Shown: piece by piece, positions 1-64,000 of the stretch | Layout: every line of letters begins with the position of its first letter | Numbering within the stretch: the first letter of the stretch is position 1 | Assembly: GCA_016200325.1 (NCBI GenBank) | Contig: JACQEZ010000004.1 | Coordinates: 1 to 64,000 of the forward strand | DNA length: 64,000 bases | Direction of reading: 5' to 3' | From: Candidatus Manganitrophaceae bacterium | GTDB taxonomy: Bacteria; Nitrospirota; Nitrospiria; SBBL01; Manganitrophaceae | The notes under the pieces: model-generated | Seen by the model: the letters and a program-made list of their open reading frames with translations, nothing else | Databases searched by the model: none | Told to the model about the DNA's origin: nothing | Translations under genes and position numbers: made by a program

Positions 1-328
1 CACGCTTATCCCACCGTGACAGCGCCGGGGGAAGATGACCCTGCTTCCGCGATGACCGGAAGCCGCTTCATCCTACCTCCTCTTCCCCGATGCTGGAAAC
101 ACCGAGGGGGCCAAATCGGCTGCGTCGGGGAAGAGAGAGGTCTCCTCTCGGCATCCCCTTCAAAAGCGAACCCAAAGAAAATCAAGAGAACGGGCCGACT
201 TCCCTATTGTCTCCGAACGCTCCCTTTAACGAATTGTTTACACAAGCTTGACCCCGCTGCAATGTCGGTCTGCTTAAATGAAGGTGATTAAAATGGAGAA
301 GCCCCCAACCGACAGGAGGAATAAAGAG
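1..328. other. Window edge, no recognisable gene
   Basis: I see no credible coding region here; the short open frames have no recognisable motif or ribosome-binding site. The stretch presumably carries the leader or promoter of the nucleotidyltransferase that starts at 329. An AT-richer patch around 225-290 is the likeliest promoter area, but no convincing -35/-10 pair with normal spacing can be picked out. Confidence 0.4.
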
Positions 329-1300
329 ATGCGTGACCTTCAAGGAACCGATCGATGCGGAATCGTTTTGGCGGCAGGAGAGGGACGGCGGCTGCAGCCG
401 CTGATCCGCCAATGGCGCGGAGATGACCTGCCGAAACAATATGTCCCCTTTACCGGAGAGCGCTCTCTGCTGGAGCAGGCGCTCCAACGGGCGGAGCGGT
501 TGATCCCGCCGGGGCAGATTTTCACCATCATCGACCGGAAACACCTCCGCTTCCAGGAGGTCTGGCAGCAGCTCGCCGGCCGCTCCCGCGGGACGGTGAT
601 CTTCCAGCCTCAGAACAAAGAGACCGGTCCCGGCATCCTCCTCCCGCTGCTGCACGCATACAAGCACTTTCCCGAAGCGACCGTGGCGATCTTCCCGTCG
701 GATCATTATGTCCGCGAGGAGGGGCTCTTCAGCGACCATGTCGATCTCGCCTTCCGTCTCGTGGCGGAGGAGCCTTCCCGTCTGATCCTCCTCGGCATGA
801 GGCCGACCGGACCGGAGACGGAATACGGCTACCTTCTTCCGGGAGAAGCACTCCCGAAGTTAGCCCCTTCCGGGGCGCGGCAGGTGACCCGGTTTATTGA
901 AAAACCGACGCCGCTCGTCGCCGCCGAGCTGCTCCGCCAAGGGGGGCTTTGGAACACGATGATCCTGGTGGCCAAAGTGGCCCGTCTCTGGGAACTGTCC
1001 CGCGCGGCGGCCCCCGAGTTGACCGGTCAGATGGAGAAGCTTCTGCAGATCCTCGGAACCTCCGGGGAAGAGGCCGCCGCCGAAGCGCTCTATCGAGAGA
1101 TTCCATCGGTCAATTTCTCTAAAGCGCTGCTGGAGCGCTTTCCGCAAATCGATCTGAACGCATTGGCGGTCCTGCCGGTGCGCGGGGTTTACTGGAGCGA
1201 TTGGGGATCGATTCAACGGGTCATGGGCGATCTTCGCGCCATCGGCTCCTTCAATACGGTCGGCGCGATGAAAGAAGAAGAGCATCTCGTGGCCCGCTAA
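329..1300 (+). CDS. Mannose-1-phosphate guanylyltransferase-like sugar nucleotidyltransferase
   Basis: Predicted cytosolic enzyme that transfers a nucleotide onto a sugar 1-phosphate, most likely GTP plus mannose-1-phosphate giving GDP-mannose for surface polysaccharide. The nucleotide-binding signature LAAGEGRRLQPL lies at residues 14-25, followed by LPKQY, an FPSDHY segment near residue 121 and FIEKPT near residue 188, all typical of the NTP_transferase family. At 323 residues it is the short form without the fused phosphomannose isomerase domain. I chose the ATG at 329 because AGGAGGA ends 8 bases before it; in-frame ATGs at 278 and 293 lack such a site. uppP follows 72 bases downstream. 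GDP-mannose specificity is inferred; another NDP-sugar is possible. Confidence 0.75.
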   Translation: MRDLQGTDRCGIVLAAGEGRRLQPLIRQWRGDDLPKQYVPFTGERSLLEQALQRAERLIPPGQIFTIIDRKHLRFQEVWQQLAGRSRGTVIFQPQNKETGPGILLPLLHAYKHFPEATVAIFPSDHYVREEGLFSDHVDLAFRLVAEEPSRLILLGMRPTGPETEYGYLLPGEALPKLAPSGARQVTRFIEKPTPLVAAELLRQGGLWNTMILVAKVARLWELSRAAAPELTGQMEKLLQILGTSGEEAAAEALYREIPSVNFSKALLERFPQIDLNALAVLPVRGVYWSDWGSIQRVMGDLRAIGSFNTVGAMKEEEHLVAR

Positions 1301-1372
1301 ACCGCGCCGAATCTCCATTGACGAACCGGGCCGGTTGCAAGTACAATCGGACCGGGAGGTTTTATCTTCGGC

Positions 1373-2176
1373 ATGACAGATTTGGTGAACGCGGTCATTC
1401 TCGGCGTGGTGGAGGGATTGACCGAATTTATTCCGGTCTCCTCGACCGGCCATCTGATCATCGCCGGACATTTCCTCGGCTTCGAAGGGGCCAAGGCTTC
1501 CACTTTTGAAGTCTTCATCCAGCTCGGCGCCATCCTCGCCGTCGTCGTCGTCTACAAAGAACGTTTTCTTCACCTCCTCGATTTCTCCGGCAAAAAAGGC
1601 TTCAACGGTTTCAACGGAATTCTCCTCCTGGGGCTGACGACCGCCCCGGCCCTTCTGTTTGGTTTCCTCGCCCACAAATTTATCAAAGAGCATCTTTTCA
1701 ACACCACGACCGTGGCGATCGGCCTCGCCGTCGGCGGCGTCGGCATCCTCCTCGCCGAGCGTTTTCTCCCCAAGCCGGACAAACAGCGGCTCGATTCGCT
1801 GCAACCGAAAGATGCGCTGCTGATCGGCCTTTTCCAATGTCTGGCCCTCTGGCCGGGGATGTCCCGCTCCGGCTCGACCATTGTCGGCGGGATGGTTCTC
1901 GGGACCGAAAGAAAAACGGCGGCCGAGTACTCTTTTCTCGCCGCCGTCCCGGTGATGTTCGCCGCCACCATCTATGACCTCTACAAAAACCGCGCCCTCT
2001 TGCAGGCCTCCGATATCCCGCTCTTCGCCGTCGGCTTTGTCGTCTCGTTTGTCGCCGCCTGGCTCGCCGTAAGATCGTTTATTCAGCTCCTCACCCGCTA
2101 CACATTGACCCCCTTTGGATGGTACCGAATCGGGGTGGCGATCTTGCTCCTGCTGCTTCTCGGAACCGGATCGTGA
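1373..2176 (+). CDS. Undecaprenyl-diphosphatase UppP (BacA)
   Basis: Integral membrane phosphatase that converts undecaprenyl diphosphate to the monophosphate, recycling the lipid carrier for peptidoglycan and O-antigen synthesis. Both family signatures are present: EGLTEFIPVSSTGH at residues 14-27 and PGMSRSGST near residue 161, together forming the active site. The rest is hydrophobic with about eight membrane segments. The length of 267 residues is normal. It faces cysA convergently; the 232 bases between them (2177-2408) hold no gene and no clear hairpin terminator. Confidence 0.93.
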   Translation: MTDLVNAVILGVVEGLTEFIPVSSTGHLIIAGHFLGFEGAKASTFEVFIQLGAILAVVVVYKERFLHLLDFSGKKGFNGFNGILLLGLTTAPALLFGFLAHKFIKEHLFNTTTVAIGLAVGGVGILLAERFLPKPDKQRLDSLQPKDALLIGLFQCLALWPGMSRSGSTIVGGMVLGTERKTAAEYSFLAAVPVMFAATIYDLYKNRALLQASDIPLFAVGFVVSFVAAWLAVRSFIQLLTRYTLTPFGWYRIGVAILLLLLLGTGS

Positions 2177-2408
2177 TTCGACCTTAGACCGACCGAAAAA
2201 ATCGACTTGGGAACATCAGGAGGATGATCCTTCGATGCCTTCGACCTAGGTCTCAATGATGTACCGGTTGGAAGAGAAGAAGGACTTGGAGAGATGAAAG
2301 CCAGAAGACAGGACACCTAATTAAAAGAGAGAGAACGAACGTTCAGATCAGATCCGGAAAACCCTTCTCGGCATTCCGGCCGGGCGGCGAGTCGAGCCGA
2401 TCATTACA

Positions 2409-3476
2409 TTAGATCCCTTCACCTTGATAAACAGTCCAGTGCCTCGGCTGGACAAAGACCGCCTCCCCCACCTTCAACCCCAGCTCCAGATAGCGCTCTT
2501 TGCTCAACTCCGCATCGATCATCCCGCCGGTGTCCTGCCGGTGGAGCTGCAGGCGGACCACCGAGCCGACCCGATGGATATGGCGGATCGTCGCCGCGAT
2601 CGCCGGCTGGCCGTTGCGATGCCGCTTGATTTCGATGTCGTGGGGACGGACATAGGCGACGGCGGGGGCGTCTTGAACGGCCGCATGCTCCGGGGCGTCG
2701 ATCTCGATCGGGCCGATCTGGATCCGCCCCGCATCGACCCGTCCGTGAAAAAGATTTACATTGCCGAGAAAATTATAGACGAATGGATTGGCCGGATGAT
2801 CATAGACCTCTTCCGGCGTGCCGACCTGCTCGATCTGCCCTTTGTTCATGACGACGACCCGGTCGGCCACCTCCAGCGCTTCTTCCTGGTCGTGCGTGAC
2901 GAAAACACTCGTAATGTGTAATTCATCGTGCAGCCGACGGAGCCAGAGTCGGAGCTCCTGCCGGATCTTGGCATCGAGCGCGCCGAACGGCTCGTCGAGC
3001 AAAAGCATCTTCGGTTCGACCGCCAGCGCCCGGGCGAGCGCCACCCGCTGCCGCTGCCCCCCGGAGAGCTGCGAGGGATATTGCCGCTCCATCCGATCGA
3101 GCTGGACAAGCTGAAGCAGGGAGTGGACCTTGGCCCGAATCTCCTCCGCCGAGGGGCGGCTATGTCGGGGACGGACCCGCAGGCCGAAGGCGACATTCTC
3201 AAAAACGGTCATATGTTTGAAGAGGGCATAGTGCTGAAAGACGAAGCCGACATGCCGGTCGCGAACGCTTCGGTCGGTCGCATTCTCCCCGTGAAAAAGG
3301 ATCACCCCGCCGTCGGAACTTTCGAGCCCCGCCATGATCCGCAACAACGTCGTTTTGCCGGAGCCGGAGGGGCCGAGCAGCGCCACCAGCTCGCCGGTGG
3401 CAATCGTCAGATTAATCTCTTTCAACGCATAGAATTCGCCGAATTGTTTGGTGATCTGACGAATTTCGATGCTCAT
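2409..3476 (-). CDS. Sulfate/thiosulfate ABC transporter ATP-binding protein CysA
   Basis: ATPase subunit that energises sulfate import through CysT-CysW. Walker A GPSGSGKT is at residues 35-42, the Q-loop glutamine near 81, the signature LSGGQRQR at 137-144, Walker B MLLLDE at 157-162 and the switch histidine in VTHDQEE near 195. About 110 residues follow the ATPase domain and match a TOBE-type C-terminal region as in CysA/PotA. Length 355 is normal. It is the last gene of the sulfate operon and lies 243 bases after cysW, a longer gap than between the other transporter genes. Other members of the CysA/PotA/FbpC group look similar; the neighbouring CysT, CysW and sulfate-binding protein fix the assignment. 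Confidence 0.93.
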
Positions 3477-3719
3477 TGAATCGTCCCCTTTTTGATTCTA
3501 CGGTATTCCCTGCATGGGCCTTTCGGCATTTTAAACCAAAGGCGAAAAAAGTGCAAAAGGAGTTTTTCACGCCGGGCCTGAGACCGCGCAGCGATGCGCC
3601 GGACGATCAGGAGAAATCCCTTTTGGGGGCCCGTGCGGAGTGCTCCGCCGACCGAGGTCGTCGATCGGCTGGAGAAAAGATGGGAAGGGGTTCGGATCGA
3701 TATTGAAAGATTCATTGAT

Positions 3720-4601
3720 TCAATGCGGGCCGCGCGGCGTCCCCTGCCGCTCTGTTTTCCATTCGATAAACCGCTTCACCACCAGCGTAACCAACGCCAG
3801 CATCGCCAGGAGCGAGGCGATGGCGAACGCGGCGACGAAGTTATATTCGTTGTAGAGAATTTCGACATGCAACGGCATGGTGTTGGTCAGCCCGCGGATA
3901 TGCCCCGAGACGACCGAGACCGCTCCGAACTCTCCCATCGCCCGCGCATTGCAGAGGATCACGCCGTAAAGCAACCCCCACTTGATATTCGGGACGGTGA
4001 TCCGAAAGAAGGTCTGCCAGCCGCTCGCCCCAAGCACAATCGCCGCCTCTTCTTCTTCAGTCCCCTGCGCTTGCATCAGCGGAATCAGCTCCCGCGCCAC
4101 GAAGGGGAAGGTGACGAAGATCGTGGCGAGGACGATCCCCGGAACGGCGAAGATGATCTTAAGATCGTGATCCCGCAGCCAAGGGCCGAGCCATCCTTGG
4201 AGGCCGAAGAGAAGGACAAAGATCATCCCCGCAATCACGGGAGAGACGGCAAAGGGAAGATCGATCAAGGTCGTCAGGACATTCTTACCGACAAAATCGA
4301 ACTTGGCGATCGCCCAGGCCGCGGCAATGCCGAAAATTAAATTGAGCGGCACCGCAATTCCCGCCGTCAGCAGCGTCAGCCGGATCGCCGACCAGGCCTC
4401 CGGATCTTGAAATGAAGCGAGGTAGAGGCCGACCCCTTTTTGAAGCGCCTCGGCGAAGATCACCACCAGCGGGACAAGCAAGAAGATCCCGAGAAACAAG
4501 AGCGCCAGCCCGATCAGCAGCCATCGGACGACCCACGGCTCGGTCTGTGCCCGGGTCAGCACGCTCCCCCCGCCTCCCTTCACCCTGCCTGATGCAAACA
4601 T
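3720..4601 (-). CDS. Sulfate ABC transporter permease CysW
   Basis: Inner-membrane permease that forms a heterodimer with CysT. It has about six transmembrane segments and the cytoplasmic loop that docks to CysA (EEEAAIVLGASGWQTFFRIT). MGEFGAVSVVSGHI, typical of CysW, lies beyond the loop. I place the start at the ATG at 4601 because GGAGAGAGGA sits directly upstream and this puts the gene 25 bases after the cysT stop; an upstream frame extension would run into cysT. The product is 293 residues, as expected for the family. Confidence 0.9.
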   Translation of the reverse strand: MFASGRVKGGGGSVLTRAQTEPWVVRWLLIGLALLFLGIFLLVPLVVIFAEALQKGVGLYLASFQDPEAWSAIRLTLLTAGIAVPLNLIFGIAAAWAIAKFDFVGKNVLTTLIDLPFAVSPVIAGMIFVLLFGLQGWLGPWLRDHDLKIIFAVPGIVLATIFVTFPFVARELIPLMQAQGTEEEEAAIVLGASGWQTFFRITVPNIKWGLLYGVILCNARAMGEFGAVSVVSGHIRGLTNTMPLHVEILYNEYNFVAAFAIASLLAMLALVTLVVKRFIEWKTERQGTPRGPH

Positions 4602-4626
4602 CCTCTCTCCTACCGTGATAGGGTTG

Positions 4627-5457
4627 CTACAATGCCGCGAGGCGGTTTCGGCTCCACCACTGGAGCAGATTAATCGCCAGGAGCAGGAGGAACGACACCC
4701 CCAGCATGACGACGGCAAGCGCCGTCGCCCCGGCGTAATCGAACTGCTCCAGCTTCGTCATGATCAGCAGCGGGGTGATTTCCGTCCGCATCGGCATGTT
4801 GCCGGAGATGAAGACCACCGAGCCGTACTCCCCGAGCGCTCGCGCAAACGCCAGCGCAAAGCCGGTGAGCAGCGCCGGCATCAGGGTCGGCAAGATCACC
4901 CGGAAGAAGACCTGCCAGCGGCTCGCCCCCAGCGTGGTCGCCGCCTCTTCGAACTCCGGATGAAAATCCTCCAAGACCGGCTGCACCGTTCGAACGACGA
5001 AGGGCAGCCCGATAAAGGTCAATGCGATGACCACCCCGAGCGGCGCGTAGGCCACTTTGATTCCAAGCGGCTCCAGATATTGACCGATCCATCCCCTGCT
5101 GGAGTAAACGGTCGTCAGCGCAATCCCTCCGACCGCGGTCGGGAGGGCAAAAGGAAGATCGACCAATCCGTCGACGATCCGCTTGCCGGGAAATGAATAC
5201 CGGACAAGCACCCAGGAGACGAGCAGCCCGAAGAGGACATTCACCAGCGCCGCCACGAGCGACGCCCCCAGGCTTAACCGGTAGGAGGCCAACGCCCGGG
5301 GGGAGGCGATCGTCTCCCAAAACTGTCCCCAGCTCAGCGTCATCGTCCGGAGAAAAAGGGTGGAGAGGGGGATCAGGACGATAAATCCGAGGTAAAAAAG
5401 GGTAAACCCCATTGCCAGTCCAAACCCCGGAAGGATGCTCTTTTGTTTGAAGCCCAT
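4627..5457 (-). CDS. Sulfate ABC transporter permease CysT (CysU)
   Basis: The second permease subunit, paralogous to CysW. It has six predicted membrane helices, the ATPase-docking loop EEAATTLGASRWQVFFRVIL, and the ARALGEYGSVVFISGNMP segment found in CysT. Length 276 is standard. It lies between the sulfate-binding protein and cysW. The 141 bases upstream of it contain a strong G/C-run hairpin that may set the ratio of binding protein to permease. Confidence 0.92.
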   Translation of the reverse strand: MGFKQKSILPGFGLAMGFTLFYLGFIVLIPLSTLFLRTMTLSWGQFWETIASPRALASYRLSLGASLVAALVNVLFGLLVSWVLVRYSFPGKRIVDGLVDLPFALPTAVGGIALTTVYSSRGWIGQYLEPLGIKVAYAPLGVVIALTFIGLPFVVRTVQPVLEDFHPEFEEAATTLGASRWQVFFRVILPTLMPALLTGFALAFARALGEYGSVVFISGNMPMRTEITPLLIMTKLEQFDYAGATALAVVMLGVSFLLLLAINLLQWWSRNRLAAL

Positions 5458-5508
5458 CTAAACCGCGCTCCTTAAAACATTTTCGGGAAAATCGGCTCCT
5501 TCAACACG

Positions 5509-5581
5509 CCGGCCCTGAGCCTCGTCGAAGGGTGCCCGTCAGGGGGGGGGACGATCCGGCTGGCCCCGGACCCTCCCCCCC
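5509..5581. repeat. G/C-run hairpin with a REP-like unit between sbp and cysT
   Basis: A run of nine G (5532-5540) faces a run of seven C (5575-5581) plus flanking complementary bases, which would fold into a very stable hairpin in the operon transcript. Next to it (about 5511-5533) lies CCTGAGCCTCGTCGAAGGG, close to the CCCTTCGACAGGCTCAGGG unit found as a dispersed repeat in many bacterial genomes. No poly-U tract follows on the minus strand, so it is more likely an RNA-stability or attenuation element than a full terminator. The sequence is seen; the role is inferred. Confidence 0.5.
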
Positions 5582-5598
5582 GCTCCTGAGCCGACCGC

Positions 5599-6615
5599 TT
5601 AGCCGCCCGGCTGATAGATCTGATCAAAAACGCCGCCATCGGCAAAGTGGGTCTTTTGCGCCTTCTGCCAGCCGCCGAAGACCTCGTCGATGGTGAAGAG
5701 GGTCACCTTCGGAAATTGATCGGCATGTTTGGACGCAACCGATTCAAGCCGCGGCCGGTAAAAATGCTTCGCTGCAATCTCCTGCCCCTCCTCCGAATAA
5801 AGATAGTCGAGATACGCTTGCGCCACCGCCCGGGTGCCGCGCCGGTCGACCACTTTATCGACCAGAGCGACCGGCGGCTCAGCCAAGATGCTGATCGACG
5901 GCGCGATGACCTCGAACTTTCCCTTGCCGATCTCATTGATGGCGAGGAGCGCCTCATTTTCCCAGGCGATCAGCACATCTCCGATTCCCCGTTCCACAAA
6001 GGTCGTCGTCGCCCCCCGCGCGCCGGAGTCGAGCACAGGCACGTTCTTATAGACCTGGGTCACATACTCTTTCGCCTTCCCCTCGTCCCCGCCGTTCTTT
6101 TTCAGCGCATATCCCCACGCGGCCAAATAATTCCACCGCGCGCCGCCGGAGGTCTTCGGGTTTGGGGTGATGACCGAGACCCCCGGCTTGGCGAGATCTT
6201 CCCAACCTTTGATCCCCTTCGGATTTCCCTTTCGGACCAAAAAGACGATCGTCGAAGTGTAGGGCGCGCTGTTGTTCGGAAGACGCGATTGCCAATTCTT
6301 CGGAAGCAGACCGGCTTTCTCCGAGATGGCATCGATGTCATAGGCGAGCGCCAAGGTGACCACATCGGCTTCGAGGCCGTCGATGACGGCGCGCGCCTGC
6401 TTTCCCGATCCGCCATGGGATTGTTTGACCGTCACATTCTGTCCGTTTTTCTCCTTCCACTTTTTTGAGAAGGCGGTGTTGAACTCTTGATAAAGCTCCC
6501 GTGTGGGGTCATAGGAAGCGTTCAGCAGCATGATGTCCGCCGCTGGTAGCGTTTGGGTTTTCCCAAACGCTACCAGGAGGCTGGAGAGAATAAAGAGCCA
6601 AACTTTATTTGACAT
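5599..6615 (-). CDS. Periplasmic sulfate-binding protein (Sbp/CysP)
   Basis: Periplasmic receptor that delivers sulfate or thiosulfate to CysT-CysW. A signal peptide occupies about residues 1-26. The mature part opens with [14 protein letters not shown] and contains [11 protein letters not shown] and EADVVTLAL, the conserved ligand-binding segments of this family. The length of 338 residues is typical. It is preceded by a porin gene 35 bases upstream, so the operon supplies both outer-membrane passage and periplasmic capture. Sulfate and thiosulfate binders cannot be told apart by eye. Confidence 0.93.
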
Positions 6616-6650
6616 GATCGATCTCCTAAACGAGCGTGTCTATCATCCGG

Positions 6651-8024
6651 TTAAAATGCGATCTGGGATCGGCCCAAAAAGGCCTTTTCCTTTTCACGAT
6701 TCCCTCTGACGGCCCCCCCCTCGAATTCAGTCAGCTCATAGTCGAACATAAACTTCACCACTTTATTCAAATACCAGTTGACCCCGGCGGCCTTTGCCTT
6801 CGCCTCTCGCGCCGACTTGGTCGGATCGGCAAAAAGAGGAAAGGCATCCCGGTCAACGGTCAACACATTATAACGGGCAGCCACTTCAAAAGCACCCCAT
6901 TTCCCCGATCCGGGATCGAATGGACGAAGCGGAGAGACGCTTCCATAAGAATTTTTTTCCCCTGTCAGTAAGTAGGAGACGGTCGCTTGCCAGGCAGTGT
7001 TCTTGACTTTTTCCGTCGCCGGATCTCTTCGGAGCTCTTGCGAGGAGCGGACATATTCTCCGATCAGACCGAATGACCCCCAATAATAATAAGCCTGCGG
7101 CGAAATTCGGAATCGGGCCCCGTCTGCGAGGGTGGCGGAGGTGGCTGTCGTTCCTGATCGGTATTGAAAAAAAACTTGCTGACCGACCGTGATGTAGGAG
7201 GGAAGCCCTGCGGCTGTGAGGGTTCCGTGTGTCACTCCATAGCTGCTGGCAATGCCGGCACCGAACCCTTGAATCGGCTCAAAGTTAATTCGTTTAAAGG
7301 GCTGAAGGAAGATGCGTCCGACAACATCTTTGTTCGTGTCACTATCGATGTCGGCGCTACCACCGTCTGGGACACCATTAAAGACACCGACTGCATAAGC
7401 AAAAACGCTGCTGGGTGTCTCTCCATAAAGCTCCAGACCGATATCTCGATTGGGAACCAAGTCGGTCGGCAATGCCCGCTCGACAAAACGAAGGTCGGTA
7501 TCGGCTTGAAGGCGTTCCAACCCAAAGGGCGCTTTCGACTTCCCGATTTGGATGTTCGCCAACAGGAGGAAGCGAAGATCGAAATAGGCGTCCTGGATAA
7601 CTGTTTTCCCTTGCCCAAAATCGGGGATGATTTTAAAGTCGATATTACGATAAAGGGTCCCTTCCAGGATCGGCCGAACACGGCTGAGAACGAAGGTATC
7701 TGCGCCGGGCTGAAGAAATCGCGCGTCTGCTTGGATCACCCCTCGAAATCTGAGCTGGAATTGGCCGTCGGACGATTGAATCGAAAACCCCTCTTTCCCG
7801 GAAACCAAACTGGGCCCCTCTTTTGTCTTTTCCGCTGTCTTTTCCGCCACCCCCTCTTGCTGTAATTCAAAACGCCGCTCCAAAATTCGTACTTTTTGAT
7901 CCAAATGATCGACCTTTTCTTCAACCGATTTCGAGGAAGAGGCCCCGTCCTCCTGCGAGAAGACGAACTCGACCGTCATGAAGAGAAGCGCTGCTGTCAA
8001 AACAAAGATGCGGAAAGAGGTCAT
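6651..8024 (-). CDS. Phosphate-selective porin O/P-type outer-membrane channel
   Basis: Outer-membrane beta-barrel of 457 residues. It has a signal peptide ending near residue 23, then a short coiled coil (about residues 33-60, rich in K, E, L and R heptads), then alternating beta-strand sequence, and it ends in phenylalanine as barrel proteins do. The pattern is that of the OprP/OprO family, which also includes channels for other oxyanions. Its place between a DUF2292 gene and the sulfate-binding protein argues that the substrate here is sulfate or thiosulfate rather than phosphate. The family is fairly sure; the selectivity is inferred from context. Confidence 0.75.
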   Translation of the reverse strand: MTSFRIFVLTAALLFMTVEFVFSQEDGASSSKSVEEKVDHLDQKVRILERRFELQQEGVAEKTAEKTKEGPSLVSGKEGFSIQSSDGQFQLRFRGVIQADARFLQPGADTFVLSRVRPILEGTLYRNIDFKIIPDFGQGKTVIQDAYFDLRFLLLANIQIGKSKAPFGLERLQADTDLRFVERALPTDLVPNRDIGLELYGETPSSVFAYAVGVFNGVPDGGSADIDSDTNKDVVGRIFLQPFKRINFEPIQGFGAGIASSYGVTHGTLTAAGLPSYITVGQQVFFQYRSGTTATSATLADGARFRISPQAYYYWGSFGLIGEYVRSSQELRRDPATEKVKNTAWQATVSYLLTGEKNSYGSVSPLRPFDPGSGKWGAFEVAARYNVLTVDRDAFPLFADPTKSAREAKAKAAGVNWYLNKVVKFMFDYELTEFEGGAVRGNREKEKAFLGRSQIAF

Positions 8025-8125
8025 TTACCAATACTCCTTATTCGACGTCAGTCCCTCCGGTGGTCCGGTCAGTCTCTGAACAAAGATACAAGTGGCCTCC
8101 AGCGGCCTGGTCGGCTTCAATTCGT

Positions 8126-8320
8126 TTAAAACGCGCCTTGCCGATCCGATCTCTCTGATTTGCCGACCGGATCGAATCGCACCTTCTCTTTGCGCTCGAT
8201 CTGAACCACTTTCGAATCGTGGATGACGATCTCGACCGATCCGTATCGAATATTTCTAACCGCGAGAAGGATCTCCCGGTCGATCTCTCCATCCTCTCCA
8301 GCCGCTCTTTTCCGATCCAT
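8126..8320 (-). CDS. DUF2292 (YezD-like) small protein
   Basis: A 64-residue protein whose core, NIRYGSVEIVIHDSKVVQIE, is the DUF2292 signature; members are found next to sulfate and cysteine genes, for example YezD in Bacillus. The biochemical role is not known to me. I prefer the ATG at 8320, because GGAGG lies five bases before it, over the ATG at 8332, which overlaps that same ribosome site. It sits between the Rrf2 regulator and the porin in the sulfate operon. The basic C-terminal tail is not conserved in a way I can interpret. Confidence 0.8.
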   Translation of the reverse strand: MDRKRAAGEDGEIDREILLAVRNIRYGSVEIVIHDSKVVQIERKEKVRFDPVGKSERSDRQGAF

Positions 8321-8373
8321 GGAATCCTCCATTCAATCGATCAATAAAGTAGATTAATTTGGTCAAAAAAATT

Positions 8374-8835
8374 TCAGATGTGAAACATCAGCGCTTCTTT
8401 CCGCCTCGCGGTCTGCATTTCGACATTCTTGAGCAAATCGGCCAAGCTCGTCCCATCCAAGATTCGGGCGGTCTCATCGCGGACTTCTTTCATGACCAAC
8501 CGGATGCCGCAGTTGATTTCATCTTGACACTCGTCACACCGACGATAGGCGGTCTGGCTGACACAGGGGAGCGGCGCAAGCGGTCCATCCAAGATTCGAA
8601 TCACCTCTCCCAAGGTGATGTTGTCGGGCGGACGACCGAGAAAATAGCCCCCCCCTTTTCCCTTTTTACTCTGTAGTATTCCTTTGTTCTTTAGGGTCAG
8701 CAGAATCAGTTCGAGGAACTTTTTGGGAATCCCTTCCTTTTCCGCCAGCTCTGAAATCAGAATGGGACCCCGGCCATACTCCTTGGTCAGGAGGGTCAAT
8801 GCTTGGAGTGCATATTTTGCTTTTTTAGAGAGCAT
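8374..8835 (-). CDS. Rrf2-family transcriptional regulator (CymR/IscR-like)
   Basis: DNA-binding regulator of 153 residues at the head of the sulfate operon. Residues 1-65 form the winged helix typical of Rrf2 proteins (MLSKKAKYALQALT start, then the KKGKGGGYFLG wing). Four cysteines at about 91, 100, 103 and 109 lie where IscR carries its [2Fe-2S] ligands, so it may sense Fe-S or cysteine status; CymR, the sulfur regulator, lacks such a cluster. I chose the ATG at 8835, which matches the family start. A direct repeat lies 12 bases upstream and could be its own operator. Control of the sulfate genes is inferred from position. Confidence 0.87.
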   Translation of the reverse strand: MLSKKAKYALQALTLLTKEYGRGPILISELAEKEGIPKKFLELILLTLKNKGILQSKKGKGGGYFLGRPPDNITLGEVIRILDGPLAPLPCVSQTAYRRCDECQDEINCGIRLVMKEVRDETARILDGTSLADLLKNVEMQTARRKEALMFHI

Positions 8836-8846
8836 ATTGTATTCCC

Positions 8847-8863
8847 TATAGACTTTATAGACT
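8847..8863 (-). promoter_or_regulatory. Candidate operator upstream of the Rrf2 gene
   Basis: Two exact copies of TATAGACT (8847-8854 and 8856-8863) stand one base apart, 12 bases before the regulator's start codon. An AT-rich site of this size in this place fits autoregulation by a dimeric Rrf2 protein. No binding data are implied. Confidence 0.4.
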
Positions 8864-9132
8864 ATTAACCGAGCGATTGTCAACCTCTTTCATATTCATT
8901 AGAAAAAAAATTCTTCCAAGTAACAATACCGATCCCATTCGCCCGCTTAACAAGAAATTCACCCTCCGTTGATTTTCCCCCAACATCGTTTTGTTTCAAT
9001 TGAAGTAGGTAAGAACCAAAGGGGATAAATAGACAAACAAAGGAGGATGCTTTCCTGATCATCGGATCGCTGATGACGCCGAAGCAAGGAACGGAACGAT
9101 AACACGAGCGATAAACCGGAAGGAGCCACACA

Positions 9133-9345
9133 ATGACCTGCCCTTATCTCAACACCATGAGGAGCATCGCCGGAACGTCCCATTGCTGCGCGACCGAATC
9201 GGCCTTTGAGCCGAGTTCCTTTGAACTCGCCGATTATTGCACCTCCCGATTGTATCGGTGGTGTCCGCTTTATCGTCAGACGGTCGCAGCACCGCCGATC
9301 CATTTGATCCACCCAGTGTCCCAGAAGACGCGCCCGGCCGTATGA
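9133..9345 (+). CDS. Small cysteine-rich protein, CPY...YC...CPLY type
   Basis: A 70-residue protein with cysteines at 3, 18, 19, 36 and 44, the last two in YCTSRLYRWCPLYR. It has a good ribosome site (AGGAG, seven bases before the ATG). I recall short proteins with this CPY...YC...CPLY pattern from Nitrospirota and Desulfobacterota genomes, but know no function for them; metal or Fe-S binding is plausible. It is divergent from the Rrf2 gene and 134 bases ahead of a second small cysteine protein. The 297 bases upstream (8836-9132) hold only the presumed divergent promoters. Confidence 0.6.
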   Translation: MTCPYLNTMRSIAGTSHCCATESAFEPSSFELADYCTSRLYRWCPLYRQTVAAPPIHLIHPVSQKTRPAV

Positions 9346-9479
9346 GCGCCGACAGACTTTATGAAAGAATTTACAGCCCTTTAACATCGACTTGATTCGG
9401 CGATAACAGGCAGCGTTTAGAATGAAAAAACAAAGAGAGGGATCGCATCCGAAAACGACCTTCAAGAAGGATCCGATAA

Positions 9480-9695
9480 ATGACCTGCAGACGTTGTTGT
9501 GGAATGATGGTGGCCGATCGATTTTTGGACGCGCCCGGGCGTACGGCGCAGCTCATGTGGCGCTGTGTCTCCTGCGGCGACATGATTGATCCAGTGATTC
9601 TGATCAACCGGATGCGTTGGCCTCACATCAACAAGAAGCACCCCCCTCGCCAAATCCTCCTTCATCCCGTGCGCGCCGCGCGGAACGTCTCATGA
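9480..9695 (+). CDS. Small zinc-ribbon protein
   Basis: A 71-residue protein with two cysteine pairs, CRRC at residues 3-6 and CVSC at about 29-32, the second followed by GDMIDPVILINR. This is a zinc-ribbon arrangement; an extra cysteine at residue 7 stands where a glycine is usual. AGAAGG nine bases before the ATG supports translation. Similar mini zinc ribbons are common and unassigned in Nitrospira-type genomes; they may bind nucleic acid or regulators. The function is unknown. Confidence 0.6.
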   Translation: MTCRRCCGMMVADRFLDAPGRTAQLMWRCVSCGDMIDPVILINRMRWPHINKKHPPRQILLHPVRAARNVS

Positions 9696-9717
9696 GAGGC
9701 GGTTTGCATTCAATAGG

Positions 9718-11001
9718 GTGTTCATGATGGGGTCCTTAAATCTTCCAACGTTGCTTCACCGTCCGGCCGTTCCGACGAGCCCGACCCTCCCGCAGAGGCG
9801 TATCGGTGCGATCGATGTCGTCCGGGGACTCCTGATCTGCCTGATTACCCTCGGCCACAGTCACATCCTTCTGAACGATTCGGAGTTCAATCAACGGCTT
9901 GTTTTGATCTTGTCCAAAATAACCAATCTGGGAACCCCCGCCTTTACCTTTATCAGCGGAATGCTTCTCGGTTATTTCGAAGCGACCGCGTCGGACTTCC
10001 GACGCATTCAGCAGAGCTACTTCAAACGGGCGCTCCAACTTCTCCTCTTCGCCCATCTTCTCATCGCAGCGGGGACCTACCCGCTGCGTCAGGAGAGCTC
10101 TTTTGCGTCGGCGTTCTTGCACTATTGGTATGTCACCGATACGCTGGCGATTCTCTTTATCGTGGTTCCGGTTCTCTTTGTGAAGGTCCGACCCGCCGGC
10201 CGCCTCCTGATCGGCATCGCCTGTCTCTCCCTCTGGAAACTCGCTCTCTTCTTTCTCATTGGCTTCGCGCCCATTGCCTTCGCGCCCACCGGCTTCGCCC
10301 CCCTTCTTCTGGTGAGAGAATTCTTATTCGGCGTGAATTTCCAAGGCAATCATCTGTTGAGCGACACCTATCCGATGGTTCCGCTGTTCGGTCTCTTTCT
10401 GACGGCAACGGTGTTGGGAAACCGCTTCGGGCAGGCCGTCCGGGGCGGGCGGACGGAGGGTTTCGTAAAAGAACTTAAAAAGAGGATCGCGCCGCTGCTC
10501 CTTCTTTCATTTTTGATGGTCGGTCTCTGGGCCTGGGGAAAGCGCCATCCGGAGAGTCCGTTGAGCGGCATTTTGAGAATGGTTTTCTATCCGGAGAAGC
10601 TCTCCGCTCTCCTTCCCTTCTATATCGCAATCTTTTTTTTGATTCTGGCCTACTATATTCAAAAGATTGAGGTCCAGGGAAAATTCGGGCCGATGGAACG
10701 TCTCTTCGCCCTCTTTGGAAGAATCTCTCTATTTACCTACGTGGCACAATACTTCGTCGTGCAGACCTTTCCCTCTCTGCTCGGATGGCGGAACAGCATG
10801 AACCTCCCTGAGCTCCTTCTCTATCTCTTCGGCGCAATGCTTCTCCTCTATGCCGCCGCCAGCGTCTATAGCCGCTTTTTGAAGCGATCACGACGAACGG
10901 ACGAAACCCATGCGATCAGGGTTGAAAGGAGCCTCTCCGCAAAAAAAGTCTCGCCTCTTTATGCTTCAGACCTCCCCCAACCGAGGAGAGACCTTTGGTG
11001 A
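9718..11001 (+). CDS. Integral membrane acyltransferase (OpgC/DUF1624/acyltransferase-3-like)
   Basis: A membrane protein of up to 427 residues with about ten hydrophobic helices. Near the N-terminus, RIGAIDVVRGLLICLITLGHS matches the opening helix of OpgC and DUF1624 acyltransferases, in which an arginine and a histidine are conserved. It probably acylates a cell-surface glycan or lipid. The start is unsure: GTG at 9718, or ATG at 9724 or 9727; none has a strong ribosome site. A short in-frame tandem repeat (three FAP units, 10264-10308) lies in a loop. The flippase gene follows 75 bases downstream, suggesting a shared role in surface polysaccharide. Confidence 0.6.
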   Translation: MFMMGSLNLPTLLHRPAVPTSPTLPQRRIGAIDVVRGLLICLITLGHSHILLNDSEFNQRLVLILSKITNLGTPAFTFISGMLLGYFEATASDFRRIQQSYFKRALQLLLFAHLLIAAGTYPLRQESSFASAFLHYWYVTDTLAILFIVVPVLFVKVRPAGRLLIGIACLSLWKLALFFLIGFAPIAFAPTGFAPLLLVREFLFGVNFQGNHLLSDTYPMVPLFGLFLTATVLGNRFGQAVRGGRTEGFVKELKKRIAPLLLLSFLMVGLWAWGKRHPESPLSGILRMVFYPEKLSALLPFYIAIFFLILAYYIQKIEVQGKFGPMERLFALFGRISLFTYVAQYFVVQTFPSLLGWRNSMNLPELLLYLFGAMLLLYAAASVYSRFLKRSRRTDETHAIRVERSLSAKKVSPLYASDLPQPRRDLW

Positions 11002-11076
11002 ACTCTCTTTCGCCCCCTAACCGTTTATTTCCGCTCTTCCGTATCGAACGCGGAGGCGTTGAAAAGGAGTTGGTTC

Positions 11077-12615
11077 ATGAAATTCGCTTTCGAAACAAAA
11101 GACAGATCGATTCATGTAGAGACATTGATCTTGATTGTGGGACGGGCCGCCTCTTTTCTCTTCACCTTTTTTATACCGATCTTCCTCGCCCGGAATCTCG
11201 CTCCGGCGGAGTATGGCACCTTTAAACAGATCTTCCTGGTCTTCACCACCCTCTATTTGATCTTGCAAGGAGGGATGGTTCAGAGTCTTTATTATTTCAT
11301 TCCGCAGGACCCGGCGCGAAGATCGGCCTGGGTCTTTCAATCGGCGCTCTTCGTCACCGCGGCGGGGGGGCTCGCCGCCGTTGCCGTCCTCCTCGGCGGA
11401 AACGGACTGGCGCTCTACTTCTCCAACCCGGCGCTCGGGGAGTTCATTCCCAAGCTGGCCCTCTTCACCTTGTTGATGCTCGGGTCGTCTTATCTGGAAA
11501 CCACTTTGATCGCCCAGCAGCGGATGGCCGCCGGCTCGGCCGCCTTTTTTCTCTCCGAGATCGTTCGCGGCCTTTTCATTATCGTTCCGCTTCTGATCGA
11601 TCCTTCCCTCTCATCCGTCGTCTCAGGATTGATCGCCTTCGCGATGATTCGATTCCTTGCGACGGCGATCTTTACCATCCGGAGCGTCATCACGCCGGTG
11701 GCGTTTCCCCTCTCTCTCTTTGATGCCGGCCGCCTTAAAACGCAGCTGGCCTATGCCCTTCCGTTTGGGGTGGCGGTTTTGGTCGACATCATCCAGCAGA
11801 ACCTTCACCAATATGTCGTCGGCAACCTCTTCGATCCGGCAACCTTTGCGATCTACTCGGTTGGAATCATGCAGCTTCCGATCGTCGATTTTATCTACAC
11901 CCCGGCAACGCAGGTCTTGATGGTCCGGATGACCCCGCTGCTCAAGTCGGAATCGGGGGAGGAGCGCCTCGCGCTCTGGCATGATGTCACCGCGCGGCTC
12001 GCCCTCTTCTTCTTTCCCGCCGCCTTCTTCTTCTGCTTAATCGCCCCCGATTTCATCACCCTTCTCTTCACAAATAAATACAGCCAGAGCATCCCTCTGT
12101 TTCAGCTCTCCGTCCTGACGATCTTGCCGGCGGCGCTTCTCTCCGATGGAATGCTGCGCTGTTATGCCGAGATCCGCTTCATCCTCGTGACAACGGTCTT
12201 AAAATCTCTCCTTACGGTCGGGTTGATCATCGTTCTCATCAAAACCGCCGGACTGACCGGGGCGGCCCTCACGGCGGTGATCACGGTCTATTTTGGGAAG
12301 CTGATCATGCTCTGGAAGATTCAAAAGCGGATGGCCGTCTCCTGGAGACGTTTTCTCCCTTGGGCAAACCTCTCCGGGACGATTCTGCTCGCCGGCGGGG
12401 TGGCCGCGCCGCTGGCGCTCCTTCGTCATACGATCGTCCTGCAGCCATTTACAGCGTTGGCACTCCTGACCACCCTTTATTGGACGATCTATGCAGCACT
12501 TCTCTTTTCGACACCGCTTCTTCCCTCCTCGATTCGGGCGCTCGTCTGGAGCCACCTCGACCGTCTGCTCCAAACGATGCGGGGAACGAGAAATCTGGCC
12601 AAGAAACCGGCTTGA
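11077..12615 (+). CDS. Polysaccharide flippase (Wzx/MATE-like)
   Basis: A 512-residue membrane protein with about 12-14 helices of the polysaccharide biosynthesis/oligosaccharide flippase superfamily. The N-terminal region, with FLARNLAPAEYGTFKQI, is typical of Wzx-like proteins. It should move lipid-linked oligosaccharide units across the inner membrane. I chose the ATG at 11077 because AAGGAG lies seven bases upstream; a TTG at 11059 is in frame but has no such site. No glycosyltransferase cluster is adjacent, so the substrate cannot be guessed. Confidence 0.75.
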   Translation: MKFAFETKDRSIHVETLILIVGRAASFLFTFFIPIFLARNLAPAEYGTFKQIFLVFTTLYLILQGGMVQSLYYFIPQDPARRSAWVFQSALFVTAAGGLAAVAVLLGGNGLALYFSNPALGEFIPKLALFTLLMLGSSYLETTLIAQQRMAAGSAAFFLSEIVRGLFIIVPLLIDPSLSSVVSGLIAFAMIRFLATAIFTIRSVITPVAFPLSLFDAGRLKTQLAYALPFGVAVLVDIIQQNLHQYVVGNLFDPATFAIYSVGIMQLPIVDFIYTPATQVLMVRMTPLLKSESGEERLALWHDVTARLALFFFPAAFFFCLIAPDFITLLFTNKYSQSIPLFQLSVLTILPAALLSDGMLRCYAEIRFILVTTVLKSLLTVGLIIVLIKTAGLTGAALTAVITVYFGKLIMLWKIQKRMAVSWRRFLPWANLSGTILLAGGVAAPLALLRHTIVLQPFTALALLTTLYWTIYAALLFSTPLLPSSIRALVWSHLDRLLQTMRGTRNLAKKPA

Positions 12616-12654
12616 TGTTTTCCGGGAACACAATTGATCCCCGAGCCACTTAAG

Positions 12655-13401
12655 ATGATGCCACCACATGCAGCAGAAAAGAGGACGGAGTCGGAGGAGA
12701 TCCTCATCATCGAGGACAATCTCGACATGATCGAGATTCTGAAAAAGGAGCTGACCCGGCACCACTACCGCGTCCGCGCCGCACCCGACGGCGAGACGGG
12801 GCTTTTCGAGGCAAAACGACAGCCGCCGGCCCTGGTCATCCTCGATCTGATGCTTCCCGGCCTCAGCGGATGGGACATCTGTCGACTGATGAAAGCCGAC
12901 CCGCAAACCGAGACTATTCCCCTTCTGATCCTCACCGCGCTGGCGGAGGAAGCCGACCGGATCCATGGGCTGGAGTCGGGCGCGGACGATTATCTCTCCA
13001 AGCCGTTTAGCCTCCGCGAGCTGATGGCCCGCGTCCGCGCCCTCCTCCGGCGAAAACGAATGGCCTCGGATGAGAAAACAGACCCTCTCCTTCGAAGCGG
13101 TCCGCTCGTCATCGATACCGCTCGCCATGAAATTCGAATGGCCGGCCGGCTTCTCCGGTTCACCCGAATTGAGTTTGGAATTTTGAAACACCTGGCGCAG
13201 CATCCCGATAAAGTATTTAAACGGGACGAGCTGATCTCCCTGCTCTGGGGAGAGAGTCGATTTATCGAGGCGCGCAACCTCGATGTCCACATCCATTCCA
13301 TTCGGCAACAGTTGGAGCCCGATCCGGCGAATCCCTGCTTTTTGATCACCGTCCGCGGAGTCGGATATAAATTCCACCCGCCGGAAGAAGCGACCGGATA
13401 G
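12655..13401 (+). CDS. PhoB-like OmpR-family response regulator (orphan)
   Basis: A 248-residue regulator. The receiver domain (about residues 14-130) has the acidic pair IIEDN, the phosphorylation aspartate in LVILDLMLPG, and KPF. The C-terminal winged helix includes FTRIEFGILKHLAQHP, RDELISLLWG and VRGVGYKF. DLMLPGLSGWDICRLMK, TIPLLILTA and ESGADDYLSKPF resemble PhoB more than other family members. No histidine kinase is adjacent. A Pho-type promoter for a porin begins 95 bases after its stop. The start is ATG 12655 or 12658; no clear ribosome site is visible. Confidence 0.75.
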   Translation: MMPPHAAEKRTESEEILIIEDNLDMIEILKKELTRHHYRVRAAPDGETGLFEAKRQPPALVILDLMLPGLSGWDICRLMKADPQTETIPLLILTALAEEADRIHGLESGADDYLSKPFSLRELMARVRALLRRKRMASDEKTDPLLRSGPLVIDTARHEIRMAGRLLRFTRIEFGILKHLAQHPDKVFKRDELISLLWGESRFIEARNLDVHIHSIRQQLEPDPANPCFLITVRGVGYKFHPPEEATG

Positions 13402-13496
13402 GGATTCGTTTCTATGAATTCTTATTCTCTTTCGTCTATCCGATCTTTATCCCGGGGCTTATTATCCCCCGTCGCTCCATCCTTCTTCGGGACGCA

Positions 13497-13551
13497 TTTA
13501 ACATCTATTTAACAAACCGGTAACCCCCGCGTGATTCAAACAACGTATTTT
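13497..13551 (+). promoter_or_regulatory. Pho-type promoter of the porin gene
   Basis: Four 7-base units stand at exact 11-base steps: TTTAACA (13497), TTTAACA (13508), GGTAACC (13519) and CGTGATT (13530). A -10-like TATTTT begins at 13546, 16 bases after the start of the fourth unit. This 7+4 arrangement is that of tandem PhoB boxes, and the same layout appears twice upstream of pstS. No good -35 is present, as expected for an activator-dependent promoter. The predicted transcript has a leader of about 300 bases. Confidence 0.65.
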
Positions 13552-13630
13552 GACCTTGTCTTTTGAAGGCGAAATCGGCTATCTTCCTGTCGCCTTCCGT
13601 TATGAACTCATCACAGTGAAGGTTGATCAG

Positions 13631-13717
13631 ATGGGACAGAAGCAGAAGAAAAAGAGAGAGCAAATCTCCAGCTTATTGATGGCGATCCGAAGAGAAGTCG
13701 CTCGGGCGATCGGCTAA
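13631..13717 (+). CDS. Possible 28-residue leader peptide
   Basis: A short frame encoding a very basic peptide (opening MGQKQKKKRE) with GAAGG seven bases before its ATG. It would lie inside the long leader of the porin transcript. There is no homology I recognise and chance is a real possibility. The remaining sequence between 13402 and 13863 shows no other gene. Confidence 0.25.
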   Translation: MGQKQKKKREQISSLLMAIRREVARAIG

Positions 13718-13863
13718 GCAACGCCATCGTCTATCGCGGACCGCTTCATTATCATTCCCCAATCCAGATGAATAACGACCTCATTCGCCCCAGAGAGGAC
13801 CTGGAGTGACAAGCAGGCCGCACCTGTTCCGGTAAACGAAACCCATCAAAATAAGGAGACTAG

Positions 13864-15084
13864 ATGAAGAACACTTTAAGGAAATTTTTGGGGAAAATAA
13901 GCTCGGTATTCGTCATTACCGCAGCCTCGCTCTTGATGCTGATCGGCCCCACATTGAGTTGGGCCGTAGATCTTGGAAATGGATTTAGCCTGAGCAATCT
14001 CACCTATCTCGATTTCACGAACGCCTCCGGAGATTTGGTGGATACGTCATCGGACAAAGATATTAGTCCGGGTCAAGGAAAAACCAATCGGGGATTGGCC
14101 GATGGATTTCACTTCACCCGGGTTTATTTCACCCTCACCAAAGACGTGAATGACCAGCTCTCCTTCCGGATCACCACCGACCAGATGACCGTCCGACCGG
14201 ACGGAAGCACCGAGGGATCCCCCTTTGGTCTCTCCGGTTATGGCGGCGCCGGCCGAGGCAATATGTTTATTAAATTCGTTTATGCTCAATATAAGTTTTC
14301 TCCCGAGCTGATGATTCGGGCGGGGCTCACCCAGACTCCCTGGATCGCAACCGCGGAGGAGCGTTGGACACTCCGCTTCTTGCGCCCCACCTTCTGGGAT
14401 GAGCAGGGGGTGTTGACCTCCTCCGACCTGGGGGTCTCCGCGATCGGAGGGATCCTCAATAATCTGGTCAGCTATCATCTCATGTTCTCCAATGGAGAAG
14501 GCTATCAGAACAACAGCGTCGATGGACGGGGCTATGCAGGCCAGGGGCGGATCGATCTGAACGTGCTTCATGGCTTAACCCTCTCCGCTTTTGGTTTGGC
14601 CGAGACGGTCCACAACGGCGTCCAGAGCTGGAACCCGACCCGGGAAATTTTCTATGCCATGTATACGCATGAAATCTTCCGAATCGCCGCCGAATATATG
14701 CTGGCCGATGATAAATCAGAGGGAAACAGCCCCGCCCTGGCGATCATGACGACACCGGGCAGTGCGAGCGGCTCCAAGGGAGCAAGCACCTCCGGTCCGC
14801 GCTTTGATCAGGCAAAAGGCTACGGCTCCTGGGCATGGGTGCGAATTCCGGGAATCGAGGCACTCCGCGTCTTCGGCCGATTCTATACGATCAAGCCGAA
14901 CACCACGACCAATGCGGGCAAGACGACGGAATTCAATGCCGGCATCAGCTATGATATTTCCAAAGAGCTGATTGTGGCGATCGACGACACGATGCTCTCT
15001 CAGAAGCTGCTTCGCGTCTCCACCGGAGATACCGAAACCTTCAAAGACAACATCATCGGCCTCCGCGCTCAGTTGTCGTTCTAG
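13864..15084 (+). CDS. Outer-membrane porin, probably phosphate-induced
   Basis: A 406-residue beta-barrel with a signal peptide (cleavage near residue 35, after LSWA), alternating strand sequence, many aromatic and glycine residues, and a terminal phenylalanine (RAQLSF). AAGGAG stands upstream of the ATG. I cannot assign it firmly to the OprP family; it looks like the general porins annotated in Nitrospirota. The Pho-type promoter upstream suggests that it admits phosphate or phosphorylated compounds. A strong terminator follows at 15105. Confidence 0.65.
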   Translation: MKNTLRKFLGKISSVFVITAASLLMLIGPTLSWAVDLGNGFSLSNLTYLDFTNASGDLVDTSSDKDISPGQGKTNRGLADGFHFTRVYFTLTKDVNDQLSFRITTDQMTVRPDGSTEGSPFGLSGYGGAGRGNMFIKFVYAQYKFSPELMIRAGLTQTPWIATAEERWTLRFLRPTFWDEQGVLTSSDLGVSAIGGILNNLVSYHLMFSNGEGYQNNSVDGRGYAGQGRIDLNVLHGLTLSAFGLAETVHNGVQSWNPTREIFYAMYTHEIFRIAAEYMLADDKSEGNSPALAIMTTPGSASGSKGASTSGPRFDQAKGYGSWAWVRIPGIEALRVFGRFYTIKPNTTTNAGKTTEFNAGISYDISKELIVAIDDTMLSQKLLRVSTGDTETFKDNIIGLRAQLSF

Positions 15085-15104
15085 GAAAAGCACGAAGTGT
15101 TATT

Positions 15105-15159
15105 CCTGGCCGCTCCCCTCGTTTGTTAAAAACAGTGAATGGGAGCGGCCAGGCATTTT
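15105..15159 (+). terminator. Rho-independent terminator after the porin gene
   Basis: A perfect 13-base stem (15105-15117 with 15141-15153), rich in G and C, is followed by CATTTTT. On the minus strand no T-run follows, so it mainly serves the plus-strand porin transcript. It lies between the convergent porin and tolC genes. Confidence 0.85.
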
Positions 15160-15173
15160 TGAACAGATCCGGA

Positions 15174-16490
15174 TCACTTCGTGAGCGATCCCCCGACCGC
15201 CAGCTCCAGGTGGGCCACCGCCTGGTTGTAGTCATAGAGGGTCCGAATATATCCGGTTTCTGCACCCGCCAAGAAGGTCTGCGCATCGATGAACTCGATG
15301 ATATTGCCGACCCCTCCTTTGTAGCGCCCCTCCGCAATCCCCAATCGCTCTTTCGCCTCGGTCGAATTTTGTTGGGCCAGCGGAATCCTCTGCCGCGCCG
15401 ACTGCATATCGTTATACGCCTCCTCCACTTCCAGCGCGACCTTTTGCCGCGCCGCTTCAGTTTGTTCACGAACCTGGGTCAGATGCGCCTTTGCCCCATC
15501 GACCTGATGCCGGACCCGAAACCAATTGAGCGGAAAATCGAGGATCACCGCCACATCCCAATTGGAGGTGAACGGAAAGTCCGCTCCGCGGGCGTTCACA
15601 CTGCCGCTCCCGACCAGAAATGGAAAGAAGTTGCTCCGTGCCCCTTCGACTTCGCCCCGCGCCCCCTCTTCCTGTGCAAGCCGCTCTTTCAGATCGGGGC
15701 GTTGCGCATAGGCCTGCCTTTGAAAGTTCTCCAAAGTTCCCGGCGGCTCCGCATATGCGAGGATATCTTCGACTTTGTAGGGCCGGTTCGTCTCCAACCC
15801 CATCGCATGGTCGAGGGAGGCTGTGGCATTCTTGAGCTGGCCGACCGCCCGAACCAAGACGGTCTGCGCATCGATCAGGTTGGTTTTGGCCGTGGAGACG
15901 TCGATCTTTGGACGCAGGCCGATTGCATAACCCTCTTGCGTCATCTCCAACGTTTTTTCGAGTTTGGCCACCGACGCCTGATCGGCCGCGATCAACCGTT
16001 GGATCGCCAGGTAGGCGAAATAGGCCTCCTTTACATTGAGAATCGCCTCTTGCCGGGCCACTTCCAGCGTATAGCCGGCCGCCCGTGCCCCCGCCTCGCT
16101 CGTCTTCAGTTGCGATGACCGACGGCCGAAGTCGTAGAGGACCTGATTGACGACGAATCCGCCGAGAAAATTGTTGGAGGCATCCCAAGAGCGGCCCGGT
16201 TGGCCGGTCCTCGGAATCCCGGGGAGCGAAAGATAACTCGATCGCGTTTGGTTATTGGTTCCTTCAAGATCCTCGGCAAAGAAATGGATATCGGGATAAT
16301 AGTTCGACTGAGCGAACGCCTCACCGGCCTTCGCCGCCTGAAATCCTCCCTGCGCGGCCCGGATCTCCGGAAGGTTCTGAAGGGCGTTGGTGATCGCCTG
16401 CTGTAAGCTGAGCGTGGGCGGTTCCTCCGCTCCAACGTTCGCGGCGGTCAACAGGATGAGCAGGCCGACGAAGAAAAGAGCCCGCTTCAT
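15174..16490 (-). CDS. TolC-family outer-membrane efflux channel
   Basis: A 438-residue outer-membrane factor with a signal peptide of about 21 residues and two long alpha-helical/coiled repeats (LSLQQAITNALQNLPEIRAAQ at the start is the usual first helix). It should form the trimeric exit duct for the adjacent RND pump. Its ATG overlaps the RND stop codon by four bases, so the two are translationally coupled. It is the last gene of a three-gene minus-strand operon. The substrate is unknown. Confidence 0.88.
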   Translation of the reverse strand: MKRALFFVGLLILLTAANVGAEEPPTLSLQQAITNALQNLPEIRAAQGGFQAAKAGEAFAQSNYYPDIHFFAEDLEGTNNQTRSSYLSLPGIPRTGQPGRSWDASNNFLGGFVVNQVLYDFGRRSSQLKTSEAGARAAGYTLEVARQEAILNVKEAYFAYLAIQRLIAADQASVAKLEKTLEMTQEGYAIGLRPKIDVSTAKTNLIDAQTVLVRAVGQLKNATASLDHAMGLETNRPYKVEDILAYAEPPGTLENFQRQAYAQRPDLKERLAQEEGARGEVEGARSNFFPFLVGSGSVNARGADFPFTSNWDVAVILDFPLNWFRVRHQVDGAKAHLTQVREQTEAARQKVALEVEEAYNDMQSARQRIPLAQQNSTEAKERLGIAEGRYKGGVGNIIEFIDAQTFLAGAETGYIRTLYDYNQAVAHLELAVGGSLTK

Positions 16491-19400
16491 GCCGCTCCCC
16501 CACCATCCGAGTGGATCGGTTCGGCCTGCCCGATGGCGGGTGGGCCGAAACGCTTTCGCAGCCGCTCCTCTATTAGAGAGTAAAGGGCCGGAATCAGAAA
16601 AAGGGTAAGGAAGGTCGAAACCAGAAGCCCCCCGACCACGGCGCGGGCGAGCGGCGCGTTCGCCTCGCTTCCAACCTCTAATCCCAACGCCAAAGGGAGA
16701 AGGCCGAAGATCGTCGCCAGGGAGGTCATTAAAATCGGGCGGAGCCGGACCCGGCCGGCGCGGCTGATCGCCTCCGCCGGCGCAACCCCCTGGCGCTGGA
16801 GGAAGTTCGCATAGTCAATTAAAAGAACCCCATTGCTCACTGCAATCCCCACCAGCATGATGATTCCCATCAAGGAGGTGGTGGAGAGGGTGGTATTGGT
16901 TAAATAAAGGGTGATAAAAACACCGGTGAGCCCGAGCGGCACGGTGAGCAGGACGATCAGCGGATGGATAAACGAGCGGAACTGCGATCCCAGCACCATG
17001 TAGATGAGGAGAACGGCCAGGCCCATTGCAAAGAAAAGGCTCTTAAAGGTCTTCTCTTGCTCTTCCATCTGCCCCCGGTAGGCGAGGTGAAAACCGGTCG
17101 GGAGTGAAACGGTCGCAAGTTGTTTTTTGAGATCTTCTCCGACCGAGCCGAGATCGCGGCCGGCGGGATTGGCCGTTAAATCGATCACCCGTTGCAGGTA
17201 TCGTCGTTCGATCTGAACCGGCCCGGAGCCTCTTTGTAGGCGCGCGACCGTCTTCAAGAAAACCGGCTGACCATTGTTGATAAAAAAGATGTTGTTCTCC
17301 AGATCTTCCAGGTTGCTGCGGAAAGGCTCCTGCAGCCGGGTCACCACGTAATATTCATTTCCGGTCGCCGGATCGGTGAAGATCGGCGCCCCGGAGAGGT
17401 TTCCGAAAATGGAGGAGAGGACGGCATGCGCGACCTGAGATTCATCGATACCAAGGAGGGAAGCCTTTTCCCGATCGACATTAATATCGATCTCAGGATA
17501 GTTCTCCTCCCGACTGATCATCACATCGGTCAAGCCGGGAATCTTTTTCATCTCCGAGGCAAGCTGTCTTGCCGTGGAGGCCGCCTGCTCGAAACCATAC
17601 CCCCTCAGCTCCACATCGATTGGGGCGCTGTAGCCGAAGTTCAGAATTTTCTTCACCACCCCTCCCGTGTCAAACGAGACCAGAATTCCGGGGAGGGCTT
17701 GTTCAAGCTTGGGCCTCAGCAGACTGACATATTCCAAGACGCTCTTCTTCCGCTGATCCGGTTGGACCAGGTAGACCATGACATAACCGGAGTGCGGCCC
17801 GGTGTTCGTACTGTAGAATGCGGAGCGCCCCGCCCGAGGAGATCCCATATTCGAGAGGAGGGTCAAAACCTCTTTTTGAGGAATCGTCTCTCGAATCATT
17901 TTCTCTACCTTCTCCACCACCTTCTCCGTCTCTTCGAGCCGGGTTCCGATCCGGTTTCGGACAATCACGCGAAATTGTCCTTCGTCCGCTTCCGGGAAAA
18001 ATTCCGTGCCGATGAACTTCAGCAGACCGAGCGAGAGGAAGAAAATCGTCGCCATTCCAAAAATGAGCGGAACCCTCCGTCGGATTGCCCAAGCGGCCCC
18101 CCGCTCATATTTCTCGTCAAGGCGATCGAGAAGACGTTGCGATCCCTTGAGCAGGCGCTTGAGTGGGCCGGCCCGTTTTTGCTCATGGCCTTCAGCCCGC
18201 AGAAAACGCTGGGCCAAAGCAGGAATGACCGTCATCGAAACAAAGTAGGAGGCGCCCATCGCAGCGCACGCCGTTAAGGCGAGCGGCATGAAGGTATATT
18301 TAGCGACCCCCGTGATAAAAGCGACCGGGAGAAAAACAATCATGAAGGTCAACGTCGCCGACAACACGGGAAGTCCCACTTCGCGGGTCCCGGCCAGCGC
18401 CGCCTCCATCGGGTATTCCCCCTTTTCCACATGCTTGTGAATGCTCTCCAGAACAACAATCGCATCATCGATCAGCCGCCCGATCGCCAAGGTCAGCCCG
18501 CCGAGGGTGAAGGTGTTCAATGTTCCGCCGGTGAAATAAAGAAAGACAAAAGCGACAAAAACCGAGAGGGGAATTGAAACGGCGGCAAAGAGGGTCTCCT
18601 TCATGCTCCCGAGGAAAAGAAGGATCACAATAAAGGTGAGGACCGCTCCCTGGAGCGCCTCGTTCTTGAGGCTCTCAATCGCATTCCGAATATAGATAGA
18701 CGTGTCAAAGGTGACGTTAAGCTGCACCCCGGGAGGAACCCCGTTCAGATGGTGAATCGCCTCTTTGATCTGGTCCACCACCTGAACGGTATTCGTCCCG
18801 GGTTGGCGATAGATATCCATGTAGACCCCTCGGGTCCCATTCACCCGGGAGACGTTCAATTGAATTTGATGGCCGTCGTTCACCCGCCCGATATCTTTAA
18901 TCCGGATCGGGGTGCCGTTGGCGACCCGGACCACCACTTGATTCAGCTGCTGAACCGCGGAGATCTGACTGTTGGTGAAAACGTTATAGTCGAGCGTTCC
19001 AATTTTGATATCTCCCGATTGAAAGATCAGGTCGGCGTTTCGGACCGCTTTCTCCACATCCAGCACCGAGATCCCCCGCTCCCGCATCAGGTTGGGATCA
19101 ATCTCCACATCAATCTCACGGACTTTTCCTCCTTTCACCGTCGCCGCAGAAATACCGGGCAGCGATTCAAGCTGTGGTTCAATGGTATTGAAGGCAAGGT
19201 CATAGAGATATTTTTCATCATATCCCTCTCCGCTGAGTGTCACGGAGGCGATCGGAATATTGGAGATATCAAATTTAACGATAAACGGCGGAAAGATCCC
19301 CTGGGGAAGATTTTTCATGACCGACTGGACCATCTGGGAAACTTCCAATTCGGCCGCGTTGATGTCGGCCCCCCACTTAAACCAGACCCGAACGACGGAG

Positions 19401-19663
19401 AGCCCCTGCTTATTGGTCGACGACACATGATCGAGGCTGCTCACCCCGCTGACCGCCCGCTCGATAATATAACTGACCGCCCGTTCGACATCAGAAGGAT
19501 TGGCGCCGGGGTAGAGGGTCCCGACCATGATGACCGGAACGCTGATATTCGGAAAGAGGTCAATCGGGAGCTCACTGACGGAGATGGCTCCAAGGAGGAT
19601 GATTGCCATGGAAAGGAAAAAAATGGCGATCGGATTCTTTAATGCGGCCTTTGTCAAAAACAT
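16487..19663 (-). CDS. RND-family inner-membrane efflux transporter (HAE1/AcrB-like)
   Basis: A 1058-residue proton-driven pump. It has the first membrane helix near residues 10-30, a large periplasmic loop, then helices 2-6 with GRLIDDAIVVLE, whose aspartate pair serves proton relay as in AcrB. The second half repeats the plan (RPILMTSLATIFGLLPLALG). The full length and the DD pair place it in the hydrophobe/amphiphile (HAE) group rather than the metal (HME) group. It lies between its adaptor and its TolC partner. Likely substrates are hydrophobic toxic compounds; none can be specified. Confidence 0.92.
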   Translation of the reverse strand: MFLTKAALKNPIAIFFLSMAIILLGAISVSELPIDLFPNISVPVIMVGTLYPGANPSDVERAVSYIIERAVSGVSSLDHVSSTNKQGLSVVRVWFKWGADINAAELEVSQMVQSVMKNLPQGIFPPFIVKFDISNIPIASVTLSGEGYDEKYLYDLAFNTIEPQLESLPGISAATVKGGKVREIDVEIDPNLMRERGISVLDVEKAVRNADLIFQSGDIKIGTLDYNVFTNSQISAVQQLNQVVVRVANGTPIRIKDIGRVNDGHQIQLNVSRVNGTRGVYMDIYRQPGTNTVQVVDQIKEAIHHLNGVPPGVQLNVTFDTSIYIRNAIESLKNEALQGAVLTFIVILLFLGSMKETLFAAVSIPLSVFVAFVFLYFTGGTLNTFTLGGLTLAIGRLIDDAIVVLESIHKHVEKGEYPMEAALAGTREVGLPVLSATLTFMIVFLPVAFITGVAKYTFMPLALTACAAMGASYFVSMTVIPALAQRFLRAEGHEQKRAGPLKRLLKGSQRLLDRLDEKYERGAAWAIRRRVPLIFGMATIFFLSLGLLKFIGTEFFPEADEGQFRVIVRNRIGTRLEETEKVVEKVEKMIRETIPQKEVLTLLSNMGSPRAGRSAFYSTNTGPHSGYVMVYLVQPDQRKKSVLEYVSLLRPKLEQALPGILVSFDTGGVVKKILNFGYSAPIDVELRGYGFEQAASTARQLASEMKKIPGLTDVMISREENYPEIDINVDREKASLLGIDESQVAHAVLSSIFGNLSGAPIFTDPATGNEYYVVTRLQEPFRSNLEDLENNIFFINNGQPVFLKTVARLQRGSGPVQIERRYLQRVIDLTANPAGRDLGSVGEDLKKQLATVSLPTGFHLAYRGQMEEQEKTFKSLFFAMGLAVLLIYMVLGSQFRSFIHPLIVLLTVPLGLTGVFITLYLTNTTLSTTSLMGIIMLVGIAVSNGVLLIDYANFLQRQGVAPAEAISRAGRVRLRPILMTSLATIFGLLPLALGLEVGSEANAPLARAVVGGLLVSTFLTLFLIPALYSLIEERLRKRFGPPAIGQAEPIHSDGGGAA

Positions 19664-19702
19664 TCGTCACATCTCTGGGTTTAGAAGAATGAGGTCCATT
19701 GA

Positions 19703-20848
19703 TTATAAAGCCGTGGGAACCCCGAGCGGACGGGGCGCTGTCTCGGTCTCTTCGACGGGGGTGCCGGTGGTCACCAGATCCTGTCCGGAGAGGATGACGC
19801 GCTCACCGCCAGAGAGCCCCCGCGTCACTTCGAGGAAATCGCCCGCGTCATACCCGGTCGTGATCGGAATCCGCTTCGCCTTTCCGTCCTCCACGATAAA
19901 AATGGAAGCCCCGCTTTCTTGAACCTGGATCGCCTCCGCCGGAAGGAGAAGACTCTTGGGATGGCGGTCGACGACCAGGCTGACCCGTCCATACATTCCC
20001 GGCTTCAGTGCCAGATCGGGATTCGGGAGATCGATTTCCACCAGCAGTGTCCGCGAATTTGGATCAATCGCATGGGCGAACCGGGTAACCTCCCCCCGAA
20101 AGAGCCGTCCCGGAAAGGCGTCGACGGAGAACTCCGCCTTCTGATGGAGCCGGATGAGATGGGTCTCTTGCTCGGCGACATTTACTTGAATGCGGAGGGC
20201 ATCGATCTTCATCAACGTCATGATCGGCGGGTTGCTGTTCGGCGCCACCATTGCGCCGGGATCGAGATAGCGCATGGTGATATAGCCGGAGAAGGGGGCG
20301 GTTAAAGTGGTGTACTGCAGTCGGACCTGTCTTCCGCGAAGATCGGCTTTTGCCTTCTCCCAATTGGTCCTCGCAACTTCAAAGGCGAGCTCGGCATTGT
20401 CGACATCCTGTTGAGACACAAAATCCTTTTTATGCATATCACGGTAGCGTTGCAGGTTCAGCTCCGCATTTTTATAGTTGGCCTCCGCTTGCCGAACCGC
20501 CTCCTCCGCATGCTTGACATTCTCGGCCTCCTCTGAAGGATTGATGGTCGCAAGAAGTTGGCCTTTCTTCACGAAGTCTCCCTTGTCGACATCAACCTGC
20601 ATCAAAAAACCGCTCACCGCCGTTGGGAGAATATTGGCCTGGTAGACCGCCTGAATGTTCACCGGGTAGCGCAGCTTGATATCGAGATCTTGGATGATCG
20701 GCTTGATCACCTGGACGGAGACTTTGCGCAACCCCTTCTCCAGCTTTAAATGGGTGCCTGAAGAGGCCGATCTCTCATGAATGAGGAAGGTCATCCCGAG
20801 AATGAGGCCGACGGCCGCGACAATGTAAACAAACGATTTGATCTTCAT
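19703..20848 (-). CDS. RND periplasmic adaptor (membrane fusion protein)
   Basis: A 381-residue adaptor. It has an N-terminal membrane anchor or signal (residues 6-22), a barrel-sandwich/lipoyl-like half, a long helical hairpin (about residues 105-170, rich in A, E, Q and N), the second lipoyl half (TLTAPFSGYITMRYLDPG) and a beta-barrel/membrane-proximal end. It links the inner-membrane pump to TolC and is the first gene of the operon, 39 bases before the pump gene. AAGGTGGA upstream of the ATG supports the start. Confidence 0.9.
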   Translation of the reverse strand: MKIKSFVYIVAAVGLILGMTFLIHERSASSGTHLKLEKGLRKVSVQVIKPIIQDLDIKLRYPVNIQAVYQANILPTAVSGFLMQVDVDKGDFVKKGQLLATINPSEEAENVKHAEEAVRQAEANYKNAELNLQRYRDMHKKDFVSQQDVDNAELAFEVARTNWEKAKADLRGRQVRLQYTTLTAPFSGYITMRYLDPGAMVAPNSNPPIMTLMKIDALRIQVNVAEQETHLIRLHQKAEFSVDAFPGRLFRGEVTRFAHAIDPNSRTLLVEIDLPNPDLALKPGMYGRVSLVVDRHPKSLLLPAEAIQVQESGASIFIVEDGKAKRIPITTGYDAGDFLEVTRGLSGGERVILSGQDLVTTGTPVEETETAPRPLGVPTAL

Positions 20849-21416
20849 TTATATCATCCACCTTGTGGGTCTGATTACAGAGCCACGGTTCAGCGCAAGC
20901 AGCCACGCCGGACGAGGCGCCGGAACATCCTTGTGATCAGCTGAAGGAAGGCATATACGATATTTTGGAAAACATACCGGAAGTAATTTTAACCGTCCCT
21001 CACTCTGTCCCTCTCCACTCGTGAGAAGGACCCAGTGAAGGAAGAAGAATCTTCAAAGAGGCAATAGGGCCCATGGGCGGAAGAGATCGGGCTTTCTGTA
21101 ATCCCGTCTCTTTCTTTCTCCATGGGCTTTCCGAGAAGATACTTTTATATTCACCTCCCTGTTGGTTTTTGCCGTCCCGAACTTCTGTCCTGTCCGTTTG
21201 TTATTGTGAACGACCGCCAACCTCTAACCGAATAAAAATTTAACCTAATGCCCATTAGAAAACCGTTAAAAAGGGATTAAACTTATTTAATATTTCAGAG
21301 AGACCCACACATAATGCATCCACCCTTTGATCAGCCAATCAGGGTATAATTGCGCTGAAACGGATTCACGGCAATCCAGGGGGAGAAACGCTGTTGAACC
21401 GGAGGAGAGAGATGAA
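20849..21416. other. Divergent intergenic region between the RND pump and the symporter
   Basis: This 568-base gap has no credible gene. It holds the pump promoter at its left end, a long imperfect hairpin at 21069-21127, and an AT-rich stretch with the palindrome CTAATG-CC-CATTAG at 21245-21258, which may be an operator. The ribosome site of the symporter (GGAGGAGAGA) is at 21401-21410. Confidence 0.6.
21069..21127. other. Long intergenic hairpin
   Basis: GCCCATGG (21069-21076) pairs with CCATGGGC (21120-21127). Inside, AAGAGA and CGGG pair with CCCG and TCTCTT with a single-base bulge. No poly-T follows, so it is not a simple terminator. It could be a structured RNA or a leader element of either flanking gene; I recognise no known family. 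Confidence 0.5.
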
Positions 21417-22688
21417 ATGAGTCAGAACCGCTTTTATCGGTCCCTGTATTTTCAGGTAATCACCGCCATCCTCCTCGGCGTTCTCCTCGGACATTTTTAT
21501 CCGGAGGCGGGCGCCGCCATGAAGCCGCTCGGAGAGGCTTTTATTAAACTGATTAAAATGCTCATTGCGCCGGTGATCTTCTGTACGGTCGTCCTGGGGA
21601 TCTCCGGGATGGAGAACATGAAGACCGTCGGGAAAACCGGCGCGCTCGCCCTACTCTACTTCGAGCTCCTCAGCTCGGTCGCATTGGTCATCGGCCTGGT
21701 ATTGGTAAATATCATTCAGCCGGGGGCCGGGATGAATGTCGATCCGGCCTCGCTCGACACCCAGGCGATTTCGGCTTACACCGCCCCCGGGAAAATCGAG
21801 AGCCTCTCCCAGTTTCTGCTGAATATTATCCCGGAGAGTGTGGTCGGCGCGTTGGCGAGGGGAGATATCTTGCAGACGCTCCTCTTTGCAATTCTCGCCG
21901 GGTTTGCCTTGCACCGATTGGGCGAGGGGGGCAAGCGGATCTTCAGGCTCATCGAGGAGAGCTCGCACCTGCTCTTCACGATCGTCGGCTACATCATGAA
22001 GCTCGCCCCGCTCGGGGCCTTCGGGGCGATGGCCTTTACCATCGGGAAGTACGGGGTCGGCTCGCTTGCCTCGCTCGCCAAGCTGATGGGAACCTTTTAC
22101 GGCACCTGTCTGATCTTCATCTTCGGGGTGCTCGGCGCTGTCGCCCGCCTGCACGGCTTTCGCATCACACGGCTGATCGGCTATTTGAAGGAAGAGCTCT
22201 TTATCGTGTTGGGAACCTCCTCCTCCGAGTCGGTCCTCCCTCGGATGATGACGAAGCTCGAATCACTCGGCGTTCACAAGTCGGTCGTCGGACTGGTGAT
22301 CCCCGCCGGCTATTCCTTTAATCTCGACGGCACGGCGATTTATCTGACGATGGCCGCCCTCTTTATCTCCCAGGCGACGAACACCCCGCTCGATCTCACC
22401 CACCAGCTGACGCTGCTGGGGGTGCTGTTGCTCACCTCCAAGGGAGCGGCGGGAGTGACCGGTAGCGGGTTTATTGTCCTGGCGGCAACCCTCTCTGCGG
22501 TCGGAGAGGTGCCGGTCGCCGGCTTGGCGCTGCTCCTCGGGATCGACCGCTTCATGTCGGAGGCGCGCGCGCTGACCAACCTAATCGGCAATGCGGTTGC
22601 CACCGTCGTGGTCGGCCGCTGGTGCAACGCGGTTGATCAGGACCGGGTGCAGGCAAACCTCAATCCCAAAACAACAGAAGGGAACTGA
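21417..22688 (+). CDS. Proton/sodium-dicarboxylate or glutamate symporter (DAACS family)
   Basis: A 423-residue inner-membrane carrier of the GltP/DctA family. The serine-rich re-entrant loop [13 protein letters not shown], the NLDGTAIY motif of helix 7 and the [13 protein letters not shown] re-entrant loop are all present. It imports C4-dicarboxylates or acidic amino acids. The start at the ATG at 21417 is supported by GGAGGAGAGA seven bases upstream. It stands alone, 98 bases ahead of the two-component pair. The substrate cannot be fixed by eye. Confidence 0.9.
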
Positions 22689-22786
22689 ATCAATCTTCTG
22701 AGAGGGTCGTCCTCGAGAGGGGTCGATTCCCAGAGCCCGATCGGCGCTGATTTTATTAACTCTCGGAGTATGTTACAATCGCGCCC

Positions 22787-23455
22787 ATGCGACTCTTGGT
22801 CGTTGAGGATGAAGAGAAGGTGGCCCGTTTTGTTCGACGTGTGCTCGAAAAAGAGCGCTATCAGGTCGACATCGCTCCGAACGGCCAGTCGGCCCTCGAT
22901 CAAATTGACATCGTGCCCTACAATCTGGTCATCCTCGATTTAACGCTCCCTCAGAAAGGGGGACTGGAGGTTCTCCATCTCCTACGGCAGCAGGGAAACC
23001 AGGTTCCCATTCTCATCCTGACGGCGCGATCGGAGATCCGGACCCGGGTCAGGGGATTAGACCTCGGGGCGGATGATTATTTAGTCAAGCCCTTTGCCAT
23101 AGTGGAGCTGCTTGCACGGGTTCGCGCGCTGTTGCGGCGGGGTGGGAGTGGACCGACCACCCTGCTTACGGCGGACGATTTGACCCTTCATTTGATCTCA
23201 CACGAAGTTTATCGTGCCGATCAAAAGATCACCTTAACGAACAAGGAATATGCGCTCCTCGAATATTTTCTGAGAAACCCCGGCCGTGTCCTCAGCCGGT
23301 CGGAAATTTCAGAGCACGTCTGGAATATTCATTTCGATACCGCGACGAATGTCATCGACGTCCAGGTCAACTACCTCCGAAACAAAATAGACCATAATTT
23401 TAACCGTCCTTTGATTCACACGGTCCGGGGCATTGGTTATGTCCTTAAACCTTAA
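22787..23455 (+). CDS. OmpR-family response regulator paired with the kinase downstream
   Basis: A 222-residue regulator with a receiver domain (VVEDEEK, LVILDLTLPQKGG with the phosphorylation aspartate, KPF) and a winged-helix domain (TNKEYALLEYFLRNPGRVLS, VRGIGYVL). It overlaps the kinase start. A -10-like TACAAT ends seven bases before the ATG and no ribosome site fits, so the transcript may be leaderless. The sequence style is closer to CusR/QseB than to PhoB, but the position just before pst makes phosphate control possible. Confidence 0.85.
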   Translation: MRLLVVEDEEKVARFVRRVLEKERYQVDIAPNGQSALDQIDIVPYNLVILDLTLPQKGGLEVLHLLRQQGNQVPILILTARSEIRTRVRGLDLGADDYLVKPFAIVELLARVRALLRRGGSGPTTLLTADDLTLHLISHEVYRADQKITLTNKEYALLEYFLRNPGRVLSRSEISEHVWNIHFDTATNVIDVQVNYLRNKIDHNFNRPLIHTVRGIGYVLKP

Positions 23456-24878
23456 CGCCTGGCGGCCAGCCTCGCGTCCCTCCTCTATTCGAAACCGCCT
23501 GGCCCTCTGGTATGGAGGCATCCTGGGGGGGGTCTTCTTATTTCTCGGAATTCTTCTTTATCTCAGACTCTCCCAAAATGCCTCCTCCGATTTTGATCTC
23601 TCCCTCCGTTTGACCGCCGATGCCCTCGCACGTCTTTCGTTGAAACAGTCCCAATCAACCGAGCCGTTCACGGCCGACGATTTCTTACAAGGAACCGATG
23701 ATCCGGAGTTCTTCACGAACTTCTTCCGGTTCTATACCCCCCATGGGGAGATGGAAATTCGGTCGAAAAATCATCCAAAGCGAACGGTTCCATTGAGCGC
23801 CCCGTCGTTTGAGAACGCCCTTCATCAAAAACCAACGTTCGAAAGTTTTTCGTACCCCGGCCGTGACACCATCCGGGTGATGACCCGACCGGTCGTTACC
23901 CAAGGAAAGGTCCTCCATGTGCTCCAGGTCGGAGGATCGTTAAAACAGGTCGATGAGGTTTTGAGCCGGCTTCGCTTCATTCTTTTTCTGACCCTTCCAA
24001 CGGCCCTGGTGGTCGCGTTAATCGGAGGGTGGTTTATTGCAGACCAGGCTTTGCGTCCGGTTCATGCGATGGCGCAGATCGCAAGGAAAATTACCGCGGG
24101 GGACCTCTCCAGACGGATTCCGATCCATCCTGGAGAGGACGAGCTGGCGCGCCTGGCCGAAACTTTTAATACCATGCTCGCCCAGTTGGAGGAGTCGATT
24201 CAACGGATCCGCCAATTCTCCGCCGACGCTTCCCACGAGCTTCGGACCCCGCTGACGATCTTAAAGGGGGAGGCGGAGCTGGCGCTGAGCGAAGATTATT
24301 CTAAAGACGAATATAAAGAAATGATCATTAGCTCCCTGGAAGAAATTGACCGGATCTCCCGAATCGTAGAAGATCTCTTTCTCCTCTCTAAGGCGGACCT
24401 GGAGGAGGCGCGGCTCGAGATGGGGCCGGTCTTATTGACCCCTCTCCTTCAGGAGACTGTCTCCCAAATGAAACTTCTTGCCGCGGACAGGGATCTTTCT
24501 CTGGAACTCGATTCAACCGATGAACCGCTTCTCTATGGCGACACCTATCGCCTGCGGGAGCTCTTTTCAAATCTGATCGAGAACGCCATTCGCTACACCG
24601 GCCCCACAGGGCGGATCACCGTATCGGTCTCGCGCAGGGAGAAACAGATCCTCATCAACATCTCAGATACCGGAATCGGAATCACCCCGGAAGACCTTCC
24701 CAAAATATTTGACCGCTTCTACCGTGCCGAATCTGCGCGCGCGCTCCACCCCAAAGGGAGCGGTCTGGGGCTGTCGATCTGTCGATGGATTGTCTTATCT
24801 CACCGGGGAGAAATTGCGGTGAAAAGCCTGCCGGGCCAAGGGACGACCTTCACCGTCCATTTTCCAATCCTGGCCTAA
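23439..24878 (+). CDS. Membrane sensor histidine kinase
   Basis: A 479-residue kinase. It has a first membrane helix at about 24-43, a periplasmic domain of about 120 residues, a second helix at about 167-188, a HAMP linker, then the dimerisation domain with the phosphorylation site SHELRTPL (histidine near 265) and the ATPase domain with N, G1 (ISDTGIGI) and G2 (GSGLGLSI) boxes. The ATG at 23439 overlaps the regulator gene by 17 bases; a TTG at 23433 is an alternative. The layout is CusS-like; the ligand is unknown. The pst operon follows. Confidence 0.87.
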   Translation: MSLNLNAWRPASRPSSIRNRLALWYGGILGGVFLFLGILLYLRLSQNASSDFDLSLRLTADALARLSLKQSQSTEPFTADDFLQGTDDPEFFTNFFRFYTPHGEMEIRSKNHPKRTVPLSAPSFENALHQKPTFESFSYPGRDTIRVMTRPVVTQGKVLHVLQVGGSLKQVDEVLSRLRFILFLTLPTALVVALIGGWFIADQALRPVHAMAQIARKITAGDLSRRIPIHPGEDELARLAETFNTMLAQLEESIQRIRQFSADASHELRTPLTILKGEAELALSEDYSKDEYKEMIISSLEEIDRISRIVEDLFLLSKADLEEARLEMGPVLLTPLLQETVSQMKLLAADRDLSLELDSTDEPLLYGDTYRLRELFSNLIENAIRYTGPTGRITVSVSRREKQILINISDTGIGITPEDLPKIFDRFYRAESARALHPKGSGLGLSICRWIVLSHRGEIAVKSLPGQGTTFTVHFPILA

Positions 24879-24922
24879 ACGCGGACTCAAGCTTGAAATC
24901 AATAGACCCTCTCCCGGCGTCA

Positions 24923-24977
24923 TTTAACAGCGAGTTAACATTGGCGTAATCAGCACGTGATCCAAATAAAATATCGT
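24923..24977 (+). promoter_or_regulatory. Distal Pho-type promoter of pst
   Basis: Units TTTAACA (24923), GTTAACA (24934), CGTAATC (24945) and CGTGATC (24956) stand at 11-base steps, followed by TATCGT at 24972, again 16 bases after the fourth unit. The last unit and following bases (CGTGAT.CAAA) match the porin promoter almost exactly. The leader it would produce contains a small hairpin with stems 24999-25005 and 25010-25016. Confidence 0.65.
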
Positions 24978-25093
24978 TCTATCGCAAGATCATAGAGACC
25001 CAGAAGGCTTTCTGGGGTGGACCCCGCAGGTGTCGATAAGCTACTGAAACTACTGGATTATAAAAATAGGTGAACGGCTTCTGTATCCAGTGA

Positions 25094-25148
25094 ACGTCAA
25101 ACCTGTTAACACGGATTTAACAACTTCGCAACGGAAGCGAAATAAAAT
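25094..25148 (+). promoter_or_regulatory. Proximal Pho-type promoter of pst
   Basis: GTTAACA (25105) and TTTAACA (25116) are 11 bases apart, flanked in the same register by weaker units ACGTCAA (25094) and CGCAACG (25127). TAAAAT begins at 25143, 16 bases after the fourth unit. The start codon of pstS is at 25174, leaving room for a short leader with its ribosome site. It is weaker than the distal site because two units are degenerate. Confidence 0.5.
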
Positions 25149-25173
25149 CGATTTAACATTAACTGGGAGACTT

Positions 25174-26187
25174 ATGTTAAAAAAAATAATTTTAAGCAGC
25201 TTGTTCCTGATCTCTTTCATCGCTCCAGTCTCGGCTGAATCCCTTCTGATCAACGGCGCCGGCGCCACCTTCCCCTATCCGATCTATTCGAAGTGGTTTG
25301 ACGAATATGCCAAACTGCATCCCGATGTCCACTTCAATTACCAATCGATCGGCTCCGGCGGCGGCATTCGGCAGATCTCCGAGGGAACGGTCGATTTCGG
25401 CGCGACCGACGGTCCGATGAGCGATGAGCAGCTCCAAAAGACCAAGACCAAGATCCTCCACTTTCCGACCGTCCTCGGCGCGGTCGTCCCGACCTACAAC
25501 ATTCCGGACGTTCAATCCGATCTCAACTTAACCGCTCAGGCGCTGGCCGGCATTTTCCTCGGAAAAATCACGAAGTGGAACGATCCGGAGATCGCGAAGG
25601 CCAACCCCGGCGCCAAACTCCCGGACAAGCCGATCATCGTGGCCCATCGTTCGGACGGATCGGGGACGACCTATGTCTGGGTCGATTTTCTCGCCAAGGT
25701 CAGTCCCGAGTGGAAAGAGCGGGTCGGCGTCGGAACGGCGGTCAAATGGCCGGTCGGCCTCGGCGGAAAAGGGAATGAAGGGGTCACCGGGCTGGTCAAG
25801 CAGACACCGTATTCGATCGGCTATGTTGAGTTGATTTATGCCGAGCAGAACAAGCTCCCGTTTGGAAAGGTCCAGAATCAGTCGGGGGCTTTTGTGAAGG
25901 CCGACCTGGCGGGGGTCACCGCGGCGGCGGCTTCGGCCAAGATGCCGGAAGACTTTCGGGTCTCCATCACCAACCCTCCCGGAAAAGAGGCCTACCCGAT
26001 CTCAAGCTTTACCTGGCTTCTGATCCCGGCGCAGATCTCCAACCCGGCCAAAGGGAAAGCGATTGTCGACTTCTTAAAATGGATGCTTCGCGACGGCCAG
26101 GCGATGGCGTCGCAGCTCACTTACGCGCCGCTTCCAAAGGAAGTGGTCACCATGGAAGATAAAGCAATTGGGCAGATCAAGTACTGA
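25174..26187 (+). CDS. Phosphate-binding protein PstS
   Basis: Periplasmic high-affinity phosphate receptor of 337 residues. A signal peptide covers residues 1-22 (ending VSA). Conserved phosphate-binding segments follow: NGAGATFPYPIY, IGSGGGIRQI, DFGATDGPM and HRSDGSGTTYVWVDFL. I chose the ATG at 25174, which gives a proper signal peptide and has GGGAGA upstream; an earlier in-frame ATG at 25090 would add an unlikely hydrophilic extension and lie inside the proximal Pho promoter. It is the first gene of pstSCAB-phoU. Confidence 0.96.
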   Translation: MLKKIILSSLFLISFIAPVSAESLLINGAGATFPYPIYSKWFDEYAKLHPDVHFNYQSIGSGGGIRQISEGTVDFGATDGPMSDEQLQKTKTKILHFPTVLGAVVPTYNIPDVQSDLNLTAQALAGIFLGKITKWNDPEIAKANPGAKLPDKPIIVAHRSDGSGTTYVWVDFLAKVSPEWKERVGVGTAVKWPVGLGGKGNEGVTGLVKQTPYSIGYVELIYAEQNKLPFGKVQNQSGAFVKADLAGVTAAAASAKMPEDFRVSITNPPGKEAYPISSFTWLLIPAQISNPAKGKAIVDFLKWMLRDGQAMASQLTYAPLPKEVVTMEDKAIGQIKY

Positions 26188-27139
26188 TTCCTCGCTCCCC
26201 CTCATCTCCGATCGGTCCGGAGTCCATTGGGCCGATCGGATTTTTCGCGTCACGATGTTGCTCATCGCCCTCTCCGTTCTCCTGATTACGGCGGTCATCG
26301 CCTTCGAGCTCTACTGGCACTCCCGTTTGTCGATTGCGAAATTCGGCTGGGCGTTCCTCTGGCAATCCACCTGGGATCCGGTGGCGGAAGAGTTCGGCGC
26401 CCTTCCCTTTCTCTATGGCACCCTCGTCACATCGATTATTGGATTGTTGATCGCCATTCCGATCGGATTGGGGGTCGCCATCTTCCTCTCGGAGCTCGCC
26501 CCCCGCTGGCTCTCCGATCCGATCACCTTCCTGGTGGAGCTGCTCGCCGCCATTCCGAGCGTGATTTACGGTTTGATCGGAATCTTTGTCTTGGTTCCCT
26601 GGATTCGCAATGTGTTGGAGCCGATTTTGAGCGCCACCCTCGGCTTTCTCCCGATCTTTCAGGGGGCGCCGTACGGCGTCGGGATGCTGACGGCGGGAAT
26701 CGTGCTGGCGATTATGGTGATCCCTTTTATCGTATCGGTCTCTCGAGAGGTCCTCATCGCGGTTCCCCGCTCGCAACGGGAGGCGATCCTCTCCTTGGGG
26801 GCAACCCGATGGGAGATGGTCTGGATCGCCATCCTTCCCTACGCCCGCTCCGGCATTCTCGGCTCGATCTTTTTGGCGTTGGCCCGGGCGCTCGGGGAGA
26901 CGATGGCGGTGACGATGGTGATCGGCAACCGCCCCGAGATCAGCGCTTCGCTCTTCGAGCCGGGATATACGATGGCGTCGGTCATCGCCAATGAATTCAC
27001 CGAGGCGACCTCCGATCTCTATGTCAGCGCCCTGGTCGAAATCGGGCTGGTTCTCTTCGCGGTGACGGTCGTCGTGAATGCGCTGGCCCGGTTGCTGATT
27101 TACAGCGTCTCCACAAAGAGAGGAGCGATCCGAACGTGA
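26168..27139 (+). CDS. Phosphate ABC transporter permease PstC
   Basis: Inner-membrane permease of up to 323 residues with six helices; it pairs with PstA. It contains the BPD-transporter loop REAILSLGATRWEMVWIAILP and ARALGETMAVTMVIGN typical of PstC. The start is uncertain: a TTG at 26168, inside the end of pstS, gives the usual cytoplasmic N-terminus, while the ATG at 26255 would begin directly at the first helix. I prefer the TTG. Confidence 0.92.
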   Translation: MGRSSTDSSLPLISDRSGVHWADRIFRVTMLLIALSVLLITAVIAFELYWHSRLSIAKFGWAFLWQSTWDPVAEEFGALPFLYGTLVTSIIGLLIAIPIGLGVAIFLSELAPRWLSDPITFLVELLAAIPSVIYGLIGIFVLVPWIRNVLEPILSATLGFLPIFQGAPYGVGMLTAGIVLAIMVIPFIVSVSREVLIAVPRSQREAILSLGATRWEMVWIAILPYARSGILGSIFLALARALGETMAVTMVIGNRPEISASLFEPGYTMASVIANEFTEATSDLYVSALVEIGLVLFAVTVVVNALARLLIYSVSTKRGAIRT

Positions 27140-27996
27140 ATGCCGCCACCCCGCTTTATCGCCGACTGACCAACATCGTGATGCTCTCCCTGACCGGTCT
27201 GTTTACCCTCTTGACCCTCGGCGTTCTCTTCTTTATCCTCGGATATATCACCTATCACGGGATCACGGCACTCGATTGGGACTTCTTTACGAAGCTGCCG
27301 AAACCGGTCGGTGAGACGGGGGGCGGAATGGCCAATGCGATTGTCGGAACGATCAAGCTGCTGGGGCTGGCGAGCCTGATCGGCGTTCCGATCGGCTTCT
27401 TCGGCGGGGTCTATCTCTCGGAATATGGAAAGGAGACGACCCTCGGCTTTCTCGTCCGTTTCTCCACCGACCTTCTCAACGGCTTTCCCTCGATCGTCAT
27501 GGGCATTTTTGCTTATATTCTGATCGTTCTTCCGATGAAACACTTCTCCGCCCTGGCCGGGGGATTCGCCCTCGGGATCATGATGATTCCGATCGCGCTC
27601 CGTAGCACCGAAGAGTTTTTGACTTTGGTCCCCGCCTCGATCCGGGAGGCGGCGCTCGCGCTGGGACTGCCGGAGTGGAAGGTGATCACCTTCGTCGTGA
27701 TCCCGACCGCCTTTCGAGGAATTCTGACCGGGGTGATGCTCGATATCGCGCGGGTGGCGGGGGAGACCGCCCCGCTCCTCTTCACCGCCTTCAGCAACCG
27801 CTTCTGGGCCAAGGGGCTGATGGAGCCGACCGCGAGCCTGCCGGTGATGATCTACACCTATGCCATCGCCCCGTATGAAGACTGGCATCGCCAAGCGTGG
27901 GCCGCCGGGATGGTCCTCTTGATGCTCGTGCTCGTCGCCAATCTGGTTGCGCGGCTCGTCCTGCACCGTCGATTCTTTCAATCTGGGGCATCTTGA
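27136..27996 (+). CDS. Phosphate ABC transporter permease PstA
   Basis: Second permease of the phosphate importer, 286 residues. It starts at a GTG that overlaps the pstC stop (GTGA). The docking loop [23 protein letters not shown] is cut by no gap, and [15 protein letters not shown] is the typical PstA motif. Translational coupling by overlap runs through the whole operon. Confidence 0.94.
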
Positions 27997-28757
27997 TGAG
28001 CAAACCGATCTTTGAAATCAGTCAACTCCACGCCTGGTTCGGCGAGGTCCATGTCCTGAAAGGGATCAACCTCTCGATTGCGCCACGGGAGGTCACCGCC
28101 CTGATCGGCCCCTCCGGCTGCGGAAAATCGACCTTTATCCGCTGCCTGAATCGATTGCACGAGGTCATTCCCGGCGCGCGCCTCTCCGGAAGCATTCTCC
28201 TCGATGGGGGGACGATTTATGGACCGGGGATCGATGCGGCGATGATCCGGCGGCGGGTCGGAATGGTCTTTCAAAAGCCGAATCCCTTCCCGACGATGTC
28301 GGTTTTCGACAACGTGGCGGCGGGATTAAAATTGGGCGGCGTCCGCCGCCGCGACGTTCTCGAGGAGCGGGTGGAGCGGGCGCTGAAACAGGCGGCCCTT
28401 TGGGACGAGGTCAAAGATGCCTTGCACAAATCGGGAATGAGCCTGTCCGGCGGCCAACAGCAGCGGCTCTGCATCGCCCGCGCCTTGGCCGTCGATCCGG
28501 AAGTCCTTCTGCTCGACGAGCCGACCTCGGCGCTCGACCCGATCGCCACCGGCCGGATTGAGGAGCTGTTGCGGGAATTGAGAGAGAGCTATACAATTGT
28601 AATTGTCACACACAACATGCAGCAGGCGGCCCGAATCTCCGACAAAACCGGATTTTTCTTGCTCGGAGAGCTGGTCGAATTCGATGTCACCTCAAAGATG
28701 TTTACGAATCCGAAAGATTCGCGGACGGAAGATTATATCACCGGGAGATTTGGATAA
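27996..28757 (+). CDS. Phosphate ABC transporter ATPase PstB
   Basis: The 253-residue ATPase of the importer. Walker [10 protein letters not shown] is at 38-46, the signature LSGGQQQRL near 149, Walker B VLLLDEP near 169 and the histidine switch VTHNMQQA, which is specific to PstB. The ATG at 27996 shares its first base with the pstA stop. A longer upstream frame exists but is antilogous to pstA coding and has no support. Confidence 0.96.
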
Positions 28758-29416
28758 TGGCGCACCGCCATTTTGAAGAAGAGCTGACACGACTGAAGGA
28801 GCGCATCCTGAAGATGGGGGCGCTGGTTGAAACGCAGATCGCCGCCTCCATTAAAGCGCTGGTGGAGCGCGACACCGCATTGGCGAAGCAGACGATCCAG
28901 AACGACCATCTGGTCAACGCGATGGATGTCGAGGTCGATGAAGAGTGCATCCGGCTCCTCGCCCTCTATCAGCCGGCGGCCCGCGACCTCCGCTTTATCA
29001 CGACCGCCATGAAAATCACGACCGACCTGGAGCGGATGAGCGATCTGGCGGAAGATATCTGCGAGCGATCGATCGAGCTCGCCGAAGAGCCGCTCCTCAA
29101 GCCCTATATCGACCTGCCGCGAATGGCGGAAGCGGCCCAGAAGATGGTCCGGGAGACGCTCGATGCATTCGTCAACAAAGACGCCGCACTCGCTCGAAAA
29201 GTCTGCGCCGAAGATGAATTCATCGACGACCTTACCCAGCAGATCTTCCGGGAGCTTCTCTCCTACATGTCGGAAGACCCTGCCACGATCACCCGCGCCA
29301 TCCGGATCAGCTTCATCTCCAAATACATCGAACGGATCGGCGATCACGCCACGAACATCGCCGAAATGGTCGTCTACCTGGTCGAAGGAAAAATCATCCG
29401 ACATACAAAAGTGTGA
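28757..29416 (+). CDS. Phosphate signalling protein PhoU
   Basis: A 219-residue helical protein with two three-helix PhoU repeats. Metal-binding motifs of the family are seen as DLERMSDLAEDICE in the first repeat and IERIGDHATNIAE in the second. It links PstSCAB activity to the PhoR-type kinase and represses the Pho response when phosphate is plentiful. Its ATG overlaps the pstB stop (TAATG). Confidence 0.95.
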   Translation: MAHRHFEEELTRLKERILKMGALVETQIAASIKALVERDTALAKQTIQNDHLVNAMDVEVDEECIRLLALYQPAARDLRFITTAMKITTDLERMSDLAEDICERSIELAEEPLLKPYIDLPRMAEAAQKMVRETLDAFVNKDAALARKVCAEDEFIDDLTQQIFRELLSYMSEDPATITRAIRISFISKYIERIGDHATNIAEMVVYLVEGKIIRHTKV

Positions 29417-29534
29417 CGCTGCGGCCGATCGACTCGGATCTTCACTCCGAAATCCGCAATCTTGACAGCGTCCCCCTCCTCCGCTACGATTGATCTCGAC
29501 CCTTTTCCTCCCACCCCCAGCTGAGAGGTATCCG

Positions 29535-30818
29535 ATGCGCCCCGTCTACATGATCACCGGCGGAATCACCAAATTCAAAAAAGCCAACCCTGAAAAAGAT
29601 TTCCGCTACATGGTCAAAGAGGCGTTCGACTATGCCCTCGCCGATCTCCCCAAATTGAAATTGGAGATGATCGACGGCGCCGTCGGCTCCTACTTCTCCG
29701 ATCATTTCACCCGGCAGCTAAAAGCGGCCAGCATGGTCCAAGACTACCTCGGCCTCTGTCCCAAGCCGTCGAAACGGATCGAGGGAGGCGGCGCCACCGG
29801 CGGCCTCTGCTTCCAGAGCGCCTGGGAGGCGGTCGCATCGGGCCGGATGAACATTTGTCTGGCGTTCGGCTTCGAGACGATGTCGCGGGTCAACACCTGG
29901 AAGGGGAACGAGTTCATCGCGCTCGCCTCGGACACGAATTTTGATTTTCCGGTCGGCGGCTTCTACACCGGCTATTATGCGATGATGGTCCGGCGCCACA
30001 TGCATGAGTTCGGGACGACGCCGGAGCAGCTCGCGATGGTGTCGATCAAGAATCACGCCAACGCCCTCTACAATCCCTATGCCCAGCGTCCGGGAAAATT
30101 GACGGTAGAAGATGTCCGGAATTCCGAAATGGTCGCGACCCCGCTGACGATGCTCGACATCTGCACCATGTCGGACGGCGCCGCGGTCGCTTTCCTCGCC
30201 TCGGAAGAGGTCGCCATGAAGCTCTGTCCCCATCCGGTGAAAATCACCGGGGTCGGCTCCGGCAGCGACGCGATGCGGATGGCCGACCGCCCCCACGGAA
30301 AGGTGCTTCTCCTGCCGCACGAGAAAGCGAGCGACTACCGAAACCTCAAATACCCCGGCGTCCACTCTTTCCGAGGCGGCCGGGCGGCGGCGAAGCAGGC
30401 GTATGAAATGGCGGGGGTCCAAAACCCGATCGACGATTTCGACTTCATCGAGCTGCACGACGCCTATACCTCGTCGGAAATTCAGACCTACGAAGACCTC
30501 GGCCTGTGCAAATACGGCGAGGGGGGGACCTTCGTCGAGGAGGGAAATCCGTTCATGCCGGGAATCGACTACGGCCTCCCCTTACCGAAACAGGGACGCC
30601 TCCCGGTGAACCCCAGCGGCGGGCTGCTGGCCTGCGGCCACCCGGTCGGCGCCACCGGCCTCATGCAGGCGGTCTTCGCCTTCTGGCAACTCCAAGGAAC
30701 GATCAAAAAACACCTCGGCGTCGGAAAACTCCAGATCAAAAACCCAAAGCGCGGCCTGATCCACAGCCACGCCGGCACCGGCACCTACATTACGGTAAGC
30801 ATCCTAGAGCAGCCGTAA
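29535..30818 (+). CDS. SCP2-type thiolase homologue lacking the nucleophilic cysteine
   Basis: A 427-residue thiolase-fold protein of the lipid-transfer/SCP2-thiolase group: ELHDAYTSSEIQTYEDLGLC, NPSGGLLACGHPVGATG with the active-site histidine, and GFETMSR are all conserved. Where active thiolases have a cysteine (E-x-x-C-A-S-G), this protein reads IEGGGATGG, so the nucleophile is glycine. The last cysteine motif is also absent (HAGTGTY). Such changes occur in thiolase-superfamily aldolases such as Ltp2, which act with a DUF35 partner; a DUF35 gene lies at 43374. The start is the ATG at 29535. True thiolase activity is doubtful. Confidence 0.75.
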   Translation: MRPVYMITGGITKFKKANPEKDFRYMVKEAFDYALADLPKLKLEMIDGAVGSYFSDHFTRQLKAASMVQDYLGLCPKPSKRIEGGGATGGLCFQSAWEAVASGRMNICLAFGFETMSRVNTWKGNEFIALASDTNFDFPVGGFYTGYYAMMVRRHMHEFGTTPEQLAMVSIKNHANALYNPYAQRPGKLTVEDVRNSEMVATPLTMLDICTMSDGAAVAFLASEEVAMKLCPHPVKITGVGSGSDAMRMADRPHGKVLLLPHEKASDYRNLKYPGVHSFRGGRAAAKQAYEMAGVQNPIDDFDFIELHDAYTSSEIQTYEDLGLCKYGEGGTFVEEGNPFMPGIDYGLPLPKQGRLPVNPSGGLLACGHPVGATGLMQAVFAFWQLQGTIKKHLGVGKLQIKNPKRGLIHSHAGTGTYITVSILEQP

Positions 30819-30992
30819 GCGGATTCTTTTTATACCGCCTCCCTCTTTTGTTACGCTACAGCTGCATTGCACAGGCACTATATTACGAATGAGTGTCGTA
30901 AGCGCCTGCGCGACATGGCGTCCCGTGCCCGCCACTCTGCTGCGTTTTTGATCAAACGCTCCATCGACCTTTACAGGGCGCCTGTCTGAGGC

Positions 30993-31133
30993 GCAGTCCG
31001 CACTGCTTTGTGCGGTCGCGCCGAGTTCGGCCGCAGGGGGGCCAGGGGGTTCCACCCCCGGCGTCTGGGGAAGCCGGAGGGGGCGCGACGAGGCGCCCCC
31101 ACGGTGGGGCTTGGGGCGAAGCCCCATTCCATC
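30993..31133 (+). repeat. Structured intergenic repeat, copy 1
   Basis: A 141-base GC-rich element that shares its skeleton with 36339-36486: GCAGTCCG at the left, then GGGAAGCCG, AGGGGG, CGGTGGGGC, TGGGG.GAA.CCCC and TCCATC at the right. Inner arms form hairpins, for example AGGGGGCG with CGCCCCC and GGGGC...GCCCC. It lies in the 439-base gap after the thiolase gene; the rest of the gap (30819-30992 and 31134-31257) shows no gene. Confidence 0.7.
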
Positions 31134-31257
31134 GCCCTGAATTCAACTTGATACTTCCCTTCCCGTCCATGGGCATCTCCCCCCGATTGCGCACTCGATT
31201 TAATTTTTTTTATAATAGATAAATAATCCAACAGACAACCCTTATCCCCGAACGCCA

Positions 31258-31374
31258 ATGATCTTCCCTGAAGACGAAAAACCAGATCTAAGCGGTCTCC
31301 ACCCCGCCGTCTTCATCGTCGCCATGGTCGGAATCATGGTTCTCCTCATTGTCGGACTCTTGCAGCTCGGATAA
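31258..31374 (+). CDS. Possible 38-residue single-helix membrane protein
   Basis: A short frame with an acidic start (MIFPEDEKPDLSGLHPA) and one hydrophobic helix of about 20 residues (VFIVAMVGIMVLLIVGLLQ). The composition is that of many real small membrane proteins, but no ribosome site is visible and I know no homologue. It lies just ahead of the PerM-type gene. Confidence 0.4.
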   Translation: MIFPEDEKPDLSGLHPAVFIVAMVGIMVLLIVGLLQLG

Positions 31375-31481
31375 CCGACACCGCACGATGAAGTGTCTCT
31401 GCCTCTCCTTTGGAACGGTCGCATCGAGACCGCCATTTCGGATATGATAGTGGTATATTCCCTGAAAGAAGGAGAGCAGCG

Positions 31482-32576
31482 ATGAGAGCGGTCCGCCGCG
31501 TCAAAACGGAAAAAAAAGAGCTGCCTCCGTCGACCCGATCAAATACCGATCTTTTCGCAAGAAAGACGCTTGTCGCCGTCGGGATCACCGCGGCAGTCGT
31601 CATTTTATTATTGCTGATCGGCGCCGCGGCCGACGTCCTCCTTCTTATTTTTGCCGGCATTCTTTTGGCGGTGCTCCTTCGGAGTCTGAGCGATTGGATC
31701 GCCTCCCATACGCCGCTCTCTGCCGGTTGGTCGCTGGCAGCAGTCCTCTTTCTTCTGCTCGGGCTGTTCGGATTGTGCGGCTGGTCGCTCGCCCCCGACA
31801 TCTCCCAACAGTTTGACCAGCTGATCCAAAACATCCCGCAGATGGTGGCGCAGCTCAACCGCCGTCTCATGCAATCTCAATGGGGACAGCAGCTTCTGGC
31901 GCAAACACCCAAGGCCGCCGAGCAGCTGGCGAAACCGGCCGGCCTCCTGTCAGGACTGGCCGCTCTTTTTTCAAGCACCTTTGGACTTCTGGCCAACGTC
32001 GTCATCGTCTTCTTTATTGGACTCTACCTGGCGATCGATCCGGCCACTTATCGAAACGGGGTCGTCCGGCTCTTTCCGCTTCATCGGCGGGAGCGGATCG
32101 CCGGGGTCATCGATCAGATCGGCGAGACCCTCCGGTGGTGGATGATCGCCCGGATGGTTGCGATGATCGTCATCGGCGTCCTGACCACCCTCGGGCTCTG
32201 GTTCCTCGACATTCAACCGGCGCTGGCGCTCGGAATCGTGGCGGGCATCCTCAACTTCGTCCCCTACATCGGCCCCCTCCTTTCGGCCGTCCCGGTCCTG
32301 CTGATCACCCTCGGACAAGACCCGACCCAGCTGCCTTATGCCCTCCTCCTCTATATCGCGGTTCAATCGATCGACAACCATTTCGTCACCCCGATGGTCG
32401 AACGAAAGGCGGTCAACCTCCCGCCGGTGCTCACCGTCACCGTGCAGCTGATCCTCGGCGTTTTCGTCGGCGCCCTCGGCGTGATGTTCGCCTCTCCGCT
32501 GACCGCCAGTTTATTGGTCGCGATCAAAATGCTTTATGTCGAGGATACCCTTGGCGATCGGATCGAGGAGGCTTAG
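31482..32576 (+). CDS. AI-2E family (PerM/YdiK-like) membrane transporter
   Basis: A 364-residue membrane protein with two N-terminal helix pairs, a central soluble section and four or more C-terminal helices. DIQPALALGIVAGILNFVPYIGPLLSAVP and the VQSIDNHFVTPMVE segment are the family marks. Members have been linked to autoinducer-2 export, Na+/H+ antiport and other efflux; no function can be assigned here. I chose the ATG at 31482 because AAGGAG lies seven bases upstream; the frame is open further 5' without a site. Confidence 0.87.
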   Translation: MRAVRRVKTEKKELPPSTRSNTDLFARKTLVAVGITAAVVILLLLIGAAADVLLLIFAGILLAVLLRSLSDWIASHTPLSAGWSLAAVLFLLLGLFGLCGWSLAPDISQQFDQLIQNIPQMVAQLNRRLMQSQWGQQLLAQTPKAAEQLAKPAGLLSGLAALFSSTFGLLANVVIVFFIGLYLAIDPATYRNGVVRLFPLHRRERIAGVIDQIGETLRWWMIARMVAMIVIGVLTTLGLWFLDIQPALALGIVAGILNFVPYIGPLLSAVPVLLITLGQDPTQLPYALLLYIAVQSIDNHFVTPMVERKAVNLPPVLTVTVQLILGVFVGALGVMFASPLTASLLVAIKMLYVEDTLGDRIEEA

Positions 32577-32665
32577 TTCAAAGGAACCGTCCCCTTCATT
32601 GTCAGGCGAGCACCGGTCTGGTATAGTTTCTTACGGACCCCTTCGAGACAAACCTTCAAAACGAT

Positions 32666-33478
32666 ATGAATCGGAAGACAACCTGGGATTTTATCGCTCT
32701 TCTCCTGGCGCTGGTCGGCGGCCTCTACGGCACGCTGCGGCTCTTCTCCGGAGCGGTCCAGACGGAGACGTTCGTTCTCCTCGCCCTCGCCTGGACTTTT
32801 TTAGCGTCGATTTACTTTAGAGAAACCGCGCCGCAAAAAAATCCCACCCGTAAAATCGTTTTCCTCAGCCTCCTCCTTCTCCCAATCCTTATTGTGAGCG
32901 GCTTCGTCCGATCGGGCCGCCCCTCAATCGACCGCCGACCGGTCGGCACGCCGATCAGCTCCCTCGAAGGGGAAGTCGACGATTTCAGAGAAGCGTTGAA
33001 GCGCGAGCCGCTTTCGGCGATCACCTGGTATTCCCTCGGCGACGCTTATCGAAAGCGGCAGGAGGACGAGGCAGCGATCGCCAGCTATGGAAATGCCATC
33101 GCGCTGAAAGAAGATTTTGCCGAGGCATATAATCGGCGCGGGATGATCTATGTCGAAAAGAAGGGAGAGGTTCGAAAAGGAATCGACGATTTCGATCGGG
33201 CGATCCAACACAACACCAACTATGCGGAGGCTTATTACAACCGAGGGAACGCCTTCGTTCTCATCGATGATCCTGATCGCGCCATCCTCGATTACAGCCG
33301 TGCTCTTGATTTAAAACCGAACTACGCCGAGGCCTACGCCAGCCGCAGCCTTGCTTATATGGGCAAAGGGGACAAAGAGGCCGCCCTCTCCGATTATCAG
33401 AAAGCGCTCAAGCTCGCCACCGATCCCTCACTCCGAAAAGAGATCATGAAAGGGCTCCATGACGCCATGACAATGTAA
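32666..33478 (+). CDS. Membrane-anchored TPR protein
   Basis: A 270-residue protein with two N-terminal membrane helices (about residues 8-26 and 32-75 in part) followed by at least four tetratricopeptide repeats (starting near residue 105: AITWYSLGDAYRKRQEDEAA, then AEAYNRRGMIY, AEAYYNRGNAF, AEAYASRSLAY). TPRs serve as protein-binding scaffolds, so it probably holds partner proteins at the inner membrane. It converges on the esterase gene with only 12 bases between. The specific role is unknown. Confidence 0.8.
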   Translation: MNRKTTWDFIALLLALVGGLYGTLRLFSGAVQTETFVLLALAWTFLASIYFRETAPQKNPTRKIVFLSLLLLPILIVSGFVRSGRPSIDRRPVGTPISSLEGEVDDFREALKREPLSAITWYSLGDAYRKRQEDEAAIASYGNAIALKEDFAEAYNRRGMIYVEKKGEVRKGIDDFDRAIQHNTNYAEAYYNRGNAFVLIDDPDRAILDYSRALDLKPNYAEAYASRSLAYMGKGDKEAALSDYQKALKLATDPSLRKEIMKGLHDAMTM

Positions 33479-33490
33479 GCCGCGCCTCGC

Positions 33491-34681
33491 TTACTTCGTC
33501 ACCGCCGCCAAGAAACGCTCGATCGCATAGGCGCTGATCTGCCCGCACGGGCCGTTGAAGTGCGCATCACACGCATGGGTCGCCCAGGGGAGCGAGAGGA
33601 GAAGCGCGGGACGCCCCACTTCTTCGAGGCGGGCCGCCAACCGCTCGCTCTGAACCGGGGAGACGAGCTCATCGCGCCCGCCGTGGATCAACAGGGTCGG
33701 CGGGGTCGGCGGGCCGACGAAGCGGATCGGTGAAGCGGCGTCATACGCGGTCGGCCGGCGGACCGGCGGGCCGCCGAGATACCCTTCCAGGAGCCCGCGC
33801 GAGTCGATCACCCATCGGTTCCCCGGATGCGCATAGCTGTACTGAAGATCGGCCGGTGCATAAAACGCGACCACCCCGCGGACCATCCCCGGCTCGGCGG
33901 TGTAGGCGACGAGGAGCGCCAACTCCCCGCCGGCCGACCGGCCGAGGAGGACGAGCCGCTCCGGATCGACTCCGAGCTCGCCGGCGTTCGCTTTGAGATA
34001 AGCAATCGCCCCCTTCACGTCATCGTATGCGGCGGGAAAAGGGGCGCGGGGGGCGAGGCGATAATCGATCGAAGCGACCAGATATCCCCGTGCAGCAAGG
34101 TAGCGGTTGAGTTGGGGAAGCTCGCTCCGGTCGCCGCTCCGCCAGCCACCTCCATGAACGATCAGAACGACCGGGGCCGGCGCTTGTGAGAGGCGCGGGA
34201 GGTAGAGATCGATTCCGAGCGTCTGGCCGGCAACCGTCTTATAGCTTCGTTGCACCTCCCGGACCTCGGGTGAAGCGATCCCCCGAAAGAGGTCGAGCGG
34301 ATTCAGTGGGGCCGGCCGCGGCGCCGCCCCGACGACAAAACGAGGCGCCGCTTCTCCGAAGGCCGCGGTGAGGCGCGACGGAAGCGAAGCGGCCACCGGA
34401 AAGGCGCGGAGCAGCGGGCTGATCAGCAAGAGGGTGGTCAGGAGGCCGAGGAGCGCGGCGATCCGTCCGGCGAGGGAGGCGCGCCCGCCGGGCAGAAACA
34501 GAAAGAGCGGCAGCGGCGCGAAGAGGTATCCCCATTCGGTGACACCGATCGCCACCATCCAGAGCAGAGTGGTGGGGGCGGGGAAAAATGCCAGCAGAGA
34601 GACCGCCAGCCCAAGCCCCCCGGCAGCGAGCCGAAGCCGGCTGTTCGGCGCGCGTCCGGGTCGGTTCCGATCCATGACCAT
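33491..34681 (-). CDS. Alpha/beta hydrolase (HSL/BD-FAE-type esterase) with N-terminal membrane helices
   Basis: A protein of up to 396 residues. Three hydrophobic helices fill about residues 15-110, then an alpha/beta hydrolase domain follows with the oxyanion motif HGGGWRSGD, the nucleophile in LGRSAGGELA, the acid in IHGGRDELV and the histidine in WATHACD. The HGGG plus GxSxG pair points to the hormone-sensitive-lipase group. The membrane anchor is unusual for that group. Substrate unknown; a lipid or polymer ester is likely. Confidence 0.8.
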   Translation of the reverse strand: MVMDRNRPGRAPNSRLRLAAGGLGLAVSLLAFFPAPTTLLWMVAIGVTEWGYLFAPLPLFLFLPGGRASLAGRIAALLGLLTTLLLISPLLRAFPVAASLPSRLTAAFGEAAPRFVVGAAPRPAPLNPLDLFRGIASPEVREVQRSYKTVAGQTLGIDLYLPRLSQAPAPVVLIVHGGGWRSGDRSELPQLNRYLAARGYLVASIDYRLAPRAPFPAAYDDVKGAIAYLKANAGELGVDPERLVLLGRSAGGELALLVAYTAEPGMVRGVVAFYAPADLQYSYAHPGNRWVIDSRGLLEGYLGGPPVRRPTAYDAASPIRFVGPPTPPTLLIHGGRDELVSPVQSERLAARLEEVGRPALLLSLPWATHACDAHFNGPCGQISAYAIERFLAAVTK

Positions 34682-34711
34682 GTCCGTCTGACTTTCTGAG
34701 TGTAATGCTTA

Positions 34712-35089
34712 TTAGAACGGAACGTGGAGGAGGTCGGCCGAGAGACACGGCTGCACCCCTTTTCCGACCGGCTCGGCCTCAAACCGGAGGGTCGGGAGCT
34801 GAACGGTGAGATGTCCGTTATCGATTTCGGCGAAGGCCCGCGATGCTTTCCCTATTCCATAGAGGGTCCCGGCGATGACGCCAGCCCCCGCGCCGACCGC
34901 AATGTCCTTCAGATGATCGCTCGGATGTTTCGTGAAAGCCATGACAGCGGCCCCGACCAGCGCCCCTGCCAGCCCACCGTAGAAGCCGTCGGTGAAGACC
35001 TGCTTTGCCGTATCGTCCGCGTGAGCCGATGGCGGGACAATTTCAAGCAGCAGTAAGAACAAAACGGCCAGGCCAATCGTCTTTTTCAT
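34712..35089 (-). CDS. Exported small protein with glycine-zipper segment
   Basis: A 125-residue protein with a signal peptide (MKKTIGLAVLFLLLLEIVPP, cleavage after AHA) and a glycine-rich, alternating hydrophobic stretch (GFYGGLAGALVGAAVMAF and AVGAGAGVIAGTLYGIG) of glycine-zipper type, then a beta-rich tail. The start at 35089 is set by GGGGAAAGC just upstream. It is 30 bases before the hydrolase on the same strand and may be co-transcribed. Function unknown; an envelope location is likely. Confidence 0.65.
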   Translation of the reverse strand: MKKTIGLAVLFLLLLEIVPPSAHADDTAKQVFTDGFYGGLAGALVGAAVMAFTKHPSDHLKDIAVGAGAGVIAGTLYGIGKASRAFAEIDNGHLTVQLPTLRFEAEPVGKGVQPCLSADLLHVPF

Positions 35090-35234
35090 CGCTTTCCCCT
35101 GAAACGGTGCCGACCTGATGCTCGGCCTTCCAAACGGCGCGATGGTACACCAGCCGAACCGAGAATGCAACTCCGGCGGCATCCTTTAGTCCCGGCCTTG
35201 ACAATTAAATGGCATCGCAGGCAACATACCCTTC

Positions 35235-36236
35235 ATGCAAGAAGCCTCCGTCATCGACCGCACCCGCAAACCGATCGTCGTCGTCAGCCGATGCCTTGAG
35301 TTTGCCCCTTGTCGATACAATGGCGCGATGATTGCCGATCGGTTCGTGAAGCAGCTGGAGCCGCATGTCACTTTCGTTCCGATCTGCCCGGAGCTGGAGA
35401 TCGGCCTCGGCGTCCCCCGCGACCCGGTTCGGGTCGTCTCGGAGCACGGGATGCTTCGTCTGCTGCAGCCGTCCACCGGCCGAGATCTGTCCGATCGGAT
35501 GCGCCATTTCTCCAATCGGTTTCTCTCCTCCATCGATCAGGTCGACGGGTTCATTTTAAAAAACCGCTCCCCCTCTTGCGGGATCAAAGATGTGAAGCAC
35601 TTCCCCAAGCACGAGGCCCATGCGCCGAGCGGTAAGGGGGCCGGCTTCTTTGCAGCGGCGGTGCTCGAACAATTTCCCGGCCTCGCAATCGAAGATGAAG
35701 GGCGACTGAACAACCCCAAACTCAGAGACCACTTCCTGACGAAGCTCTTTACCCTCGCCCGGTTTCGCGCGGCGAGAGAGATTGGAACGGCGGAAGCGCT
35801 GATCCGCTTCCACGCAACCCACAAACTTCTGTTGATGGCTTATTATCAAAAAGAGATGCGCCTCCTCGGACAGATCGTCGCCAACCCGGAGAAGGAGGCT
35901 CCCGCCGCCCTCTTCAACAGATACGCCCCTGCTCTGCAACAGGCCCTCTCCCGTCCGCCCCGAGCCTCCTCCCACATCAATACGCTGATGCACGCATTCG
36001 GCTACTTCTCAGAGACCCTCTCCAAAAAAGAAAAAGCTTTCTTCCTGAAGCGACTCGACGCCTACCGCGCAGGACACCTCCCGCTGAGCGCCCCCTCCAG
36101 CATCCTCCGCGCCTGGGTGGTCCGCTTCCAAACCACCTACCTCCAAGACCAACGCTATTTCGAGCCCTATCCCGAATCGCTGAACCTCACCGAAGAGGAG
36201 ACCCTCAAACCGAAGAAGAAGCGGATTGTCTCCTAA
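35235..36236 (+). CDS. DUF523/DUF1722 two-domain protein (YbgA-type C-terminus)
   Basis: A 333-residue protein. Residues 10-160 are DUF523, with cysteines in SRCLEFAPCRYNG and in NRSPSCGIKDV that probably bind a metal or Fe-S cluster. Residues 185-310 are DUF1722/YbgA (RFHATHKLLLMAYYQKEM). The pair of domains is common as one polypeptide. DUF523 has been tied to thiouracil desulfidation in one characterised member; the role of the fusion is not settled. The ATG at 35235 lacks a clear ribosome site. Confidence 0.85.
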   Translation: MQEASVIDRTRKPIVVVSRCLEFAPCRYNGAMIADRFVKQLEPHVTFVPICPELEIGLGVPRDPVRVVSEHGMLRLLQPSTGRDLSDRMRHFSNRFLSSIDQVDGFILKNRSPSCGIKDVKHFPKHEAHAPSGKGAGFFAAAVLEQFPGLAIEDEGRLNNPKLRDHFLTKLFTLARFRAAREIGTAEALIRFHATHKLLLMAYYQKEMRLLGQIVANPEKEAPAALFNRYAPALQQALSRPPRASSHINTLMHAFGYFSETLSKKEKAFFLKRLDAYRAGHLPLSAPSSILRAWVVRFQTTYLQDQRYFEPYPESLNLTEEETLKPKKKRIVS

Positions 36237-36338
36237 TTATCTAAATTAAAATTGTATCCTTATATAAATGAATGCCTAGTGTGGATCTGCTTTTCTACAA
36301 TCAGACATTCCATCCACTACATTAGGTCAGCCGATGCA

Positions 36339-36486
36339 GCAGTCCGTCGCTGTACTGTGCGCGGTCGCTGTAGCGTCTGACCGTGGGGATCCAAGGGGGC
36401 TTGTCCCCCTGGTGTCCCTTGGGAAGCCGAAGGGGGTTGGGCAAGCAACCCCCGCGGTGGGGCGTGGGGTGAAACCCCGCTCCATC
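36339..36486 (+). repeat. Structured intergenic repeat, copy 2
   Basis: A second copy of the element at 30993-31133, in the same orientation and again downstream of a plus-strand gene. Conserved blocks include GCAGTCCG, TGGGAAGCCG, AGGGGG, CCCCC, CGGTGGGGC and TCCATC, with compensatory-looking changes in the arms (GGGGG...CCCCC kept). The rest of the 421-base gap (36237-36338, 36487-36657) is AT-rich and should hold the purT promoter; no gene is seen. Confidence 0.7.
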
Positions 36487-36657
36487 TTCTTAATCTTCTG
36501 CCTCCTCTTACTAAAAGAGAGGAAGTAACAAGGCTCGCGAACCAACTTCACCCGTTCATTACGACCTCACCCAAACGCAAAATCCCCTTGACCCTCCCCT
36601 ATAAACCGGCTATCCTCTCGCCAATTACTATATTTATAATAGCGGACGGAGATCCCG

Positions 36658-37827
36658 ATGCTCGGCACCCCCCTTTCTAAAAACGCGTTCCGCCTGATGC
36701 TCCTCGGCGCAGGAGAGTTGGGAAAAGAGGTGGCGATTGAAGCGCAGCGGCTCGGCGTGGAGGTCATCGCGGTCGATCGCTATTCGAATGCCCCCGCGAT
36801 GCAGGTGGCGCATCGGAATTATGTCATCGACATGCTCGACCCGCGGGCGCTCGACAACGTGATCTACCGGGAGTGGCCCGACCTGATCGTCCCCGAGATT
36901 GAGGCGATCGCCACCGATTATCTGGCCGAGGTGGAGAAAAACTTCACCGTCATCCCGACCGCCCGCGCCACCCGGCTGACGATGAATCGGGAGGGGATCC
37001 GCCGGCTGGCGGCGGAGGAGCTCAAGCTCCCGACGAGCCGATTCTACTTTATCGACCGGCCGGAGCAATTGAAAGAAGCGGCGGCGACGCTCGGCTATCC
37101 CTGTGTCATGAAGCCGATCATGTCTTCCTCCGGAAAAGGACAGTCGGTCGTCCGCTCCGAGAAGGATCTCCCGGCGGCATGGGAATATGCGATGACCGCC
37201 GGCCGGGCGAAAGGGGCCCGGATCATCCTCGAAGCGTTTATCGATTTTGATTATGAGATCACCTTGCTGACCGTCCGCGCCGTGAATGGAACGGTCTTCT
37301 GCCCGCCGATCGGACACATTCAGATCGACGGCGATTACCGCCAGTCGTGGCAGCCCCACCCGATGTCGGAGGCCGCCCTGAACAAAGCCAAAACGATCGC
37401 CCGAACGGTAACGGAAAACCTCGGTGGCCGGGGGATCTTCGGCGTCGAGCTCTTCGTCAAAGGGGAGGAGGTCTATTTCTCCGAGGTCTCCCCCCGGCCC
37501 CACGACACCGGGCTCGTCACCTTGATCAGCCAAGATCTCTCCGAGTTCGCCCTGCATGTCCGGGCGATCCTCGGCTTTCCGGTCCATCCCCCGGTAATCC
37601 AGACCCCCGGCGCCTCCGCCGTCCTCCTCGCGGAAAAAGAAGCGATCGCCCCCTCGTACGAGATCGGCCCCGCCCTGCTGGAGCCGGGGATTCAGATCCG
37701 GCTCTTCGGAAAACCCGACTGCCGAAAAAACCGGCGGCTCGGGGTCGTCCTCGCCCCCGGCAAAGACCCCTTCGAGGCGCGCGATCTGGCAATGAAGGCG
37801 GCCGGCCTCGTCAAAATCAGCTATTGA
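36658..37827 (+). CDS. Formate-dependent phosphoribosylglycinamide formyltransferase PurT
   Basis: ATP-grasp enzyme of purine synthesis that makes formyl-GAR from GAR, formate and ATP. The N-terminal domain has [18 protein letters not shown], the ATP-grasp part has [18 protein letters not shown], and the metal-binding region has [13 protein letters not shown] and [19 protein letters not shown]. Length 389 matches the family (about 390). It leads a run of tightly overlapping genes of unrelated role (PAP2 onwards). Confidence 0.96.
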
Positions 37828-38543
37828 GTCGTCCCTCGCTCACCCTCCCGAAAAAAGGGTTGATCACTCCCCGCCGCTTTGCTATTAATAGAAGCGCATT
37901 CATCACCCCGACATGGAGGTTCTTCATCCTGATCTTTTGGCCTATTCTCGCCATCCTCTTTTTTCTCGACAGCCGGATTCGTGACGGAATTCAACAGCTC
38001 AAAGATCCGACCGGATATCAAATAATGCGGTGTATCAGCTACATCGGGGCGGGGGAGATCCTCTTTGTCGTCAGCCTCCTCGTTCTGATCGTCGGCCTGA
38101 TCAAACGGCAGGAGCGAACGCAGGAGGCCGGCCGATACGGCATGTACGCCACCGCGTTCGCCGGGCTGTTGGGCCAGATCATCAAACACCTCCTCGGCCG
38201 GCCCCGGCCCCGTTTGGCGGCGGTTACAACCTTTCCGGTCGGCCCGACCTTCGCCTCCGGATACGACTCGTTTCCCTCCGGCCATGCCACCGCCTCCTTC
38301 GCCCTCGCGCTCGTCTTGTCGCACTACTACCCGCGCGGGAAATTCTTTTTTTATGCGGTGGCGGCATTGATTTCGTTCTCCCGGGTCTACCTCGGCTCTC
38401 ACTATGCCTCCGATGTTTTCGGCGGGGCCGGGATCGGGCTCCTCTCCGCCTCGCTGATCTTTCAATGGCGGGAGGCGATTCATTTTAAAGAGACACAAAT
38501 CAGGCAGTCGGTGCGGAACCAGCTGCGCGGAGGGGCACGATGA
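37824..38543 (+). CDS. PAP2-family membrane phosphatase
   Basis: A 239-residue membrane protein with the three acid-phosphatase motifs: [17 protein letters not shown] and [12 protein letters not shown]. It probably removes a phosphate from a lipid such as undecaprenyl diphosphate, phosphatidylglycerol phosphate or lipid A. No ATG lies near the expected start; I use the TTG at 37824 overlapping the purT stop, with TTG 37860 as an alternative. Its stop overlaps the next gene's ATG, tying it to the glycosylation genes. Confidence 0.85.
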
Positions 38544-40240
38544 TGGCGGCTTCCCCGGCTCCCCGATTCCTCTCCAACCGAAACGCGGCGGTCGGATTGC
38601 TTCTGGTCACCACTTTTCTCTTTTTCTTCAAGCTCGGCTCGATCTATCTCTTCGACGTCGACGAAGCGGTCTTCTCGGAAGCGACGCGGGAGATGGTCGA
38701 AACCGGCGACTGGATCACCCCGCATTACAACGAGGTCAACCGCTACGACAAGCCGATCCTCTTTTATTGGATGATGGCCCTCTCCTATCGGCTCTTCGGA
38801 ATCAACGAATTCGGCGCCCGGTTCGCCTCGGCGGCGATGGGGGTGGCGCTGGTCTGGATGACCTACCGGTTCGTCTCTGCCCATCGCGGCGCGCGGGCCG
38901 GGTGGGTCTCCGGATTTATTTTGGCGACGTCGCTCGAGATGATCGGACTGGCCCACTCCGCCATCACCGACATGACCCTGACCTTCTTCGTCTCCCTCGC
39001 CCTCTTCGGCTTCTTCCAGGGGTATGCGGCGACCGATCCGGGCCCGAAGCGGTGGGGCTATTGGGGATGTTTTGTCGGGATGGCGCTCGCCATGTTGACC
39101 AAAGGATTGATCGGAATCGTTTTTCCGGGGGCGATTATCTTATTGTTCATCCTCCTCACCGGACGGCTGCCGATCGTTCTGAAGGAAGCGCGTCCCGTTT
39201 CGGGAACGTTGCTCTTCATGGCGGTGGCGCTTCCTTGGTATCTACTGGAATTTTCGGTGAACGGCCTCGAGTTTTTTCAGGCCTTCTTCATCAAGCACCA
39301 TCTGACCCGCTATACGGAGGTTGTCTCGGGACACCGCGGCCCGTTCTACTATTTCATCCTCGTCATCCTGATCGGCTTTTTCCCCTGGAGCGCTTTTTTC
39401 CCGGCCGCCCTCTTTCACGCGGTTCCCAAAAATCTAAAAGCCTTTAGAGCGCAATCGCCTGACCGGCAGCTTCCCCTCTTTACCCTGCTTTGGTTTGCGA
39501 TTATTTTTATCTTCTTCTCCGCCTCCAAAACGAAATTGCCGAACTACATCGCCACCCTCTTTCCGGCGATGGCCGTTTTGGTCGGGCTCTGGTGGGAAGA
39601 GCAGCAGGTGTCGGATCGGTGGCTGAAACGGAGCGCTTTTTTTTTGGCGGCGATCGGCTTTTTGTTGGGAACCGGATTGATGGTCGCGCCGACGTTCGTC
39701 ATGAAAGCCCAGGCGCAGCTCCCCCCCTCTCCGTTTCTCGATGTCCTCCCCGAACTCACCGCGCCGCTTAAAATCGTCGCGGCGGTCCTTTTTCTCGGGA
39801 TGCTCACCGCGGCCTATTTTTTAAGGTCCTTTCAGAAAGAGCGCGCTTTTGCTACAATGGTCGCGACGATCGTTTTGTTCACGGCGACGTTGTTGGCGCT
39901 GGTCGTTCCACCGGTGGCGGAGGTGGTCCAAGGACCGCTCCACGATTATGCGACGCAGGCGGGAGAGCAGCTTCGGGGCAACGAGAAGTTGGTCGTCTAT
40001 GGGTTGAACAAGCCGAGCGTCGTCTTTTATGCGCGGCATTCGATCGTCCCCTTCATCCGCCATGAGCCGGAGAGTTTCGAGGCGCTGAAAAAGATTCTGG
40101 CGGCCCCGGAGCGGAGTTTCATCATCACCAAAAGCAAGCTGGTCTCCGAGCTTCAGAAGGAGCCGTCCTTCGTTCTCTTGGATCAGCGGGGCGCCTATGC
40201 CTTCGGCTCCAACCGGCCGCTCTCCCCGCCGCCGACCTAA
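38540..40240 (+). CDS. ArnT-like glycosyltransferase family 39 protein
   Basis: A 566-residue membrane glycosyltransferase with about 11-12 helices and a soluble C-terminal domain. The first periplasmic loop carries DVDEAVFSEATREM followed by NEVNRYDKPILFYWM, the metal and lipid-sugar binding segment of ArnT/PMT enzymes. It should transfer a sugar from an undecaprenyl-phosphate donor to lipid A or another envelope acceptor. It is coupled to the PAP2 gene by an ATGA overlap and followed by the GT2 that could make its donor. Confidence 0.85.
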   Translation: MMAASPAPRFLSNRNAAVGLLLVTTFLFFFKLGSIYLFDVDEAVFSEATREMVETGDWITPHYNEVNRYDKPILFYWMMALSYRLFGINEFGARFASAAMGVALVWMTYRFVSAHRGARAGWVSGFILATSLEMIGLAHSAITDMTLTFFVSLALFGFFQGYAATDPGPKRWGYWGCFVGMALAMLTKGLIGIVFPGAIILLFILLTGRLPIVLKEARPVSGTLLFMAVALPWYLLEFSVNGLEFFQAFFIKHHLTRYTEVVSGHRGPFYYFILVILIGFFPWSAFFPAALFHAVPKNLKAFRAQSPDRQLPLFTLLWFAIIFIFFSASKTKLPNYIATLFPAMAVLVGLWWEEQQVSDRWLKRSAFFLAAIGFLLGTGLMVAPTFVMKAQAQLPPSPFLDVLPELTAPLKIVAAVLFLGMLTAAYFLRSFQKERAFATMVATIVLFTATLLALVVPPVAEVVQGPLHDYATQAGEQLRGNEKLVVYGLNKPSVVFYARHSIVPFIRHEPESFEALKKILAAPERSFIITKSKLVSELQKEPSFVLLDQRGAYAFGSNRPLSPPPT

Positions 40241-40279
40241 CCGGATCGTTTCACAGGATTGTTAGACAGGATGGCTTCA

Positions 40280-41251
40280 ATGGATCAGGAAAATCTAAAA
40301 GAAGAAGCGGTGCCGAACCTCTCGGTCGTCGTGCCCCTTTTCAACGAGCGGGAGAGCATCCGGCCGTTGACGGAGGCGATCGTCAAATCGCTCTCCAAAA
40401 TCGGCGAGCCGTTTGAGGTGATTTACGTCGACGACGGGAGCACCGACGGCAGCGACGCCGTCCTCCGCGAGATCTGCCTCCACTACCCGAGGGTCAAGGC
40501 GATCCGCTTCCGCCGCAACTTCGGTCAGACGGCGGCGATGTCGGCCGGGTTCGATCACGCGCAGGGGACGATCATCATCGCGATGGACGGCGATCTGCAG
40601 AACGATCCGGAAGATGTCCCCAAGCTGCTCAAGAAGATGGCGGAAGGGTATGATATCGTCAACGGCTGGCGGCGGGACCGGCAGGATAAAAAGTTTACCA
40701 AGGTCCTCCCCTCCAAAATCGCCAACTGGCTGATCGGCCGGACCACCGGGGTGAAGCTGCACGACTACGGCTGCTCGCTCAAAGCCTATCGCGCCGATGT
40801 GATTAAGAACGTCCCCCTCTACGGCGAGCTCCACCGGTTCATCCCGGCGCTCGCCAGCATCTACGGGGCCCAGATCACCGAGATTCCAGTTAACCATCAT
40901 TCGCGGAAGTACGGCCGGAGCAAATACACCCTCTCGAAGACCTCGCGCGTCTTGATCGACCTGATCCTCGTTCTCTTCCTCAAAACTTTCTCCCATCGCC
41001 CTTTTCAGCTCTTCGGGATGTTCGGGCTCCTCCTCTTCACCGCCGGCTTTGCGATCGACGGGCTGCTGGCGGTGGAGAAGATCGTCTGGGGAGCCCAGCT
41101 CGCAAACCGTCCCCTCCTCCTCTTCGGAACGGTCCTCATCTTGGCCGGTCTTCAGATCTTCAGCCTCGGGATTCTGGCGGAGATTCAAATCCGGACCTAC
41201 TACGAGTCTCAGAAGAAGCCGATCTACAGCATCAAGGAGATCATTCAGTAA
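40280..41251 (+). CDS. Polyprenyl-phosphate glycosyltransferase family 2 (ArnC/GtrB/DPM1-like)
   Basis: A GT-A enzyme of about 323 residues with two C-terminal membrane helices. VVVPLFNERESIRPL, YVDDGSTDGSD and MDGDLQNDPEDVP are the nucleotide-sugar and metal motifs; GCSLKAYRADVI and RKYGRSKYTL are typical of dolichol/undecaprenyl-phosphate transferases. It should attach a sugar to undecaprenyl phosphate for the GT39 enzyme encoded just upstream. I favour the ATG at 40280, with AGGA eight bases before it; ATG 40271 and TTG 40259 are in frame. Confidence 0.88.
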   Translation: MDQENLKEEAVPNLSVVVPLFNERESIRPLTEAIVKSLSKIGEPFEVIYVDDGSTDGSDAVLREICLHYPRVKAIRFRRNFGQTAAMSAGFDHAQGTIIIAMDGDLQNDPEDVPKLLKKMAEGYDIVNGWRRDRQDKKFTKVLPSKIANWLIGRTTGVKLHDYGCSLKAYRADVIKNVPLYGELHRFIPALASIYGAQITEIPVNHHSRKYGRSKYTLSKTSRVLIDLILVLFLKTFSHRPFQLFGMFGLLLFTAGFAIDGLLAVEKIVWGAQLANRPLLLFGTVLILAGLQIFSLGILAEIQIRTYYESQKKPIYSIKEIIQ

Positions 41252-41252
41252 A

Positions 41253-42071
41253 GTGCGCCTTCAGGGTCAGGTCGCGTTGATCACCGGGGGAAGTCGCGGG
41301 ATCGGCTATGCCGTCGCGGAAGCTTATCTTCGTGAAGGGGCGCGCGTCGCAATCTGCGGGCGGGATGCGGGGCGGCTCAAAGAAGCGGCGGTACGACTCG
41401 CCGAAATCGGGGAGGTGTTGTCGGTCGTCTGCGACGTCTCGGAGATCACCTCCGTCAAATCGATGGTCGGCGCGGTGGTGTCGCGGTTTGGACGGATCGA
41501 CATCCTCATCAACAACGCCGGGATCAGCATGACCTACGGCCGCGTCGGCGACATCGATCCGCGCCGCTGGGCTTACGTGATCTCCGTCAATCTGGTCGGC
41601 ACCTTCAACTGCTGTCACGCGGTGATCCCGCAGATGCTCCAACAGGGGAAAGGAAAGATCTTCAACCTCAAAGGCTACGGCGCCGACTTCCCCTCCCCGC
41701 GCGTCACCGCGTATGGCGCGACCAAGGCGGCGCTCGTCGCCTTCACCCGCTCGCTCGCCCGCGAGTACAAAGGGACGGGGATCACCGCCAACATCTTCTC
41801 TCCCGGGATGGTGAAGACCGATCTTTTGATGAGCGGCGAGGCGACCGAAGAAGGACGCCCTTATCGGGAAAAGATCGGCTGGTTCATCGATATGATGGCA
41901 AATCCGGTGGCGGTGCCGGCGGCGCTGGCAGTGAAGATGGCCTCGCCGGAAAACGACCGGGTCACCGGAAAAACGTTTCAGGTGATGACGAAGGGAAAAT
42001 TCCTGCTCCGGCTGTTGAAGTATGGGCTGACGCGGCGGTGGAAGGGTGAGAAAAAGGCTGAAGATAAATAA
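41253..42071 (+). CDS. Short-chain dehydrogenase/reductase, catalytic serine apparently missing
   Basis: A 272-residue Rossmann protein: TGGSRGIG at about residues 10-17 binds NAD(P), NNAG is present, and YGATK supplies the catalytic tyrosine and lysine. The serine that normally stands 13 residues before the tyrosine is glycine here (NLKGYGADF). It starts with a GTG one base after the GT2 stop. A role in modifying the sugar or lipid of the cluster is possible, but reduced or altered activity must be considered. Confidence 0.8.
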   Translation: MRLQGQVALITGGSRGIGYAVAEAYLREGARVAICGRDAGRLKEAAVRLAEIGEVLSVVCDVSEITSVKSMVGAVVSRFGRIDILINNAGISMTYGRVGDIDPRRWAYVISVNLVGTFNCCHAVIPQMLQQGKGKIFNLKGYGADFPSPRVTAYGATKAALVAFTRSLAREYKGTGITANIFSPGMVKTDLLMSGEATEEGRPYREKIGWFIDMMANPVAVPAALAVKMASPENDRVTGKTFQVMTKGKFLLRLLKYGLTRRWKGEKKAEDK

Positions 42072-42083
42072 GCAGAGCGCTGG

Positions 42084-42872
42084 ATGAAGGACGATAAAAC
42101 CAACCCGAAATGGAATCCGACCCTGTACGACGACAAGCACTCTTTCGTCTGGAAGTTCGGGGCCGAACTGATCGATCTCCTCGCCCCGCAGCCGGAAGAG
42201 CGAATCCTCGACATCGGCTGCGGGACGGGACACCTGACCGCCCGGATCGCTGCGCTCGGCGCGGAGATGGTCGGGATCGATGCCTCTGCCGAGATGATTG
42301 CCCAGGCGCGGAAAAGCTATCCTGCTCTCCGGCTTGAAGTCCAGGATGCGAGAGAGTTCCGATTCAGCGAACCGTTCGACGCCGTCTTCTCCAACGCCGC
42401 CCTTCACTGGATCAAAGCGCCGGAGCGGGTGATCGCCTGCATTGCACGCGCGCTCAAACCGGGCGGGCGGTTTGTGGCGGAGTTGGGTGGCAAGGGGAAT
42501 ATTGAGCGGATCGTCGGTGCAATGAGAGAAGCATTCAAAGCGGCCGGTTCTCCGCTGAAAGAAGAAATGATTCCATGGTACTTCCCGAGCATCGGCGAAT
42601 ACGCCACCTTGCTCGAAAAAAATGGTCTGGAGGTCACCGATGCCTCTCTCTTTGAGCGTCCGACCCCGCTCGAGGGGGGAGAAGCCGGCCTGCGCGACTG
42701 GATCGATACTTTCGCTGGAAGTCTCCTCCAGCAGGTTCCCCCCGACCGACGTGCCGCCGTCATCCAAACGATGGAAGACGTCCTTCGCCCCATACTATTC
42801 CAACTCGGTATCTGGCAGGCCGACTACAAGCGGCTTCGTTTGAAGGCGATCAAGAAGGAAGCATCCGGATGA
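42084..42872 (+). CDS. SAM-dependent methyltransferase (class I, Methyltransf_11-like)
   Basis: A 262-residue methyltransferase. ILDIGCGTGHLTARIAALG is motif I, VGIDASAEMI motif II, and DAVFSNAALHWIKAPE motif IV; the HWI segment is like trans-aconitate methyltransferase. It ends the run of plus-strand genes that began with the PAP2 phosphatase, 12 bases after the SDR. The acceptor is unknown. Confidence 0.85.
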   Translation: MKDDKTNPKWNPTLYDDKHSFVWKFGAELIDLLAPQPEERILDIGCGTGHLTARIAALGAEMVGIDASAEMIAQARKSYPALRLEVQDAREFRFSEPFDAVFSNAALHWIKAPERVIACIARALKPGGRFVAELGGKGNIERIVGAMREAFKAAGSPLKEEMIPWYFPSIGEYATLLEKNGLEVTDASLFERPTPLEGGEAGLRDWIDTFAGSLLQQVPPDRRAAVIQTMEDVLRPILFQLGIWQADYKRLRLKAIKKEASG

Positions 42873-42959
42873 TTTCATATCAAGTCGAAAGGGATTGGTT
42901 GATCAGATGAAGCGCCGCCAACAAGAGAAGAGGGTCTTTCTTCTCTCAGTCTATTATCC

Positions 42960-43287
42960 CATCTCGCTTCTAGAAGGTTGACAGGCCTGGCGCATTCAAC
43001 TTGCACATGAATTCCTGGCCATGAGGTCCGCACTGTCGTTCAACAAAGATGGACCGGTCTAAAAAACGGTGACTTACTACGCCGCGCAAAAAAACGAAGG
43101 ATTCGAAGTATTCATCACAGCGGATCAAGACCTCGAATATCAGGAGAATCTCGCCCATTCTGGTCTCGGCATCATTGTTGTTAAAGCGACCAGAAATCGG
43201 ATGAAGGAACTGAAGCCACTCGTCCCATCTGTCCTGCAAGCGTTATCGTCAATCCAGTCGGGAGAAGGTGTGCGAGTCAGTGCCTGA
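42960..43287 (+). pseudogene. Remnant of a DUF5615-type (PIN-like) toxin gene
   Basis: Conserved pieces of a DUF5615 protein can be read only by changing frame: LAHEF near 43000, then HEVRTVVQQRWTGLKNGDLL from 43020, then NEGFEVFITADQDLEYQENL to the stop at 43287. The second shift falls on a run of seven A at about 43086-43092; one A fewer would restore RAKNEGFEV. A stop and another shift damage the N-terminus. No antitoxin gene is evident. With the flanks it fills the 501-base gap between 42872 and 43374. Confidence 0.6.
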
Positions 43288-43373
43288 CCACCATCTCCAG
43301 CCTTGCACAAAGATTAAATCCAAAGTAAACTAATTTCTATCAACCACGCCGCCCCCCCCTTATTGGAGACGTC

Positions 43374-43862
43374 ATGGCAAAAAAAACCCGTCTTCCCGAG
43401 ACCGATGAAGGGACCGTCCTCTACAAGATCGATCCGATTATCTTAAAGTGGCACTATGAAATCGACTATATTCATTCTTACGCCCAAGACTCCCCTTTCT
43501 TCGCCGGGCTGACGAAGGGAAAGCTCCTCGGAAGCGCCTGCACGAAGTGCAAAACCAAATACGCCACCCCCCGCGCGCACTGCATGGAATGCGGCGCGCC
43601 GACCGCCTGGATTGAGCTGCCGCTCGAGGGGAAGGTTCACACCTTCACCACCTGCTACTTCGGCGGCGAAGCCTTCTTAAAGGAGACGCCGTTCACCTTG
43701 ATCCTCGTGGAGTTTCGCGGCGTCGACACCCTCTTTCTCTCGCGGCTGGCTGGGGTAGCGCCCGATCAGGCGGAGATCGGAATGCCGGTGCAGGCGCAAT
43801 TCCTGCGGAACAGCAAGTTCAAGGCAACCGATGTCTATTTCGTTCCGAAGGAAGAAAAGTAA
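43374..43862 (+). CDS. DUF35 OB-fold/zinc-ribbon protein (acyl-CoA-associated)
   Basis: A 162-residue protein of the DUF35 family: a helical N-terminus, a rubredoxin-like zinc ribbon with CTKCKTKYATPRAHCMECG (about residues 56-74), then an OB-fold. Such proteins pair with thiolase-superfamily enzymes and bridge CoA substrates between active sites. The likely partner is the cysteine-less thiolase homologue at 29535. Acyl-CoA dehydrogenase and MeaB genes follow, consistent with acyl-CoA metabolism. Confidence 0.85.
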   Translation: MAKKTRLPETDEGTVLYKIDPIILKWHYEIDYIHSYAQDSPFFAGLTKGKLLGSACTKCKTKYATPRAHCMECGAPTAWIELPLEGKVHTFTTCYFGGEAFLKETPFTLILVEFRGVDTLFLSRLAGVAPDQAEIGMPVQAQFLRNSKFKATDVYFVPKEEK

Positions 43863-43868
43863 ACCAAG

Positions 43869-44432
43869 ATGGACAAGATCAGCGACATTGCGACCGACAT
43901 TCTCACCCGGCTCAGGGGCTGGGATAAAAAGAAGATCGCCCAAGAAAGCAGAGAAGTCGGCCGCGCTCTGGTGAGACAGCTTTTTAACCAGATTCCGGGC
44001 GCCAGCGCCGTCGCCGCCCTCCTCGTCGGCGGCTGGGTCGCCTCCACCTTCACCACCTCTCCGATTTATGCCACCCTCGCCTCTTGGGGATTCATGAAGG
44101 GGGGAACCCGGGTCGTCAGCAGCGGCACGTATCGCTTTCTCTCGGTTTTTCTCCCCCTCATTGCGGCCGGGGCCACCGCCTATTCGGTTCAGAAGCTGCT
44201 GAAATATTTTCGCGAAAAAGAGATGGAGCGAAATAAGGTGCTCGTAGCGCAACTGGGAGGGGACCTCCAGGCGGCCCTGCAGGCCAAGCTGGACCTTCTA
44301 GAAAGAGCAAGAGAGGCCGGCCTCTTGTCCGAGAATGAATATTTCACCAAGAAGGCCAATCTCTATCAGAGCTACTCCCGAAAACTTCCCGAAAAAATTC
44401 GAGAGCTCCTCATCAACAAGCTGGCAGGATAA
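43869..44432 (+). CDS. Unknown membrane protein with C-terminal helical/SHOCT-like tail
   Basis: A 187-residue protein. Residues 1-40 are amphipathic, two hydrophobic segments follow (about 46-66 and 89-110), and the rest is charged helix ([13 protein letters not shown]..., then [24 protein letters not shown], which resembles a SHOCT motif). I cannot name a family. It is six bases after the DUF35 gene and seven before the acyl-CoA dehydrogenase, so it is part of that operon. Confidence 0.6.
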
Positions 44433-44439
44433 TCGACCG

Positions 44440-45582
44440 ATGATCGATTTCGACCTCACCGAAGAGCAGCAACTGCTTCAACAGACGGTTCGGGAGTTTG
44501 CCGCCGCCGAGATCGCGCCGGGGGCGGCGGAGCGGGATGAGACGATGCGCTTTCCGCACGAGCTGATCCCCAAGATGGCGGCGCTGAAGCTCTTCGGCGT
44601 TGCCATTCCGGAAGAGTATGGCGGGGCGGGGCTCGGGGCGATGGAGATGGCGATCGTCATGGAAGAGGTCGCCCGGCAGGACGGCGCGATGGCGTTGATT
44701 GTCGCCTCGCACAACTCCCTCTGCACGATGCACCTCTATCGCTTCGGAAATGAGGCGCAACGCCGGCGCCATGTTGCTCCGCTCGCACGGGGAGAAAAGC
44801 TCGGAGCGTGGGCGCTGACCGAGCCGGGATCGGGCTCCGACGCCGCCGCGATGCAAACGACCGCGGTGTTGGAAGGGGATCACTGGGTCCTCAATGGAAG
44901 CAAGCTTTTTATCACGCAGGGATCGACCGCCGGAGTGTATCTGATCACCGCCGCCACCGATCGGAACCGGGGCGCCCTCGGCATCTCCGCCTTTGTCGTG
45001 GAGCGGGACACCCCCGGCCTGGTGGTCGGAAAGATCGAGAAAAAACTCGGCGTCCGCGCCTCGGATACCGCCGCCCTTCATTTCGATCGGCTGCAGGTTC
45101 CGAAGGAAAATCTGGTCGGAACGCTCCATCACGGCTTTCAGGATGTCCTCCAGATTTTAGACGGCGGACGGATCGGGATCGGCGCGATGGCGGTCGGACT
45201 CGCCCGCGCAGCGATGGAAGATTCAATCAAATATGCCAAAGAGCGAGCTCAGTTCGGACATCCGATCGGCGATTTTCAGGCGATCCAATGGAAGCTCTCC
45301 GACATGGCGACCGAAATTGAGGCGGCGCGGCTCCTGATCTATCGCGCCGCCCTCTTGAAAGATGCCGGGGAAGCGTACAAGCAGGCGGCGTCGGAGGCGA
45401 AGCTCTTCGCATCGGAGGTCGCGATGAGGGCGACGACGCAGGCGATCCAAATTCATGGCGGCTCCGGCTACCTGAAAGATTATCCGGTCGAGCGATACTT
45501 TCGGGATGCCAAGCTGTGCGAGATCGGCGAGGGGACGTCGGAGATCCAGAGACAGATCATCGCAAAGGGACTTCTCTCGTGA
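44440..45582 (+). CDS. Acyl-CoA dehydrogenase
   Basis: A 380-residue flavoenzyme that oxidises acyl-CoA to 2-enoyl-CoA. N-terminal helices ([15 protein letters not shown]), the FAD-binding strand [13 protein letters not shown] and the C-terminal helical domain with [22 protein letters not shown] are complete. The catalytic glutamate lies in GEGTSEIQ. The ATG at 44440 gives the standard start. The substrate (short chain, branched or glutaryl type) cannot be told by eye. meaB overlaps its stop. Confidence 0.92.
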
Positions 45583-46514
45583 CCGATCGACGGACCGATC
45601 GATCGGCGTCTATTCGATCCATCCTCAAAGGAAATGTCCGCGCGGCCTCTCAACTTCTCACCCTTGTCCAAAATCAAAGCTCCTCGGCCCGCCCCATACT
45701 TAAAGCCTTATTTCCCCACACCGGCAAGGCGCGTCTTATCGGGATCACCGGTCCGGCCGGCGCTGGAAAAAGCACACTGATCAATCAATTGATCACCGCC
45801 TTCCGGGAAAAAAAGCAATCGGTCGGGGTGCTGGCCGTCGATCCGACCAGTCCCTTCTCGGGGGGCGCCCTTCTGGGAGACCGTCTCCGGATGCAGCCGC
45901 ACTTTCTCGACCGGGATGTTTTTATCCGAAGCCTCGCGACACGCGGCGCGTGGGGCGGGCTCAGTCCGGCCCTCTTTGAGGCGATCCATGTCCTCGACGC
46001 GATGGGAAAAGAGATCATTTTAATTGAGACGGTCGGCGTCGGGCAAGACGAGGTGGAAATTGCGCGGCTGGCCGATGTCGTCGTGTTGGTCTTGGCCCCC
46101 GGCATGGGGGATGAGGTGCAGATGATGAAGGCGGGGCTCCTGGAGATCGGCGATGCGGTGGTCGTCAATAAGGGAGATCTCAAAGAGGCGCGGTGGCTTT
46201 ATCATCAACTCAAAGAGACCCTTTCGGACCGGCCGCTGCTGCGGGTGATCGCCGACCGGGGGGAGGGTATTCCGGCTTTGATCACCGAAATTGAAAAGCA
46301 GCTGGAGACCGAGCCTGCGCCGGCACGGCGGCGGGGCTTTGTCCGGGAGGAGCTCCGCACCCTTTTAAGAGAGCATCTTGGGAATGTAATCGATCAGGTT
46401 TCTTTTAATGAGAAAGAGATTGAATCGGTTTTACTTCGGAGGCGAGATCCGTATCGTCTGATCCGCTCCTGGATAAAAAGAAGCGGGGTTAAGACTTTTT
46501 CTTCAACTCCATGA
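45579..46514 (+). CDS. MeaB/ArgK-type G protein chaperone of B12-dependent mutases
   Basis: A 311-residue SIMIBI GTPase that loads and protects adenosylcobalamin mutases such as methylmalonyl-CoA mutase. P-loop [26 protein letters not shown] and ETVGVGQDE are typical. The GTG start overlaps the acyl-CoA dehydrogenase stop (GTGA). No mutase gene is in the window, so its client lies elsewhere. The 3' end overlaps the convergent mglA gene by 26 bases. Confidence 0.9.
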
Positions 46515-47076
46515 TCACCATTTTTGCCAGCTCTTTCAACGTATCGAAAACCCCTTTGCCGGTCGCAGCAACCCCTTCAAAAGAAGGAACCCCCCGTGGA
46601 TTGAGGACGCGATTCAGCTCCTCTACCGGAACGACATTCGGGAGGTCCCGCTTGTTATATTGAATGACAAAGGGCATCGCATCGAGGTTCAGTCCTTGGT
46701 CTTTCAGGTTCTTTCGCAGGTTTTCCAAACTTTCGATGTTGGCTTCCATCCGCTCCACTTGAGAGTCGGCGACGAAGATCACACCGTCCACCCCCCGCAG
46801 AATCAGCTTGCGGCTCGCATCGTAAAAGACTTGGCCCGGCACGGTATAAAGATGAAAGCGGACCTTAAATCCTTTGATGTTGCCGAGTGCCAGTGGAAGA
46901 AAATCGAAGAAGAGGGTCCGCTCCGTTTCGGTGGCCAGCGAGATCATCTTCCCCTTGCTGTCGGGATTGGTCTTCTTATAAATATAGATGAGGTTCGTCG
47001 TCTTGCCGCAGAGCCCCGGACCGTAGTAAACGATCTTGCAGTTGATCTCACGGGCTGAATAGTTGATGAACGACAT
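46489..47076 (-). CDS. MglA-type Ras-like GTPase
   Basis: A 195-residue bacterial small GTPase. P-loop GPGLCGKT is at residues 19-26, the G3 region has TVPGQ in place of the usual DxxG as is normal in MglA, and NKRDLP is G4. MglA proteins set cell polarity, motility or envelope localisation and are switched by MglB, encoded just upstream (47166). It is the last gene of the mglB-mglA pair. Confidence 0.93.
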
Positions 47077-47165
47077 CTAATCGTTACTCCATCGAAGAGG
47101 CCACGGTCCTGTCGCGTGGCATGCGATCTTCCCCTGAGCCGCTTGGCCGGCCCCGTTTGGGTAAA

Positions 47166-47657
47166 TCATCCGAACAATCGGTCGATATCATCTTCCGTAA
47201 TTTCTGAGAAGGGCGAATGACTATTCCGCGTCTCTTTTTCTTTATCGGCTTTGTCGATCAGCTTTGCGAAAATCTGCGAGAGCGCCTCGGAGCTCTTTTT
47301 GACCCTCAGTCGGACCAACCCCAAGGAGGAACGTTGATCGAAGATCACCACCAGAATCACCCGTTGCCCGATCAAAGAGATGTGGATGTTGTCTCGCTCC
47401 CCCTCATGAAAGAGGATCGAGAATTCTCGTTCGCCCAAGAGTTTGGCCATCCCGCCGGTGGCGGCAATATTCCCGGCGGTCAGAGAAGCCAATGAGGTCG
47501 TGTCGAGATTTTGGGTCTCGCCGACGCTCGCAATCAGTTGTCCATTTTTATCGACGAGAAAGGTGACCTTGGCGTTCGCGAGTTGGTGCAGCTTTGACAG
47601 CTCCGCATCAATCTGCTTAAATTCTTCTTCATACATGACCAAGCCGGTATCCGCCAT
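47166..47657 (-). CDS. MglB-type roadblock/LC7 protein
   Basis: A 163-residue protein with a roadblock/LC7 domain (about residues 12-130: VTFLVDKNGQLIASVGE, TTSLASLTAGNIAATGGMAKLLGE). MglB is the GTPase-activating partner of MglA. The C-terminal 35 residues are acidic and polar. I place the start at the ATG at 47657 with AGGA upstream. It is 89 bases ahead of mglA on the same strand. Confidence 0.88.
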   Translation of the reverse strand: MADTGLVMYEEEFKQIDAELSKLHQLANAKVTFLVDKNGQLIASVGETQNLDTTSLASLTAGNIAATGGMAKLLGEREFSILFHEGERDNIHISLIGQRVILVVIFDQRSSLGLVRLRVKKSSEALSQIFAKLIDKADKEKETRNSHSPFSEITEDDIDRLFG

Positions 47658-47778
47658 CGGTCTATCCTGGGGAGGTGCGCCTTTTGGGAAGCACTTTATT
47701 TTATACCACGGAGTCCGCGTTTGCGCAATGTGAGGAGACCGTATGAGGAAAATTAAAGGGAGGAGAACATGCGGGGGA

Positions 47779-48039
47779 TTATCTCTCGATGATGATCGAC
47801 TCGTCATCATCCGGCTCAGCCCCTTCGGTCTGCGCCAACTTCGCGATATAATGGTTGGCCCAGGAAAGATAGATACCGCTGGCATCTTTCATCGCGAGGG
47901 CACCTTTCACCAACTGCTGGAGCTCTTCCTCATCCTTCCCTTGCTGTCTCATCTCCTCGATCTTATCTTCGAACTGCTGATTTAGACCCTGCATCGCTTG
48001 AATCACATTTGCGAGCGCTTGCTCGACATTGTTCGACAT
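47779..48039 (-). CDS. Small acidic coiled-coil protein
   Basis: An 86-residue protein with a helical, coiled-coil-like first half (ALANVIQAMQGLNQQFEDKI...) and an acidic tail. AAGGAGGAG seven bases before the ATG at 48039 is one of the best ribosome sites in the window. It sits between the mglBA genes and the terminator of the oxidoreductase operon. I know no family; a regulator or adaptor of MglB/MglA is a guess. Confidence 0.65.
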   Translation of the reverse strand: MSNNVEQALANVIQAMQGLNQQFEDKIEEMRQQGKDEEELQQLVKGALAMKDASGIYLSWANHYIAKLAQTEGAEPDDDESIIIER

Positions 48040-48088
48040 CGACTCCTCCTTAATAAATGGAAACACGCAACCTGAACGCGATCATAAC

Positions 48089-48126
48089 AAAAGGCCCCAC
48101 CGCTGACAAGCGATGGGGCCTTTTAA
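48089..48126 (-). terminator. Rho-independent terminator of the oxidoreductase operon
   Basis: GGCCCCA-CCGCT and AGCGATGGGGCC form a strong stem (48093-48120) with an A-run on the left and T-run on the right, so it can work in both directions. On the minus strand it ends the transcript after porD and separates that operon from the small coiled-coil gene. Confidence 0.85.
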
Positions 48127-48140
48127 TTTAAAAATTAACC

Positions 48141-48353
48141 TTATCGATGAACCAATCGGATGGCATTGTGCTTCGCAGCGGAGCAGACCACCACGCAAAG
48201 CTCGCATCCCTTGCATCGCTGCTCGACGACCACCGCCACCTTTTTTGTTTTATCAAAAAGAATCGTATCGGCCTCGGGACAATACATGATGCAGAGTCGG
48301 CATCCCTTATGGGCCACACACGCTTCGTCAACTACTTCAGCAACAGCATACAT
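48141..48353 (-). CDS. Ferredoxin-like delta subunit of 2-oxoacid:ferredoxin oxidoreductase
   Basis: A 70-residue ferredoxin with two [4Fe-4S] motifs, CVAHKGCRLCIMYC and CKGCELCVVVC. It is the electron-transfer (delta) subunit of the five-gene oxidoreductase and the last gene of that operon. The spacing in the first motif (an extra residue after the first cysteine) is like the PorD/ForD subunits of Hydrogenobacter. Confidence 0.85.
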   Translation of the reverse strand: MYAVAEVVDEACVAHKGCRLCIMYCPEADTILFDKTKKVAVVVEQRCKGCELCVVVCSAAKHNAIRLVHR

Positions 48354-48375
48354 TACTTAACTCTCCTCCTCGAAC

Positions 48376-49062
48376 TTAGACCAACATGGGGGTCTTAATC
48401 GTTTCAGCCCAAGCGACACCGAGATCGAAACCCCGTCGAATCGTATCCATATTCTTCGCCAAGAGCTGCTCTTTCTTGGCAAACTTCTTCTTGATCGCCT
48501 CATCCAATGTGGCCGTTCCCCCGGAGGCGACATACTTTTTACCGAACCGATCTTGCAGCGCCGCTTCCATCGCTTCCATGGCGACAATCTTGGTCGCTCC
48601 CATTAAGGCGCCGAGCATGCTCATGTTGGTGGCCAACTCGGTCCCTGCAATTTCAACCGCCAGGGTCGTTGCGGGAACATAAAAGATCGGAACATTCATC
48701 TTGTCTAAAAAGCCGAGGTCATCATTTGAAAGAGGAAGCGGCTCATCCGAGTTGATCATTAGAATACCGCCCGCTTTAATCCCCGAGTAGAAAGGCATTG
48801 TGTAACACTTTCCGAGGGTGATCACCTGGGGATGGAAGACCATGATGACATCGGGATAGACCAACTCGCCCCGATCGTAGATTCGCTCACCGGCAATCCG
48901 CACATAGCTTTCGGCGGGGGCCATTCTCTTCTCGGCCCCGAAGAAGGGATTCGAAATCGCATGCTTCCCTTCCTTGGAGGCGGCGGTCGCCAGAACATGG
49001 GCTGAGGTCACAACCCCTTGTCCTCCCAATCCGGACATTCGTATGTTGACGCGCTTTCTCAT
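48376..49062 (-). CDS. Gamma subunit of 2-oxoacid:ferredoxin oxidoreductase
   Basis: A 228-residue gamma subunit: MSGLGGQGVVTSAHVLATAA is the conserved start of the domain, and PFFGAEKRMAPAESYVRI follows. The gamma subunit helps bind CoA. The ATG at 49062 is the natural start; it is 10 bases after the beta-subunit stop. The C-terminal 60 residues are lysine-rich and longer than in four-subunit POR. Confidence 0.88.
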   Translation of the reverse strand: MRKRVNIRMSGLGGQGVVTSAHVLATAASKEGKHAISNPFFGAEKRMAPAESYVRIAGERIYDRGELVYPDVIMVFHPQVITLGKCYTMPFYSGIKAGGILMINSDEPLPLSNDDLGFLDKMNVPIFYVPATTLAVEIAGTELATNMSMLGALMGATKIVAMEAMEAALQDRFGKKYVASGGTATLDEAIKKKFAKKEQLLAKNMDTIRRGFDLGVAWAETIKTPMLV

Positions 49063-49072
49063 GGCTGACTCC

Positions 49073-49960
49073 TTAGGCCTGCGAGGGTATCGCCGCCGGT
49101 TTCTTTTCCTTTTCCAAGCTGGCCAAATAGGCTTTCGCTTCCTCGGAGATATATTCCTTAAAGGCGAAGCGCTCATTCGGACCTTCGGAATCCCGCATCT
49201 CTTGGAGACCCTCCATCGCCTGCTTTCCAATCTCAAGAATACAGGGGGTGTAGAGCTGGATGTAGGTCGGGCCGACCTCGCGGGCGATCAGAATGCCCTG
49301 GCGAATCGCCTTTTCAACCCGATTCGGCTTGCTGACGGTGAGGGTCGCCACATAGTGGCATCCCGACTCCTCGGCAATCTCCGGAAGGCGAACCTTGTCG
49401 AATTTCTTTCCGGCCGGCGCCATCTTGGAGACGAACCCCTTCTGCATCAGTCCGCTTTCCTGTCCACCGGTATTGGCATAGAGCTCATTGTCGAAACAGA
49501 TCGTCAGAAACTTCTCTTGGCGGAACCAGGACTGAAGGGTCATGTCGAGACCGATGTCCACCGTGGCACCATCTCCGGCCAAGACCACCACATCTTTCAC
49601 CTTGCCGGGAAAGCGGTAGGCCAGCGCTCGCTTCAGACCCGATGCGACGGCATTTTGGTTTCCGAACAGAGAATGGATGTTGTGAACCGCTACATGGGGG
49701 AAAACCAAGCTGGTACATCCGGTCGAGCCGACCATGACGGTGTCTTCCGGGTTCGGGAGACAGGCCATGACATAACGGAAGGCGATCGATTCCGGGCACC
49801 CTGCGCAGAGCGAGTGTTCTTCAATTAACTCTTTTGCAATACCGACATCTTTCCAGCCGCGCCCTTCTTTTCCGTATGTCGCGCTATCGACCAGCTCACG
49901 ATATTCGGGAGGCATGATGTCATAAAACTCATCACAAATTTTGATCTTCTCCTTACCCAT
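49073..49960 (-). CDS. Beta subunit (thiamine diphosphate) of 2-oxoacid:ferredoxin oxidoreductase
   Basis: A 295-residue TPP-binding subunit. GDGATVDIGLDMTLQ and NELYANTGGQ bind TPP-Mg, and cysteines in LCAGCPE and later positions match the [4Fe-4S] site of POR beta. It overlaps the alpha gene by eight bases. In the reductive TCA cycle this enzyme carboxylates acetyl-CoA to pyruvate (or succinyl-CoA to 2-oxoglutarate). Confidence 0.9.
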   Translation of the reverse strand: MGKEKIKICDEFYDIMPPEYRELVDSATYGKEGRGWKDVGIAKELIEEHSLCAGCPESIAFRYVMACLPNPEDTVMVGSTGCTSLVFPHVAVHNIHSLFGNQNAVASGLKRALAYRFPGKVKDVVVLAGDGATVDIGLDMTLQSWFRQEKFLTICFDNELYANTGGQESGLMQKGFVSKMAPAGKKFDKVRLPEIAEESGCHYVATLTVSKPNRVEKAIRQGILIAREVGPTYIQLYTPCILEIGKQAMEGLQEMRDSEGPNERFAFKEYISEEAKAYLASLEKEKKPAAIPSQA

Positions 49961-51152
49961 GGACAACCTCCTTTTTACCAGCAAGAACCTTCTTGATCTC
50001 TTCCACAATCACCTCAGGGGGCATCGTCATTCCGCCCGCCACATGCGGTCCATCAATCACCCGGTGGTTGTCGGGGATCACCGCCTTAATCTCACGCGCC
50101 ATCCAGCCGACCACATTGAACTCCGGCACAAAGATCAGCTTGGCATTCTTCGTCGCCTGACGGATCTCTTCATGAGGGAAGGGGCGGAGTGTCTTTACCT
50201 TCACAATACCGACACGGATCCCCTCCTCCGCCAAGAGACGAATCGCTTCCCGCCCCTGGGCAACGGCGGTTCCGGACGAAACGATCAGGATCTCCGCATC
50301 GCTGTTCTCTTCCTCAATCAATCCTCCGATAAGACGGATCGTATGCTTCCGGGAGCGTTCGATGGCGGCCCGAATTTCTTGCTGCCAACTGGCGTGAGTC
50401 GCATAGCTGATGTAGTTGCTCTTCATGACGAAAGGATCACGCATCATCCGAACCGGGGGAACTTCCATATCCATGCAGGGAACCGGAGAGCGGTATGGGT
50501 TGTAAGGAGGAAGCGCGATATCCGCAGAGGGGATCATCACCATATCTTTGGTATGGCTGACGAAGAAGCCGTCGATCACGATCGCGATCGGAAGATGGAC
50601 ATCCGGTTCCTCGGCAACGATATAACCTTTCAGAAGATAATCGAGGAGTTCTTGGGCGGTCTCGGCATGCCAGATCAGCATCCCGGTATCGAGAATCATC
50701 CCCAGCTCAAGGGTATCCGGCTGAATATTTAAAGGAGAGTTGATACCGCGGACCATCACGTTGATCAGAATCGGGAGACGGGATCCGGCCCACATCGGAA
50801 AGTTTTCATAGGCGCGGAGGGTTCCCGGCCCGGAGGTGGTGGTAAAGACGCGGGCACCGCCGAAAGAGGCTCCGGCGCACTGCGACATCACGGCAAATTC
50901 ACTCTCTCCCCGGAAGTAGTCTCCGACGTAGCCTTCAACATAAAGATCGCCGACCATCGCCGCCGCTTCGCTCTGTGGGGTAATCGGGTAGGCGACAGAA
51001 ATATCGACGCTCGCCCGACGGATCGCCTCACGGACGACCTCGCTCCCGGTCATAAAATGTTGCTGCCGTGGAGCCTCAAAAAAGAGATATTCCGGGTCAA
51101 CGATTTTCTGGCCCTTCTTATTAATTGTACCGATTACCGAATTCGCTTCCAT
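49953..51152 (-). CDS. Alpha subunit of 2-oxoacid:ferredoxin oxidoreductase
   Basis: A 399-residue alpha subunit. GSEVVREAIRRASVDISVAYPITPQSE is the conserved start, and TTSGPGTLRAYENFPMWAG lines the substrate site. It is homologous to PorA and ForA; I cannot decide between pyruvate and 2-oxoglutarate by eye, though the YPITP motif is shared by both. An R-V-G-I-V-K-V-K-T-L-R-P-F-P segment marks the C-terminal transketolase domain. Confidence 0.9.
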   Translation of the reverse strand: MEANSVIGTINKKGQKIVDPEYLFFEAPRQQHFMTGSEVVREAIRRASVDISVAYPITPQSEAAAMVGDLYVEGYVGDYFRGESEFAVMSQCAGASFGGARVFTTTSGPGTLRAYENFPMWAGSRLPILINVMVRGINSPLNIQPDTLELGMILDTGMLIWHAETAQELLDYLLKGYIVAEEPDVHLPIAIVIDGFFVSHTKDMVMIPSADIALPPYNPYRSPVPCMDMEVPPVRMMRDPFVMKSNYISYATHASWQQEIRAAIERSRKHTIRLIGGLIEEENSDAEILIVSSGTAVAQGREAIRLLAEEGIRVGIVKVKTLRPFPHEEIRQATKNAKLIFVPEFNVVGWMAREIKAVIPDNHRVIDGPHVAGGMTMPPEVIVEEIKKVLAGKKEVVHG

Positions 51153-51205
51153 ATTGGTCCCCTCCTAAAATTAGGATTTAGGGTCTGCAACTCGCCCACA
51201 TTCGC

Positions 51206-51832
51206 TTAAGCCTTTGAAACAGCCACTCCGCTCGGGCTGGCATAAACACCGGATGCCTTCGCCTTTCGAACCGCCTCTGTAAACTTCCAGATCTTCTCCG
51301 GTGTTGCATCCCGGAAGGTGAGCATCGCATCTTCATGACCCGCCTGCGCACACATCGCGACCGTGTAGCAGTTCGTCCCACCCCGAATAATTTTTAAAGA
51401 GAGGTTCGCCTGATGACAATGGACACCGACAAACATACAGACGTCGATCTTATTATGCCATATAGTTAAATTGGGATGATTGGGGTTGATCTCGACTTCA
51501 GGATTGATCTTTGGATACTTCGGCCGATAGTCCGGCATCGGGATAAGCAAAGCGCCGGGATTGTGCGACTTAAGTTCATCATAAAGGGCTTTGATGGCGG
51601 TTGCTTTTTTTGCGGCCTTTTCGTTCCAATTCCAAAGAACCAATGGACCCGGGAAGATCGTCGGCACCTTGGCCATCAAAAATTGCTTCGCAGCCTCATC
51701 CATTGCGATGTCTTCATGAACGATATCGCCATGGATAAGCGCCTGGCCCGGATCCGGCAGGACAACGCCCGCACAGGCAGCAGAAGGAGGTAAGAAGGCT
51801 TCGGGACCAGGTAAGACGCGATACTTTGGCAT
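51206..51832 (-). CDS. Fifth (epsilon) subunit of 2-oxoacid:ferredoxin oxidoreductase
   Basis: A 208-residue protein matching the extra PorE/ForE subunit known from Hydrogenobacter and Nitrospira; four-subunit enzymes of most anaerobes lack it. Segments NHPNLTIWHNKIDVCMFVGVHC and GGTNCYTVAMCAQAGHEDAML look like a degenerate gamma domain with extra cysteines and histidines. It is the first gene of the operon. Its role is thought to be structural or regulatory. Confidence 0.8.
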   Translation of the reverse strand: MPKYRVLPGPEAFLPPSAACAGVVLPDPGQALIHGDIVHEDIAMDEAAKQFLMAKVPTIFPGPLVLWNWNEKAAKKATAIKALYDELKSHNPGALLIPMPDYRPKYPKINPEVEINPNHPNLTIWHNKIDVCMFVGVHCHQANLSLKIIRGGTNCYTVAMCAQAGHEDAMLTFRDATPEKIWKFTEAVRKAKASGVYASPSGVAVSKA

Positions 51833-51975
51833 CGACAGAACTCCCTTCGAGACTCAATGAACCATATGATTAAACGAGGCTTTTCAAGGCACTCCAGAAG
51901 AAAAGACCGAAGGCTTTCAGCTGGCCTTTTCAACGCTCAATTAGCTAAATTCTCTTGAAATAACAAGATAATTGC

Positions 51976-52006
51976 TAAAAGGGTATGTCAAAAGATAGCA
52001 TACCCC
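51976..52006 (-). terminator. Rho-independent terminator after recR
   Basis: GGGTATG (51981-51987) pairs with CATACCC (51999-52005); on the minus strand the stem is followed by TTTT. It ends the dnaX-ybaB-recR transcript in the 196-base gap before porE. The gap must also hold the porE promoter, which I cannot define. Confidence 0.75.
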
Positions 52007-52028
52007 CTCTGATCTCGTCAAGGGAATT

Positions 52029-52628
52029 TTATGAAATTTCGCGTCTTCCTTCGAGTGATTTGGCAAGGGTCACCTCATCGGCATATTCTAAATCGACACC
52101 GACCGGAATGCCGCAGGCGATCCGGGTGACCTTGATATGAAGTGGCTTAATAAGACGGGTAAGATATATGGCGGTCGCTTCGCCTTCTATGTTCGGATTG
52201 GTGGCGATGATGACCTCCGAAATTCCCCCCTTTTCAAGCCGTTCGATGAGATTACGGATGGTGAGATCGGCTCCATTCGAGCCGGAGAGGGGCGAGACCG
52301 CTCCCAATAAGACATGGTAGAGCCCTTTGTACTCTCCCGTCCGTTCAATTGCGTAGAGGGTGCTCGGCTCTTCCACCACCAGAACCTTTTGCGCATCCCG
52401 GTTGGGGCTAGCACAAATGGTACAGATTTCCCCTTCCGCAATGTTATTGCAAATTTTACAGAAAGTGAGGAGATCCTTCACATCGATAATGGCCCGGCCG
52501 ATTTTTTTTGCCTCTTCCGTCGGCATCTTTAAGATATAAAAAGCCATCCGCTGAGCCGACTTTCTCCCCACACTGGGAAGCTCCATCAGCTGCTCAATCA
52601 AATATGCAAACTTTCCTTTTTGATCCAT
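52029..52628 (-). CDS. Recombination protein RecR
   Basis: A 199-residue RecFOR-pathway protein. It has the helix-hairpin-helix LMELPSVGRKSAQRMAFYIL, the zinc finger CKICNNIAEGEICTIC, a Toprim domain (VLVVEEPSTLYAIERTGEYKG) and the Walker-B-like GIPVGVDLEYADEVTL. Start codons at 52634 (GTG), 52631 and 52628 are all possible; no ribosome site decides. It is the last gene of the dnaX operon. Confidence 0.95.
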   Translation of the reverse strand: MDQKGKFAYLIEQLMELPSVGRKSAQRMAFYILKMPTEEAKKIGRAIIDVKDLLTFCKICNNIAEGEICTICASPNRDAQKVLVVEEPSTLYAIERTGEYKGLYHVLLGAVSPLSGSNGADLTIRNLIERLEKGGISEVIIATNPNIEGEATAIYLTRLIKPLHIKVTRIACGIPVGVDLEYADEVTLAKSLEGRREIS

Positions 52629-52712
52629 CATCACTTAAGTAAAATAAACGGGAACAACACGCCCCCTTTTGATGCCAGGGGACAAAAGCATCTTAACCAT
52701 TAAACGGGCCGA

Positions 52713-53033
52713 TTAAAATAATCCGGGGATGTTTAACCCACCGGTCATCCCCTTCATCTCCTCCGCCATGAGCTCCTGGCTCTTCCGGAGTCCTTCATTT
52801 ACCGCCGCCACGATCAGGTCCTGGAGCATTTCAACATCACCCGATTTAACCACTTCCGGATCGATGGTCAAAGAGAGGAGCTGCTGTTTGCCGCTCACCT
52901 TTGCCGTCACCATCCCTCCGCCGGAGGAGGCCTCGACCGTTTTTTTAGCCGCCTCTTCTTGCAGCTTCGCCATCCGCTCCTGAAGGGCCTGCGCCTGTCT
53001 CATGATATCGCCGAGCATTTTTTTATTCGACAT
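52713..53033 (-). CDS. YbaB/EbfC nucleoid-associated protein
   Basis: A 106-residue DNA-binding protein, usual length. The helix MRQAQALQERMAKLQEEAAK and the strand VTAKVSGKQQLLSLTIDPE are characteristic. TAGGAG stands seven bases before its ATG. The order dnaX-ybaB-recR is conserved in many bacteria. Confidence 0.95.
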   Translation of the reverse strand: MSNKKMLGDIMRQAQALQERMAKLQEEAAKKTVEASSGGGMVTAKVSGKQQLLSLTIDPEVVKSGDVEMLQDLIVAAVNEGLRKSQELMAEEMKGMTGGLNIPGLF

Positions 53034-53057
53034 GATGACTCCTACCCAAGTGTCCTC

Positions 53058-54740
53058 TTAACCTCCCTGCTTGGTCTCAATCACCTCTCCACCCAGGAGA
53101 CGCAAGGCCTCTTGAACCAGAGGATGGGACGGGGCCGGATCATTCGACCTTTTCTTCTCAGAAAAGGGAACAGCCCTCGCTTTGGCCCCTTGAAGGTCGA
53201 TTAACTCCAACGCCATTTCTTTCTGGAAGTGGCCTTTTAATGAAGCGCCCACGAGTTTTTGATTTTCTTCTTTCTGGATAAGCGGAATTAAAAATGACTC
53301 CGAATATCCTATTTTAATCCTTTGGTCACTGATTTCCAAGAGGGTTCCCTGCTCAAGATAGGAGCCGAGACTCGGACGCTTCTCCTTCATCTCTAAAACT
53401 ACTTTTCTCCAAAGCGCACTTTTATCGGGATCGGTCTCCCGCGTCGCTCCCGCAACATCCGGAGCCCCTTTCTGCGGGAGCGGTTTTTCGGCGGGCGACT
53501 TCTTCTCAATCGTCTTGATTGGAGCGGCCGTCTTAAATGGAGCGGCCGCCTCCGGCATCCTCGACGACAGTCCCGGCTCCGCCGTACTCGTATTACTACC
53601 CCCCAGCGCCTGCAGTCGATCGAGAATCTCTTCGATCGGTTGAAGATGGGAGAGGGCGATCGCCTTCATCAAGGCAACCTCAAAGAGAAGATGCGGATGC
53701 GACGCGGAGCGGATCTCCGCCTGCAAACGGGCGAATAAAGAAAAAAGACGCTGCAAGTCATCGATCGAAAAAAGGGCCGCCTCCGCGCGGATCTCCTCGA
53801 TCTCTTCTCGGGGAAGATCGATCCACCCCTCCGCCTCCCCGAGATGTTGCACGATAATCAGATGGCGCAGATGCTCCAGCCAATCGGCCAAGAACTGCCG
53901 AAGATCATATCCTTTATCGGCGATCTCCTTCGCCAGTTCAAGGGCCCCCTCGGCATTCCGCTCGTGAATCGCCCGGACCAACGCATGAAATCGCGCCTCG
54001 CCGATCCGGCCCAAAAGGGTGAAGAGGTCCTCCTCCTTGACCTCCTGTCCGCCATAGGCGATCGCTTGATCGAGCAAGCTCAAGGCATCCCGCATACTCC
54101 CCTCGGACGCCTTTGCAATCAGCACCAAACCCCGTTCGCTGAATTGGACCTTCCGATCTTCGGTGACGCGGCGCAGTTGCGCGATGATCTCCTGACGGGA
54201 GATCCGGCGGAAAACAAAATGCTGGCAGCGGGACAGAATCGTCGCAGGAATCTTGTGCGATTCGGTCGTGGCAAAGACGAAGACTAGATGGGGCGGCGGC
54301 TCTTCCAGCGTCTTGAGAAGCGCGTTGAAGGCGGCGTTCGAGAGCATATGGACTTCATCGATGATGTAGATCTTGTATTTGCCCCCCAGCGGGAGGTATT
54401 TGACCTTCTCGCGGAGCTCGCGGACATCATCCACGCCGGTATTCGACGCGCCGTCGATTTCCACCACATCGACCGCGCGCCCTTCGGTGATCTCTTTACA
54501 GGAGTCGCATCGGTTACAGGGGCTCGCTCCTTGCGGGGTGGGACAATTGAGGGCTTTGGCCAAGAGCCGGGCCATCGTGGTCTTTCCGACCCCCCGGATC
54601 CCGGAAAAGAGATAGGCCTGCGCGACCCTTCTCTTTTGGACGGCGTTCATCAGGGTGGTCGCGACATGATGCTGTCCGATCACCTCCTCAAAGGTTTGAG
54701 GCCGCCATTTTCTCGCCGAGACTTGATATGGATTCGCCAT
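53058..54740 (-). CDS. DNA polymerase III subunit gamma/tau DnaX
   Basis: A 560-residue clamp-loader ATPase. P-loop GIRGVGKTTMARLL, zinc motif CNRCDSCKEI, DEVHMLSNAAF and the sensor TTESHKIPATILSRC are present, and the tau-like C-terminal part (about residues 370-560) is complete. I see no slippery A-run that would clearly make the short gamma form. Upstream lie ffs and two tRNA genes. Confidence 0.95.
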   Translation of the reverse strand: MANPYQVSARKWRPQTFEEVIGQHHVATTLMNAVQKRRVAQAYLFSGIRGVGKTTMARLLAKALNCPTPQGASPCNRCDSCKEITEGRAVDVVEIDGASNTGVDDVRELREKVKYLPLGGKYKIYIIDEVHMLSNAAFNALLKTLEEPPPHLVFVFATTESHKIPATILSRCQHFVFRRISRQEIIAQLRRVTEDRKVQFSERGLVLIAKASEGSMRDALSLLDQAIAYGGQEVKEEDLFTLLGRIGEARFHALVRAIHERNAEGALELAKEIADKGYDLRQFLADWLEHLRHLIIVQHLGEAEGWIDLPREEIEEIRAEAALFSIDDLQRLFSLFARLQAEIRSASHPHLLFEVALMKAIALSHLQPIEEILDRLQALGGSNTSTAEPGLSSRMPEAAAPFKTAAPIKTIEKKSPAEKPLPQKGAPDVAGATRETDPDKSALWRKVVLEMKEKRPSLGSYLEQGTLLEISDQRIKIGYSESFLIPLIQKEENQKLVGASLKGHFQKEMALELIDLQGAKARAVPFSEKKRSNDPAPSHPLVQEALRLLGGEVIETKQGG

Positions 54741-54814
54741 TCCGTGTCCTTCGATAGCTCATTGGGCAATCGCTTATGGTGAAAAAGGGATGGAACCATC
54801 TCCTTGGGAAAGGT

Positions 54815-54939
54815 GCACTCGATGGAGAGACCAGGTGAACCTGCGGCACATAGGAGGGCCCATTTACCGTTGCTTCCTTCCGGACCTGGCGGGGTTCATA
54901 GGTTCCTATTGCACAGGGCCCGGTCCCTCCATCGAATGC
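54815..54939 (-). ncRNA. Signal recognition particle RNA (4.5S type)
   Basis: On the minus strand the sequence contains CCAGGTCCGGAAGGAAGCAA, the conserved SRP Alu/S-domain hallmark, and the ends (about 54815-54832 with 54922-54939) form a long closing helix. The size of about 120 bases fits the small bacterial form. It binds Ffh and FtsY for co-translational targeting. Confidence 0.92.
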
Positions 54940-54960
54940 ATCTTACATTGAAAGCTGAAT

Positions 54961-55053
54961 TGGCGGAGAGAGGGGGATTTGAACCCCCGAGGCAGCTTTT
55001 GACCGCCTACACGATTTCCAGTCGTGCTCCTTCAGCCGCTCGGACATCTCTCC
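54961..55053 (-). tRNA. tRNA-Ser (anticodon GGA)
   Basis: Read on the minus strand: acceptor stem GGAGAGA/TCTCTCC, anticodon loop CTGGAAA (anticodon GGA), long variable arm typical of serine tRNAs, T-loop TTCAAAT, and encoded CCA. Confidence 0.93.
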
Positions 55054-55132
55054 GTAAATAAAAACGTTCAGCAATCAGCCGACCCCTTAAGCGTTCCGAG
55101 CGGACGGCTGCGTGCTGATGGCTGTGTTAACC

Positions 55133-55224
55133 TGGCGGAGAGAGAGGGATTCGAACCCCCGGTGGGGTTACCCCCACATCTGATTTCGAGTCAGACGCCT
55201 TCAACCGGACTCGGCCATCTCTCC
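55133..55224 (-). tRNA. tRNA-Ser (anticodon CGA)
   Basis: Minus strand; acceptor GGAGAGA/TCTCTCC, anticodon loop CTCGAAA (anticodon CGA), a GC-rich long variable arm, T-loop TTCGAAT, encoded CCA. It lies 79 bases from the first tRNA-Ser and may share its transcript. Confidence 0.93.
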
Positions 55225-55288
55225 ATAAACCTGCTGTTCACGCTGACTGCTGTCTCGGCTTTAGGTCGTACCGGGAATCTCCGGGAAT

Positions 55289-55792
55289 CTAATTGATCGC
55301 CCGTTCCGATCGCAAGCGGGAGAAAAAAAGATGAAGCAACCGCTCGGACTCTGCTGCAAGAAGACCGCCGATCACCTCTATCCGGTGATTGAACCGAGGC
55401 TCGCGCACCACCTCCAGCACAGAGCCGCAGGCCCCCGCCTTTAGATCGGCCGCGCCGTAGACCAGACGCTGAATGCGCGCTTGAATTAAAGCACCGGCAC
55501 ACATTGCGCAAGGCTCCAGCGTTACATAGAGGGTTCCGCCCAGTCGCCAGCGACCCAGTTTTTCCGCCGTCCGTCGGATCGCAAGCATCTCGGCATGTGC
55601 CGTCGGATCGTGCCGGCGCTCTTTCAAGTTATAGGCGCTGACGACAACCCCCTCCCCGCAAACCAACACAGCCCCGACCGGCACCTCTCCCTCGGCCGCG
55701 GCCGACTCCGCCGCGCTCAAGGCGATCCGCATGAACCGCTCATCCTGCTCGGTCGGGGAGACATGCGCATAAGGCTGGACCGTGGAGATCAT
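55289..55792 (-). CDS. tRNA adenosine(34) deaminase TadA
   Basis: A 167-residue zinc deaminase that makes inosine at position 34 of tRNA-Arg. The zinc motif is HAEM (in DPTAHAEMLAI) plus PCAMCAGAL; the catalytic glutamate is in HAE. The start is probably the ATG at 55792; a TTG at 55828 would add 12 residues. It lies 65 bases upstream of the tRNA-Ser genes, on the same strand. Confidence 0.92.
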   Translation of the reverse strand: MISTVQPYAHVSPTEQDERFMRIALSAAESAAAEGEVPVGAVLVCGEGVVVSAYNLKERRHDPTAHAEMLAIRRTAEKLGRWRLGGTLYVTLEPCAMCAGALIQARIQRLVYGAADLKAGACGSVLEVVREPRFNHRIEVIGGLLAAESERLLHLFFSRLRSERAIN

Positions 55793-55957
55793 TCGACCGA
55801 TTCTAGGGAATTCAGCCACGCTTGTCAAGGTTACATTGGCTTATCTTCGACATTCCGCTACGGGGAAAGACAAAACATCAATCGGTCAAAAACTTGCCCG
55901 ATTTTCACAATTACTGTATAGTACGTTGAACCATTATGACGAAGAGGGACACCGACC

Positions 55958-56575
55958 TTGGGCTGGCTCCAGAAGCTGCTTCAGCGAACACCAACCCCCA
56001 AAAATCCGGCCGTAAAAACCCTTTACCGGACAGACAAAAAGCTCGATTCAAAGACCGAGGAGATCATCAACCGCCTTCCCCAACTGGGAGACACGATCCG
56101 CCAGGGAGCCGAATACCTCTATCATAAAGTTTTGCAGGAGCAGATCGGCCATTACGATACCCGGTTTGGAAGCAATATCTCGAAACAGATCGATGACACG
56201 AAGCAATCGGCGATCTTGAAGAAACTGACCGGCTTTATGCTCGTCGCCTTCTTCAACCAACTTTCGGAGCTCTATCCCGACTCCCCGGTTCCTTCCGGGC
56301 TCACCGATGCCCTTCACTACGAGATCTATCAAGCGCTTCCGGCAAAAGGAAGTTTCGTCGATTACCTCACCTACCGCAACCCCAATTTTGAGGACCCGCG
56401 GCTCGCTCCGGCGTTTAAATTTGGAAACGACATCGCTGAGATCATGCAGACGCTCGATCTCTCCTTTTCCTTCATGATCTCGCAGCAGTCGCCCGTGATT
56501 ATGGAAATCTCTCAAAAACTGATCCGGCTGGTCCTCTTCGATGAACCGATCGAGGCCGCCCCGTCGGCGTCATGA
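55958..56575 (+). CDS. Protein of unknown function, all-helical
   Basis: A 205-residue soluble protein with a predominantly helical pattern and no cysteine, zinc or nucleotide motif. I do not recognise the family. It starts with a TTG after GAGGG. The vanZ-like gene overlaps its stop (ATGA), so the two are probably translated together. The divergent gap to tadA (55793-55957) holds the promoters. Confidence 0.65.
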   Translation: MGWLQKLLQRTPTPKNPAVKTLYRTDKKLDSKTEEIINRLPQLGDTIRQGAEYLYHKVLQEQIGHYDTRFGSNISKQIDDTKQSAILKKLTGFMLVAFFNQLSELYPDSPVPSGLTDALHYEIYQALPAKGSFVDYLTYRNPNFEDPRLAPAFKFGNDIAEIMQTLDLSFSFMISQQSPVIMEISQKLIRLVLFDEPIEAAPSAS

Positions 56576-57168
56576 AGTACTATATCGGTCCAATCGTCTG
56601 GATGGGATTGATCTTTATCTTTTCTACCGATGCCGGCTCGATGGTCCATACCAACTCGGTGTTGGTTCCGATCATTAAATTGATCTCGCCCGAAATTTCA
56701 AGAAAAAACCTGGTCACCACACTGATTGTCATCCGGAAGATCGCCCATATCGTCGAATACACCGTCCTCTCCCTCCTGTGGCTTTATGCCATCCAACGGG
56801 GAAGACCGGGTTGGTCGCGTCAAGCCGCCCTGGGGGCGCTCGCGATCTGCGTTATTTATGCAAGCCTCGATGAATTCCACCAATCGTTCGTCGCCTCACG
56901 CACCGCCAGCGTCATGGATGTCGGATTCGATTCGTTAGGCGCCCTCATCGGCCAGGCTGTCTGGGCATTCTCCCATACCAAAATCCGCTTGACGGTCCGG
57001 GCAAAATTCTTTGGATGGTGGTGCGCCTGGGGAATTTTCTCGACCATTATGGTGTTGATCGTCCTCAAAGGAGGCGCCCTCTCTTTCGGAAAGATGCTCC
57101 TCCTCATCTTCAGCATCGGCATCCTCTCCGGCGCGGCGGGGGTCTTTTACTATGTTCGGCATCGGTGA
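56572..57168 (+). CDS. VanZ-like membrane protein
   Basis: A 198-residue membrane protein. RKIAHIVEYTVLSLL, SLDEFHQSF and RTASVMDVGFDSLGALIG are the VanZ signatures. A C-terminal pair of helices is additional. VanZ-like proteins are of unclear function; some give low-level teicoplanin resistance. It is coupled to the unknown gene upstream and overlaps comF. Confidence 0.85.
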   Translation: MKYYIGPIVWMGLIFIFSTDAGSMVHTNSVLVPIIKLISPEISRKNLVTTLIVIRKIAHIVEYTVLSLLWLYAIQRGRPGWSRQAALGALAICVIYASLDEFHQSFVASRTASVMDVGFDSLGALIGQAVWAFSHTKIRLTVRAKFFGWWCAWGIFSTIMVLIVLKGGALSFGKMLLLIFSIGILSGAAGVFYYVRHR

Positions 57169-57898
57169 TCGTTTTAACACGGTCGTTCAGCGACTCCTCA
57201 ACCTCCTCTACCCCCACGTCTGCTTTCACTGCACCCTCCCAATCACCGGCGCCGCCACGGCGCTTCCTTTCTGCGCTTCCTGTTGGGGAGGCGTTCGGCT
57301 CCTCTCCGGACCGCACTGTCCGGTCTGCGCCATCCCCTTCCCCTCCGGGTCGGCCCTGTCCCACAGCCCCGATCACCGATGCGGGGAATGTCGCGACGCC
57401 CCTCCCCCATTTACGCAGGCCATCACCCCTTTTGCCTATGAAGGCGCCCTCGCCGAAGCGATCCAGCGCTTCAAATATCGAAGGCAGACGACCCTCGCCC
57501 TTCCGCTGGCGACCCTTCTTCTGGAGTGCCTCGACCCTGTTTCATTCGACCAAATTGCCGCCGTTCCGCTTCATCCCTCCCGACTTCGCGCCCGCGAATT
57601 CAATCAATCTCTGCTGATTGCAAGGCAGGTGGCCCTCCGTCTGAAGAAACCCCTTTTGATCGATCTGATGGAGCGCACCCGTGAGACGCCGCCCCAGGTC
57701 GGTCTCTCCAAAAAAGAGCGTGATGAAAATGTCCGACGGGCTTTTCGCATCATCAATCCCGCTCCGATTCAAGGAAAACGGGTGCTCCTCCTTGACGATG
57801 TCTACACCACCGGGGCCACCTTGAAAGAGGGAGCAAAAACCCTTCTAAAAAGCGGCGCCGAAGCGGTGGTCGTCGCCGCCGTCGCACGGATGTTATAA
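57152..57898 (+). CDS. ComF-family phosphoribosyltransferase-like protein
   Basis: A 248-residue protein with an N-terminal zinc-ribbon region (CFHC, CASC, CPVC, CGEC) and a C-terminal PRTase fold whose PRPP loop is RVLLLDDVYTTGATLKEGA. ComF proteins take part in DNA uptake and recombination. The ATG overlaps the VanZ stop by 17 bases. Confidence 0.88.
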   Translation: MFGIGDRFNTVVQRLLNLLYPHVCFHCTLPITGAATALPFCASCWGGVRLLSGPHCPVCAIPFPSGSALSHSPDHRCGECRDAPPPFTQAITPFAYEGALAEAIQRFKYRRQTTLALPLATLLLECLDPVSFDQIAAVPLHPSRLRAREFNQSLLIARQVALRLKKPLLIDLMERTRETPPQVGLSKKERDENVRRAFRIINPAPIQGKRVLLLDDVYTTGATLKEGAKTLLKSGAEAVVVAAVARML

Positions 57899-58095
57899 AG
57901 GGGTCTCTACCAAGAACCCGATGAGAGGTTTTGAAATCGGATTTAGGGAACCGTGGCCGGCCATGCACAGAGACCGCCTCCGTTCTCTTGGATTTGACCT
58001 TGAATTTTTCCATCTCTTCCCCCTTGTATTTTTCCGACAACCCCGTTATGATATTCCTCCACACCGCTTCATCTATATTGATCGAAAGGCTTTTT

Positions 58096-58518
58096 ATGCA
58101 AAACCGTATCGAGCCGCAGCTCCAGGTCGCCCGCGAGGAGGCCGATGTTCCGACCCGTGAGGCACTCGTTGAGAAGAGAGATCTCGGCGCCCTTTGGGCC
58201 GTCGGAATCGTCCTCTCCTTGATTGTTTCCCTCGCCGGCTTTGCCTGGAATCCGGCCCGCTATGAACCGGTCCAGAGCAACAGCATCGATTCGACCGAGG
58301 CACAGATCGAAAACAACCAGAACAAAATGGTCTCCGATGCCCTCAACGACGGAAGGATCGAATACCACTCCAGCATGGCCAAGGTGGTTCGACTCCGCGC
58401 CGGCTCCTATCTTTTCTTAACCGATCTCTTCAAGGCGCTCCTCTTTCCGACCCTTCCGATCACCATCCTTGGGTTGCTGATCCGAAAGACCCTCCAGCAA
58501 CCGAAAGCGTCTCGGTAG
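58096..58518 (+). CDS. Unknown protein with two membrane helices
   Basis: A 140-residue protein with a charged N-terminus, a helix at about residues 34-52, a soluble loop and a second hydrophobic segment near the end (LFKALLFPTLPITILGLLI). AAGG lies six bases before the ATG at 58096. No family is recognised. It stands between comF and an ABC exporter; a perfect 8-base inverted repeat (GCCGGCCT-CC-AGGCCGGC, 58521-58538) follows without a T-run. Confidence 0.6.
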   Translation: MQNRIEPQLQVAREEADVPTREALVEKRDLGALWAVGIVLSLIVSLAGFAWNPARYEPVQSNSIDSTEAQIENNQNKMVSDALNDGRIEYHSSMAKVVRLRAGSYLFLTDLFKALLFPTLPITILGLLIRKTLQQPKASR

Positions 58519-58551
58519 ACGCCGGCCTCCAGGCCGGCTGATCGCTTGCTG

Positions 58552-60333
58552 ATGAAAACCGACTCCCCCGTCAGACGACCCGACCCTCCTTCCAAAAGAC
58601 GCGATCTGCAACGCATCCTCTCCTATACCCGGCCCCACTGGGGATCGATGGCGCTCGCGACCCTTTTTCTGCTTCTCTCTTCCGTGATCAGCCTCGCCCT
58701 TCCCTGGATTGCCCGACGCGCCGTCGACGCCATTATGGTCGACCATCGGATGGTCTCGCCGCTCCTTTTGATCGGGATGATCCTCCTCTTTTTTATTCAG
58801 GCCCTCTTTTCCTTCGGGCACAACTATCTCCTCGGCGGGATCGGCCAGAAGGTCTTGATGCAGCTTCGCATCCTTCTCTTTGAACACCTTCAATCGCTCT
58901 CGCTCCCATTTTTTTCACGGCGACGCACCGGAGAGCTCCTCTCCCGGCTGACCAACGATTTGGCGGTCGTTCAAACGCTGGCGACGGAGTTGCCGGTGAA
59001 TTTAATCCGGCAGGCGCTGATCCTGATCGGCGGGATCGCCATCATCCTTTATATGAACTGGCGGCTCACCTTTCTGGTTCTTCTCCTCATCCCGATCGTG
59101 GTGGCGATCGCCCGGTGGATGGGAAAGCGGCTCCGGCGGCTCTCCTTGGCGGTGCAGGACCGCCTGGCCGATACGACGACTTTGATGGAGGAGATGATTA
59201 CGGGAATTCGAACGATCAAATCGTTCAGCCGCGAACGATATGAACAAGATCGCTTCAACCGACAGATGGAAAAGACGCTCTCCGTCGCCCTCGCGCGGCT
59301 TCAAATTTCGGCGGCGTTCGGGCCGGTGATGGTCTTCCTCGGCTCAAGCGCGGCGACGGCGATTCTTTGGTACGGCGCCGGCGAGATCCTCTCCGGGAAA
59401 ATCACGCCGGGCGAGGTGATCGCCTTTGTCATCTACGCCATTATTATTACCGGTCCGATCGGCAGCTTCGCCCGGCTCTTCTCGCAGCTTCAAGAAGGGT
59501 TAGGATCGAGCCAGCGGGTCTTCGAAATTCTCGACACAAAGCCCGACGTCACCGATCTTCCTCTTGCCCCGCCGCTCCCGCCGATCCGAGGGGAGGTCGC
59601 TTTCAAACAGGTCTCCTTTCACTACCTTTCCGATCAGCCGGTCTTGCAGCAGATCTCCTTTAGCGTCGCGCCGGGAGAGAAGGTCGCGCTCATCGGGCCG
59701 AGCGGCGCCGGGAAGAGCACCTTGATCCACCTGCTCCACCGCTTCTACGATCCAACTTCCGGTACGATCGAGGTCGACGGACATCCGCTTCGACAGATTC
59801 AGATCAAGAGCTATTACGACCAAATTGCTTATGTTCCGCAGGAGGTGATCCTCTTCGGCGGAACGCTGCGTGAGAACATCCTCTACGGAAAGCTCGACGC
59901 CACGGAGGAGGAGCTGCTTGCTGCCTCGCGCGCAGCCCATGCTGACGCCTTCATTGCCACTTTCCCGCGGGGGTATGAAACCCGCGTCGGCGAGAAAGGG
60001 CTGACCCTCTCCGGCGGCCAGCGACAACGGATCGCCCTCGCCCGCGCCTTCTTGAAAAATCCCCGCCTGCTCATCCTGGATGAAGCAACCGCTTATCTCG
60101 ACAACGAGTCGGAATTCTTCATTCAGGAAGCGTTGGAGCGATTGATGGTGGGGAAGACCACCTTCGTCATCGCCCATCGGCTGACGACCATTCAAAAAGC
60201 CGACCGGATTTTGGTTCTCAACAAGGGTCAATTGGTCGAGCAGGGAACCCACGCAACGTTGATTCAGCAGCAGGGCCTTTATTATCATCTCTACACTCTG
60301 AAAGCGGCGGAGACGCCGATACCAAACGGGTAA
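58552..60333 (+). CDS. ABC exporter (MsbA-like, fused membrane and ATPase domains)
   Basis: A 593-residue half-transporter. Six membrane helices fill residues 30-330; the ATPase domain has Walker A GPSGAGKST, Q-loop, signature LSGGQRQR, Walker B RLLILDEATAY and the switch histidine (VIAHRL). The order and length match MsbA and related lipid or drug exporters. The start is the ATG at 58552, six bases after an in-frame TTG. The substrate is unknown; lipid A is possible. Confidence 0.9.
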   Translation: MKTDSPVRRPDPPSKRRDLQRILSYTRPHWGSMALATLFLLLSSVISLALPWIARRAVDAIMVDHRMVSPLLLIGMILLFFIQALFSFGHNYLLGGIGQKVLMQLRILLFEHLQSLSLPFFSRRRTGELLSRLTNDLAVVQTLATELPVNLIRQALILIGGIAIILYMNWRLTFLVLLLIPIVVAIARWMGKRLRRLSLAVQDRLADTTTLMEEMITGIRTIKSFSRERYEQDRFNRQMEKTLSVALARLQISAAFGPVMVFLGSSAATAILWYGAGEILSGKITPGEVIAFVIYAIIITGPIGSFARLFSQLQEGLGSSQRVFEILDTKPDVTDLPLAPPLPPIRGEVAFKQVSFHYLSDQPVLQQISFSVAPGEKVALIGPSGAGKSTLIHLLHRFYDPTSGTIEVDGHPLRQIQIKSYYDQIAYVPQEVILFGGTLRENILYGKLDATEEELLAASRAAHADAFIATFPRGYETRVGEKGLTLSGGQRQRIALARAFLKNPRLLILDEATAYLDNESEFFIQEALERLMVGKTTFVIAHRLTTIQKADRILVLNKGQLVEQGTHATLIQQQGLYYHLYTLKAAETPIPNG

Positions 60334-60440
60334 TCCTTTATCCCCTCTTCCTGATCCAGCGCTTTTGATCAAATTCCTCGCGAGAGCGTCTCCTTGAATC
60401 ATTCGGAAGGATTTCGATAATATAAAGATGAGGTGCTGTG

Positions 60441-60917
60441 ATGAATTTAAGATTGAAGGACTATTTAGATCAGAATCAGGTCGGCTATGAGATGACGACC
60501 CATCCGGAAGCATATACTTCTCAAGAGGTCGCGGCTTCGCTCCACAAATCGGGAAAGCAGCTTGCGAAGGTCGTGATTCTCTGGGCGGGGGAGCAGCTCG
60601 TCATGTGTATTCTGCCGGCGAATGAATTGATCGATATTGGTCGCCTTGAGACGATCGTCGGCAGCAAACAGATCCGGATGGCGACTGAAGTCGATTTTAA
60701 AGAACGGTTCTCCGACTGTGAGGTCGGAGCGATGCCGCCTTTCGGTAATCTTTATGGCATTCCGGTCTTTCTGGACGAGCGTCTGGTGCAATATGACCGA
60801 TTCTATTTCCAGGCGGGACGCCATACGGAGACGGTCATGATGTCGATGGACGATTACAGGCGGCTTGTCTCTCCCAAGATTGCGCTGTTTGGAAGGCCCA
60901 GACCCAAAGCGGCTTAA
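60441..60917 (+). CDS. YbaK/EbsC-type aminoacyl-tRNA deacylase
   Basis: A 158-residue protein of the YbaK/ProX editing domain: YTSQEVAASLHKSGKQLAKVVIL with the conserved lysine, then GAMPPFGNLYGIPVFLDERL. These proteins hydrolyse mischarged tRNAs such as Cys-tRNA(Pro) or Ala-tRNA(Pro). The ATG at 60441 follows a GTG one codon earlier. It is a stand-alone gene. Confidence 0.88.
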   Translation: MNLRLKDYLDQNQVGYEMTTHPEAYTSQEVAASLHKSGKQLAKVVILWAGEQLVMCILPANELIDIGRLETIVGSKQIRMATEVDFKERFSDCEVGAMPPFGNLYGIPVFLDERLVQYDRFYFQAGRHTETVMMSMDDYRRLVSPKIALFGRPRPKAA

Positions 60918-60967
60918 GGCTTAACTTAAAGCTTAAATGGACGACCTCTTTATTTTTTCTTTATCTC

Positions 60968-61675
60968 CTACCGATACCATTTGGCCAAAGTCCGGGGAGA
61001 GACACCGATAAAGTAAAGGCTGATCAGCGCCAGGTTACGAAAGGTGGTATAGTAAATCCCCTCTCGAATCCAGCGGCGAGGCGAGGTAACGATCGCCTCT
61101 TGAAGGAGGACGACTTTTCCCATCTGCTTCATCCGCCTGATGAGATCGACATCTTCCATCAACGGGAGCGTCGAATACCCCCCCAGTCGCTCAAAGAGGT
61201 CTCTCCGAACAAAGAGCCCCTGATCCCCATAAGGGAGCTTCAGAAAGCGGGCCCGGAAATTTGCCATCCGCTCGATGAATTTCAAAACCGGATGGGTCGC
61301 GTCGATCTTCAACCGAAAGGCCCCCCCGACCACGTCGGGTCTCTCCAGCGCCTGCCTTAACGCATCGAGCCCCTTTACAGGAAAAGTCGAATCGACATGG
61401 AGGAAAAGTAGAATTTCTCCGGTTGCCTTCCGCGCCCCTTCATTCATCTGTCGGCCTCTGCCGCAATCGGTCCGAAGAAGCTGCTTTCCGCGATGCGCGC
61501 GATATGGAAGAGTGCCAAGCCATCGGCCCAGCAGCTGCCATGTCCCATCGGTGCTCCCGCCGTCGACGAGGAGGATCTCCGCTCCCTCCAGCATCTGTAG
61601 GTCGGTCAAAAATTTGGGGAGAGCTTTTTCTTCGTTGAGGAGAGGAACCACCACGGAAACCGTTGTGAGGCTCAT
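60968..61675 (-). CDS. Glycosyltransferase family 2 (TIGR04283-type)
   Basis: A 235-residue GT-A enzyme without membrane helices. VVVPLLNEEKALPKFL, LLVDGGSTDGTW and LFLHVDSTFP are the sugar-nucleotide and metal motifs, followed by GGAFRLKIDA and YGDQGLFVRRDLFERLGG, typical of the rSAM/selenodomain-associated transferase 2 group (TIGR04283). The acceptor is unknown. It is 35 bases after the polyprenyl synthase on the same strand. Confidence 0.87.
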   Translation of the reverse strand: MSLTTVSVVVPLLNEEKALPKFLTDLQMLEGAEILLVDGGSTDGTWQLLGRWLGTLPYRAHRGKQLLRTDCGRGRQMNEGARKATGEILLFLHVDSTFPVKGLDALRQALERPDVVGGAFRLKIDATHPVLKFIERMANFRARFLKLPYGDQGLFVRRDLFERLGGYSTLPLMEDVDLIRRMKQMGKVVLLQEAIVTSPRRWIREGIYYTTFRNLALISLYFIGVSPRTLAKWYR

Positions 61676-61710
61676 TTTCTGATCAGGCCGGGTTCTATTG
61701 CAGAGGGGCG

Positions 61711-62688
61711 CTAATGATCGCGTCGGACGACGTAATCAGCCAGAGTAAGAAGCGCCTGACGTGGGGGTAAATCGGCAAAAACCGATAGATCTCCCTTGGC
61801 CCGATTGGCGTAATCTTGCGCTTTTTGAAGTGCGTAGGTGATGGAACCGTACTTCTCCATCAGCCCGGTGACAAAGGAGAAGTCTCTTTTAAGGAGCCGC
61901 TCTTTTTTGATGATTTTTTTGATCTCTTGTTTCTCTTTGGTGGAGCAATGTTGAAGGAGGTGGAGCAGCGGCAACGTGACCTTTCCCTCACGGATATCTT
62001 TTCCCGGCGATTTTCCAAAGCGGGCCCGGTCGCCGACATAGTCGAGCGTGTCGTCGGCCACCTGAAAAGCGATGCCGAGGTTTCGGCCATAACGCGTCAG
62101 CGCCTCTTTTTTCTCGTCCGATTCATTCCCGATAATTCCCCCCAGGCGACAGGAGGCGGAAAGGAGGGTGGCGGTTTTGTATTCGATGATTTGCAGATAG
62201 GTCGCTTCGGTCAGGGCAAGATCGCGGCTGTGAACCAGCTGGAGTGTCTCCCCCTCCGACATCCTCCGACAGGTCGTGGAGAGGAGATAGTTGATCTCGA
62301 AGTTTTCCATCTTGACCGCCTGACAGACGGCGAGGGTATAGAGATAATCTCCGGCCAAGATGCTCGCCTGATTCCCCCAGAGAACGCGTGCGGCGGGGAT
62401 GCCGCGGCGTACTTCGGCATTGTCGAGGACATCGTCATGAAGAAGGGTCGCGGTATGGATGAATTCGACCATGCCGGCCAAAAGGATATGGCGTCGGTCA
62501 CGGGACTTACAGAGTTGCGCGCTGATCATGAGGAGGAGGGGACGGATTCGCTTTCCACCGCTGTTCAATATATGGTAGGCGATTTCGTTGATCAGCGCCA
62601 CCTCGGAATCGAGGCTTTTCTTGATCTGCTCTTCGACTTCGTCGAGCCCCTCTTTGTAAGCGGACCAGACCTGATCCATCTCTTTCAC
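61711..62688 (-). CDS. Long-chain polyprenyl diphosphate synthase (IspB-like)
   Basis: A 325-residue trans-prenyltransferase making the isoprenoid side chain of quinones, or a related carrier. GKRIRPLL, LLHDDVLDNAEVRRG (first aspartate motif) and FQVADDTLDYVGD (second motif) are present. Length and motifs fit octaprenyl or heptaprenyl synthases; the product length cannot be read off. Confidence 0.93.
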   Translation of the reverse strand: MKEMDQVWSAYKEGLDEVEEQIKKSLDSEVALINEIAYHILNSGGKRIRPLLLMISAQLCKSRDRRHILLAGMVEFIHTATLLHDDVLDNAEVRRGIPAARVLWGNQASILAGDYLYTLAVCQAVKMENFEINYLLSTTCRRMSEGETLQLVHSRDLALTEATYLQIIEYKTATLLSASCRLGGIIGNESDEKKEALTRYGRNLGIAFQVADDTLDYVGDRARFGKSPGKDIREGKVTLPLLHLLQHCSTKEKQEIKKIIKKERLLKRDFSFVTGLMEKYGSITYALQKAQDYANRAKGDLSVFADLPPRQALLTLADYVVRRDH

Positions 62689-62820
62689 AGCATCCGACCT
62701 TTAAGGAGGGTGAGTCTAAAAAGATACTAGGCCAACCCCATACCTAAGTCAAGCAAAAATCGTTTTCAGCCCCTCTGCATCGAGATTTACATTGATCAAT
62801 CCCTATGTTATTTTAACTGC

Positions 62821-63480
62821 ATGCGCGCTGCCGATTCGATCCATTCCATCGTCGCGATTCTCAAAGAAGAGACCCGACGCTTGAAGACGCCGGCGGTCGG
62901 CATGATCGCCGAAACGACGAAAGATCCCTTCCAGGTTTTAATCTCTTGCCTCTTAAGTTTGCGGACACGGGATGAGACGACCGAGGCCGCCTCCGCCCGA
63001 CTCTTTCAGCTCGCCGAAACGCCGCAGCGGATGATCCGGCTTTCTCCCGATCAGATCGAGACGGCGATCTATCCGGTTTCGTTCTATCGAAACAAAACGA
63101 AACAGATCGTGGCGCTCTGCCGGACGCTGTTGGAGAAATTCGACGGCGCGGTCCCTGATTCGATTGACACGCTGCTGACCCTTCCCGGGGTCGGCCGCAA
63201 AACAGCCAACCTTGTTGTGACCGTCGCCTACGGCAGACCGGGGATCTGTGTCGACACCCACGTCCATCGGATCTCCAATCGGATCGGCTATATCCAGACC
63301 CGGACGCCGGAGGAAAGCGAGACGGCGCTTCGAAAAAAACTGCCGAAGCAATATTGGATTACCTACAACGACCTGCTCGTCCCCTTTGGACAATTTATCT
63401 GTAAGCCGCTCTCCCCGTTTTGCAGCCGATGCAAGATTGCTTCTTATTGCAAACAGGTGGGTGTGGAGCGGAGGCGATAA
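62821..63480 (+). CDS. Endonuclease III Nth
   Basis: A 219-residue DNA glycosylase/AP lyase for oxidised pyrimidines. The helix-hairpin-helix LPGVGRKTAN carries the catalytic lysine at about 127, the aspartate is in VDTHVHR near 145, and the C-terminal [4Fe-4S] loop is C-x6-C-x2-C-x5-C. Standard length. The divergent 132-base gap to the prenyl synthase holds both promoters. Confidence 0.95.
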   Translation: MRAADSIHSIVAILKEETRRLKTPAVGMIAETTKDPFQVLISCLLSLRTRDETTEAASARLFQLAETPQRMIRLSPDQIETAIYPVSFYRNKTKQIVALCRTLLEKFDGAVPDSIDTLLTLPGVGRKTANLVVTVAYGRPGICVDTHVHRISNRIGYIQTRTPEESETALRKKLPKQYWITYNDLLVPFGQFICKPLSPFCSRCKIASYCKQVGVERRR

Positions 63481-63520
63481 TCTTTACTTCTATCTAATTT
63501 GTGTTAGACTGGCTGGGCGT

Positions 63521-63805
63521 ATGGACTCGACATCTTCCCCCCAAAGCGGCCCCCCGTCACTCCAAATTACGATTCAAGGAAAAGCCTGTCGCGTCGAAGA
63601 GGACAAGCTGATTTGGATCTTTCAAGAGATGGGACTGATCCGTTTTTCCAATAAATTCTGCTGGAATGGCGAGTGTAAGAATTGCACGGTGACATTTAAG
63701 ACGGGTCCGGAGGATCCGGAAGTGACAGAGCGGGCCTGCAGAACGCCGGCGCAAGAGGGTATGATCATCACCGACATGCCGACGCTGTTTTACAAAAGGC
63801 TGTAA
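63521..63805 (+). CDS. Small [2Fe-2S] ferredoxin-like protein
   Basis: A 94-residue protein with the plant-type ferredoxin cysteines at about 47, 52, 55 and 73 (CWNGECKNC and the ACRTPAQEG region). The start is the ATG at 63521, 40 bases after nth. It probably carries electrons for an unknown partner; co-transcription with nth is likely. At 94 residues it is a minimal single-domain form. Confidence 0.85.
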   Translation: MDSTSSPQSGPPSLQITIQGKACRVEEDKLIWIFQEMGLIRFSNKFCWNGECKNCTVTFKTGPEDPEVTERACRTPAQEGMIITDMPTLFYKRL

Positions 63806-63808
63806 TCG

Positions 63809-64000
63809 CTAAGACCGGAGCGCAACCTGTGTCTCTGCGACCTTCACCGTCTCCTCCCTTTTTTCTTTTCCAAATTCAAGAAAGTCCTGGTAGTAGGCGA
63901 GCACTTTCTCCGCATATTCGGTTGGAATCTCATCCCCTGTTTTGACCCATCGCAGCACCTTTCCCGGACCATGATTGTAGGCGGTGAGCGCCAGAGAGAG
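63809..64000 (-). CDS. Lytic transglycosylase, C-terminal part (cut by the window edge)
   Basis: The minus strand from 64000 reads an open frame of 63 residues ending at a TAG (63809-63811). It contains LALTAYNHGPGKVLRWV, the AYN-x-G motif of SLT/MltE-type lytic transglycosylases that cleave peptidoglycan, then a charged tail. The catalytic glutamate would lie beyond the edge. The gene is partial here. Confidence 0.8.
   Translation of the reverse strand, partial: LSLALTAYNHGPGKVLRWVKTGDEIPTEYAEKVLAYYQDFLEFGKEKREETVKVAETQVALRS

Follow-up and report, generated by a model that had tools for sequence, protein, structure and literature searches.

The stretch of DNA analysed here (henceforth the window, 64,000 nucleotides at its full length), from an uncultured bacterium of the Nitrospirota, carries on its forward strand a porin gene, P0001 (13864..15084), whose promoter and leader follow directly on a gene, P0002 (12634..13401), for a second PhoB-like response regulator with no adjacent kinase; orthologues of P0002 follow Pho boxes in relatives. 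The porin promoter is built from four 7-bp units in an 11-bp direct repeat, TTTAACA (13497..13503), TTTAACA (13508..13514), GGTAACC (13519..13525) and CGTGATT (13530..13536), with a TATTTT hexamer (13546..13551) whose first base lies 16 bp beyond that of the last unit. The first-pass annotation had described a Pho-type promoter with exactly this arrangement, and every position was recovered on re-reading. A site search found no sigma-70 -35/-10 pair at this promoter, and the fourth unit stands in place of the -35 at the fixed 16-bp distance from the -10. Three porin-site units recur within the window at pstS only, and 100 dinucleotide shuffles gave 0 matches.

The pstS-pst locus, also on the forward strand, comprises pstS (25174..26187; TIGR00975 over cut-off), pstC (26168..27139), pstA (27136..27996), pstB (27897..28757 as the open reading frame is listed, the true start probably lying later) and phoU (28757..29416; TIGR02135 over cut-off). 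Two Pho boxes precede pstS. The distal one (24923..24977) consists of TTTAACA (24923), GTTAACA (24934), CGTAATC (24945) and CGTGATC (24956), followed by TATCGT at 24972, and it bears out the earlier claim that the register, a nearly identical last unit and the 16-bp distance to a -10 are shared between the porin and pstS. The proximal one (25105..25159; 2 mismatches to the looser pattern described below) lies immediately 5' of the likely pstS ATG at 25174; its first two units are good (GTTAACA at 25105, TTTAACA at 25116), its last two are degenerate (CGCAACG and CGAAATA), and TAACAT follows at 25154, again at +16.

We scanned the 4.21-Mb genome with the four-unit pattern KTAAC N6 KTAAC N6 GTAAY N6 GTRAY at up to 3 mismatches, using the reversed pattern as the control. 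The pattern gave 10 matches and its reversal 0, the analytic expectation being 2.2 at up to 3 mismatches and 0.14 at up to 2. Importantly, the -10 hexamer is not part of the search pattern, so that its position can be tested without circularity: TAnnnT occurred exactly at +16, counted from the first base of the last unit, in 5 of the 10 matches, where chance would give about 1% for each. Since the porin site and the distal pstS site were the examples from which the first-pass annotation started, the independent part of this result is 3 of the other 8 matches. The five sites precede the porin, pstS (two sites), a calcineurin-like metallophosphoesterase (Metallophos PF00149; C20:175406-176488) and, on contig C11, two genes in succession, the second of them Phytase-like (PF13449). 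The protein of 509 aa encoded at C11:209368-210897 looked by eye like PhoX, but this assignment found no Pfam or PDB support and was dropped. The remaining 3-mismatch matches (C1:68, C1:2624, C1:113399, C7:194113 and C11:76043) have no TAnnnT at +16 and were not retained as regulon members. The first two are identical copies of one box-like sequence at the end of a contig, with 2.5 kb between them, either a duplication or an assembly repeat. A looser pattern (KTDAY) with the -10 built in added a one-mismatch box 74 bp before the start of phoB (C19:374771-374824). This pattern had been widened after the first matches were seen, which makes its zero-mismatch count partly circular, and its counts (31 versus 11 in controls at 3 mismatches) were for that reason not used as evidence.

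The genome-wide scan that had been proposed as a check thus placed sites before phosphate genes of the same genome (pstS, phoB, the metallophosphoesterase and the operon with the Phytase-like gene), and before pstS and porin genes throughout the class. When up to 2 mismatches were allowed, the four-unit pattern gave 91 matches in 58 genomes (this one and its relatives) versus 6 for the reversed pattern, the majority of the sites being intergenic. TAnnnT stood at +16 in 21 of 54 distinct sites, as against 0 to 4 at each of 34 other offsets (14 in all). Among the 20 downstream genes that were scanned, 12 encode PstS-type PBP_like_2 proteins, 3 Porin_O_P, 1 Porin_5 and 1 a BPD transporter subunit. 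In two genomes of family f10 a gene that looks like polyphosphate kinase (L158 22047-24245 and L156 11390-13651, contig coordinates) has a Pho-like box just upstream.

Over the related sites the units are graded: TTTAACA or GTTAACA in the first position, T(T/G)TAACA in the second, (T/C)GTAAY in the third and CGTRAY in the fourth. The proposal of a Pho regulon whose consensus departs from the enterobacterial CTGTCAT therefore holds as regards the departure, the clade consensus lacking that core, but not as regards a uniform TTTAACA, which is confined to the upstream units and passes downstream into CGTGAT. The departure is also less exotic than was implied. E. coli Pho boxes share the 11-bp direct repeat; at phoA and pstS of E. 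coli K-12, counting the unit from one base into CTGTCAT likewise puts TAnnnT at +16 relative to where the last unit begins; and the promoter of phoE, which also drives a porin, has TTTAACA in register, as here. What differs is the unit, mainly TGTCATA in E. coli, and the presence of four units at the strongest sites here. The core of the Pho box is known to vary between species (PMC4415409), so that a CTGTCAT core is not required. The Pho boxes of cyanobacterial SphR, found at pstS, sphX, phoA and nucH, are repeats of CTTAACCT with a 3-bp linker and an 11-bp period, and their units TTAACC, TTAATC and TTGATC nearly equal the Nitrospirota unit (PMC1906773). The SphR boxes belong to another phylum and are described with at least three units, whereas the sites here have four, with the unit types in a set order, and a -10 at +16. 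Since the geometry matches that of E. coli and the units resemble those of SphR, the class-II geometry is conserved, with a consensus that is a variant near the cyanobacterial one; from one phylum to another the 11-bp unit and the 16-bp spacing persist, and it is the bases of the consensus that drift. Overall, the four repeats before the porin very probably form a genuine class-II PhoB-type promoter, one that is ordinary in kind and carries a clade-specific, graded consensus, although its -10 and the related -10 hexamers are weak. In the open literature searched we found no paper describing a Pho box in Nitrospira or other Nitrospirota, and the graded pattern offers a testable definition of the Pho box for Nitrospirota.

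The genome encodes eight clear OmpR/PhoB-type regulators, and a PhoB/PhoR pair is among its genes. The PhoB orthologue (G000:C19:374847-375590) is the best match to the pst-adjacent regulators of relatives, with 54-59% identity, and its recognition helix, RTVDVHIRRLR, is that of E. coli PhoB; the residue of the wing that aligns with E. coli R219 is a proline here and a lysine or asparagine in other members of the class. The best PhoR match (C1:5291-6379, 51%) is not adjacent to phoB. We considered whether the boxes might instead be bound mainly by P0002, as a paralogue that has taken over part of the Pho regulon. Its gene lies directly upstream of the porin promoter, its orthologues (70-71% identity within the genus, 51-52% in f10) belong to Pho clusters and are preceded by Pho boxes, and it retains the wing arginine that is absent from PhoB of this genome. 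However, its recognition helix reads RNLDVHIHSIR, it is PhoB that is preceded by a Pho box of its own, and in the f10 and f9 loci it is PhoB with a kinase, not P0002, that adjoins pst. On this evidence control by P0002 is unlikely, and PhoB, ranked above it, can be named with good confidence as the probable activator of the Pho boxes. The two regulators show opposite patterns, P0002 having an altered recognition helix with the wing arginine kept. Considerably less probable still is a metal-responsive control of these promoters by the CusR-like regulator and kinase beside pstS (22787-24878): the pair adjoins pstS, and the OmpR/PhoB family does bind 11-bp direct repeats, but the regulator is closest to the heavy-metal subfamily (TIGR01387), a similar pair is present elsewhere in the genome, the pst loci of relatives carry boxes with no such pair, and metal control would leave the link between boxes and phosphate genes across the class wholly unaccounted for. 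The idea that the repeats arose by coincidence and regulate nothing, for which one could cite the frequency of lone TTTAACA heptamers in AT-rich intergenic DNA, has next to nothing left to it given the empty shuffles, the excess over the reversed pattern in the genome and in the class and the fixed -10 offset.

The first-pass annotation had suggested that the gene behind this promoter, a porin, belongs to a Pho regulon. P0001 matched no family in the Pfam and NCBIfam scans, and its alignment against the sequences of solved structures returned nothing relevant. Its AlphaFold model (17 sequences, pLDDT 73, loops of low confidence) has 16 barrel strands and matches porins at E about 1e-12, with OprP (2o4v) as the third structural match. 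The known phosphate porins OprP and OprO (PF07396) resemble P0001 in being outer-membrane channels linked to pst genes and in having a 16-strand barrel; they differ in that neither P0001 nor its family matches PF07396, the only family above cut-off being Porin_4 in 1 of 17 relatives (0 families for P0001 itself). The match of the model to OprP is no better than that to general porins, so phosphate selectivity is unproven. In three genomes from another family (f9), pstS is immediately preceded by a homologue with 38-40% identity, and in a wider sample a kinase, the porin and pstS stand in a row in five f18 genomes, with pstS adjacent at further loci; just upstream at the three f18 loci that were read is TTTAACG-N4-TGTAACA-N4-TGTAATA-N4-TGTAACA or a one-base variant. 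Two observations count against the Pho-promoter explanation: in this genome its gene is 10 kb from pst, and no match to it was found in five sister species. In the sister species that were examined, a Porin_5 gene precedes a different PstS instead and stands behind a Pho box of this type, so the promoter is retained even as the porin beneath it changes. P0001 may be read as a porin outside any Pfam family that is assigned to phosphate uptake.

Whereas the Pho regulon proposed in the first-pass annotation stood, that reading of the promoter had overlooked a conserved microORF. It occupies 13631..13717 (forward strand) in the leader that separates promoter and porin, is preceded by a plausible ribosome site and encodes 28 aa, MGQKQKKKREQISSLLMAIRREVARAIG, with the tail AIRREVARAIG. 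In the sister species, where the porin is unrelated, the leader codes for MAQNKKKKKISLRKAILREISRAIG or a slight variant of it; in one of them (G004) a one-base difference in an A-run, which may be an assembly error, breaks the frame. In other families, too, members stand first in porin-pstS operons, and the porin starts 50-147 bp downstream. A profile search found one copy in this genome (E 8e-14), and no Pfam family was found for the microprotein. For ten members, the final 15 codons give a pooled pS of 0.67 against a pN of 0.12, and the members between them use all three stop codons. To judge from these substitutions, the microORF is under purifying selection at the protein level in Pho-controlled porin-pstS leaders, even in those that now precede a porin of a different family. 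We also considered an RNA attenuator in the porin leader and rejected it: the leader has no terminator-like site, its folding is no better than that of shuffles (z 0.17), and an Rfam search of 9000-26000 gave no match. The lack of an attenuator or special fold favours a translated protein over a regulatory RNA as the likely basis of the conservation.

The microprotein is the new and surprising part of the porin transcript, and no described family matched it. The Pho promoter probably also expresses, as its first product, a conserved basic peptide of 25-36 aa with the signature AI-x-RE-(V/I)-x-RAIG-stop that stands at the head of such operons across a Nitrospirota class, which would make it an unrecognised, tail-defined component of phosphate homeostasis. 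Such a peptide could be, for example, a modulator of PhoR, PhoU or Pst, or of porin assembly. Gene callers overlook the family, whose link to phosphate operons is made by its promoter, its synteny and the purifying selection on it. At one further locus, G027:C69 (L159, L230), the microORF precedes not a porin but an efflux-type operon, by eye HlyD-like, AcrB-like and OEP-like.

Overall, our preferred explanation, which we hold to be highly likely from the combined sequence comparisons, is that a PhoB class-II promoter drives the microprotein and the porin at low phosphate. Under these conditions phosphorylated PhoB would bind head-to-tail, as two dimers on the four 11-bp units, the last of which would replace the -35 and bring sigma-70 RNA polymerase to TATTTT. 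Transcription would start at about 13558 and give a leader of about 300 nt, and the message would be translated into the 28-aa basic microprotein and then the outer-membrane porin, through which phosphate would be admitted to the periplasm, for PstS.

A further Pho box, found by the looser pattern with 1 mismatch, lies upstream of P0002 at 9369..9423 (ATTTACA TTTAACA CTTGATT GATAACA, with TAGAAT as the -10 at +16). Behind it, on the same strand, follow a small zinc-ribbon-like open reading frame (9480..9695), an acyltransferase (PF01757; 9718..11001) and, in the same gene run, a polysaccharide flippase (PF13440; 11059..12615), and an equivalent cluster occurs in the sister species. The gene content of this cluster (9369-12615) suggests a possible remodelling of surface polysaccharide at low phosphate. 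The sister species' cluster contains a P0002-like response regulator, a small phosphatase-like protein and PhoB. Just before the box, 9133..9345 (forward strand) encodes a small Cys-rich protein (C3, C18, C36 and C44). In family f6 (Nitrospiraceae-like) and a few others, the microprotein tail also forms the C-terminus of a four-cysteine protein of 67 aa. Its gene often lies upstream of one whose product begins MxKLxxxDIGTNSIHMVLAEVE, a candidate ppx/gppA, and usually behind a degenerate box with TAnnnT at +16; in the genus of the window the cysteine domain is a separate protein within the Pho cluster. That the Cys domain and the tail occur both split and fused suggests, and falls short of proving, a functional link between them. 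The model of the Cys-rich/tail protein (pLDDT 58) shows nothing interpretable beyond a helical tail. Loci of this kind also occur at L251:1501-1704 and L233:1498-1701.
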